38,527 bases of DNA from a virus: positions 1-38,527 of the IMG/VR virus record IMGVR_UViG_3300021091_000179. The stretch is one strand, 5' to 3'. The position numbers were made by a program, and so were the translations under genes. Positions 1 through 38,527 of the stretch are shown in pieces (positions within the stretch are counted from its first letter, which is position 1; every line of letters begins with the position of its first letter). The notes below the pieces were generated by a model. That model had not been told where the DNA came from. It searched no databases and saw only the letters and a program-made list of their open reading frames with translations.

Positions 1-801
1 CGTGTCGCACTTCAGGAGCGTCGCCGACGAGTACTGTGCCCGTAGGTAAGTGCCAGGGGTCGCGTAAATAGTAACGGTATTGTTCTGCGGAATTACCTGG
101 GTCTTGCCCGCTCCGTACTGGATGATGTGGATTTGGGAACCGATGGGCCAGGCCACCGAGGCGTTGGTGGGGACCGTGACCGTGTTGGCTATGCCTACGC
201 CGAACGCCATCTTGATAAACTTGTTCTTGTCGGTCAGGACGAGGGAATAGTTGGTGGCCGCACCGATGGTCGCGGGCGATTTTTCTTCTATCGTTGCGTC
301 GGCAAGTTTGCCTAAGTCTATTCCGGCAGATGAACTGACGTCAGCGTTGACGATTGTTCCGTCGGCAATTTTGGCTGAAGTTACAGCACTATCGACAATT
401 TTTGCTGTAGTCACTGCATCATCAGTAAGTTTTGCTGTTGTGACCGCAAGTGCACTAATTTTGGCCGAAGTAACCGAGTTTGTGGCAAGTTTTGCCGTTG
501 TGATTAAACCGTCACCGACAAAAAATTGGTCGGAATCTTGCCAATAAGTTCCGTCATAATACTGAATTCTATTTAATTGGGTTATGCCGTCCGCCTGAAA
601 CTGAACAAAACAAATCATACCGGGAGATAAGCTAGGTTTTCCCGAACCGCCAAGAGATACAGGAATGCCATCGCCAAATGCAGAATCTCTTGCTGCTGCA
701 GTGGCAAATTTTGTTACAACTTGAGACATGAAGTAACCATTTACTTCATCAGCAGAAAGCGTGTCTCCCTGCAAAAATAATTTTGTTCCTAAACCAGCCA
801 T
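1..801 (-). CDS. Tail fibre / receptor-binding protein, N-terminal part (cut by window edge)
   Basis: The gene begins with ATG at 801-799, preceded by AGGAG at a spacing of four bases, and runs off the left edge without a stop, so at least 267 residues are present. The N-terminus (MAGLGTKLFLQGD) is short and probably attaches to the baseplate. Residues about 101-150 are five degenerate ten-residue repeats of the form TxAK(L/I)xxxAV, typical of fibre shafts. The following segment contains VLTDKNKFIKM, TVTVPTNASVAWPIGSQIHI and QYGAGKTQV, which resembles a distal fibre domain common in phage fibres. It follows the baseplate wedge genes, the usual place for a fibre. The distal third is clearly richer in G+C than the rest, suggesting exchange of the receptor-binding end. 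The family is inferred from repeats and position. Confidence 0.75.
   Translation of the reverse strand, partial: MAGLGTKLFLQGDTLSADEVNGYFMSQVVTKFATAAARDSAFGDGIPVSLGGSGKPSLSPGMICFVQFQADGITQLNRIQYYDGTYWQDSDQFFVGDGLITTAKLATNSVTSAKISALAVTTAKLTDDAVTTAKIVDSAVTSAKIADGTIVNADVSSSAGIDLGKLADATIEEKSPATIGAATNYSLVLTDKNKFIKMAFGVGIANTVTVPTNASVAWPIGSQIHIIQYGAGKTQVIPQNNTVTIYATPGTYLRAQYSSATLLKCDT
352..501 (-). repeat. Decapeptide repeats in the tail fibre shaft
   Basis: Five consecutive units of about 30 bases encode TTAKLATNSV, TSAKISALAV, TTAKLTDDAV, TTAKIVDSAV and TSAKIADGTI. The DNA copies have diverged, so the repeat is clear in protein and weak in DNA. Such T-A-K-(L/I) repeats form trimeric fibre stalks in other phages. 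Confidence 0.8.
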
Positions 802-834
802 AAATCTCCTATTTGAATTTTACTAGTTAAATCA

Positions 835-2058
835 TTAACTTAATGGGAATCCTGCGCCGAGAACACCCAAAGATATATCGTCAAGAGTAAAAAGGAAAAT
901 ATCTTCGGTTATATGTTTTATGCTGAAACCCATGGGTCTGGATTTTTCAACTGCCCTAAGGACCGTGGGGCTTGCCTTACCATCTTCATCAACATCAAAA
1001 GTTTCATTGGTTAAAGTTTTAATTTGAATTGCAAATGGGTCTCCACCAAAATTTGGAGTCAAAGCAACAACTCTTGTTGGAAGCTCCCCGTCTTTTGTTT
1101 TTATTAAAACCTGTGCAGCCGAATCAATAATTGATTCTCTTGTACCACCAGAATTTCCATATTTTCTTGTTCTCAACTGCCACTCTATAAAATCCCTAGA
1201 TATAAATGAATTATTAAAATAAAATTCACCATCGTTGTCTTGAATATTTTGTACTATACGTTCCCCCGTGAAGAGTGATAGCCACGGGATGTATTCGTCT
1301 CGAACTCTTGAAGGTGAAACAAAAGAGCTTTTTGTCCAATATTCAGGAATCCATTCCGGATTTTGCAATTGGCTAAGTTCAAATCCATACATTGCGCCAT
1401 ATTCAAGCCTTGTATCGCCAGTCGCATGCGACAGGGCATCTAGAAATTTAAAAAACGGAAACGATGGAGAAGATGCCTGCGAATCAAGTTCCCAATAAAA
1501 ATCTGGTAAATATCGTCTTGTCAAACCAATAATTGGATTGTTCAAAAACCCCAAATCATGTATCAAATGTGGAGTTGTAAAAAATATTGGTTTTTGTGAG
1601 TGTCCAGATATCAAAATTTCAATATTTGCCAAATGATTGTCTTCGTCATCATCAACCAAAATTGAATTTGATTGAACAGCGTTATATTGACCGCTTGTTA
1701 ACTCTTGTTGATTTGCTGTAATATTAGAATTTTCGTCAATATATAATTTACAAAAAATGGTCATCTGCGAGTCGCATTTAATTTTGCAATTAAAAGACAG
1801 TAAACGATTGTTGTCATTTAGATACAAAGGTACATCTTCTAATTTAATAGTTATAGGATTCGTATTGTTTGGATAAACAACAAAAACATATCTAGAAGAA
1901 ACCGCAAAATTTGTTGATATTAATTCTGTTGTAAGGGTTGTTGCCCCAGAAACAGCAGTCCACGACGTAGCTAACTGACCAAGAAGAACTTGTTTTCCAG
2001 TATCGTCGTAATTTAATAAGGCATTATTGTTTGAAAGAAGATTAAAAACTGCTGGCAT
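835..2058 (-). CDS. Baseplate wedge protein, tail protein I-like
   Basis: The ATG start at 2058 has GGAAGG six bases upstream, overlapping the stop of the baseplate J gene. The 407-residue product has a beta-rich N-terminal half of unknown fold. In the C-terminal half, EYIPWLSLFTGERI is followed by a helical stretch with GGTRESIIDSAAQVLI and then SPTVLRAVEKSRPMGFSI. That order (tryptophan-rich wedge motif, a 'G-T-R' helix that orders a cell of the wedge, then a terminal helix) recalls P2 gpI / T4 gp7-type wedge proteins, which partner gpJ in the baseplate. The position directly after J and before the fibre is the standard one. The N-terminal extension is much longer than in P2 gpI. Assignment rests on context and weak motif likeness. 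Confidence 0.6.
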   Translation of the reverse strand: MPAVFNLLSNNNALLNYDDTGKQVLLGQLATSWTAVSGATTLTTELISTNFAVSSRYVFVVYPNNTNPITIKLEDVPLYLNDNNRLLSFNCKIKCDSQMTIFCKLYIDENSNITANQQELTSGQYNAVQSNSILVDDDEDNHLANIEILISGHSQKPIFFTTPHLIHDLGFLNNPIIGLTRRYLPDFYWELDSQASSPSFPFFKFLDALSHATGDTRLEYGAMYGFELSQLQNPEWIPEYWTKSSFVSPSRVRDEYIPWLSLFTGERIVQNIQDNDGEFYFNNSFISRDFIEWQLRTRKYGNSGGTRESIIDSAAQVLIKTKDGELPTRVVALTPNFGGDPFAIQIKTLTNETFDVDEDGKASPTVLRAVEKSRPMGFSIKHITEDIFLFTLDDISLGVLGAGFPLS

Positions 2059-2060
2059 TT

Positions 2061-3527
2061 TTAACCTTCCTCAAAAATTTCAAAAGTAAAATCAAGATTT
2101 TCTGCAGCAATTATCGGCAAAGAGCCCTTCTTGAGAAAAAGCAAATCATTTCCATGTTGCGGCAACCATCCAGTACCTTGCGGGGATAGTGATAAATCAT
2201 CGACATAAACAACACCAGGAATTGACGCAATCAATGAAATTATTTGATTTTGTCGTATTCTGTCAAAATTAAATGGATAATTATTTGGACTCAAATAGTC
2301 AATTAGCGTATTTTGTACGGAAAGTTTAACTTCGGCATCATTATAAGCTTTGTCGAGAATAATTTTGCCTTCAATATCAAAAGTTACAAGTGTTGGGTCA
2401 AGAATTGTCAGTGTCAACCCAGCTATAGATTTCGCTCTTATATCGTTAAGTATTTGAGATTTTTGTATTGATGTCAAAAAATCATTCAGTCCGTAAGCAA
2501 AAACTGTAACAAATCCGGTTGCGGGAACACCGGCAAAAGCAGAAGCTGTAACCGTTGTGCTTGCAGTATTGGCTCCCGTTCTATTGAAAGAAAAGGTGGT
2601 ATCCCCAGTGGCAATTATTGAATGAGGACCATTAAATATCGCACTTGCTGCATTATTGAATACTTGCAATTCCACAACATCACCAACTACGTACAGGTGA
2701 TTCTCGGCTGTTTCCACAGTTGCGAAATTATTATTTAAGAAAACTTTTTTAACTCCCATTTCCCTGTTAACGGTTATATTTTTTGTCTCGTTGATACCGT
2801 TTTTTGTAAGGTCGTATGCTTTTGCTCTACTTATAACGTCGGGAAAATTTGTTAACAAATAAGCATCAAGCTGCGATGATTTGGTTAATGCGGTAGTTAA
2901 TGACCGCAAATATGTTGTTGCCTTAGAGAGGTATTGTTCATCGCTGTCCGCATTCAAGCCATTTAAAAAATTATTTGGGGTATTGGTTGCACAAGATTGA
3001 ATTGGCAAGCCAGAAGAAACTGTTTTAAGCGGATAGTTATTTGTGAGTGGTGGGACAACTCCACCTTGAATACAAATTAGCGTTGTTGAAGCTGACGGAA
3101 AATCTTGTGATATATCTAAATCAACTTCATCTATGATGAGTGGCTCAACTGTTTGAAATGCAATTTCTATTACCTCGTCCTCAAAAGTTGTTTCATAGCT
3201 AAAAACAGTTCCTGGTGGCACCGTTCCACCGTCATAGGTGTTTAGTGTTATTGTGGCATCCACTACCGCGGGGACCGCTTCTTGTCTCGAATACCCCAAC
3301 AGCGAAACAATTCCCGCCATCAGTCTGTCAGGGAGCCTGTTGATGGCAGCTATGTTTAGTGACGATATGTAAGCCATGGCTTGGAACATCGCGTCTTCCG
3401 GTGTTCCGGTTCTTAAGTTAAATTCAGGGAGAGCCAAACGGGCAATTTCAATCGCATCCCTATAAATATCACCGGGTTCTTTGTCAAATATTTTTAAATT
3501 TACGTATTCTGAAAAATCAGCAGGCAT
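2061..3527 (-). CDS. Baseplate J-like protein (wedge)
   Basis: ATG at 3527 is preceded by GAAGGTG. The 488-residue product begins with a helical region (DIYRDAIEIARLALPEF, TPEDAMFQAMAYISSLNIAA, NRLPDRLMAGIVSLLGYSRQ), then ATITLNTYDGGTVPPGTVFS. This layout is characteristic of the baseplate J / T4 gp6 family: the N-terminal helices, then a 'G..VPPGT' beta segment, and a repeated beta domain with a late conserved helix (DIRAKSIAGLTLTILDP). In contractile tails it joins the gpI-like and gp25-like proteins to form the wedges that surround the hub. It lies between those two genes here, with gaps of two bases on each side, so the three are probably translated together. Confidence 0.88.
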   Translation of the reverse strand: MPADFSEYVNLKIFDKEPGDIYRDAIEIARLALPEFNLRTGTPEDAMFQAMAYISSLNIAAINRLPDRLMAGIVSLLGYSRQEAVPAVVDATITLNTYDGGTVPPGTVFSYETTFEDEVIEIAFQTVEPLIIDEVDLDISQDFPSASTTLICIQGGVVPPLTNNYPLKTVSSGLPIQSCATNTPNNFLNGLNADSDEQYLSKATTYLRSLTTALTKSSQLDAYLLTNFPDVISRAKAYDLTKNGINETKNITVNREMGVKKVFLNNNFATVETAENHLYVVGDVVELQVFNNAASAIFNGPHSIIATGDTTFSFNRTGANTASTTVTASAFAGVPATGFVTVFAYGLNDFLTSIQKSQILNDIRAKSIAGLTLTILDPTLVTFDIEGKIILDKAYNDAEVKLSVQNTLIDYLSPNNYPFNFDRIRQNQIISLIASIPGVVYVDDLSLSPQGTGWLPQHGNDLLFLKKGSLPIIAAENLDFTFEIFEEG

Positions 3528-3529
3528 AA

Positions 3530-3829
3530 TTAAGCACCTTCTATCTCAAATGAAAACGAAATATTAATTTTTGAATCAATATCTTGTTCTGTTATAAGTT
3601 CGGTAACTCTTATCTCGGGGACAAATCTTGCCGCATTTAGTACAAATAAACCCTTATCTATTGTTCTGAACGTAGGGTCGTAGGAGCCAAACTGAGGGGT
3701 CATTGGGTGCGTCAATGGTTCAGTGAGTATGGATATAGACAAAAGCTGAGAATAATAGTCCGACGTGCCTTCCTTCAATTTTTTTAACCCTGTTGAGTCA
3801 AATTTTATCGGAAATTGAATCATGTCCAT
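3530..3829 (-). CDS. gp25-like baseplate wedge protein
   Basis: This 99-residue protein has the size and order expected of the GPW/gp25 family: a short N-terminal beta strand (MIQFPIKFDSTG), a central PLTHPMTPQFGSYDPTF segment that matches the family's 'R.M.P.FG...' turn, and C-terminal strands (RVTELITEQDID and INISFSFEIEG). In T4, gp25 joins the wedge core to the sheath end. The gene sits two bases from the J-like gene. Two in-frame ATGs (3829 and 3823) share a GGA upstream; I use the first. It is not expected to be an active lysozyme despite the old name for the family. Confidence 0.8.
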   Translation of the reverse strand: MDMIQFPIKFDSTGLKKLKEGTSDYYSQLLSISILTEPLTHPMTPQFGSYDPTFRTIDKGLFVLNAARFVPEIRVTELITEQDIDSKINISFSFEIEGA

Positions 3830-3833
3830 AAAT

Positions 3834-4241
3834 TTAGTCCGTTTGTTTAAATGATTGTAGATTTATGTTTCCAAGTTGTACTTGAGCTCTCAATGTATTT
3901 ATTTGACTCTGCATTTGGTCAACAAGTGAATTAAATTTTTCTGTTCCCGTAAAGACATCTTGTTTTATGTTTTCTGGCCCAAAAACAATGACTTTGTTAA
4001 AAAATTCATCGGTAAACGTAAGCGTTACCAAATCATTTTTTTTCAGCCTATTTCTTTTTGTGGTACCAACCGGCAATACTGGGCCAAATCTTTCAACACC
4101 CAAATCACTAATTCTGATATATATTCTCCCAGATGCGTCGACACTCAGCACAGAACAAGAATAGAATCTTCCTGCTTGCAATGGGTGAGAGGAAGCCTTC
4201 CCTGTTGCGATAATATCTGGTCTGGTATTTTTGTAATTCAT
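3834..4241 (-). CDS. Baseplate spike-like OB-fold protein (gpV-like)
   Basis: ATG at 4241 follows GGAG at a spacing of nine bases. In the 135-residue product, residues 20-95 alternate short beta strands (GRFYSCSVLSVDASGRIYIR, LVTLTFTDEF, VIVFGPENI) in the manner of the OB-fold at the base of central spike proteins. Residues 100-130 (FNSLVDQMQSQINTLRAQV) form a clear heptad coiled coil, which suggests a trimer. The place between the hub and gp25-like genes fits a small spike or hub-associated protein. There is no long beta-helix or visible HxH tip motif, so the needle itself could be a different protein. The fold was assigned by eye. Confidence 0.55.
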   Translation of the reverse strand: MNYKNTRPDIIATGKASSHPLQAGRFYSCSVLSVDASGRIYIRISDLGVERFGPVLPVGTTKRNRLKKNDLVTLTFTDEFFNKVIVFGPENIKQDVFTGTEKFNSLVDQMQSQINTLRAQVQLGNINLQSFKQTD

Positions 4242-4273
4242 CTATTGACGCTCCGTATGCATTAACAATTTTA

Positions 4274-6100
4274 CTAAACCCATAAAGAATCCGCGCCACC
4301 TGGGGTATTGGGTGGCGGAGTATCCGTGGATGCATAAGTAGCAAATCTATGTTTTAAAATTAATTGCTGTTGCAAAGAGATAAGTTTTGCATAATCTCTT
4401 GCATTTCTAATTGCATCTTTTTCTGTTGTTCCACGAAGGACTCCTAAGTGTTTTCCCGAACCCTCGTATCCGCCCGCATTCCAAAATTTATTTTCCACCC
4501 CAGAAACGTCATTTTCTTTTGTTACCGCAAGTCCATTTTCTGTATAAATAAGTGGCAAAATAATTGCTCGATATTCACTTCCGTATTGTTCTGTAATTGT
4601 TAATGAGAAAATTGTTTTGGGCTCATTGTTACCATCCGGCAAAACCGGACGAGTGTACAAATCTAGATTTCCAGCATAAATAAGACTGTTTCTGTCTCCT
4701 GTGCTTTTTTCTGTTGGTTTCCCATTTGTTATTAAATTAATAAATGCTGGATAGGCAATTGTCAAATCTGCATATTCCATACGTGGGTATCTGTCCAACT
4801 GACCGGCCGCCTGTGGATACGGAAACATGCGTGCATCTTGTCTAATCCCAGCAGCAGATTGCCCGGCTTTATTTTTTGTTTTAGTTTGAACTGCTTTTAC
4901 TGCAATTGCAATATCTGCATAGGTTTGGATATATTTAATTCCAACCGGGAGGTCTTTCTTTTTATATTTTTCTTCATCCCTGTTTGGGGTTCTAAAGTTA
5001 ACAGATACCGGGTCTGGCGACATTTCATTATATGAAACACTGTCAACCAAATAATATCCCGACATATTTGGAATGTTTCCAACGTATGCTGTCATTCCTG
5101 GTCGTATTTGCGTTCCGCTGATTCTTTCAACAGTGCAACTTCCATCCGCCTCTCTGGGGTCGTTATCTGATTTGGTAATTGATGGATATTGAGTCAAAGT
5201 AAATACTCCGGCCCTACCGATATAGTTTGCGCCCTTATTCGGAAATTGCAAAGAAATATATTTTTTTTGTTTTGTACCATCAGGTATTTTTCTTTCTGGA
5301 TTTTTGGGGTCTTTTTTAAATTTTGGTACAGTAATTGAATTGTTGCCCCATTTATCTAAAAGCCATTCTTCTGAACCAAAAATTAAAATTCCATCGACTT
5401 CAAATAAAACAAATTTTGCGTCTCCAGCCAAACGTTTCATGATGTCCCATAGGGAGTCAGCCTGTTTACTACCAGAAGATTTCAATTGTTGCGATTTGGC
5501 GGTTTGTTGTCCATAAAAACCTAATCCAAATTTTGTAGCTGCATTTCTTACAAATTCTGTTCCGCTTCCCTTTATGGATGATGCAATTTTTCTATCTCTT
5601 TTCATTTGTTGAACCGCTTTTGTATAACATTTAACCGAGAAAGCCGGACTTCCACCAGGCCCCTGAGAAACGCTCACGTTGGCAATTTCAAATAGCTGAC
5701 GCACAAAAACAAGATTTGGCTCGTAGGGCTGTATTCTCCCAAGTGTCTGGGTCTCATAAATAACATCTCTTGCCAAAGTAAAATAATTTTTTTCTGCCAT
5801 TTGTAGATTTGGGTCAATTAGTTCGAATGAAAGTTCAGATGCTAAATCCATTGTGTAGTTAACATTTGCTTGCGTCAAAAGTCCAGATATATCAGTAAAA
5901 GCATTGGACGCCAAATTTTGCAAATCCGCAATAAGTATTTTTCTTTGGTATGGGCCGCGATTTTGCCTAGATAGTGACCATTCCGGGAAAGAACTAACCG
6001 GAGCACCACCAATAGCTTTTTCTGTTTTGTTTTTTGATGCCGCAGCAAACTCGGCACGCTGTGCCAAGACTGCTTCCCATGCATCAGCTGAACGAGCCAT
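4274..6100 (-). CDS. Baseplate hub protein, gpD / gp27-like
   Basis: The 608-residue product starts at ATG 6100 with GGAAG upstream. It has stretches expected of late-control gpD / XkdQ-type hubs: VNYTMDLASELSFELIDPN near residue 80, SLWDIMKRLAGDAKFVLFEV near 215, and a later ERISGTQIRPGMTAYVGNIP followed by GYYLVDSVSYNEMSPDPVSV. The last pair (parameter pattern 'G....I.G.....G.Y.V..V.H') is typical of these hubs. The hub forms the ring through which the tube is anchored on the baseplate. The C-terminal 200 residues contain an extra region not common to all family members. It is placed between the tube-initiator-like protein and the spike, as in many myoviruses. Confidence 0.7.
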   Translation of the reverse strand: MARSADAWEAVLAQRAEFAAASKNKTEKAIGGAPVSSFPEWSLSRQNRGPYQRKILIADLQNLASNAFTDISGLLTQANVNYTMDLASELSFELIDPNLQMAEKNYFTLARDVIYETQTLGRIQPYEPNLVFVRQLFEIANVSVSQGPGGSPAFSVKCYTKAVQQMKRDRKIASSIKGSGTEFVRNAATKFGLGFYGQQTAKSQQLKSSGSKQADSLWDIMKRLAGDAKFVLFEVDGILIFGSEEWLLDKWGNNSITVPKFKKDPKNPERKIPDGTKQKKYISLQFPNKGANYIGRAGVFTLTQYPSITKSDNDPREADGSCTVERISGTQIRPGMTAYVGNIPNMSGYYLVDSVSYNEMSPDPVSVNFRTPNRDEEKYKKKDLPVGIKYIQTYADIAIAVKAVQTKTKNKAGQSAAGIRQDARMFPYPQAAGQLDRYPRMEYADLTIAYPAFINLITNGKPTEKSTGDRNSLIYAGNLDLYTRPVLPDGNNEPKTIFSLTITEQYGSEYRAIILPLIYTENGLAVTKENDVSGVENKFWNAGGYEGSGKHLGVLRGTTEKDAIRNARDYAKLISLQQQLILKHRFATYASTDTPPPNTPGGADSLWV

Positions 6101-6103
6101 AAA

Positions 6104-7681
6104 CTATTTTGCTTCCGGTGGACAGTCTTTTTTGGGTGCCGCGTCCGGACCTACGTTTGCTGTTGTTGACCATCTAGCAACACATGGGTCATCTTCTTCT
6201 GTCGGCGGCGGTGGGACTTGCGGAATGTCTTTTGGTGGTCGGGGCATAACAATTAAATTCGGACCCTCAAGGGGTAGTTCTTGAATTGTCATTTGTATGG
6301 TTGCCCTATTAATACTTCCTGGGGGGACATCGCCCAATGATGGTGGCGCTGAACCATCCCCAGAGCGAGAACGCTGGGCTGATGTTATTTGTAGGTCGAC
6401 TATTGCAAAGACAATTCCGCTTCCGCCGGAAAGGCTTGGGACAATAATTTGTTCTTGAAACATTGAATCAAAACCAAGAAAAGTGACGGGTTCCGGACGC
6501 ATGGCCATTGTTCTTAATTTTTTTAATTTTGCATCTATTGATGTGTACAAATTTCCTGCGTCGCCAATAATAAATTCAAAATTTATTTTCATTAATCTAA
6601 AATTTTTAAAATCAATAAAAGGCGTGTTGTTGACCCTGTCAATTTCCGTCCATTCAGCTCCGATATTCGAATATGTAACATTGTTTGGTCGATAGTCAAA
6701 AACAAATCTGTCTGGAGCGGCAGCAGTAGAACCACCAGATTTTGTGTAGTACTGAATCATTTGTGGTTTATCAATCGAGAATCTTCCAAATTCACCCGTT
6801 GAACCATCCCCGCCAAGAAGCCCACTTTTTACCCGTCTTGTTACTTTTACTGTTGTTGTCTGTCTTGACTCGAATCCAGTATCAGAACCAAACTCTTCCG
6901 CCTCTTCTGGCGTTTGGCGTATAAATCTGCCGTCCAGTGACCATTGACCAGGAACCGATTCTCCAGAAAGCGCTCTGGTTGCCAATGAGTCAAGATTTTC
7001 AATAACCTGGGTTGCCCCCTCAAACGGAACACCAGTAGAAACAAGCTCTTGAATTTGTCGAGAGGTAAAGTTCTGAAGATTTATTTCGGTTGCATCACCC
7101 GTAAATGAGTCCCATTTGGATTCATCAAATTCTTGAACAAGCGGTATATTTTTGAGCTCAGGCTTTTCTTCAAGCGGAAAAAATCTTCGCAATAGCGGGT
7201 GATACCAAAAATACGAGCCCGCTGCGCTGGTATCACTCATTCTTCTCCATAGCGGTATGGATTCAGTTGAGTATGGATTCCTGTCTTCAGGAAATCCAGT
7301 ATCTTTCCATTGAAATTTTTTGTCAAGTGATTGATATATATCATTTGCAAAAATGACCCGGGTTCCAACTTCGATGCGAGATGTGATTTGCTTATTTGGA
7401 TTTGGAGTCGCAACTTTTGCTTTTCTTACATATTCTTCAATATTGAATGTATATTCATCGCCAGCCGTGTACGGAATATAATTTTCATCTGATACTTTAA
7501 CATCTTCAAACGGAAACCAATATTCTTGATTGTTATAAAGAGTGTAGGAGTTGGGCCATTGAGGCAAATTTGTAACAATCGTTTGTTTGTATTTTTTCTT
7601 TATTGGATAGTTTTTATACAAGCTTGCGTTGTCTTGTTTTGTCCATCCGGTAGTAAAGAAAGAAATGTCGCCGTACGCCAT
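6104..7681 (-). CDS. Baseplate/tube-initiator-like protein (XkdP/gp53-like, CIS tube domain)
   Basis: ATG at 7681 has a strong GGGAGAG ribosome-binding site. The 525-residue product has a long N-terminal region of unknown fold. From about residue 315 it contains DRFVFDYRPNNVTYSNIGAE, WTEIDRVNNTPFIDF, RLMKINFEFIIGDAG, KLKKLRTM and PVTFLGF. This succession resembles the contractile-injection-system tube-associated proteins that usually carry a LysM repeat. No LysM is visible. The last 60 residues are rich in proline and acidic residues. It lies directly after the tape measure gene (two-base gap) and before the hub, the usual place for this protein. The N-terminal half could be a distinct domain that binds a tail component. 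Confidence 0.55.
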   Translation of the reverse strand: MAYGDISFFTTGWTKQDNASLYKNYPIKKKYKQTIVTNLPQWPNSYTLYNNQEYWFPFEDVKVSDENYIPYTAGDEYTFNIEEYVRKAKVATPNPNKQITSRIEVGTRVIFANDIYQSLDKKFQWKDTGFPEDRNPYSTESIPLWRRMSDTSAAGSYFWYHPLLRRFFPLEEKPELKNIPLVQEFDESKWDSFTGDATEINLQNFTSRQIQELVSTGVPFEGATQVIENLDSLATRALSGESVPGQWSLDGRFIRQTPEEAEEFGSDTGFESRQTTTVKVTRRVKSGLLGGDGSTGEFGRFSIDKPQMIQYYTKSGGSTAAAPDRFVFDYRPNNVTYSNIGAEWTEIDRVNNTPFIDFKNFRLMKINFEFIIGDAGNLYTSIDAKLKKLRTMAMRPEPVTFLGFDSMFQEQIIVPSLSGGSGIVFAIVDLQITSAQRSRSGDGSAPPSLGDVPPGSINRATIQMTIQELPLEGPNLIVMPRPPKDIPQVPPPPTEEDDPCVARWSTTANVGPDAAPKKDCPPEAK

Positions 7682-7683
7682 TT

Positions 7684-10600
7684 TTATCTCTCCCTATACT
7701 TGCGTTCGCGGTCATCAAGTCTCGCCACGACCATATTTGCAATTGCCTCTGGCGAGGCGTTTGCGCCGTTTATATTAATTGTGTAATTGCCCGGTCCGGC
7801 CGCAGTAGAATTTGCCGGGGACGCATAAGCCGTGCTCATTGCTGGAACCGACTTGTCTCCTACGCCTGGTACTGGTCCCGGAACGACATGCAGATGTCTT
7901 TCTGCCATATTTCCATGAAATTCCGCAAAGCCACCGTTGGCGTGAACCATTGTCGCATATTTGCCAAGATTTTGACCAACAAGGTCGTACGCTCGTCCAG
8001 TTATGTGGTCTGAGTTGGAAGAACCAAGATTGAAGTTTCTCCATGATGAAGTGACACTTCTTTTACCGGTCAATTGTCCATCCATCGCTTGATGACGCGC
8101 CATTGTCTGTGAGAGCTTGGAGGTGGTTGTGTCGCCTATTTGGCCGCCACGCGGCGAATATGTATCTGGTGGTCTTAGCTGTCCTTTTGCTGAATCCCAA
8201 ATCAAACCAGTTTGCCACCAGTCAGGCCCACCAGCAGAACCCTTGAAAAAGCTTTCAGTTGTCGTTTTGTATAAGGTGACGGCACGATTAAATTCGTTGT
8301 AGTCTAATCCCATTTTTTGAGCAACGTCTTTTAGGTCGCCAGTAAATTGGTCTAGAGCTCCAACTTCACCTGATTCACCTGCGTCTATTTCTTTGAAACC
8401 AAGTTTGTTCTTATCTAATTTATCACCAAAAACATATTTTAACAGTGCATCTACCCCTCCCCCTTGATTATTTTGACCTGGTTTCATAACCGTACTAATA
8501 TTTTCATTTTCAAAACCCCTACCAAATCTCAAGAGGTCAGAATTATCCATTGCGGCAAGTTGTTTTTCTACAGAGGCAGCATCAAGACTTATGTTCTCTT
8601 TTTGGGCAAGACCAAGCAATTGTGATGTCAATTGACCGACTATGTCTTCCCTATATCCAGCGGTTAGGGCCAGGCCTGCTGTTTTCGCAATCGCTGTGTC
8701 GGCTTCACTCATGCCACCAAACACATTTCCTTCTTTAAACGCGTCTCCTTTCTCAAACATATTGACAGAATCTTCAAAAGCGTCAAATACGTTCCCCTTG
8801 TTTAGTGCAAGATTCTGTTCTGCAAATCCCGCGAAAAATTCATCAGTAGCAATTGCTTTTTCTTCAGCCGTGGCATCTTTGGACATTAATTTGTCCCTGT
8901 AGCCCTGGGCAGCCATGTCGATTGCTTGTTGGGCTTCTCGTTGTTTTATGTTTTTCGTAAATGGGTCGCTTCGCTTAATAAATGCGTCTGCTAGTGCATC
9001 ATTAAGTTGAGATGCTGTTTTGACCATTGCAGCACCAAGACTTACTGCTAAATCTTTGTACTTAACGGTTGCGTCGTAGAGGTCGATACCGAGTTCCTGT
9101 GCCAAAAGTTCAAGTTCGGCTGCCGATTTTCCAGTATCTCTACTGAGCTGTTTAAGTCGTTTTGAGTTAACAGATTCAAATTGTTGCAGTGTTTGGTCGA
9201 ATGCCCCCTTATCTGCGACTAGTTCTTCTATGAATTTAGTTGGTTTTACCAAAGCATCTTTTTTCATGTCTTCAGAAATAGTCATACCAAACTGACTTTG
9301 TCTGGAATATATGTCCTCAATCAGTGCTATTGCGGCAGCATCTTTGTTTGCTCTATCTGACGACTCAAAATTTTTAAACAGTGAATTATTTTTTATGGTG
9401 TCAACAGTGCTTTTTCGTTTTGCTATAAAGTCTGTTACGATGTCCCCAAATGCCGTTTTTCGTTTAGACATGTCTTCGCCACGTGCCTGCGCTTCCCTGT
9501 TTAGGTCAAACTGTTTTGAAGCAGAAGCAACAATTCCAGTAAACAAGCTATCGATTGAACCTTGAGCTGCTTTTGTTGCTTTCTTCATTTGGTCCTTGTG
9601 CTTATTTATCGCGCCCATGATTCCGCCAGCAAGAAGACCTATTCCAGCTCCAATTGCCGCACCAGCAGGACCGAACAAAGCTCCTATTTGGGCACCACCG
9701 GCAGCACCGGCGAGCGCTCCAGCTCCGACACTTTTTGCCTTAAGAGCTCCACCTACGCCGGCAACAGCCAAGCCAAGACGTGGGTCAATCATTGAAAGCG
9801 TTCCACCAAGCGCCATAGCTCCGCGCATTTCTTCTGGCGCAAATTGGCTAGCCATAGCCAAGCCCATTGAAGTGCCCATGCGGCCAGTTCCGCTTTGTGC
9901 AAATCGTTTTTGCCCTGCGCCAAATTTTGTTTCGCTTCTGGCTATTCTCGCCATTTCTCGCGTAAAAGAGAGTCGAGTCGCGAATCTTCCCCTATTTTGT
10001 TCATTTCTTGCTTGCATCATTCTGTCGCGAGCTTCTTGTCTCATTTTTTCTACATTTACGAAGTCGCCTTTGCCATCATTTAATGTTGGGTCAAATCTTC
10101 CGTCATTTAGGTAGCCCATAGCCCCCTGAAACATGCCAGCAACTCCTCGTGCTTTATTCGCAGCAGTTGCAGAAACGTCTCGCAACCTCGAGCCAAAAGC
10201 CATACTTGAACGAGTTAATCTTTCTCTTGCTGTGAGGCCAGGGTCAACAACTCTTCCCGTATATTCGCGTTCCCCAGTTTCTTTATTTCTTGTTGTTTCT
10301 TTCCATCTTTCGAACTCCCCAGTCCTAAAAGACTCGCTCATCATTCCAGGCAAACTTGCGTCTCTCATGGAAATTTCGCGAGCTGCAACCCTATGTGCAA
10401 TTCTTCTATCAAGGTCATTTTGTTTTATTGCAGCCAATGCTTCCTCTCTGCCCATTCCGCCGCCGAGACCCCTGCTTGCAACCAATCGAGAAAGACGCCT
10501 ATTGCTTAATCTTTCATAGTCAATATTTGGATTTATACCGCCAGGCATAACCATGTTTCTCGAGCCATTCATTCCGAGCGCCATATGAACACCGGGCACC

Positions 10601-12936
10601 GGTGTGACCATTCCTGCTCCGGGTGTTGCAAGCATGAATTGTCTTTCGTATGCTCTACGGTCCATCCCAGCTCTGTACATGTCTCCAGCTTCAAAGCCTT
10701 GTTTCATTAGCCTGCCAACTCGCATTGATTCGCCGAGTCTCATTCTTGGGTCAACTTTTATTCGCCCAAACACACTTTGTGAAGTTTGTGATGCACCCAT
10801 TGTTATTCCACGATTATTTAAATACACTCCGCCTAGTGCTCTTACGTCTTGGAATACAGGAGCTCCATTTTTGCCAACAGCCGTAGTTTGCTGAAAGTCT
10901 CTTTCTGGAATAAATTGATTTGTTATTGGAATTCCACCACTTGAATACGCTGTTGGCATATTGTGGCCAACAGCGGCCTGACCAACGAGTATTCCTTTTC
11001 CTGGCGCTGTATTTAGCGCTCTATTGCCGATTAATGCCGTTTTATCTGCAAAATCTCTAAGTTGTGCGGCGTTGCTTGTTGAATAAAGGCGAGAAAGTGC
11101 TGGACCATAATATGAGTTGTATGCTTGCTGTGTTGGACCGTATGGGTGTATCGGTCCTGCCATTCCGGCACCACCACCACCACCACCACCGCTAGACATC
11201 CTCCCACTGCCAGCCCCTGCCGCTCCAGCCCCTGGAACTGGACTCCCATTTACGTAAACATTTGTTGCCGTAACAGGCATTGTTGAAACATTGCTGAACG
11301 GAAGACTTTTTTGTTGACCCGTTATTCCAGGCATAAGTTTTCCTGCAGCGCCCATCATTCGGCTTCCGAATATTTGGAAAGCCAATAAGGGCCCTAATGC
11401 CTTTGCAAAACTACCACCGCCGCCGCCAAGACCGGTCAAAAGTTTTGTCATACCCCTAATCAGCATTCCTATACCACTAAGAACATCATTCAAAAATGGA
11501 AGAATTTCAAAAAATACAGTCTTCATTCTGAAGAACAAATCAGATACGTCGCGAATCAAATCACCAATACGCGTACCGGTTTCGATTACGGTTGACTCAT
11601 TCGCCAGCAGCAATTCGCGCATATGGCCCATGTTTTCTGTGCCTTCTTTTATTGCTTGCCAAACCTGCCCAAATGCTTTTTCAATAACTCGAGCACCATC
11701 TATTAACGGTCTTAATCTTTCGAGGACAAGATTCCATCCGCGTTTAAAATTGCTCCACCAATTGCCCATTCTGTCAAACATGCCTTGAATTTTCGGCAAA
11801 TAATCTCGTATTGTTTTAACCAACCAACCACTAAATTTTTCCACGCCATTAGCCAAACCCTCAATAAATGTCTCGCCACCGGGATTAAACATGATGCTCG
11901 TCATCAATCGTGACAAATCTCTACTTATAACTTTAAAGATTTTTTCAAAAGCTACTTTTACCGGACCTAAAAATTGTTCTCCAAAATCAGCAAACTTTCC
12001 CCTTAGAAGCGTAAAATATTTTGTAAGTTGACTAATAAGCGTTTCATTTACTGCGTCAAACTGACCGAGAACTCCACCTTTTTTCGCAAGCTCTCCAGAC
12101 ATAAGCAATTCCTTGAATTGCTTTTTTGTTTTTATTTTCGTTCCTTTTAGGGCTTTTTCCATCTCCGGGCCAAGTTTTTTAGCCTCAGAAATAACATTAG
12201 AAAGAGTCTTTTTTTCGTCATTGAGGGCGGCGACAATTGTGCCAACTTGAGCTGCTGTTTTTTTGGGGTCTTGTCCAGCGGCACCAAAATCCATAAGAGC
12301 TTTTATGGATGCACCACTTGTATTTATCTGAGTTACTTTCATTGTTTTGGACATTGACGCATATGCGCCATTTAGGGCTTCAACACCAAGGGAGGCCAAC
12401 TCTGCGTTCATTTGCAGGTTTCTCATCGCCATGGCTGTTTGATTCATGCCACTACCGAATTGGCGAGCCCCTTTGCCCCTATAGGCGTACATGGCAGCTT
12501 GTTGTTCTCGAATCGCAGCAGAAACGGTAGCTATTGCGATAGTCGCAGCCGCAGCACCACCAGCAAGTAATTGCAACACCCCGTGGTAAGCCTTAACTAT
12601 ATATTGACCGCCTTTTACCAAGGCATGCCAGCCAACCATCGCCACAGCAAGAAGGCCCATTTCTATCAAGACACCCTTTATGGCGAATTTCAAAAATTTA
12701 GTAAGCGCTTTCCCAAACATTCGTATGCCACTATCAACGAAGTCAAAGTGTTTTTTCCATTTTGAAGTTGCTCGAGTGAGTGCCGCGCCAGCTCCTTGAG
12801 CATATTTTTGAACATTTTTGCCGGAAGACAACCTGTTTTCTAATGCTTCAACGGCTTTAATTTTTGCTAACAGCGCATCAAGCTGTTTAGTCTTGGTTAT
12901 AACCTTGACAACTATATTTACTTTTTCGTCGGCCAT
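7684..12936 (-). CDS. Tape measure protein with C-terminal M15-type peptidase module
   Basis: The 1750-residue protein starts at ATG 12936 with GGAGAGG upstream. Its length sets the tail length. Residues about 80-150 and a glycine-zipper run near 1105-1140 are hydrophobic enough to span a membrane, as expected for a protein that leads DNA into the cell. Near the C-terminus, SSNSDHITGRAYDLVG places H1644 and D1651 in the H-x6-D zinc motif of M15 (VanY/D-Ala-D-Ala carboxypeptidase-like) peptidases. GGFAEFHG and RHLHVVPG (H1681, H1683) supply the remaining ligand region. It probably opens peptidoglycan during injection. Residues 35-40 are RLSSGK, the same motif that recurs in the polyprotein at the right end of the window. 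Poly-glycine and Met/Arg-rich stretches occupy the middle. Confidence 0.92.
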   Translation of the reverse strand: MADEKVNIVVKVITKTKQLDALLAKIKAVEALENRLSSGKNVQKYAQGAGAALTRATSKWKKHFDFVDSGIRMFGKALTKFLKFAIKGVLIEMGLLAVAMVGWHALVKGGQYIVKAYHGVLQLLAGGAAAATIAIATVSAAIREQQAAMYAYRGKGARQFGSGMNQTAMAMRNLQMNAELASLGVEALNGAYASMSKTMKVTQINTSGASIKALMDFGAAGQDPKKTAAQVGTIVAALNDEKKTLSNVISEAKKLGPEMEKALKGTKIKTKKQFKELLMSGELAKKGGVLGQFDAVNETLISQLTKYFTLLRGKFADFGEQFLGPVKVAFEKIFKVISRDLSRLMTSIMFNPGGETFIEGLANGVEKFSGWLVKTIRDYLPKIQGMFDRMGNWWSNFKRGWNLVLERLRPLIDGARVIEKAFGQVWQAIKEGTENMGHMRELLLANESTVIETGTRIGDLIRDVSDLFFRMKTVFFEILPFLNDVLSGIGMLIRGMTKLLTGLGGGGGSFAKALGPLLAFQIFGSRMMGAAGKLMPGITGQQKSLPFSNVSTMPVTATNVYVNGSPVPGAGAAGAGSGRMSSGGGGGGGAGMAGPIHPYGPTQQAYNSYYGPALSRLYSTSNAAQLRDFADKTALIGNRALNTAPGKGILVGQAAVGHNMPTAYSSGGIPITNQFIPERDFQQTTAVGKNGAPVFQDVRALGGVYLNNRGITMGASQTSQSVFGRIKVDPRMRLGESMRVGRLMKQGFEAGDMYRAGMDRRAYERQFMLATPGAGMVTPVPGVHMALGMNGSRNMVMPGGINPNIDYERLSNRRLSRLVASRGLGGGMGREEALAAIKQNDLDRRIAHRVAAREISMRDASLPGMMSESFRTGEFERWKETTRNKETGEREYTGRVVDPGLTARERLTRSSMAFGSRLRDVSATAANKARGVAGMFQGAMGYLNDGRFDPTLNDGKGDFVNVEKMRQEARDRMMQARNEQNRGRFATRLSFTREMARIARSETKFGAGQKRFAQSGTGRMGTSMGLAMASQFAPEEMRGAMALGGTLSMIDPRLGLAVAGVGGALKAKSVGAGALAGAAGGAQIGALFGPAGAAIGAGIGLLAGGIMGAINKHKDQMKKATKAAQGSIDSLFTGIVASASKQFDLNREAQARGEDMSKRKTAFGDIVTDFIAKRKSTVDTIKNNSLFKNFESSDRANKDAAAIALIEDIYSRQSQFGMTISEDMKKDALVKPTKFIEELVADKGAFDQTLQQFESVNSKRLKQLSRDTGKSAAELELLAQELGIDLYDATVKYKDLAVSLGAAMVKTASQLNDALADAFIKRSDPFTKNIKQREAQQAIDMAAQGYRDKLMSKDATAEEKAIATDEFFAGFAEQNLALNKGNVFDAFEDSVNMFEKGDAFKEGNVFGGMSEADTAIAKTAGLALTAGYREDIVGQLTSQLLGLAQKENISLDAASVEKQLAAMDNSDLLRFGRGFENENISTVMKPGQNNQGGGVDALLKYVFGDKLDKNKLGFKEIDAGESGEVGALDQFTGDLKDVAQKMGLDYNEFNRAVTLYKTTTESFFKGSAGGPDWWQTGLIWDSAKGQLRPPDTYSPRGGQIGDTTTSKLSQTMARHQAMDGQLTGKRSVTSSWRNFNLGSSNSDHITGRAYDLVGQNLGKYATMVHANGGFAEFHGNMAERHLHVVPGPVPGVGDKSVPAMSTAYASPANSTAAGPGNYTININGANASPEAIANMVVARLDDRERKYRER

Positions 12937-12998
12937 TACCTCTCCGAGTGATTTTTGGTCACGTGAGTGTAAAAGCGCCGAGCTATGTAGCTAGCACG

Positions 12999-13196
12999 CT
13001 ACTGAGTCTTCGACTTACGCTCTTGCTCTTCGCGGTCGTTACCTATAACTTTAGCACAAGCAAGTAAAATCAACCAAGCATCATCGTCAACATCTAGCAG
13101 AGAAAGTGGATTTTGGCCAAACAGCTCACCAAGACGAGCGGCCGACGATACTCGGGAGTCTTTGACTAATTCGTCGTAGACTCCTTCGTAGGGTCC
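12999..13196 (-). CDS. Tail assembly chaperone, -1 frameshift extension (gpT-like)
   Basis: In the -1 frame relative to the chaperone gene, codons stay open for 65 residues, ending with TAG at 13001-12999. The peptide continues smoothly in composition: GPYEGVYDELVKDSRVSSAA, then RLGELFGQNPLSLLDVDDDA, then WLILLACAKVIGNDREEQ, ending in KSKTQ. It has no plausible start of its own near its beginning and lies between the chaperone and the tape measure. This is the place where most long-tailed phages make a G/GT pair by frameshifting. The extended form would recruit tail tube subunits onto the tape measure. The extension is short but the arrangement is characteristic. Confidence 0.75.
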   Translation of the reverse strand, partial: GPYEGVYDELVKDSRVSSAARLGELFGQNPLSLLDVDDDAWLILLACAKVIGNDREEQERKSKTQ

Positions 13197-13229
13197 ACCG
13201 CTGTTACTGTATCTGAGTATCCAGCCGCA
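13166..13229 (-). promoter_or_regulatory. Predicted -1 frameshift window of the tail assembly chaperone
   Basis: The -1 frame has its last upstream stop (TGA) at 13232-13230 and the zero frame stops at 13168-13166, so the shift must fall between. No canonical X-XXY-YYZ heptamer is visible. The best fit is the P-site codon CCT preceded by C (13193-13190), where tRNA-Pro could re-pair on CCC. The exact site is uncertain. Confidence 0.5.
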
Positions 13230-13711
13230 TCAAGAATTGCAAGAGCAGCAGATTCGACGTGTGGGTCAACGCCAAACAATGCGCGAACCGCATCAGGTAC
13301 CGGGCGCGTCGTTTCGGTCATTTCCAAAATCATTGGATGAGCAAAATTTAAATAATTGCCGTCCGAATCCAAAACTTCCTCGTCGTCAATATAGATTCCC
13401 GTGGTTGTATGCCCAATCACAAGACATGCAAACTTTGTTGCGTCGAGACCATTTCTGGAATCCTCACCAGCATTTTTGCGCCAGTTTTTCATTTGGGTTT
13501 GCGTTATGTTCGGACTGACCTTAACGCTTACGCCATGACGCTCAGGGACCGGAATCAGAACAGGTTGACGCTCAACCTTTTTTCTGATGACTGTACGAAG
13601 CCGGTCAAGTTGTGTCTCTTCCTTGAACTGCGGCAAAGCACTGTCCTTCGCGGATGTTTGCTTTTTCTTTGATGGTTCGGAATTATCCGATGTGTAAAGT
13701 GTATCGCTCAT
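13166..13711 (-). CDS. Tail assembly chaperone, short form (gpG-like)
   Basis: The 181-residue product starts at ATG 13711 with a weak AGG. Its N-terminal 60 residues are charged and probably disordered (SEPSKKKQTSAKDS). The core, from about residue 75, includes ITQTQMKNWRKNAGED, LVIGHTTTGIYIDDEEVLDS and PDAVRALFGVDPHVESAALA. The position between tube and tape measure, the size and the overlapping -1 frame identify it as the tail assembly chaperone, which keeps the tape measure soluble during tail assembly and is absent from the virion. No sequence motif is diagnostic by itself. Confidence 0.72.
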   Translation of the reverse strand: MSDTLYTSDNSEPSKKKQTSAKDSALPQFKEETQLDRLRTVIRKKVERQPVLIPVPERHGVSVKVSPNITQTQMKNWRKNAGEDSRNGLDATKFACLVIGHTTTGIYIDDEEVLDSDGNYLNFAHPMILEMTETTRPVPDAVRALFGVDPHVESAALAILDAAGYSDTVTAVDPTKESTTN

Positions 13712-13756
13712 AGAACGAAACCTATCACACGAAATATTGTTCTATTGCAACTAGGT

Positions 13757-14263
13757 TTAGTTGGCAGCAGGGCTTTCTACGTCGGAGATTGCAAACGTTA
13801 AGGCAAATGTTGCTGGGGCACCAGACGATGAATCACCTTCTGGTTCCGTCATACCAACAAGCAAAGCATTGTAGTAAATTCTGTCGTTTGTTGGGTCTTT
13901 GATGTCGCAATCGTAAACAGATACCGTAATATTGTAGTAAGCGGTACCAACATACTTTCTTAGAGCCTTAAGTTTCGCACCAATACCAGCAGCCGTTTCT
14001 GACGGATTCATGTCGTCGTCATAGTGGGCCGTGAGGGTGATGTCCCCAATTTCCGATGGGGCACACAAAACCGTTGGACGAGATTTGCCGCCTTCGTAAA
14101 TTTTTTCTACCGATGCGGTAATTTCGCCACCAGACACTTGAGCAAATCTGAACTGGGTCCACTTGGGAAGGTTTGCCTGAACGTTGATTTGTTGCTTGGT
14201 TTCAGCACCAAACCCCGTTGGGGCAATTTCTGCCAGTACTTGTCTTTGCGCTATTTTTGCCAT
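13757..14263 (-). CDS. Tail tube protein
   Basis: ATG at 14263 has a strong GGAGG. The 168-residue product is beta-rich (QFRFAQVSGGEITASVEKIY, SEIGDITLTAHYDDD, YYNITVSVYDCD, ATFALTFAISDV), which matches the beta-barrel of tail tube proteins. It directly follows the sheath gene in the direction of transcription with a 14-base gap, the near-universal order of sheath and tube in contractile tails. The tube forms the inner channel for DNA. Identity rests on size, strand pattern and context. Confidence 0.82.
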   Translation of the reverse strand: MAKIAQRQVLAEIAPTGFGAETKQQINVQANLPKWTQFRFAQVSGGEITASVEKIYEGGKSRPTVLCAPSEIGDITLTAHYDDDMNPSETAAGIGAKLKALRKYVGTAYYNITVSVYDCDIKDPTNDRIYYNALLVGMTEPEGDSSSGAPATFALTFAISDVESPAAN

Positions 14264-14277
14264 GTTTTATTCCTCCG

Positions 14278-15729
14278 TTACACCACTGAAGTGGTTAGGT
14301 TCGACTTGACAATGTCGATTTGGATTTGGTCACCGATGCTGCTGACCCTCAAACCAACTCTGGCCTTAACCAAACCATCGTTCAGCTGAGAGGCCGGATT
14401 GATTGTTGAGTCGCACTTTACGGTGAAACCTGGGTCAAGCAATCTTCCATTTGCGTCGTACGCTGGATAAAGAGCACCGGTGTCTCTCATCGAGGCGAGA
14501 ATCGCCACAAGTCGCGCCGAAATATTTGAGAAAATTGTGTTTCTTCCGTCAATTGCGCTGAATACCAAATCTTCCAGCGAGCGGTAAGCTTCAGAAACAA
14601 CAGTGTTTACAACATCTTGCTGTGTGATGTACTTGAAATTATCTGTATCAACCGAGCACGAACGAGCACCATAAATTCTTACAGTGTTTTGAATGACTCT
14701 GATTGCATTGACAAAACCCTCATCAAGTTCATCACCGCTAATTTTGTTAATATCAGATTTCACACCAGCCACAAAACGTGACGATGAAAGCAAACCAGCA
14801 GCCGGAACATGAGCTCCACTTTGATTATGAGCAAGAGCCCTCTTTGCGGCAACATACCCAAGTGGTGGAATCATTCGTGTAATTCCAGCAATTGATGTTG
14901 GGACCTCTACCCATGGGTAGAAGTAGGCAGCATGCTCTGAGTGTTCCAATGCCTGCACGGTTAGCGCCGCACTCTTGGCTTGAGCAATTGTTTGTGATTC
15001 CGGTCCAGCGAGAAGAGCAATTCTGTTGTACTCATTTGCATGCTCTACCAGGTTTTCATTCATAGCGTCCGACTGTGATTCCGGACAAGCAACCGCACCG
15101 ACACCCAAGGCGTCATTGAGCAGTCCCAGGCCGGTGTTGTACTGTGCGTCAGTAATGGAAGCGTCGTTTGCTGTTCCGGCAGAAAGGGCCGTAACTGCCA
15201 ACGTGCTCGGGAGTAAGTTTGCGTTATTGACGGTCGCAGATACGTAGCGCGATGCAATCGCGCTTGAATTAATTCTGCCAACCGCCTGAGACGAAGTTGT
15301 TACCGTTCCGGTCGTATAAACAAATTCATCTTCAAAGAACAAAAGAAGTCTAAAAGCTGAGCCGGTATTGATGACCTGAACATCAACATCCTGCGACCAG
15401 CTACCAGCACCATTGGCCGTCAGCGTTATTACCGCTGAGCCCGAATTATTGAGAGCAATTCCACCCAATGTTGCAGCAGCGCCAACTACTCGGACGGCAT
15501 GAACGCGCGTTCCGCCCTCTTCAAAAAAAGTCTCAATCGTAGGATGTAGATACGAGTCTGCGCGATATCCACCGAATACATCTTCAAATTCGGCAAGACT
15601 TTCAACCAAAACGGCTTTGTCGCTTGGGCCACGCGTGGCTTTGCCTACGACGAACAATTGCGATGATTCACGAACTGTCGTTGTCGATGGGCCAGTTCTA
15701 ACTGAAGTTGATATAACTACACCAGGCAT
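14278..15729 (-). CDS. Tail sheath protein
   Basis: The 483-residue product begins MPGVVISTSVRTG, the typical 'PGV' start of sheath proteins. It continues with RGPSDKAVLVESLAEFEDVF and GGTRVHAVRVVG, which is the family's 'G...p..v.S..ef...FGG' and 'GG..c.vvRV' pattern. Near the C-terminus, NAIRVIQNTVRIYGARSCS, RSLEDLVFSAI and FTVKCDSTINPASQLNDG match the conserved sheath core. The sheath contracts around the tube to drive DNA injection. AGGAAGG lies just upstream of the ATG. The 113-base gap upstream (15730-15842) is AT-rich and could hold a promoter, but I see no convincing -35/-10 pair. Confidence 0.93.
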   Translation of the reverse strand: MPGVVISTSVRTGPSTTTVRESSQLFVVGKATRGPSDKAVLVESLAEFEDVFGGYRADSYLHPTIETFFEEGGTRVHAVRVVGAAATLGGIALNNSGSAVITLTANGAGSWSQDVDVQVINTGSAFRLLLFFEDEFVYTTGTVTTSSQAVGRINSSAIASRYVSATVNNANLLPSTLAVTALSAGTANDASITDAQYNTGLGLLNDALGVGAVACPESQSDAMNENLVEHANEYNRIALLAGPESQTIAQAKSAALTVQALEHSEHAAYFYPWVEVPTSIAGITRMIPPLGYVAAKRALAHNQSGAHVPAAGLLSSSRFVAGVKSDINKISGDELDEGFVNAIRVIQNTVRIYGARSCSVDTDNFKYITQQDVVNTVVSEAYRSLEDLVFSAIDGRNTIFSNISARLVAILASMRDTGALYPAYDANGRLLDPGFTVKCDSTINPASQLNDGLVKARVGLRVSSIGDQIQIDIVKSNLTTSVV

Positions 15730-15842
15730 AGGACCTTCCTAATTTGTTTTTCGGGGTTGGAATCCCTTATGTTGATTTCAATTGTAGAATAAATAGGTGA
15801 TTATTTTGTGCAACTATCAATTTGCTTTATTTTTAAAATCAA

Positions 15843-16502
15843 CTATGTTCTCGGTATCGTGATGCTTGTCGAAACCCCAGAAGCATTGTCAAGTGATGGC
15901 ATTTCTTGTGCTGGCCCGGCGTGTTTAATCTGAATCCCTATTTCATCCACTTCGCCAAGATTTGTTCTCGTTACAACTTCATCCATTTCCAAGGTGTATC
16001 CAATAAACGACCCAGACATAAATCTGTCGCCTTTTAACAATGTGGTGTCCGAAAATTCTTCCCTAATTGATGATTCGTCAATAATTACACGGAAATTTGA
16101 CCTTGTGTCATAGGCTTTTAGGCAGGGATAATCCAGCAGGGCTGAACGAACAACCGTTGTTAATCGGTCGCGCATTAATGGACATTCCTCGATTCCCTCC
16201 GTCCTAACCCAACAGTATGTTCTCATGCTGTAGGAAACCCGATACAGGGGGTGCTGGAATTCAAAACTGATTCTGCTCAATTGGGAAGTCGACAAAACCA
16301 CAGTGATTATTGACGGCCATTTATCTATGGCTAATGGTTCGTATCCAATATATTGCGCTGGGCTAGGAAGATTATTTTCATTAAGATTCCACCCATTTCT
16401 GTACCGAATTAGACGTATTGGCATATCCTGCTCAAGGTACGAATTAACGAAACCCTTTGCAAAATGGGTTCCATTCATTAAATATTTATCAAAATCTGTC
16501 AT
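15843..16502 (-). CDS. Tail terminator / tail completion-like protein
   Basis: This 219-residue protein is not recognised by a clear motif. Its ATG overlaps the stop of the gpS-like gene (ATGA), indicating coupled translation. The position between the gpS-like protein and the sheath is where phages encode the tail terminator (T4 gp15 or P2 gpR equivalents). Residues 75-150 (PLYRVSYSMRTYCWVRTEG, MRDRLTTVVRSALLDYPCL) follow the strand-then-helix pattern of terminator proteins. Its role would be to cap the tail tube and join it to the neck. The C-terminal residues are likely flexible. Confidence 0.5.
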   Translation of the reverse strand: MTDFDKYLMNGTHFAKGFVNSYLEQDMPIRLIRYRNGWNLNENNLPSPAQYIGYEPLAIDKWPSIITVVLSTSQLSRISFEFQHPLYRVSYSMRTYCWVRTEGIEECPLMRDRLTTVVRSALLDYPCLKAYDTRSNFRVIIDESSIREEFSDTTLLKGDRFMSGSFIGYTLEMDEVVTRTNLGEVDEIGIQIKHAGPAQEMPSLDNASGVSTSITIPRT

Positions 16503-17002
16503 GTCACCCTGCTGCCGTCAACTATGTATTTGGCAAGGTCTTGTTCTATTTGTCTGTCAAAATCTCGTGGAACAAAAACAATTGGACGCGCCGGCATGTT
16601 TCGTGTCCCGAACTGATGCCATCTAGCTATTCTTCCAGGGACAACCAATTCCATACTCTGGTCTTGAATATCGCTTCCAGGATTTGATGATGCGTTAACG
16701 ACAGAGGTATAAAGTTGACCCGTTTGAACAAGAATTTGTTCTGCCGTCATTGGAAATCTTGTTTTTTTCCATGCGTAATATGCGGGAGACAACGGAGCCC
16801 ATCCGCCCTTTAGCATTGCTTTTGCGGAAAGCATTCCGAGGGTGGTGAAGTTTTCCCCCCATGCGCGTTCAAGTTTTTCTGCTGCTCTTTTTAAAACAGG
16901 ACGTACATTTTTTGTTCTGTCTTTCATGTCTTTTAATCTTGCTTGGGCGTCATTAATTTCGACTTTTGTGACAACTACGTCAATTGAATAATTTTTTCCC
17001 AC
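16499..17002 (-). CDS. Virion morphogenesis / tail completion protein (gpS or HK97 gp10-like)
   Basis: The 167-residue protein starts with GTG at 17002, preceded by AGGA at seven bases. The core matches the phage virion-morphogenesis family: GGWAPLSPAYYAWKKTRFP, then ILVQTGQLYTSVV, then RIARWHQFGTRNMPARPIVF. The 'W.PLS..Y...K', 'TG.L..S' and 'HQFG....PARP' stretches are the family's hallmark. Such proteins act in the neck or tail completion. It is preceded by the connector gene (one-base gap) and overlaps the next gene by four bases. Confidence 0.75.
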   Translation of the reverse strand: MGKNYSIDVVVTKVEINDAQARLKDMKDRTKNVRPVLKRAAEKLERAWGENFTTLGMLSAKAMLKGGWAPLSPAYYAWKKTRFPMTAEQILVQTGQLYTSVVNASSNPGSDIQDQSMELVVPGRIARWHQFGTRNMPARPIVFVPRDFDRQIEQDLAKYIVDGSRVT

Positions 17003-17003
17003 G

Positions 17004-17648
17004 CTAAATCCTGACTTTTTTATATTTTCTTAACGAAGCAAGCTCAGAATCGAGAAATCCAGTTTCAACGGGTGCTACACCCCGTGGATTTAAATCTTTT
17101 ACACCAACAACATCATCATGCATATTTTGCATTTCTCTGGTTGCTGCTCGAAGAATCATCAAACGCATTACGGGAATTGTTGCTCCGTCCAATCCCGCTT
17201 CATACTTGACGGTAATTAAGTCGTCTGCATATCCGAAGTAATAATCTATTCCGTAGGGTCTTGGAATATAATCTTTTTCGACAACTAATGTTTTTTCGCT
17301 GCCGAAAAGTGGCTTGACTTTCACTTCGCTTATCGAAACAATCGGTGTATTTTTAAAATATATTGCTGGTGGCGGAGATGACCAGGATGTTAAATCATGA
17401 ACGTTGCTTTCCTGGAAACTTGTGTTGTATTTGTTGTCCGCCGACGTCAAAAACGTCCCCATTGGAACACCAGAATGTGCGGAATCAAGACGGTGTTCTT
17501 CCGTGAATTCCGCAACTTCTATGGGTCGGTTTAAAAATGCCTCGAGTTCGCTCTGCAAGCCAGCAAGTATCAGCATGGCAGCATCTTCTTGTCTGGCTGT
17601 CAGCGAGATATCCATGTATGTCTTTAGTTGATGTAATTCAACAATCAT
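17004..17648 (-). CDS. Head-tail connector / head completion adaptor
   Basis: The best start is ATG at 17648, which has GGAG five bases upstream; an in-frame TTG lies six codons earlier but has no ribosome-binding site. The 214-residue product has an N-terminal helical stretch (LHQLKTYMDISLTARQEDAA, LILAGLQSELEAFLNRP) in which a helix ends in a 'fl.r' turn, as in gp6/gp15-type connectors. It continues with a strand region (IVSISEVKVKP, LVVEKDYIPR, DLITVKYEAGLDGATIPVMR) and a final helix (MILRAATREMQNMH). This resembles HK97 gp6-like adaptors that close the portal. It is the first gene of the tail cluster after the lone plus-strand gene. Confidence 0.62.
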   Translation of the reverse strand: MIVELHQLKTYMDISLTARQEDAAMLILAGLQSELEAFLNRPIEVAEFTEEHRLDSAHSGVPMGTFLTSADNKYNTSFQESNVHDLTSWSSPPPAIYFKNTPIVSISEVKVKPLFGSEKTLVVEKDYIPRPYGIDYYFGYADDLITVKYEAGLDGATIPVMRLMILRAATREMQNMHDDVVGVKDLNPRGVAPVETGFLDSELASLRKYKKVRI

Positions 17649-17659
17649 TTGGTCTCCAT

Positions 17660-17691
17660 GTGTCAATAAATATTAGGTATTTATTTGACAC
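17660..17691. promoter_or_regulatory. Inverted repeat between divergent genes (operator-like)
   Basis: GTGTCAATAAATA (17660-17672) and TATTTATTTGACAC (17678-17691) are reverse complements except for one extra base, separated by TTAGG. The repeat lies 12 bases upstream of the connector start (17648, minus) and 80 upstream of the lone plus-strand gene (17772). Each arm ends in a TTGACA hexamer facing outward. The rightward copy (17685-17690) could be a -35 box, although no good -10 follows at the usual distance. The leftward copy is too close to the connector gene to serve as its -35. There is no T-run, so it is not a typical terminator. A repressor binding site is the likeliest use. Confidence 0.5.
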
Positions 17692-17771
17692 TTTAAATTT
17701 TAACATTAATCACAATTCGCCGATAAACAAGACACTGTTCTGCTCTTTCGGTCTGTAGTAATGTCAACAAT

Positions 17772-18164
17772 ATGACAAAAACACCAAAAAACGTAGTAAC
17801 AATCGATAAATTGCGTCAACGCCAACTGCAAGCAAAATTAATAAATCACATAGCTTCTGTGTTTTTTTATTTTAGCGTAGAGGAAGGCGAGGATTTCCAA
17901 GAGACTGATGTTGATGAATTAATTTTAGATAATTGGGACAACGGCGTCTTGACCGCGGCCGTTCTCGGGCTACGAGTTGTAGGCGAAATGGATGATGGAA
18001 GAATTGTCGCAGAATTAAAACCAACCGAAAGCGTAAAAAAATTTTTTATCGACAACAACATGGGGGGGGAAGATAACGTATACCTTGAAGACGTAGACGA
18101 AGAAGATGTAACCAGCACTCCAGCAGACATCGATTGGGGAGATTTTTCAGATATTTTTGAATAG
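17772..18164 (+). CDS. Unknown acidic protein, lone plus-strand gene in the minus-strand cluster
   Basis: This 130-residue protein matches no family I know. The N-terminus is basic and helical (KLRQRQLQAKLINHIASVFF), the middle is a mixed region (LTAAVLGLRVVGEMDDGRIV), and the last 30 residues are very acidic (EDVDEEDV, DIDWGDFSDIFE). No Shine-Dalgarno is visible before the ATG. It is the only plus-strand gene among about 26 kb of minus-strand genes, converging on the basic protein with a seven-base gap and diverging from the connector. An inverted repeat lies in its upstream region. A switch protein or DNA mimic is conceivable, but function is unknown. Confidence 0.7.
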   Translation: MTKTPKNVVTIDKLRQRQLQAKLINHIASVFFYFSVEEGEDFQETDVDELILDNWDNGVLTAAVLGLRVVGEMDDGRIVAELKPTESVKKFFIDNNMGGEDNVYLEDVDEEDVTSTPADIDWGDFSDIFE

Positions 18165-18171
18165 AAAATAT

Positions 18172-18978
18172 CTATCTTCCTTTTGTCCTTCGAACTTTTC
18201 TTTTACCAGCTCTTTTTATAGATTGCTTTCTAGCTCTATTTGCACTTTTGGCTCTTACGGCAGACTGGGGTCTAGTAACTCGTCTTCCGCGAATACCCGT
18301 AGAGCCCGAAACCCCCGGGCGTCCATATGTTGGTCTTTTGCTGATATTGAGCATGTCAATATCCTGTCTTCCACCAGCAAGCTGCTTTCGTATCTTTGTT
18401 CTTTTTGTTCCTCTGTCGCTAAGAATACCGCCCTTTTTATTTTGTCTAGCCATTCTTCTGTCGAACCTTTTCATTACGGCTTGCAAACCTCTTGGATTGG
18501 TTCTTCCTAGCAGTGTTTGCCCACCAGCCACTCGCGCCTGCTGAGCCAGCGCGCTTCTTCCAAGGCTATCCCTTTTACCAAGGATAGTTCTACCTTTTAT
18601 TTTTTTATCACCGGCGGCCTTGCTTCTACGTTCAAATTCATCCATTTGGGAGCGTTTCATAATTGCACCAGTTCTTTTATTCCTGGCAAACTTGTTGCTT
18701 TTGTAGGTTCCCCTTCTTCCGGGTATGCGTGCACCACCACCTCGTGCATCACCGCCATATCTGGCCATTGTTTTAAGGTCTTTGTATCTTCCTTTTTGTA
18801 TGTCGGCATCACTCAAACCAAAAAGTTGTTTTGCCATTTTTGTTGCGCGGTTATAGCGTCTTCGAACATCTCTGTTTACTTTGCCGCCCCTTTTCGACAT
18901 GTCTTTAAATTGCAAAATATCATTTAACATTTGCGCGGCGTCGTCGGTGATGTCTGGGCCGTAGCGTACTTGGGGCAT
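18172..18978 (-). CDS. Very basic Arg/Lys/Gly-rich protein, unknown function
   Basis: ATG at 18978 follows GGAG at a spacing of five. The 268-residue product has a short folded N-terminus (DITDDAAQMLNDILQFKDMS) and a helix (NRATKMAKQLFGLSDADI), then some 190 residues dominated by Arg, Lys and Gly. The C-terminus (RKQSIKRAGKRKVRRTKGR) is extremely positive. Such proteins bind nucleic acid or sit inside the capsid as DNA-condensing or ejected proteins. It lies between the ParB cassette and the connector gene, which hints at packaging or morphogenesis. It could equally be a scaffold tail or a DNA-compacting regulator. No known family is recognised. Confidence 0.7.
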   Translation of the reverse strand: MPQVRYGPDITDDAAQMLNDILQFKDMSKRGGKVNRDVRRRYNRATKMAKQLFGLSDADIQKGRYKDLKTMARYGGDARGGGARIPGRRGTYKSNKFARNKRTGAIMKRSQMDEFERRSKAAGDKKIKGRTILGKRDSLGRSALAQQARVAGGQTLLGRTNPRGLQAVMKRFDRRMARQNKKGGILSDRGTKRTKIRKQLAGGRQDIDMLNISKRPTYGRPGVSGSTGIRGRRVTRPQSAVRAKSANRARKQSIKRAGKRKVRRTKGR

Positions 18979-19025
18979 ATTTACTCCAGTAAATTAAATC
19001 TTTACATAGCCATGCTATTGATTAG

Positions 19026-19031
19026 ATAATA
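19026..19031 (-). promoter_or_regulatory. Possible extended -10 promoter of the basic protein gene
   Basis: On the minus strand TGGTATTAT (-10 at 19031-19026) lies 47 bases upstream of the 18978 start in the only sizeable gap between this gene and the ParB gene. No -35 is evident. The TG dinucleotide and the gap are the only support. Confidence 0.25.
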
Positions 19032-19045
19032 CCAGAAAATGCAAT

Positions 19046-19600
19046 TTACCTATCGGCATTTGGTGGGGATTCAAATTCCATAACTTTCGAATTGGGTGAA
19101 TTTGCTGGAGCCTCTATTGGAACCCATGCTTTTGAATAGTTGTGTTCTTTTATTTTTCGTTGCTTTATTAGGTCCCCGTCCACAAGCACTGCAAGCTCTT
19201 CGTTCCCCATCGATAAATACATTTTCAAATTAGAAATTGAGTAGTTACCTGAATCATGTATTCTCTTGACTGATTTGGAAAGTTTTTCTATAACAATATT
19301 CGAATGACCCCTGTTGAGTCGTATATGTAACATCATTGAATCAATCAAGTCAAGGTCATGCATAACGGCTGGAATTTTAAAATTGCAGCGTTTGGCAATT
19401 TCGTCGATTGATTGAGCCAATAAAAAACGCTCTGAACCGTCAATAATTTCGCCTGTCGATTTTCTGACATGTATTGGCTGTATGAAGCCAAATTCTATTA
19501 AGGACCCAGCAATTAAAAGCAACTCCGGTCTAAGCGTATATGTAACCTTCCAAGACGGAACAACTAATTTAGAAAATGGAATTTCCTCTATTTGAATCAT
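19046..19600 (-). CDS. ParB/Srx-like nuclease-fold protein (IbrB-like)
   Basis: This 184-residue protein has a ParB N-terminal fold. IEEIPFSKLVVPSWK begins it, LLLIAGSLIEFGFIQPIHVR follows, then EIIDGSERFLLAQSIDE (the ParB 'dG.rR...A' motif, D54-R58) and MMLHIRLNRGHSNIVIEKL. Its ATG overlaps the stop of the PAPS-reductase-like gene by four bases. The pairing of a ParB-like protein with a PAPS-reductase-like one recalls IbrB/IbrA. The family includes DNA-binding CTPases, nucleases and small-molecule kinases, so the reaction cannot be told from this. The C-terminus (APANSPNSKVMEF) looks disordered. Confidence 0.75.
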   Translation of the reverse strand: MIQIEEIPFSKLVVPSWKVTYTLRPELLLIAGSLIEFGFIQPIHVRKSTGEIIDGSERFLLAQSIDEIAKRCNFKIPAVMHDLDLIDSMMLHIRLNRGHSNIVIEKLSKSVKRIHDSGNYSISNLKMYLSMGNEELAVLVDGDLIKQRKIKEHNYSKAWVPIEAPANSPNSKVMEFESPPNADR

Positions 19601-20727
19601 TTGGCTATTTCGCCTTCCTCTATCGTTCTTACTGTGTATGCCCTAGTTTTTGGTCCAACCGGAGTCGGGGAATTGACATCAATTTCATTAAGTAAAAGAT
19701 TTCGCATAAGCAAACTTAGCGGATAACCGCGCGGGTCAGTAATGTGTTTTTTTCTAAATTTTGAAACAAAAACCTTTGCTTCTCTTTTTCTTCTATCACC
19801 AACCAAATACTTGTCTATTAATTCTGAGGCTCCATCAAAACCCATTTTTGTATAATTTAAAATTAATTTTTCCATATCAAAATCGGGCCACAAATTTCTC
19901 TGAGCGTCGATGTAGGGGAAACACTCAAACAATCTGTCATAAAATTCTGGTTCAGTCGCTATTACGTCGCCAATTCTTCTGATTGCGGTTGCATGAAGCG
20001 GAATTCCAACACGCGTATTGCTTCCGGTCAGGGAGGCAAGGTCGTAATATCTACAATATTCGGCGTTGTGTTCTTCGATGATGTATTTAAAAACATCATT
20101 GGTGTTCCAGTCATATATTATTTTTGCAAATTTCAGAGGTATTCCGCGCTTCAATTGATATGGCGTCACTATATAGTTTTCGTGCAATTTTTGCACAAGC
20201 GACCTATATCTAACCATTGATTCGCTCGCCCTAACGCCAGTAAGAAACGCAACATTGCCCCTTTTCCCCTGCATCGTGTAGTAATCAGTTTGGTCCGGAA
20301 GTGAAACAGCATGATTCAAACCAAAATCGTCTGCATTGATTGCCCATTCTGGCATCGGCCGAACCCATCTATCCTGAACCATTCTGTCGTAACTCCAAAG
20401 AAGAGTGGTAATTCTTCGCCCAAGAACCCAGATTTCCGCGGGATACGGAAGGCAATACCATTCCATGTCAACCCAGTCATAATTTCTGACTTTTTCTACG
20501 TATTCAATGACTAGGGGACTAACCATCTCTTCGTCTCGAAAAATAACTTTTACCGGGCCGAGTCCACGCTCTTCATGAATTTCTTTAGCGAGATATAAAA
20601 CGGCAGTCGAATCTTTACCGCCAGAAAACTGAACGCAAACAGTATCGAAGATATCGTATACGTGTCTAATTCTTTTTCGCGCCGCCTCAACGCAGCTCAT
20701 GTCAAGAAATAAGCGCTGTCTTGTCAC
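19597..20727 (-). CDS. PAPS-reductase-like N-type ATP pyrophosphatase (IbrA/DndC-like)
   Basis: The 376-residue product has FSGGKDSTAVLYLAKEI at residues 34-50, the PP-loop (SGGKDS) of N-type ATP pyrophosphatases, followed by VKVIFRDEEMVSPLVIEYV, the second strand-helix of the fold. FLTGVRASESMVRY is the conserved 'GvRa.ES..R' segment that contacts the substrate in PAPS reductases. GTG at 20727 overlaps the upstream stop (GTGA); the first internal ATG is nine codons on and lacks a better ribosome-binding site. It is sandwiched between two ParB-like genes with four-base overlaps, so the three form one translation unit. By family it would adenylate a substrate for sulfur transfer or reduction, but in phages the substrate is unknown. 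DNA thiolation is a possibility, not a conclusion. Confidence 0.85.
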   Translation of the reverse strand: MTRQRLFLDMSCVEAARKRIRHVYDIFDTVCVQFSGGKDSTAVLYLAKEIHEERGLGPVKVIFRDEEMVSPLVIEYVEKVRNYDWVDMEWYCLPYPAEIWVLGRRITTLLWSYDRMVQDRWVRPMPEWAINADDFGLNHAVSLPDQTDYYTMQGKRGNVAFLTGVRASESMVRYRSLVQKLHENYIVTPYQLKRGIPLKFAKIIYDWNTNDVFKYIIEEHNAEYCRYYDLASLTGSNTRVGIPLHATAIRRIGDVIATEPEFYDRLFECFPYIDAQRNLWPDFDMEKLILNYTKMGFDGASELIDKYLVGDRRKREAKVFVSKFRKKHITDPRGYPLSLLMRNLLLNEIDVNSPTPVGPKTRAYTVRTIEEGEIAK

Positions 20728-21560
20728 GACGAATGTGTTTTGATGAATGAAATTAATTTTTCTGCAATCGTTGTGCCGGAATAGTTTGCATCAATTTTAA
20801 GTGATTTTATGAACTCATACCAAGATGCTTGTTGCTCTGTTGTCTCAAAAGTTATCTGAACGGTTATTGCTGCGTTCGGAGCAGATGATTTCATCGCGGT
20901 AGTCGAACCGCGAATCGCCGCATCGGAATGGTCAAAACCCGAATTTAATTTGATTTCGTTTTGCCCATCTCTTGTTCTATTTATTGATACAGAGTTTGAA
21001 TCGAAAATTGGTTCATCCGAACCATCATCCCTGGATTCATCTTCTTGCTCCGCATCATTATCCTGGCTCTCTGATTGTCCAATAATCACCGGAGGAACGT
21101 AGGAGCCAGAACGAATTGTTTCGTTTTCGTATCTAACTGATGCTTGCTCAATTTCGGCAATTTCAAATTCATCCCACCCTAGGCCGTCAAGGAGTTCGGG
21201 ATAATAATCCCCAACTTCAAGAATTAATTCATGCAAAATCTCGGGTTCGGTATAGCCGAGCTCCATTGTTCTATTGTCTGCAATAGCAAAAGCTATTGCT
21301 CTCTCGTTGTCGACATCGTATTGTACTGTTGCAATTTTGTCCCATCCAAGCTCTATCGCGGCTTCAAGCTGATGATTTCCCGCGACAACAGTGAATGTCC
21401 CATCGCCATTTGGTCTTGCAACTATTGGTTTTATTTGTCCAAATTCTTCATATGACGCAATAATCGCTTTAATATTTCCTTTTCTTGGATTTTTATCAAG
21501 CCGCTTCAACAGAGATATTTCAATCGCTAGCGGCCTAAGCGATTCGTGAATATTATTCAT
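20724..21560 (-). CDS. ParB/Srx-like nuclease-fold protein, second copy
   Basis: The 278-residue protein has a clean ParB domain in residues 10-115: PLAIEISLLKRLDKNPRKGN, IKAIIASYEEFGQIKPIVAR, TFTVVAGNHQLEAAIELGW (family motif 'G.hR..Aa..lG' with GNHQ here) and AIAFAIADNRTMELG. This last motif is the 'ADN...E' signature of phage ParB-like proteins. After residue 165 come an acidic linker (DNDAEQEDESRDDGSDEP) and a C-terminal domain (ITVQITFETTEQQASWYEF) that may be an interaction module. The gene precedes the PAPS-reductase-like gene with a GTGA overlap. The two ParB proteins in this cassette differ strongly, so they are not recent duplicates. Confidence 0.82.
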   Translation of the reverse strand: MNNIHESLRPLAIEISLLKRLDKNPRKGNIKAIIASYEEFGQIKPIVARPNGDGTFTVVAGNHQLEAAIELGWDKIATVQYDVDNERAIAFAIADNRTMELGYTEPEILHELILEVGDYYPELLDGLGWDEFEIAEIEQASVRYENETIRSGSYVPPVIIGQSESQDNDAEQEDESRDDGSDEPIFDSNSVSINRTRDGQNEIKLNSGFDHSDAAIRGSTTAMKSSAPNAAITVQITFETTEQQASWYEFIKSLKIDANYSGTTIAEKLISFIKTHSS

Positions 21561-21562
21561 AT

Positions 21563-21898
21563 TTACACCTGTGTTCTTACATTGGCATTTAATGTTCTAA
21601 GTGCGTCTATTGATGTTCGAAGCGAAAGAAGAACTTCACGCTTTGATTTAACTAAGGCTTCTGCACACTTAAACTCAAAGTTTTGTTGGTCCATTTTGTA
21701 ATCAGCCCAAGCTTCTCGTTCTTTTATTGAGCCCTTTGCCGATAAATATTCTTTTGCCCAGTTGCTTTTGTAAAGAGATTCTTTTTTGGAACAATCCATA
21801 GCTACGGTCTCAAATTGTTCTGTTTCGTGTTCTAATTTGTCCATAAGTCTAAGAAGCTCTTGCTCTACTTCGACTTGGCTTATCGGCGTGCTTCTCAT
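21563..21898 (-). CDS. Coiled-coil protein of unknown function
   Basis: The 111-residue protein is almost entirely helical with heptads: VEVEQELLRLMDKLEHETEQ and KCAEALVKSKREVLLSLRTS. A central YKSNWAKEYLSAKGSIKERE motif and the ending DALRTLNANVRTQV are familiar from phage genomes where similar small proteins sit next to recombination genes; I cannot name a function. Its ATG overlaps the RuvC-like stop (ATGA) and AAGGA is placed just upstream, so the two are coupled. It may be an accessory to the resolvase or to the ParB cassette. Confidence 0.7.
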   Translation of the reverse strand: MRSTPISQVEVEQELLRLMDKLEHETEQFETVAMDCSKKESLYKSNWAKEYLSAKGSIKEREAWADYKMDQQNFEFKCAEALVKSKREVLLSLRTSIDALRTLNANVRTQV

Positions 21899-22425
21899 TT
21901 TTTGTCCTTTTCAATTAATTCCAACAGTGACCAATCTACTTTAGCTAAAACTTCCAGACTGGTTTTTGGCCAATCAAATCTTTGTTTACCGATTTTGGTA
22001 AGAGCCATTTCTTCCAAAATCCACGCGTCGCACTTATCGTCCGCCCCTGGATTTTTCCAAATCAAACCTGTTTTTGCGGAAACAAAAGAAATTACTTCAT
22101 TTTTCGAAGCATTGCCCCTCCCTGTTGCAAATTTTGCCCGGCATGTAGGCGGTATCTCTATGTAGGGAATATCCATTCTATGGAGCATTACCCTCACGAC
22201 CCCGCCAAGTTCCCCTATTGAATGGGCTTGAGATTTTCGCGACGAAAAAGCATAGCCCTCAATCAGGACTGCGTCTATTTTAAACTCGACAATTAAATTT
22301 CCTATTGACTCAGATATTTCAATAAGTCGTTTTACGCCAGTCGAGCCAACAGAAATAACATCACAGTCGTTGTTGCTGGAATATCCGGTTGACGTCAAAG
22401 ATAAATCAAGGCCCAAGAATCTCAC
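21895..22425 (-). CDS. RuvC-like Holliday junction resolvase
   Basis: The 176-residue product shows the RuvC RNase H-like fold. MRFLGLDLSLTSTGY carries the first catalytic Asp (D7), AVLIEGYAFSS the Glu (E56), and GADDKCDAWILEEMA the final Asp pair (D130/D133), with the conserved basic helix (GNASKNEVISFV) between them. RuvC-like enzymes cut branched DNA before packaging. The start is GTG at 22425 with no strong Shine-Dalgarno. It sits after the terminator and HNH gene in transcription order and overlaps the coiled-coil gene by four bases. It works logically with the Rad52-like and Cas4-like proteins further upstream. Confidence 0.85.
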   Translation of the reverse strand: MRFLGLDLSLTSTGYSSNNDCDVISVGSTGVKRLIEISESIGNLIVEFKIDAVLIEGYAFSSRKSQAHSIGELGGVVRVMLHRMDIPYIEIPPTCRAKFATGRGNASKNEVISFVSAKTGLIWKNPGADDKCDAWILEEMALTKIGKQRFDWPKTSLEVLAKVDWSLLELIEKDKK

Positions 22426-22456
22426 AAAAAGACACTACATTCATGGGTGCACGCCC

Positions 22457-22487
22457 AAAAGCAGGGCGGTTTATTTTCCCACCCTGC
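22457..22487 (-). terminator. Rho-independent terminator after the HNH gene
   Basis: On the minus strand GCAGGGTGG (22487-22479) pairs with CCGCCCTGC (22469-22461), nine pairs with one G-U, around a nine-base loop, followed at once by TTTT (22460-22457). It lies between the HNH stop (22569) and the RuvC-like start (22425). The T-run is short, so termination may be partial. Confidence 0.6.
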
Positions 22488-22495
22488 CTTTGAAC

Positions 22496-22511
22496 CTATA
22501 ACGGTCCTAAG
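22496..22511 (+). other. 16-base match to the 23S rRNA helix-69 / I-CeuI region
   Basis: CTATAACGGTCCTAAG is identical to the highly conserved 23S rRNA segment that forms the helix-69 loop and that I-CeuI recognises (rRNA: ACTATAACGGTCCTAAGGTA). Flanking bases here, AAC before and TA after, also agree if one base is inserted on the left and one deleted on the right. It is on the plus strand, between the terminator and the HNH gene. The rRNA sequence is from memory and was not searched. Confidence 0.7.
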
Positions 22512-22568
22512 TAATAACGAGTGTATTTATAAAATAAATAATGAAAATGTTAATTTTCAAACTAAATA

Positions 22569-22928
22569 TTAAGTTTCCCAGCCATGTTTTGCGAGACCAA
22601 GACTAAATGCAAGTTCCGGATTTGCCGTGATTCGAACATGACATGGACGACACACGGCAAGAATGTTTGATTCATCGAGTATGGAACCACCCTGCGAACG
22701 GCGAATTATCTCGTGGAGGTCTTTGCTTAAATGATGATTATAGGTTACCTTGCCGTCGTGTTTGGCAAAAATTTTACACGCCTCACAAAGCGGACGCTCA
22801 CTGAGAACTTTTTTTACAAGTTTTCTACGTTCTATGTAAAGTTCTTCTGTTTTTTTACTCCTCTTTGCTAGCGGAGTTTTTTGTTTTAACAGTTTTTTTG
22901 ATTTAGATTGTTTTTTTCTGGACAACAT
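22569..22928 (-). CDS. HNH endonuclease, free-standing
   Basis: I take ATG at 22928 as the start: AGAGG is seven bases upstream, whereas an in-frame TTG at 22952 lies within a hairpin and has no ribosome-binding site. The 119-residue product has a basic N-terminus (LSRKKQSKSKKLLKQ) and an HNH domain with C48 and C51, then DLHEIIRRSQGGS (D70, H72), DESNILAVC (N88) and CRPCHVR (C93, C96, H97). The four cysteines form a zinc site as in HNH enzymes. LAFSLGLAKHGW ends it. HNH genes of this size act as phage packaging nucleases or homing endonucleases. Distance from the terminase and isolation between hairpin and terminator favour a mobile unit. Confidence 0.85.
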   Translation of the reverse strand: MLSRKKQSKSKKLLKQKTPLAKRSKKTEELYIERRKLVKKVLSERPLCEACKIFAKHDGKVTYNHHLSKDLHEIIRRSQGGSILDESNILAVCRPCHVRITANPELAFSLGLAKHGWET

Positions 22929-22930
22929 AA

Positions 22931-22954
22931 TTTTGCCTCTGGTAAGAGGCAAAA
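22931..22954 (-). promoter_or_regulatory. Perfect hairpin covering the HNH ribosome-binding site
   Basis: TTTTGCCTCT (22954-22945) and AGAGGCAAAA (22940-22931) on the minus strand are exact reverse complements around a four-base loop. The 3' arm carries AGAGG, the only Shine-Dalgarno for the HNH ATG at 22928. No T-run follows, so it does not look like a terminator. The structure should hide the start in transcripts reading through from upstream. Homing endonuclease genes in T4 use similar hairpins for this purpose. Confidence 0.65.
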
Positions 22955-22961
22955 TTGTACA

Positions 22962-23477
22962 CTAAAGATTGCTGTCTTGAATAGAGTCAAAAAGCCATTC
23001 ACCATTCAGGGATGCCCATAAAGACCTATCAATTGCCGTATCTTCTAAATCAAAATCCTTCATTAGGGTTTTGTGTTTGGCAATTGCCCGACGATAAAAC
23101 TCCACCTTGTCCCAACCGTCGGTTTTCATCTCGGTACCGGTTTCAATCATTACCAAAATTTCATCTAGTTTTTTATCTACGTGAAATTTAAACCTACGAA
23201 CGCGTGTTGCTTTTGCGTCGTAATAAGTTCCGGCTTCACGAGACAGGGCGGAACCCTCTCTGCCCATTGACGAAAAACGCTCATTATCAGATTCCGCGTC
23301 TGCTTCAATATTTTCAATTTGCCGCTGAAGATTTTCAGAGAGAGCAATCAAAGCCTCTCGCCATCTTGGCCAATTTTCCTCACGGAGAAGTGTTTGTTTT
23401 TGAATTGGGGATAGTTTATTTTTTACCTCTTCGGCAACCATCCGAGCAAATTCATCATCAGTTAATTTGTCGCTCAT
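22962..23477 (-). CDS. Unknown helical protein between Cas4-like and HNH genes
   Basis: The likely start is ATG at 23477 (MSDKLTDDEFARMVAEEV), 20 bases inside the Cas4-like gene, with GGGGT just upstream. A longer reading from 23570 would overlap over 110 bases and is not supported. The 171-residue product is helical, with coiled coil in residues 40-70 (WREALIALSENLQRQIENIE) and a Ser/Arg-rich middle (RFSSMGREGSALSREAGTYY). The C-terminus (DRSLWASLNGEWLFDSI) may form a small fold. Function is unknown; the place in the recombination cluster suggests a DNA-metabolism partner. The hairpin of the HNH gene begins only seven bases after its stop. Confidence 0.7.
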   Translation of the reverse strand: MSDKLTDDEFARMVAEEVKNKLSPIQKQTLLREENWPRWREALIALSENLQRQIENIEADAESDNERFSSMGREGSALSREAGTYYDAKATRVRRFKFHVDKKLDEILVMIETGTEMKTDGWDKVEFYRRAIAKHKTLMKDFDLEDTAIDRSLWASLNGEWLFDSIQDSNL

Positions 23478-24264
23478 TATTACCCCAGGCTGGACAAATT
23501 TTCTTGAACGAGCACCACCCGCATAAAACTGATTTTTTGTGTGGGAAATTTCCCGACTTGCAACTTTCATCTATATTCCTTTTTGTTTCCTGTATTGTTT
23601 CAATGGCGGAATTGAGGTCCTCCTGCGTGACCCGGCGCTTAAATCTAACTGGGTCCCTGAGGTATAACAACTCAACATCAATCTCATCGAACTCAATGCC
23701 AAGGTGTGACAAAAGCTGAGAATAGGTAATAAGTTGAAAGAATTTCTCCGGTAAATCAATTTCTCTGGGTGTTTTCCCGGTTTTATAGTCACTAATTGTG
23801 ACGTTTTTATCACCAATCAAAATTCTATCAATATAGCCACGCATTTTAACGCCACCAATTTCGCCGGTCACGAAACACTCCATTTTCGATGGAGTAAATG
23901 ATGTGGGATTTTCAAACTCCCATAGATGCTCAATGCACCACCAGGCCGCCCACCTAAACCTATTTAATTCTTTTTCCCCGCGGACAACACTGCTCGTTTT
24001 TTCCTCCCACCGAGAATCCCACAACTCCCTGGCGAGCAATTTTGCTTGCTCCTGTGTGCGTAAATTTGGTGAGAGTTTGTACAGTTTTTCTAAAACATCA
24101 TGGACGTAATTACCAAGTATTGCCTCTTGCCCACTTGGGTCTGGAAGGCCATCAATTTTAGAATATTTAAATTTAAGCGGGCACTGACGAAATGTTCCTA
24201 TCGATGAGGGCGACAAAAACTCCGGAGCAACAAGTTCCTTATTCTTTGCTTGGTTCACTAACAT
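23458..24264 (-). CDS. Cas4/RecB-like PD-(D/E)XK nuclease with Fe-S cysteines
   Basis: I use ATG at 24264 (GGTGGGG upstream, 26-base overlap with the Rad52-like gene) over the earlier TTG. The 268-residue protein has C28 in GTFRQCPLKFKY, the RecB-family His motif in GNYVHDVLE (H55), the catalytic GYIDRILIGD (D146) and ISDYKTGK (D159, K161), then YSQLLSHLG. It ends with CGWCSFKKICPAW (C248, C251, C257). The four cysteines would hold the 4Fe-4S cluster of Cas4/AddB-type nucleases. Such enzymes resect DNA ends and so feed single strands to an annealing protein, here the Rad52-like gene next to it. There is no CRISPR array or cas operon in the window. Confidence 0.88.
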   Translation of the reverse strand: MLVNQAKNKELVAPEFLSPSSIGTFRQCPLKFKYSKIDGLPDPSGQEAILGNYVHDVLEKLYKLSPNLRTQEQAKLLARELWDSRWEEKTSSVVRGEKELNRFRWAAWWCIEHLWEFENPTSFTPSKMECFVTGEIGGVKMRGYIDRILIGDKNVTISDYKTGKTPREIDLPEKFFQLITYSQLLSHLGIEFDEIDVELLYLRDPVRFKRRVTQEDLNSAIETIQETKRNIDESCKSGNFPHKKSVLCGWCSFKKICPAWGNNERQIN

Positions 24265-24964
24265 ACACCCCACCAAATTTTATTCGCAATACTTCCGTAA
24301 TCAAAGATTGTAGGTCTTCAATCGTTGCGGTTTCTTTTTTGGGTTTTGGTTTCCCGCCAGAAGTGGTTTCCCAAAATTGATTTAATTCTACTTTTTGTTC
24401 TTTGGTCAAAGATTTTGTTGCTTCAACAAAATACTCCCACTTTTCTTCGACTTCAGTTTTGGGTTGTTGTTTTTTTTCTACATTGAGTTCCTCGTCTTGT
24501 GTGGGCGCCATTGCTTCTTCTGCGTCAATTGCGTCGGCAGAACGAGACAAATACAGACCGACACCCAGTTGTTGGGCTGCCTTTTTTAGGGCGTCAGACA
24601 CTGCCATCTTGAAAGAATTACCGAGGTCAACTGGCTTTCCCGTTGATTTAATTCTTTTAATACTCGTTCCGCCAACACCATGCTTAACGACATGCTTGCC
24701 CGCTATGTCGACGGAAAGATTTATGTGCGCAATAATTTCATCTGGTTCATGTGTGTCACGTTCAAGACGAATAACCTCAAACGACCATGAATCAATCCCA
24801 AGAACCTTATTCAAACGATTAATTACTTCGCTTACGGGAATAAAACGAAGATTGACACCAGAAACGGTCATCATTTTTTCCATTTCTTCCGGAAATTGTG
24901 CGTAAAGTGCGCGGGTGATTCCGTTGAGGTCTTTATTAATTTGTGTTTCCAATAGTTCAGTCAT
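24239..24964 (-). CDS. Rad52-like single-strand annealing protein
   Basis: The 241-residue product has the Rad52/Rad22 domain in residues 30-145: VSEVINRLNKVLGIDSWSFE, IIAHINLSVDIAGKHVVKHG and FKMAVSDALKKAAQQLGVGL. The last is the family's 'K.A.sDAlKrAA..lG.glYL' signature. In eukaryotes and phages Rad52-like proteins anneal complementary single strands to drive recombination. The C-terminal 90 residues are a charged, flexible region and a helix (EEKWEYFVEATKSLTKEQKV) of unknown role. The gene is followed by the Cas4-like nuclease with an overlap, so a resection-plus-annealing pair is the natural reading. Confidence 0.85.
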   Translation of the reverse strand: MTELLETQINKDLNGITRALYAQFPEEMEKMMTVSGVNLRFIPVSEVINRLNKVLGIDSWSFEVIRLERDTHEPDEIIAHINLSVDIAGKHVVKHGVGGTSIKRIKSTGKPVDLGNSFKMAVSDALKKAAQQLGVGLYLSRSADAIDAEEAMAPTQDEELNVEKKQQPKTEVEEKWEYFVEATKSLTKEQKVELNQFWETTSGGKPKPKKETATIEDLQSLITEVLRIKFGGVYVSEPSKE

Positions 24965-24970
24965 AATAAT

Positions 24971-25462
24971 TTAATCTTTAGCCTTTCTTACGATGATGCT
25001 AGTCTTCAGCTCGCCGACGTCGCAATAATTATCCGGGTTAATTCCAATTTTGTTTAATTCTTTAATTCTCCAATATGATGGAGCACAATAGGTGAGCAAA
25101 TCAGTCGCTATTTCGCGAGGTGTTTTAATCACTTCACCGGTGTCCATATCGATGGACATCTGAACAAGCCTGTCGGCAACGGCATTACCAAGAGATTTGT
25201 GGTCCCACCCCTTTCTGTCGTAGCCTGATTTCTTTTCAATTTCAATGCCGGACGGAAGAGTAATGTTTTCGTTTTCACCAAGAACCTCAATCATTGCATG
25301 TGAAAATGTTTCATAAATAAAAGCAAAATCGCGCTTTACGAAATTTATTTCAGCAAGATATTCACACGCTTGCATTACGTCTGGGGCAGATTTTACGTAT
25401 TCACTGATTTCTAAATCAAGCTCAGTAATCATTTGCTTGATTGTGTTTATTTTATCTATCAT
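24971..25462 (-). CDS. Conserved phage protein of unknown function upstream of Rad52-like gene
   Basis: The 163-residue protein starts at ATG 25462 with AAGGA upstream. Residues 1-60 are helical (TIKQMITELDLEISEYVKSA); the second half includes GYDRKGWDHKSLGNAVADRL, then LLTYCAPSYWRIKELNKIGI and a final strand, ELKTSIIVRKAKD. I have the impression that this pattern is common in actinobacteriophage recombination modules but can name no function. The gap to the Rad52-like gene is six bases and to the terminase 35, so it is in their operon. It could be a recombination mediator. Confidence 0.7.
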   Translation of the reverse strand: MIDKINTIKQMITELDLEISEYVKSAPDVMQACEYLAEINFVKRDFAFIYETFSHAMIEVLGENENITLPSGIEIEKKSGYDRKGWDHKSLGNAVADRLVQMSIDMDTGEVIKTPREIATDLLTYCAPSYWRIKELNKIGINPDNYCDVGELKTSIIVRKAKD

Positions 25463-25497
25463 TTTTTTTCCTTTTACAATAATAGGTGTGGTGGGTG

Positions 25498-26814
25498 TTA
25501 GATGAGTATAGACGCCCTTCTTCTTTGGGGCAATCCCAATCCAGTTAAATATGTATAAGCACCAACCGCGGAGTCAATTTGGTCGTCGTGTGAAGCGGCT
25601 TCGGGGAAAGATGAAAATTCATCAAGCCACGCAGTTAGCCACGGCATTCGCACGACTCGAACATTGCCATTTGCCACGGCAGCAGCAAACGGTCTAGCTC
25701 TTGTCTCTTTGTCGCCCGTTGACCGCAAAGAACTGAAGCTATACCCAGACAGAACATACCTGGCGTATTGGTCAACCAAGGCTTTTCCGCTTGAGCCCGG
25801 CTCTTGTTCCATCACAATAGAAACACCATGCCCGTCTTCGAGCGCTGTTTGGGCAATCAGTTTTTCAACCTTTTCGCCCCTCGCCCGTAGTTTTTTGACA
25901 TCCAAAACATAAGCGATTCCTTCGTTTAACAACATCAACGTGCCAACGGTCCAGTCTGGGTCTGTATTGGAATGCGAAACTTCGGTTGCGGCAAGGTCCC
26001 AAAACCTGACGACTCTTGCCGACGAATTAATTAAGGGTATTTCGCTCTGGTCGATTATTACAAAAGAGGTCCTATCAAACAATGACCCCAGGGTCGTCGA
26101 CCACCAATCGCCTTCCTCCAATCTTCTTCTTTCCACCGGGTCCAGGGCGGAAAGTGATTGCCTATATGAATCGGCATCAATTCCTGGGTTGTCCTTCAAT
26201 CTAGATGGAACGAAAATTCTCCCCTCCGATTTCCCTTCAACGATAAAACGCTGTCGTACCCAGTTTGGGGCAGGGTTTGATGCACACCTCATTCTTAAGG
26301 GAATTTGAGATACTGGCCCTGAGGCTGGACGACGAAGACGGGAAAACAGATATCTATAGTCCGATTCTCGAATTTCGGTAACCTCGTCCATTCCTATAAA
26401 TTGGAATTCCGAACCCTTGTACCTTAAATAATCGTTTGCGTTATTTAAATAACCAAAAGAAATTCTTGCCCCAGACGGAAAAGTTGCAATAAAGGAGTTG
26501 GCGTTCCAATGAACATCTTCATATTGGGATATCCATGATTTGAATCTGTCCATCAGGGCACCAGGAAGAGAAAGGTCAGCAAATGTCCTTCTAAAAAGAA
26601 TTGCCGAATAAGCAGGGACATCAACATATTGCAAAGCAGCCATAAGAAGCGCCGACGATTTGCCGCCACCTGCGGCGCCACCAAAAAGAGCCTCTAACGA
26701 GTATGTTCTTAAAAATACTTTTTGATTTATTGACGGCTCTTCGGGGCAAAACGACGGCATTTTTGGTTGAAGATAATCAAGAACTTTTACCCAGTCTTGT
26801 TTTCCTGACGCCAT
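25498..26814 (-). CDS. terL: Large terminase subunit
   Basis: The 438-residue protein has the packaging ATPase with Walker A GGAAGGGKSS (residues 45-54), an adenine-binding RRTFADLSLPGALM, and Walker B FIGMDEVTEI (D143, E144). The nuclease domain shows VRFWDLAATE (D273), a DWTVGTLML strand, YVLDVKKLRARGEKVEKLI, VMEQEPGSSGK (E336) and SHDDQIDSAVGAYTYL (D410/D411), the catalytic set for cutting the concatemer. AGGAAG precedes the ATG. It is the first gene of the leftward operon and is transcribed away from the portal, which is unusual: in most phages they are co-directional. No small terminase was recognised in the window. Confidence 0.95.
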   Translation of the reverse strand: MASGKQDWVKVLDYLQPKMPSFCPEEPSINQKVFLRTYSLEALFGGAAGGGKSSALLMAALQYVDVPAYSAILFRRTFADLSLPGALMDRFKSWISQYEDVHWNANSFIATFPSGARISFGYLNNANDYLRYKGSEFQFIGMDEVTEIRESDYRYLFSRLRRPASGPVSQIPLRMRCASNPAPNWVRQRFIVEGKSEGRIFVPSRLKDNPGIDADSYRQSLSALDPVERRRLEEGDWWSTTLGSLFDRTSFVIIDQSEIPLINSSARVVRFWDLAATEVSHSNTDPDWTVGTLMLLNEGIAYVLDVKKLRARGEKVEKLIAQTALEDGHGVSIVMEQEPGSSGKALVDQYARYVLSGYSFSSLRSTGDKETRARPFAAAVANGNVRVVRMPWLTAWLDEFSSFPEAASHDDQIDSAVGAYTYLTGLGLPQRRRASILI

Positions 26815-26856
26815 AAATATCTTCCTAATAAAACCACAACTCTTGATAATCTACCC

Positions 26857-26873
26857 AGCGCAATTTATGCGCT
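26857..26873. promoter_or_regulatory. Inverted repeat in the divergent terminase/portal promoter region
   Basis: AGCGCA (26857-26862) and TGCGCT (26868-26873) are reverse complements around ATTTA. The site lies in the 71-base gap between the leftward terminase gene and the rightward membrane-protein gene, so both transcription units must start nearby. TTGATA occurs at 26843-26848 on the plus strand, but no convincing -10 follows. An operator for both directions is plausible. Confidence 0.4.
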
Positions 26874-26885
26874 ACTGTATGTTAT

Positions 26886-27086
26886 ATGCCAAAATTTACC
26901 CAAAATTGGAAGAAGTTTGTTTTTTGGCTCAAAAGCAAAACAAATCGCAACACCTTCGCCAACCTATTAATGGTTTCATTTATAATATTTACAAGCATAG
27001 GTGCTGGGTTAATACTTCCCCCGGCTGGTCTTGTGGTCGCAGGTATTACATGTGGAATTTACGGCTTTTTACTAGGTTCGGAATAA
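26886..27086 (+). CDS. Small two-segment membrane protein
   Basis: The 66-residue protein has a basic, amphipathic start (PKFTQNWKKFVFWLKSKTNR) and two hydrophobic segments: ANLLMVSFIIFTSIGAGLIL and GLVVAGITCGIYGFLL, separated by a PPA turn. It ends with GSE. Its size and topology would fit a holin or another small inner-membrane protein; no motif decides. It lies directly before the portal with an 11-base gap. The ATG has no obvious Shine-Dalgarno. I place it at moderate confidence because real hydrophobic segments of this length in an otherwise non-coding gap are unlikely by chance. Confidence 0.65.
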   Translation: MPKFTQNWKKFVFWLKSKTNRNTFANLLMVSFIIFTSIGAGLILPPAGLVVAGITCGIYGFLLGSE

Positions 27087-27097
27087 AAAAATAATTT

Positions 27098-29152
27098 ATG
27101 GCTTGGAACAATTCTTCTAATAAATCGATGCGCTCAGAGCAAAAAAAATCTCTTGGTTACGGTTTGCCGATATCAGTAAATCCGTCATTTGCGGACAAAT
27201 CATATAAAGATGGCTGGGACATCGAGCGTGCCTATCGCGAAGGGATGTCAAAAATTACCTGGGTGAATAGGTGTATTGAAGCAATTGCCAGCAACCAGGC
27301 ATACCTGCCAATGATACTCAGAAAGAATAATGACAAAAATGGAGAAAAAATAAAAGGTAAAGAAGCTGAGCGGTCCACAATTTTGGAACTTCTTAACAAT
27401 AAAGCAAATATTGGCGAAAATTCTTATGTTTTCAGATACAGACTTTCGGCACAACTTTTATTAGGAACCAGAGGCGCATTTATTGAAAAAATACGCGGCA
27501 GAGATGGTGGAATTATGGCATTAAATCTTCTGCCGCCACAATCTACCGCGCCGATTCCCCATCCGAAAAAATTTGTTTCCGGATACGAAGTCATGATGCC
27601 ATACGGTGAAAAGACAATTTTGAAACCAGAAGATGTTTGCTGGGTAAGAAGGCCTCACCCCCTTGACCCCTATCTCTCCCTAACACCGCTTGAGGCGGCT
27701 GGTGTAGCAATAGAAATTGAAAACTTAGCAAAAATCTATAATCGGAATTATCTCCTAAATGACGGAAGACCGGGCGGATTGCTTGTTGTCCGCGGCGAAA
27801 TTGACGAAGATGATAAAGATGAACTAAGAAGCAGATTCAGGGGCAATATTTCCAAAACAGGACAAACAACCGTTATATCTTCTGATGAGGGCGTTGATTT
27901 TGTTGATACATCGGCATCGCCACGGGATGCCGCCTACATGCAGATGAGACAGATAACGAAAGAAGAAATACTTTCTGCGTTTGGTGTGCCTGAATCGGTT
28001 ATTGGAAATGCTGCTGGTCGAACATTTTCTAATGCGGCAGAAGAAGTCCGTGTGTTTTGGGTTGAAACAATGAGGCCGCACTTAGAGGTGCTTTCACGAG
28101 CCCTTGACGAACTTGACGAAAAATTTTACATTGATTTTGATACGGCAGAAGTTCCGATTCTTATGCTCTACAAACAAGAGCGCGAAAGATATTTAATGCA
28201 GGAACTACAAGCGGGATTGATTAGCGTAAACGAATACAGGTCTGGCTCGGCGAGAAAAGAAGTTGAATCAGACCTAGCAGATTCATTGTTGATGAATCCA
28301 AACCTCATACCGATTGCGAACACCAAAAAGAAAATGGAAGAAGGCGCGGCTCAGGTTCCTGGGGCGCCAGGTGGAATGCCGGGTATGCCCCCAATGCCTG
28401 GAGCGCCGGGTGCGATGCCGGAAATGCCACCAATGCCTGGAGCGGAACAACCACCTCTCGACCCAAACACAATGCAAGGCGCAATGGCCGAGGCAGCAAC
28501 CGGCGGAGAACTCGCACAAAGCCCACTCCCACCAGAAGCCACCACTGGGACACCGGCACCGACAGGAATCGTTACAGCATCGGATTCTGGAATTCAAACA
28601 AAATCAGAAGAAAACAATTCTCAGTTTGATGTTGAAAGATGGTCAGAGATACTTTCACGCGGAATTGAAAGAGTTATTGAACGCCAACAACGAGTTGTTC
28701 TTGAAAAAATTGGTGGAGCAAAATCCAAAAAAGCGCTTACGGCCGGAACGCTAGATGTTGATTCAATTATCTCGACCGAAATTTGGAACAAACAAATGGA
28801 CGACGATATAAAACCCGTCATCTCAGCGATAATCAATGATTCCATAGCCAATAGGCAGGCCACCTATGAATTGAAAGGCATCAAATCAAAACAAATACAA
28901 CCCCTTGAAGTTGTTAAAGCAATTGATTCACGCATGCTAAACATCAAAAAGATAAACAAAAACGCACATTCCGAAATAACTTCTTTGATGATGAAGTCTT
29001 TCAAAATCCAGAGCGAAGAAGAACGATTCACCTCATTTCGACAAGATGTTGTTGAAATGTATGCGAATCTTTTAGCCAAAGAACATATTGATACAGCAGA
29101 AACAAATGCCGTATCAGCATGGAACTTCGGGCAAGGAAATCTATTTCTTTAA
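27098..29152 (+). CDS. Portal protein, HK97-type
   Basis: The 684-residue protein has the HK97-family portal core: KITWVNRCIEAIASNQAYLP, PEDVCWVRRPHPLDPYLSLT, LEAAGVAIEIENLAKIYNRN, YLLNDGRPGGLLVVRGEID, and the clip/stem region QMRQITKEEILSAFGVPES followed by FSNAAEEVRVFWVETM. Portals form the dodecameric DNA gate of the head. Residues 415-460 are an unusual Pro/Gly/Met-rich linker; residues 510-680 form an extra helical domain (WSEILSRGIERVIERQQRVV, EITSLMMKSFKIQSEEERF) ending in TAETNAVSAWNFGQGNLF, a possible internal fusion such as a barrel or anchor. The gene is preceded by a weak ribosome-binding site. Confidence 0.92.
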   Translation: MAWNNSSNKSMRSEQKKSLGYGLPISVNPSFADKSYKDGWDIERAYREGMSKITWVNRCIEAIASNQAYLPMILRKNNDKNGEKIKGKEAERSTILELLNNKANIGENSYVFRYRLSAQLLLGTRGAFIEKIRGRDGGIMALNLLPPQSTAPIPHPKKFVSGYEVMMPYGEKTILKPEDVCWVRRPHPLDPYLSLTPLEAAGVAIEIENLAKIYNRNYLLNDGRPGGLLVVRGEIDEDDKDELRSRFRGNISKTGQTTVISSDEGVDFVDTSASPRDAAYMQMRQITKEEILSAFGVPESVIGNAAGRTFSNAAEEVRVFWVETMRPHLEVLSRALDELDEKFYIDFDTAEVPILMLYKQERERYLMQELQAGLISVNEYRSGSARKEVESDLADSLLMNPNLIPIANTKKKMEEGAAQVPGAPGGMPGMPPMPGAPGAMPEMPPMPGAEQPPLDPNTMQGAMAEAATGGELAQSPLPPEATTGTPAPTGIVTASDSGIQTKSEENNSQFDVERWSEILSRGIERVIERQQRVVLEKIGGAKSKKALTAGTLDVDSIISTEIWNKQMDDDIKPVISAIINDSIANRQATYELKGIKSKQIQPLEVVKAIDSRMLNIKKINKNAHSEITSLMMKSFKIQSEEERFTSFRQDVVEMYANLLAKEHIDTAETNAVSAWNFGQGNLFL
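28363..28445 (+). repeat. Met/Pro/Gly-rich linker repeat in the portal
   Basis: The stretch encodes GMPGMPPMPGAPG followed by AMPEMPPMPGAEQ, two copies of a 13-residue unit built on PMPGA. Unlike the rest of the gene it is rich in C+G. It separates the portal core from an extra C-terminal domain and is probably unstructured. Confidence 0.7.
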
Positions 29153-29188
29153 ATAGTTTCTGTAATTTAGACAGCAAATTTGGAATAG

Positions 29189-29220
29189 TTGCAACAATGG
29201 GTTCCGTCTTCACTTATTAT
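29189..29220 (+). promoter_or_regulatory. Possible promoter upstream of the protease-polyprotein gene
   Basis: TTGCAA (29189-29194) and TATTAT (29215-29220) lie in the 95-base gap after the portal, 27 bases before the protease start. The spacer of 20 bases is longer than usual. The gap is otherwise featureless. Confidence 0.25.
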
Positions 29221-29247
29221 CTCTAGATACCAAAATGAAAGAGCGCC

Positions 29248-30894
29248 ATGCCTAACGAGCTTTTTGAATACAAAACCAGCGGTCTCAATACTGCTGGCAC
29301 CCGAGGCGGCTCCGTAAACCTAGACGAAGCACAGGGAATCGTTGAGTGTTTTGTGGCCGGAATTGGGAATAAAGATTCGGTCGGCGATATTGTCGCGTCG
29401 GGCGCCTTTACAAAAAGTTTGATGCGAAGAAAACCGAGGGTCGTGTGGGGCCATTCCTGGAATGACCCGATTGGTAAGGTGCTTGAAATATACGAAGTTC
29501 CAACTACCGACCCACGTCTTCCAATGAAAATGAAGATGGCCGGAATCGGTGGATTATTTGCACGCGTTCAATTTAATCTGAATTCAGAAAAAGGCAAAGA
29601 AGCTTTTGCAAATGTTGCATTTTTTGGCGAAGAGCAAGAATGGTCAATTGGATATAAAACACTTCGTGCCCAATTCGACCAAAAATCTCAAGCAAATGTT
29701 ATATATGAGCTTGAATTATATGAGGTTTCTCCAGTTCTGCATGGGGCAAATCAACTAACGGGAACCATTTCTATAAAAACAGACGTATTGGATATCGAAG
29801 AAATACCTGAAATTTCGCAATCCGACAAAGACGAATTGCAAAAACAGCTATCGAAGATTTACGGTCCAAAAGCAATGATTATTCGGGCCGACCAAAATAA
29901 TGTTGTGTTTTCGAAACCCGGCGACGATGGTCAATCAGAAAAGATGCGGTGCGGTTGGAGTAGAAACGGTTCGGGTTTTATGTTTGGTGCGCCGGAAAGA
30001 ATACAAATCCCGGTTGCCGCGCCGATGGTTTCCCTCCCGTCAGCGCCAACCAATCCCTCGATGATTGTTGATAATCCGACCCCATATACACATCATCCGA
30101 ATAGGGTTGTAGTGAGACCCCAACAAATGCCCGCAATACCCGTTGCTGTCAAACCAAACCCAATTGGACCAGGAACCGTGATGGTTCCCCTTCCCCCTAT
30201 CAAATATGAAAATGACAGCAAACCAGTAGATAAAGACAACCTAATCCAAGAGGAAGCAGACCTTAGGGATGCGCTTCTCAAAATAGTCAAACGTCATGGC
30301 AAATTTAATCAAGACAGCACAGGGGTTTGGGCTGGCTACACACCTCCGCAAAATAATTCAGTTGCTGGAATTGGGGTAAAGTGTGCAAATTGCGTCCTAT
30401 ATCAAGGCGGTTCATCGTGCAAAATAATTGACGTTCCGGTGCACCCTGAAGGAAAATGTAGATTTGCGATTATTCCCGAGGGTGTCGTCAAGGGTAGCTA
30501 TGCGACTCAAAAATCCATAGACGACATGGAAGCAAAAGAACAAGAAGATTATATTCTTGAATTAGAGGCAAAATACCCCGGGGAGCTCCTTCTTGCTGGA
30601 CTTAGGGGTGCCATTGGGCGTTTTCGAAAAAGAAGAAAGAAAAGAAGGTTCAAGGACCTTTCGGAATTCGATGAAAACGAAATTGATGAAAAAGGATATT
30701 GCATAAGCATTTCACCAAGCGATGCGTTTGGTGTAAAAAATCTTCTGGACCCAATATTTGATTATTATGGCGCTGAGTCATTTGTTGATATTCAAGGAAT
30801 TGTTGTTAAATCGGGAATTAGTTACGACCTAATTGAGGCAGTTGACAACGCTCTCGACAATTACGATTTAAAAAAAAAGTCCAAGATGAAATAG
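29248..30894 (+). CDS. Prohead protease (HK97 gp4 / S78-like) with Cys module; zero-frame product
   Basis: In the 548-residue product, residues 25-175 are the protease: NLDEAQGIVECFVAGIG, SGAFTKSL, RVVWGHSWNDPIGKVLE with catalytic His (H69), EEQEWSIGYKT with catalytic Ser (S133), and LYEVSPVLHGANQ (E159), as in HK97-type prohead proteases. Residues 250-310 are a proline-rich linker. Then comes a four-cysteine module (C379, C382, C391, C404: CANCVLYQGGSSC...GKC), similar to iron-sulfur-like modules fused to phage capsid proteins. A basic helix (RFRKRRKKRR) and a small domain end with DNYDLKKK. The stop (30892-30894) follows a slippery run, so part of the ribosomes should continue in the -1 frame into the giant polyprotein. 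AAAGAG lies seven bases before the ATG. Confidence 0.9.
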   Translation: MPNELFEYKTSGLNTAGTRGGSVNLDEAQGIVECFVAGIGNKDSVGDIVASGAFTKSLMRRKPRVVWGHSWNDPIGKVLEIYEVPTTDPRLPMKMKMAGIGGLFARVQFNLNSEKGKEAFANVAFFGEEQEWSIGYKTLRAQFDQKSQANVIYELELYEVSPVLHGANQLTGTISIKTDVLDIEEIPEISQSDKDELQKQLSKIYGPKAMIIRADQNNVVFSKPGDDGQSEKMRCGWSRNGSGFMFGAPERIQIPVAAPMVSLPSAPTNPSMIVDNPTPYTHHPNRVVVRPQQMPAIPVAVKPNPIGPGTVMVPLPPIKYENDSKPVDKDNLIQEEADLRDALLKIVKRHGKFNQDSTGVWAGYTPPQNNSVAGIGVKCANCVLYQGGSSCKIIDVPVHPEGKCRFAIIPEGVVKGSYATQKSIDDMEAKEQEDYILELEAKYPGELLLAGLRGAIGRFRKRRKKRRFKDLSEFDENEIDEKGYCISISPSDAFGVKNLLDPIFDYYGAESFVDIQGIVVKSGISYDLIEAVDNALDNYDLKKKSKMK

Positions 30895-30942
30895 AGGTAA
30901 AAAACCTCGGAAGAAGACTTGCGTCATATGGCGCTTCGCGCC
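30867..30942 (+). promoter_or_regulatory. Predicted programmed -1 frameshift signal fusing protease to polyprotein
   Basis: In the protease frame the codons are TTA AAA AAA AAG. T-TTA-AAA (30867-30873) and A-AAA-AAG (30873-30879) are both canonical -1 slippery heptamers, and the second is the E. coli dnaX site. Fourteen bases later GAGGT/ACCTC with an AAAAA loop (30894-30908) can form a stem-loop, and GGCGC-TTC-GCGCC (30930-30942) a second. The zero frame stops at 30894. The -1 frame opens after TGA (30843-30845) and has no ATG until 31401 and no TTG until 31056. A homopolymer base missing from the run of A would be the trivial alternative. Confidence 0.75.
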
Positions 30943-33900
30943 TTATTGATAGGCCAACTCTCGGCGGTGGACGTGGTCGTCGTGGCGGAGGTTTTGGTGT
31001 CCCGGAGGGCGACCTAAACCCCGAAACCCGCGTAGATAAGAATAGAAACGGATGGTTGTTTGACAATATTCCGGGGTGGGAACAAGTCGACCCAACACCC
31101 TACGGTCCTGGCTCAATATATAACGCGGAATTAACCCCAGAACAACGGCGCGATAGCGGAAAAATTAAACCAGAAGGAAAGCCGATTGATGGTGCGGCTG
31201 ACCTTGAAATTATTCCACCCAAACAAAAGCCAAAACCACAAAAAGCAAAAAAAAATGAAGAAAGAAGACTTTCCTCGGGAAGAAATCTTTCTAGACATGG
31301 TCTTGGAAAAACACACGAAGAGAAATTTGGTGTCAGTAGAGACGAAAAAACAAGAAGAGAAAATTTTGACAAAACCGTTCAGAATTGGATTGACTCTCAA
31401 ATGGGGTGGACCGAAGTTCCAAGAAGCACAAGTGATAAAAAGGAAACAGAAAGCTTTCTCCGTGGTAGAGAGCTTGGGGTCAATCAGTCACGCGTAGCGT
31501 GGCGCGGAACCGGAAAAGGAAACGGTAAAAGGCCAAGTAATTTTAATGAAAAAGCAAAATCGTCAGAAGATTACACAAATTGGTTTTATGCCTATTCGGG
31601 ACATCTTGGAAACTTTATTTCTGCATTAAATAGCAGAGAAGATAAAAACACTGCTGACGACATAAAAGATTTTAATCGAGGAATTAGAAATGGAATTGCG
31701 AATGATGTATTCGCAAAAATACCAGACACCAAGTCTTGGGATAAAAAAAATTCCGAAAATCTTTCAAAATGGCTTTCCGAATATGGATTCAATCCTCAAA
31801 AATCTCGTGATGGAAGACTTTCTTCCGGATTTTTGGAACCACCAGTTAATCGAGGGGAAAAAACTAGAATTCCGGGTCTCGATGAGGGATTTGACCCCGA
31901 TAACCCGTTTGGTGACGAAGATGCGCCGTATGACATTGGATTTGACATTTATGACCAAATAATTAAGGAATTCCTGGGAGACGAAGTCAAAAAAGACGAA
32001 CCGCGAATAATCCCGAACTGGACCGACAAACAAATTTATGAAAAGCGAATGGAGGGCATGACGCTTCAGGATGTTGCCGACAAGCTTCGAATCACGCGCC
32101 AAGAAGTAAGACAACGCGAATTAAGACATATGGACGAGATGCGAAAATTAGCGGCAAGTGGAAAAAGAAAAACCAGGGGACCCGCCAAGAAAATAAGAAT
32201 AGCAAATCTCTCTGAAGATGATAAAAATAAAATTTACGAAGAAAGAATTGCTGGAGCCAGTATTAAAAAATTGGCTCAAAAATACAACATAAGAAAAAAT
32301 AATGTAGATGTTGTCGTTGCCGAAATTTCAAAAAAGAGAAAAGACGAAGACTCGGCAAACAAAACAAGACGAGAAAAAGAAATATCAGAAGCCAAAATCC
32401 GAGAACAAAAACCAAAACCACAAGAAGAAGAAAAAGAAGAGGAAGACTGGTCGCGCGGACTTTCTTCTGGAGCAAGCACAAACAAAAAACTTAATGAGAG
32501 TGGCGCTCTCGGCTATGTTCTTGAAACTTCGTCAAAGCAAAGAAAAGACAGGCTCTCGTCCGGCGCAACGCTGAAGGATGGCGAATTGCAGCAGATGTTT
32601 GACAACATGTCTGCTCAAATAATTGAGTCGCTGCAGAAGGCTATGAAAAATCCCCAAAAGCAATGGAAAAGACCTTGGGCTAACGCGGAAGTTTATGCAA
32701 GAAATATAACCAATACAAGATGGAATCCCGATGGTAGGGCATACGAAGGAGCAAACCAGTTCATGCTTTCCATGAAGGGGAGCCTCAGTGGATATAAGAC
32801 AAATAGGTGGGCCGGTGCTGGCCAATGGAAAAAAATGGGTGGAAAAATTAAGGCGGGCGAAAAGTCAACCGTAATTCTTGCTCCAGACATAATCAACGGC
32901 AAAAAAGTTGCTAACAAATTTCATCTAACCGAGGTTTACAACGTCGCTCAGATATCTGGATTGCCAAAAGCCATGTATGAGTCGTCTCCATTAAAGATGA
33001 CAGACGAACAACGTCTTGAAACAATACAAGCAGTAATAAGCGAAATAGGTCCTGATTTTAGAGAAGGAAATTTCGGCGGAGCTTTTTATTCGCCGAATAA
33101 AGACATGATATTCATGCCACAATTCGGCACCTTTAACAACCCTATTGCTTTTTACTCAACCCTTCTTCATGAGATGACACACTGGACGGCCCATCCGTCT
33201 CGCCTCGGAAGAAAATTTGGGAGAATGAATGCTCCAAAAGCAACTGACGACTATAAAAAGTACGCATTTGAAGAGTTGATTGCAGAAATAGGTTCATCTT
33301 TGATGATGGGCATGCTTGGCCTTGAACCAGTTTTCAGAGATGACCACGGCCAATACTTGGCAAGCTGGCTTGAAAACATTCAACAGGACCCAACGGCAAT
33401 AAGAAGGGCTTTGACTGAAGCACAAAAAGCCGTTGACTACATGCTCAATCGCTCACCAACCATGCGAAGAATGCTTGGTATGGACCCAACGGAACGCAAA
33501 GTTAATGCTGACCTCCGCTTTGAAGTTCCAATGCTTGAAGGCATGCCAGATTCACCAAAAATTCCTGGCTCAGGAAGACCAAAGGGAACTTTTGAAATGC
33601 CAGACGAAGACATGGATGAGCGTTTGTCTTCTGGCAAAATCGAAGACTTTGCAAAGAAACCGTTCAAAGCTGGCAAAACACACAACATTGGTGGCCGTGG
33701 CTGGCGTGCAGTTGATAGAGAAAATGGAGACAGAGAGGTATATCACTACGGAACAATGATGGGCGTTATTCGTGGGGGCAAGTACTACGAAGCATCCAAG
33801 GGTTGGGATTCTGTTTCCGATAAGCAAGGAGTAAAAAAGATTCTTCGCGCCCTTGGACAAGACGCACCAGAACCAATGGCGAATATCGAAGCTGTTGACC

Positions 33901-36900
33901 GCCTATCATCCGGCAAGATAGAACAATTCGGCACACGTCCGCACATTCCAAATAAAGTTTCCTTCGCCGGTAGTAATCGCGCATGGAAGTCCATTGATAT
34001 GGACAATGGCGATAGAGACATCTACCACTACAACACGAGAATGGGATTCATAAGAGACGGAAACTTCTACCAAGTTTCAGATGGATGGGGTTCCGTTTCT
34101 GACAAACAGGGAATACGAAAAATTCTTCGTTCTCTTGGTCAGAAGGAAGCAATTCGCTGGACATCGTATGATGGATTTGAACTTAAAGATGAAAGAAGAT
34201 TAGCAAGCGGTCGTGAAATCAAAACGGATAAACGTGGGCGGATTATTGACTTAACTGGAAGATTGTCAAGCGGTTCTGATTCTGGCTCAATAAAGCCAAT
34301 AAAGCCTGAGCAGACAGACAACAAAGACCTTCACATAAAGAGAAGCTCTTCTAGCATTTCGTTCAAGGCTGCTCACAGACTTGCGTTTGAACCAACCCAA
34401 CAACAAAGAGACATAATCGATATTGGCATGGACCTTGTGATGGGCAGGGTTGGTAACAGAATTCTTTCAATTCAGGCTGCAGCCGGAACTGGCAAAACAA
34501 CAACACTTAAGATGCTGTCAAAAGCAATAGACCAAGCTTTCAAATTAGATTTGGTTGATGACGATGTCGAACTAAATCACAAATTGGCCTTACTTACCGA
34601 ACGATTTGCTGAAGATTTAGCAGAGATGGGCATAAAAGACCTCAGAAAAATTCCAATTGACAAAGCAAAAGAAGCAGTAGCAAAACTAAACGAAAAACAC
34701 GGTTCAAAAAATCTTTACTACGGCGTATTTAATAGAAATAATCAGTTCGAAGCAGAGCGAGGATTTCCAAGAAATACTGGAATATCAACTTTGGACAAAC
34801 TTGCTTTCTGGGGCCTAAGACTTGGAGCAGCTGACGAAAAGTTTGGGCCACATATTGCAGAAAAAATGCAACTAAGAAGACTAAACCTTAATTCGGCTGC
34901 ATCATTTACACAAGACGGGAAACCAATCAGAAAGAAAAACCTTAGAAAGACAAAAAACGGCACACCGCTAACTTTTACCGTTGACAACTATTTAACTAAA
35001 AAAAGAGTTGAGATAACTGGAGAAACTCCGGTTCTTGAAGATACGGGGTTGGTTGAGCTTTCAAGGGCAGAAGATTTTATACGCTTCTTTAATTTGAGGG
35101 GCTTGTTCCACAACCCAGACAAACCACCGGAAGGCAAGCAAAAAGCCATTCCAACAAATGGACATCCACAGTTTGCACAAATGACGGTAGATGACCTCGG
35201 ATTTTTGATTGCGAAAGCAGTAGAAAACTGGGCATACAGCACTGACGAAAAACTCAGCGCAAAACACTTTGCATTGACACCGGGGCAAATATCACAAAAG
35301 CGCAGCGCTAGGGGCTCAAAGAAAAAAAGGCTCGTAAAAGGATTCCGCCCAAAAAATAGCCGAGACGACGGTGGCGGAGTTTTTGAAGAAGAAGAGGTAG
35401 ACCCTCTTGTTGACAGTGATTTTTTTATTGCGGTTGCAGCCGACCCAGAAAAGTACATTCCAAAAGAATGGGTTGAATTTGGAACAAGAACGGTAAGCGC
35501 ATTGCAGGATAAGTTCATAAAAGACAACGACGGCAAAAAAACTTTAAGCCCTGTTGTTCCAGACCAAACACAGACGTATAAATTGTTTGCTCTTTCCAAC
35601 CCGAATCTTTCAGAAGCCAAATACATGATTGGACATGCGGATGGCTCTACAAAGAAACAGGGGGTTAGAACAAGTGGACAACTAGGCGATTATGTAAACG
35701 GTGACGGCCAAGTTCTAAAAATGGGCAAAGACGGAAAATTTGCTCCCGACACAGACCTTGACAACGTGTGGGTTATCACGTCATTTAAGGGAGAAAGAGG
35801 CAAAAAAGGAACTCAAAGTGCCGTTATTCAAAAGTCGTTTGCAAACCCAGGAAGACCGGCTTCTGCATTTTTGATAGACGAAGCCCAAGACCTCAACCCA
35901 GTGATGATGCAAGTTCTTGAAGCGAATAAAGAAAATATGCCAATTATCTTGGTTGGGGACTCAAGACAAAAAGTTTACGGTTTTAGAAGAGCCATAGATG
36001 CCCTAAGTGCAATAAATCCAGATTATGTACTTCCACTAAATGAATCATTCAGATTTGGTTCAAAAATTGCCTATCTTGCAAATGTTTTGCAATTCCTTGG
36101 GAATATCGATGATGAAGAAAAAGGAATTCCAAATCTCAGAATGCAATTTGTCAGCGGACATCTACAGGATGTTGTGCGTGGTCAGTTTGATTCCGCAATA
36201 GAGCTTCTCAACAAGAAAGATAGAAACTTTGAGGAAAATAAAACCTTAACATCATTACTTGTACAAATAGATGAAGAATTTAAGATTTCCAAAACACTTG
36301 GCCCAAAGAAAAACGGTAAAGACAAAAATGGCGAACTGCTATCGATAGCTGATGACAACATTCCGGATTCGGAGAGAGTAAAAATCCTTTCCGATAGAAA
36401 AGATTCAGCCGTAAAAGAAGCAACCGGAGAAATTTGGGATTCAGAAACTCCACTCTTGGATGAAAAAGGAAATCCCGTACTTGACAGCAATGGGATTCCG
36501 GATTTAGTGGGACCGCTTCTTCCAACAAGGGGAAGAACATACGCATATTTGACAAGAGATAATGCTGAAATATTTGAAGCAGCGACAAGACTCGCCACAC
36601 ACTTGAGATTTCAGCTCGAAAAAGACATGCCCGATAATGGCCAACCATGGGAGAGGATGTCGCCGCAAATAGCAACATCAGCAAAGAAGCATGATGAGCT
36701 TATAAAATTCTTCAAACATGCTAAATGGATTCTGAGCACAGATGAACACAAGCGCAAGTACCCAGATAGTAGACCAGAAGCGTCAGGCTTGCTGGGAAAT
36801 ATTTGGACCAAAGAAGATGTTGATAAGCGACTTGGGCAGGCGCGATACCAGCAAGCGACGACATTGTGGGGATTAATATTCCCGAAAGGAAAAGACGGAA

Positions 36901-38527
36901 AAATATCATTTGTCCCACCTCAACAATTTCTGGATATGCTCGAAGGCTACGAAATAGATGGAGCTGGTAAACAAAAAGAGCAGGTTCCAGCAATAATAAT
37001 TCCAGAACGCCAAGCAATAAAGATGGATATTTACTGGCCACGCATGAGTGTTGAAGAAATTCAACAGATAGCGAATAGACCAAATGCCGCAGGCCATAGG
37101 GGTGAAAAAACTGCTGAAACATCGCAGAGGGCCGCAATTTCCATAACGGGACAAAAAGACAAAGGGGAGATATACGCCTATCTCGAAATAGATGGTGGCG
37201 ATGAAAAGAAGCCTGGTAAATGGACGGGAAGGATTTTCATAAGCGGATGGGGTCTCAGCACTTCTCGCGGCAAGGCAAGAAAGGGCGGCTACTACAGAGA
37301 AGACGTAAAAAGAATAATGTCAACGAATCCAAAATTCAGAGGCAAATTCAAATACGTTGAAAAAGGTGACACAGCACAAAGGGGTGACGCAAAAAACATA
37401 AATGATGCTTTTGTTATAGACCTAAAAGATGTTGGCGGAAGCAGGGAGAAGCTTTCCGAGTTGGTTCAAGAAGTAGCGAAAGAAATTAGAAAAGCAGCCA
37501 ACACAAACGGCGCAGACGCCGTTGTTACGACAGCGCAATTGTTTAAGGGAATGGAAGCAGATGATGTTGTTCTTGGTAAATCTTGGCAAGACGCATTTAA
37601 ATCAATAGATACAATTCTTGAAGGAGAAGGAAAAATAAGTGACGCATTTAGGGAAGAGCTAAACATAGTTTATGTTGCTCTTACTAGAGCGAGAAAGAGA
37701 ATTGACCCAGGTCGCGTTCTTGCCGAACTCTATCTTGGAACACGTGGAACAGAAGGCGAAGAACGTAAAAACAAGGCAGTAGCAAGACTAAAGAAGCACG
37801 TTGATGAATTGCGCAAGTCAAAGAACCCAGAAGATAGAAAAGTCGCAGATGCAATAGACGAACCGGATGGTTTTACCTTCCCATACCCAGAGCCAGAAAA
37901 ACCAACAGACCCTCATGGTGGGCAAAAACCGGATGATGATGGGCAAAAACCGGATGATGACGAGCTTACTGCCGACAAAATGAAAGAAATAATGGGTGAA
38001 AGAGAAAGGGAAAATGACGAAGAAGACGAGAATATTGATTCATCTAGCGAACAAGAAGAAGAATCAGACGTTGTTGAGGTTGGGGATGATGATGAAGATT
38101 ACGACGACGATACAGGAATAGAATTAGTAGATGATATAGATGCTGGTTACGGAATGTCTCGCGTCCAGGAAAGACTCTCTTCTGGAAAAGCATCATATTG
38201 GAACAATCAATTTGATGACGCTCTAAATTCCTCTCTTGCAGATGAAGATAACAAAGAAGTTTCTGCTTATGTTAATTCATCACTTGCAAAAATAAGAAGT
38301 ATTTTTGATTCTTTGCCAACAATCAAATATGCAATTCAAAACGAATCAGATTCTGATTTGGATAATGATTATGCTTTTGATGTCAATTACGAAATTAGTG
38401 CAGATGTTGCACGAAACATAAGCGAATTGCAAGAAAATATTGGAAAAGCATTTAATGTTTCATGGGCAAAAGAAAGACTAAACAATCAAAATGTTGGACC
38501 AAAAGAAAAATCTGCAGCGAAAAAAAT
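30870..38527 (+). CDS. Giant polyvalent polyprotein, -1 frame continuation of the prohead protease (cut by window edge)
   Basis: From the frameshift site the frame is open to the end of the window, more than 2,550 codons. Modules in order: (1) a Gly/Arg-rich linker with RVDKNRNGWLFDNIPGWEQV; (2) a helical domain, about 31281-31814; (3) two helix-turn-helix units; (4) ArdC-like antirestriction; (5) a duplicated 81-residue domain; (6) an SF1 helicase; (7) a very acidic linker; (8) a further domain past 38187 that runs off the edge. The (D/E/R)-R-L-(S/A)-S-G motif stands at or near each boundary. Polyvalent proteins that mix ArdC-type, helicase and peptidase domains are known from phages and conjugative elements and are thought to be delivered with DNA. 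Fusion to the prohead protease would place it in the capsid. I found no internal stop while reading the frame in full. Confidence 0.85.
32010..32340 (+). other. Two helix-turn-helix units in the polyprotein
   Basis: IYEKRMEGMTLQDVADKLRI with TRQEVRQREL, and IYEERIAGASIKKLAQKYNI with RKNNVDVVVAEI, share the spacing of sigma-region-4/MerR-like helix-turn-helix units ('Y..R..G.s...lA.k..i....v'). They are joined by a basic linker (KRKTRGPAKKIRI) and followed by a charged coil. They would give the module DNA-binding ability. Confidence 0.65.
32590..33450 (+). other. ArdC-like antirestriction module (ssDNA-binding domain plus zincin) in the polyprotein
   Basis: QWKRPWANAEVYARN, then RAYEGANQFML, then GQWKKMGGKIKAGEKSTVIL and FHLTEVYNVAQISGLP follow the N-terminal ssDNA-binding domain of ArdC (pattern 'W.rPW', 'Y.G.N', 'GG.v.kGEK', 'f.v.N..q..gLp'). 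The second domain has YSTLLHEMTHWTAHPSRLGR with the zinc HExxH (33168-33182), FEELIAEIGSSLMMGMLG with the third-ligand Glu, and a terminal YLASWLENIQQDPTAIRRAL. The whole is a full-length ArdC. ArdC protects incoming DNA from host restriction. Confidence 0.88.
33618..34142 (+). repeat. Tandem duplication of an 81-residue domain in the polyprotein
   Basis: Unit A (33618-33860) and unit B (33897-34142) both begin (D/E)RLSSGKIE(D/Q)F. They share NGDR(E/D)(V/I)YHY, MG.IR.G..Y..S.GW, SVSDKQG(V/I)(K/R)KILR and end LGQ. Spacing between starts is 279 bases. The DNA has drifted but the protein repeat is unmistakable. The fold (strands then a helix) is not one I know; a small adaptor or binding domain is likely. 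Confidence 0.88.
34350..37740 (+). other. SF1 helicase module (UvrD-like) in the polyprotein
   Basis: The Q-motif FEPTQQQRDIID and Walker A QAAAGTGKTTT are at 34389-34503, Walker B FLIDEAQDLNP at about 35870, motif III LVGDSRQKVYGFRRAI, motif IV LNESFRFGSKIA, motif V TTAQLFKGMEADDVVL and motif VI ELNIVYVALTRARKRI at 37660-37700. These are the SF1A (UvrD/PcrA/FBH1-like) set in correct order. Insertions of several hundred residues lie between Walker A and B and between IV and V; the second includes GEIYAYLEIDGGD. ATP-driven unwinding or clearing of DNA ends is expected. Confidence 0.88.
37745..38165 (+). other. Acidic linker of the polyprotein
   Basis: After the helicase come basic-acidic helices (KAVARLKKHVDELRKSKN) and then a long stretch of Asp and Glu (EEDENIDSSSEQEEESDVVE, DDDEDYDDDTG) before the ninth RLSSG motif. 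It is likely disordered and could act as a DNA mimic, a spacer or a capsid-packaging signal. Confidence 0.7.
37920..37961 (+). repeat. 21-base direct repeat, two copies
   Basis: The unit GGGCAAAAACCGGATGATGA plus one base is repeated once without a gap and encodes GQKPDDD twice in the acidic linker. It differs only in the last base. It is a coding repeat, not a CRISPR. Confidence 0.85.

Follow-up and report, generated by a model that had tools for sequence, protein, structure and literature searches.

ParB-fold proteins accompany several kinds of DNA-modification genes, among them the Dnd, Dpd and CmoX cytosine-modification loci (PMC10853773, PMC12839542, PMC12783734). The phosphorothioation systems of DndC, SspD and BrxP with DndB combine a PP-loop enzyme with a ParB-superfamily protein, and their target is DNA. 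In phage cytosine hypermodification by CmoX/CmoY, a carboxymethyltransferase and an AMP-forming ligase, ParB-domain proteins are often found beside the enzymes and the second step is an adenylating one (PMC12783734). The DpdA/preQ0 loci of mycobacteriophages use a TGT-like transglycosylase. DNA of the B2 phage Rosebush contains dPreQ0 at about 28% of G; no 7-deazaguanine was found in DNA of Orion, another mycobacteriophage, which has DpdA only (PMC6884629), so that modification does not follow from the mere presence of a gene of such a locus. A different activity has been described for the IbrA/IbrB pair of E. coli, which according to Sandt et al. 2002, as cited in PMC10434257, activates the eib prophage genes. 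For the phage cassette described below, the literature searched yielded neither experimental work nor a report of DNA modification in any phage carrying it; the closest statement found notes a resemblance of prophage PAPS-reductase-like proteins to DndC (PMC8092301).

The window analysed here, one 38,527-base record of an uncultured virus (IMGVR_UViG_3300021091_000179), is a fragment of a contractile-tailed phage with genes for tail sheath (14278-15729), terminase (25498-26814) and portal (27098-29152). The nearest relatives of its terminase occur in Gordonia phages (about 44%), and megablast of the first 25 kb against phage records gave no match. Three genes follow one another on the minus strand: ParB1 (20724..21560, 278 aa, ATG start), the PAPS-reductase-like PP-loop enzyme PAPSR (19597..20727, 376 aa, GTG start) and ParB2 (19046..19600, 184 aa, ATG start). 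Their coordinates confirm the overlaps of exactly four bases reported in the first-pass annotation, at 20724-20727 between ParB1 and PAPSR and at 19597-19600 between PAPSR and ParB2. On one side the cassette is bounded by two fixed neighbours of the same strand, a phrog_1389 protein (21563..21898) and a RuvC-like resolvase (21895..22425), which precede ParB1 wherever the listed relative contigs reach that far. On the other side, directly downstream of ParB2, a basic R/K-rich protein (18172..18978, minus strand) is found, which is fast-evolving and has no PHROG or Pfam match; its position is kept in 71 of 80 relatives. Further out lie recombination genes (Rad52-like, PD-(D/E)XK, HNH) and the terminase one way, and tail genes the other way.

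Two regions of the window outside the cassette deserve mention. A Rad52-like annealing protein adjoins a Cas4-like PD-(D/E)XK nuclease (23458-24964, minus strand), likely as a phage recombination pair. On the plus strand, a single ORF of at least 2490 aa covers positions 31056-38525 and extends past the end of the window. This region appears gene-free when open-ended frames go unlisted, and an alternative genetic code at 31-38.5 kb was rejected, the region being one open-ended giant ORF.

An IMG/VR scan with PAPSR as query delivered 80 loci of close relatives (77-99% identity). ParB2 is located directly downstream of PAPSR in all 80, and ParB1 upstream of PAPSR in every contig extending far enough; the scripted ParB1 count of 74 leaves out L014, where the ORF start was miscalled, and L087, which has a 2.2-kb insert, while four contigs end early. 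The spacing is less strict: ParB1 and PAPSR overlap by exactly four bases in 23 loci and are about 160-260 bases apart in some 35, and the distance between PAPSR and ParB2 ranges from -71 to +2, mostly -4 or -11. Four-base overlaps are thus common among the relatives and not invariant. In L016, L025 and L029 the spacer of about 200 bases between ParB1 and PAPSR encodes a small coiled-coil-like ORF (NENxELRAE...RL), which was seen in many relatives and is missing where the two genes overlap; the insert of L087 (5735-8001), observed in this one relative, separates ParB1 from PAPSR and contains several small ORFs.

All three genes are under purifying selection, and the cassette is not a chance assembly. 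From pairs with unsaturated dS (L009, L011, L012, L014; dS is saturated in more distant relatives), dN/dS was lowest in the block for PAPSR (about 0.02-0.03), with about 0.03-0.05 for ParB2 and about 0.05-0.08 for ParB1. PAPSR retains 83% identity at distances where ParB1, ParB2 and RuvC drop to 53-56%, a level of conservation equalled by the terminase. Few genes of the block are conserved as well as PAPSR, and within the cassette it ranks first.

The order ParB1-PAPSR-ParB2 was also detected in Mycobacterium B3 phages, in Arthrobacter phage Salgado, Bacillus phage 035JT001 and Rhizobium phage L338C, in the M. abscessus prophage prophi79-1 and on the Amycolatopsis plasmid pAmyja1, a phage-plasmid encoding terminase and portal. 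The loci of B3 phages such as Akoma, of Salgado and Laroye, of prophi79-1 and of pAmyja1 comprise the same three families, homologous over most of their length, but the identity of PAPSR to the window enzyme is just 37-41% in Akoma, Salgado/Laroye, prophi79-1 and pAmyja1; in contrast to the window, loci of this type often include an extra methyltransferase and/or lie directly beside TerL. pAmyja1 shows the same four-base overlaps, and in prophi79-1, 035JT001 and B3 small genes or a methyltransferase intervene among the three genes. In the Bacillus and Rhizobium phages, the cassette has dUTPase, SSB and RusA genes around it or a ribonucleotide reductase gene nearby. A scan with the 035JT001 enzyme found no viral relatives, its search patterns probably being too specific. 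Since the same order recurs in unrelated phage lineages, a second ParB is the normal phage form; the first-pass annotation was right in likening the locus to IbrA/IbrB, to which PAPSR-ParB2 corresponds, but the additional ParB that it remarked on is not unusual.

Two annotations at these loci are probably wrong. The 'DNA methyltransferase' of Rhizobium phage L338C (L005, 4007-4702) is probably a ParB1 homologue, and the 'nucleotidyltransferase' of prophi79-1 (L004, 7544-8638) a PAPSR homologue. Just upstream of ParB1 in L338C, a second short protein (L005, 3595-4014) matches the ParB1 C-terminal domain at 27.8 bits. In Mycobacterium phage Gaia (L203, 4317-5216) an IbrB-like ParB stands behind about 130 extra N-terminal residues and adjoins a distant PAPSR; the annotation given to this gene is ectoine synthase/ParB multidomain protein.

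Phage PAPS-reductase-like genes are common and often annotated as sulfur assimilation, and the residues argue against that here. PAPSR belongs to phrog_2302 (E 6e-76) and matches Pfam PF01507 (PAPS_reduct) with 42 bits, above the cut-off of 22.5. Phage and bacterial members share, without exception or nearly so, the PP-loop SGGKDS, D65/E67 (DxE), W111, R123, G164-R166-E169-S170-R173 (GxRxxES..R), D206-W207 and D211 (DW..D), Y228 and R239. CysH PAPS/APS reductases carry a C-terminal catalytic cysteine motif, ECGxH. This motif is missing from the window PAPSR, whose five cysteines (12, 31, 92, 225, 269) leave the last 100 residues Cys-free, which makes sulfate reduction unlikely.

The AF2 model of PAPSR (pLDDT 82) was compared with known folds by VIA-align. 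The PAPS domain of FAD synthase ranked first (Z 16.2; a match at the level of fold only, with 18% identity), followed by CysD and APS reductase (both Z 14.3), while tRNA and LarE sulfurtransferases and lysidine synthetase reached Z values of about 10-11. FAD synthase and CysD, which are among the closest folds, are adenylyl transferases, and ATP-dependent adenylation is the best-supported candidate chemistry; likeness of fold alone does not fix it, and the match to APS/PAPS reductases is no poorer than that to CysD. The same ranking would fit equally well an enzyme that adenylates or edits a nucleotide, a cofactor or a counter-signal (flavin, sulfate, NAD-like compounds or a defence signal) and never acts on DNA, and the ectoine synthase/ParB annotation of Gaia's homologous ParB gene also favours it. 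The low identity to FAD synthase counts against such a role, the ParB-fold partners and the exchange with DpdA described below point towards DNA, and we consider it rather improbable.

The first-pass annotation had named sulfur transfer as what the PP-loop enzyme might serve, and this part of its proposal has lost ground. PAPSR could, in the manner of DndC or SspD, thiolate bases or the DNA backbone: it is a PP-loop protein and weakly resembles DndC and BrxP (E 1e-8), Cys225 is present in 98% of phage members, and the sulfur could come from the host, since DndA is replaceable by a host desulfurase (PMC10853773, PMC12839542). However, the DndC model TIGR03183 gives 28.3 bits against a cut-off of 290, the Cys pair shared by those enzymes is lacking, and no DndD/E- or SspB/C-like partners were seen at the locus. 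No cysteine is invariant across phage and bacterial members: 97% of the bacterial ones have Asn at position 225, L095 and L096 do not have Cys there, and the homologue of 035JT001 has a single Cys. Cysteine desulfurase (PF00266) was found in 0 of 17 related viral contigs, which may be fragments, against 14 of 14 in the control, and TtuA/LarE-type sulfurtransferases (Z about 10) rank under FAD synthase and CysD (14-16) in fold. A thiolating enzyme therefore seems quite unlikely.

ParB2, with its conserved C-terminal YSxAWxP, is an IbrB-like single ParB-fold protein of phrog_2159 (E 9e-20); Pfam ParB_N remains below cut-off (E 0.004), and membership in the ParB/Srx superfamily is indicated by profile, for ParB1 by fold and profile. 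Its P-motif is intact (GSER, with R58; GSER or GFHR among ParB2 proteins). The Arg of this motif is required for nucleotide binding in ParB/Srx NTP-binding proteins (PMC12704722). Among 80 loci of bacterial genomes, a ParB2-type gene lies directly or closely downstream of PAPSR in nearly all, as it does in all eight of L089-L096, and ParB1-type genes occur in only four of the 80. PAPSR and ParB2 correspond to the bacterial IbrA/IbrB pair. The DUF3440-ParB pairs of bacteria, plasmids and Streptococcus and Escherichia phages share with the window the order of the pair, the PP-loop and the R/E/S motifs. They differ in that nearly all lack ParB1, Asn replaces Cys225, and their enzyme carries DUF3440 (PF11922), which matches a bacterial member at 5e-78 and neither the window PAPSR nor the 'IbrA' of L338C. 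Distant PAPSR homologues were also noted on 564 plasmids, mostly of Klebsiella and E. coli, many annotated as DUF3440 or PAPS reductase.

This correspondence brings in the main alternative, transcriptional control, in which PAPSR-ParB2 would co-activate phage or prophage genes like IbrA/IbrB, ParB1 would be an additional regulator bound to DNA, and the DNA would stay unmodified. The homology, the nearly constant adjacency of the two genes, bacteria included, the annotation of Streptococcus and Escherichia phage pairs as co-activators and the reported effect on eib all fit it. A fully conserved ATP-pyrophosphatase site would be odd in a pure regulator, though, and ParB1 is common to PAPSR and DpdA loci. 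The window cassette is located between recombination/packaging and structural genes and not at a regulatory switch, and activation by IbrAB could itself result from DNA modification. On balance we regard a purely regulatory role as unlikely, with more in its favour than the other alternatives.

ParB1 is assigned to phrog_723 (E 2e-35), scores above the cut-off of Pfam ParB_N, and its AF2 model, which matches ParB/Noc CTPases (Foldseek 1e-7), comprises an N-terminal ParB/sulfiredoxin-fold domain, a long low-confidence linker and a small, unnamed C-terminal domain. Its P-motif reads GNHQ, without the Arg of canonical ParB; the Arg is also missing from ParB1 of DpdA loci (GNHT) and retained in some other ParB1 proteins. 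ParB1-type domains are fused to phage DNA methyltransferases as well (phrog_498). The C-terminal domain (20727..20876, minus strand; about residues 229-278, YxIxFDxxxQQxxWxxFxxxLK...TxAERL) was found in 76 of 76 close relatives and in all PAPSR-adjacent ParB1 proteins of the Arthrobacter-type group, but in none of 19 ParB1 adjoining DpdA; a profile built without the window still matches it at 1e-13. The domain tracks the neighbouring enzyme, occurring with PAPSR and not with DpdA. No relationship between the PAPSR-type and DpdA-type C-termini was detectable, so that a true domain swap and fast divergence look alike here. Two confident helices after a possible strand resemble a ribbon-helix-helix on paper, an assignment unsupported by Pfam, PDB sequences and hhalign.

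A pointer to DNA comes from the Bclasvirinae, where one slot between ParB1 and the terminase holds different enzymes: ParB1-gp2-gp3-PAPSR-ParB2-TerL in the B3 phage Akoma, ParB1-DpdA-TerS-TerL in the B4 phages KayaCho and Stinger, and ParB1-DpdA-QueC-QueD-QueE-FolE-TerL in the B2 phage Hedgerow. The flanks are homologous (ParB1 core 47-58%, TerL 58-60% identical), a RuvC gene lies near the slot here too, and ParB1 is directly upstream of DpdA in 18 of 18 DpdA loci. The B2/B4 loci thus share with the PAPSR loci the slot, the ParB1 core upstream of the enzyme and the terminase downstream, and differ in the enzyme, the lack of ParB2 and the ParB1 C-terminus. No TGT/DpdA genes were found in the PAPSR phages and related contigs, nor PAPSR in 11 DpdA records, the latter in a search run without a positive control of its own. 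The exchange is known from one phage subfamily and may represent one or two events. That PAPSR with ParB2 and DpdA replace each other in the same slot supports a role in DNA modification, the direction in which the first-pass annotation had pointed; the evasion of host defence that it suggested as the purpose is a conjecture.

The same proximity to the terminase could suggest a role of the ParB proteins in binding the genome close to the terminase step, or in partitioning a plasmid prophage: TerL lies next to the cassette or not far from it in B3, PJN03 and Amycolatopsis, and the ParB fold matches Noc/ParB. Yet in the regions examined of the Bacillus and Rhizobium phages the terminase is no direct neighbour, the canonical partition model TIGR00180 scores ParB1 at 40.1 bits, below its cut-off of 58.45, and does not match ParB2, and the PP-loop enzyme, the most conserved of the three, would be left unexplained. 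We consider such an accessory role very improbable.

There is good support for viewing the cassette as a phage form of the IbrA/IbrB pair that is widespread and includes a shared accessory ParB, and it is most likely a DNA-modification module. For the specific proposal that two ParB-fold proteins assist an enzyme modifying DNA (or nucleotides) by adenylation, we see about an even chance. PAPSR with ParB2 would spend ATP through the PP-loop, most likely by adenylating a substrate, and the outcome would be a modified base in the phage DNA or a modified nucleotide precursor. With its nucleotide-binding Arg retained, ParB2 would be a partner subunit or a nucleotide-gated switch. ParB1 would be an accessory whose ParB-fold core is common to other DNA-modification loci and whose C-terminal domain, specific to PAPSR loci, probably serves as a docking site for the enzyme or for the target of the enzyme. 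In this proposal gene content, order, selection, conserved residues, folds and the exchange with DpdA are observed, and we infer DNA as target, the adenylation chemistry and the roles of the subunits. Two facts speak against it: bacterial IbrAB loci nearly always lack ParB1, and what has been reported for IbrAB is co-activation of transcription. CmoX/CmoY, to which an adenylating step and ParB neighbours would liken the cassette, has enzymes unrelated to PAPSR.

More tentatively still, the whole IbrA/IbrB-type family (the phage cassettes, the DUF3440 pairs on hundreds of enterobacterial plasmids and E. coli YbdN/YbdM) might be widespread but unrecognised enzymes that place an undescribed modification on DNA bases in an ATP-dependent manner, with ParB1 as an interchangeable targeting adaptor for otherwise unrelated phage DNA-modification enzymes. 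The DNA-modification idea is directly testable because the cassette is present in public, culturable phages, and the ParB1/DpdA exchange leads to a specific hypothesis: the culturable B3 phages of M. smegmatis should carry a modified nucleoside made by the cassette. If this is true, it would suggest a biochemical reason for the co-activator effect of IbrA/IbrB and a role for 'orphan' phage ParB proteins.
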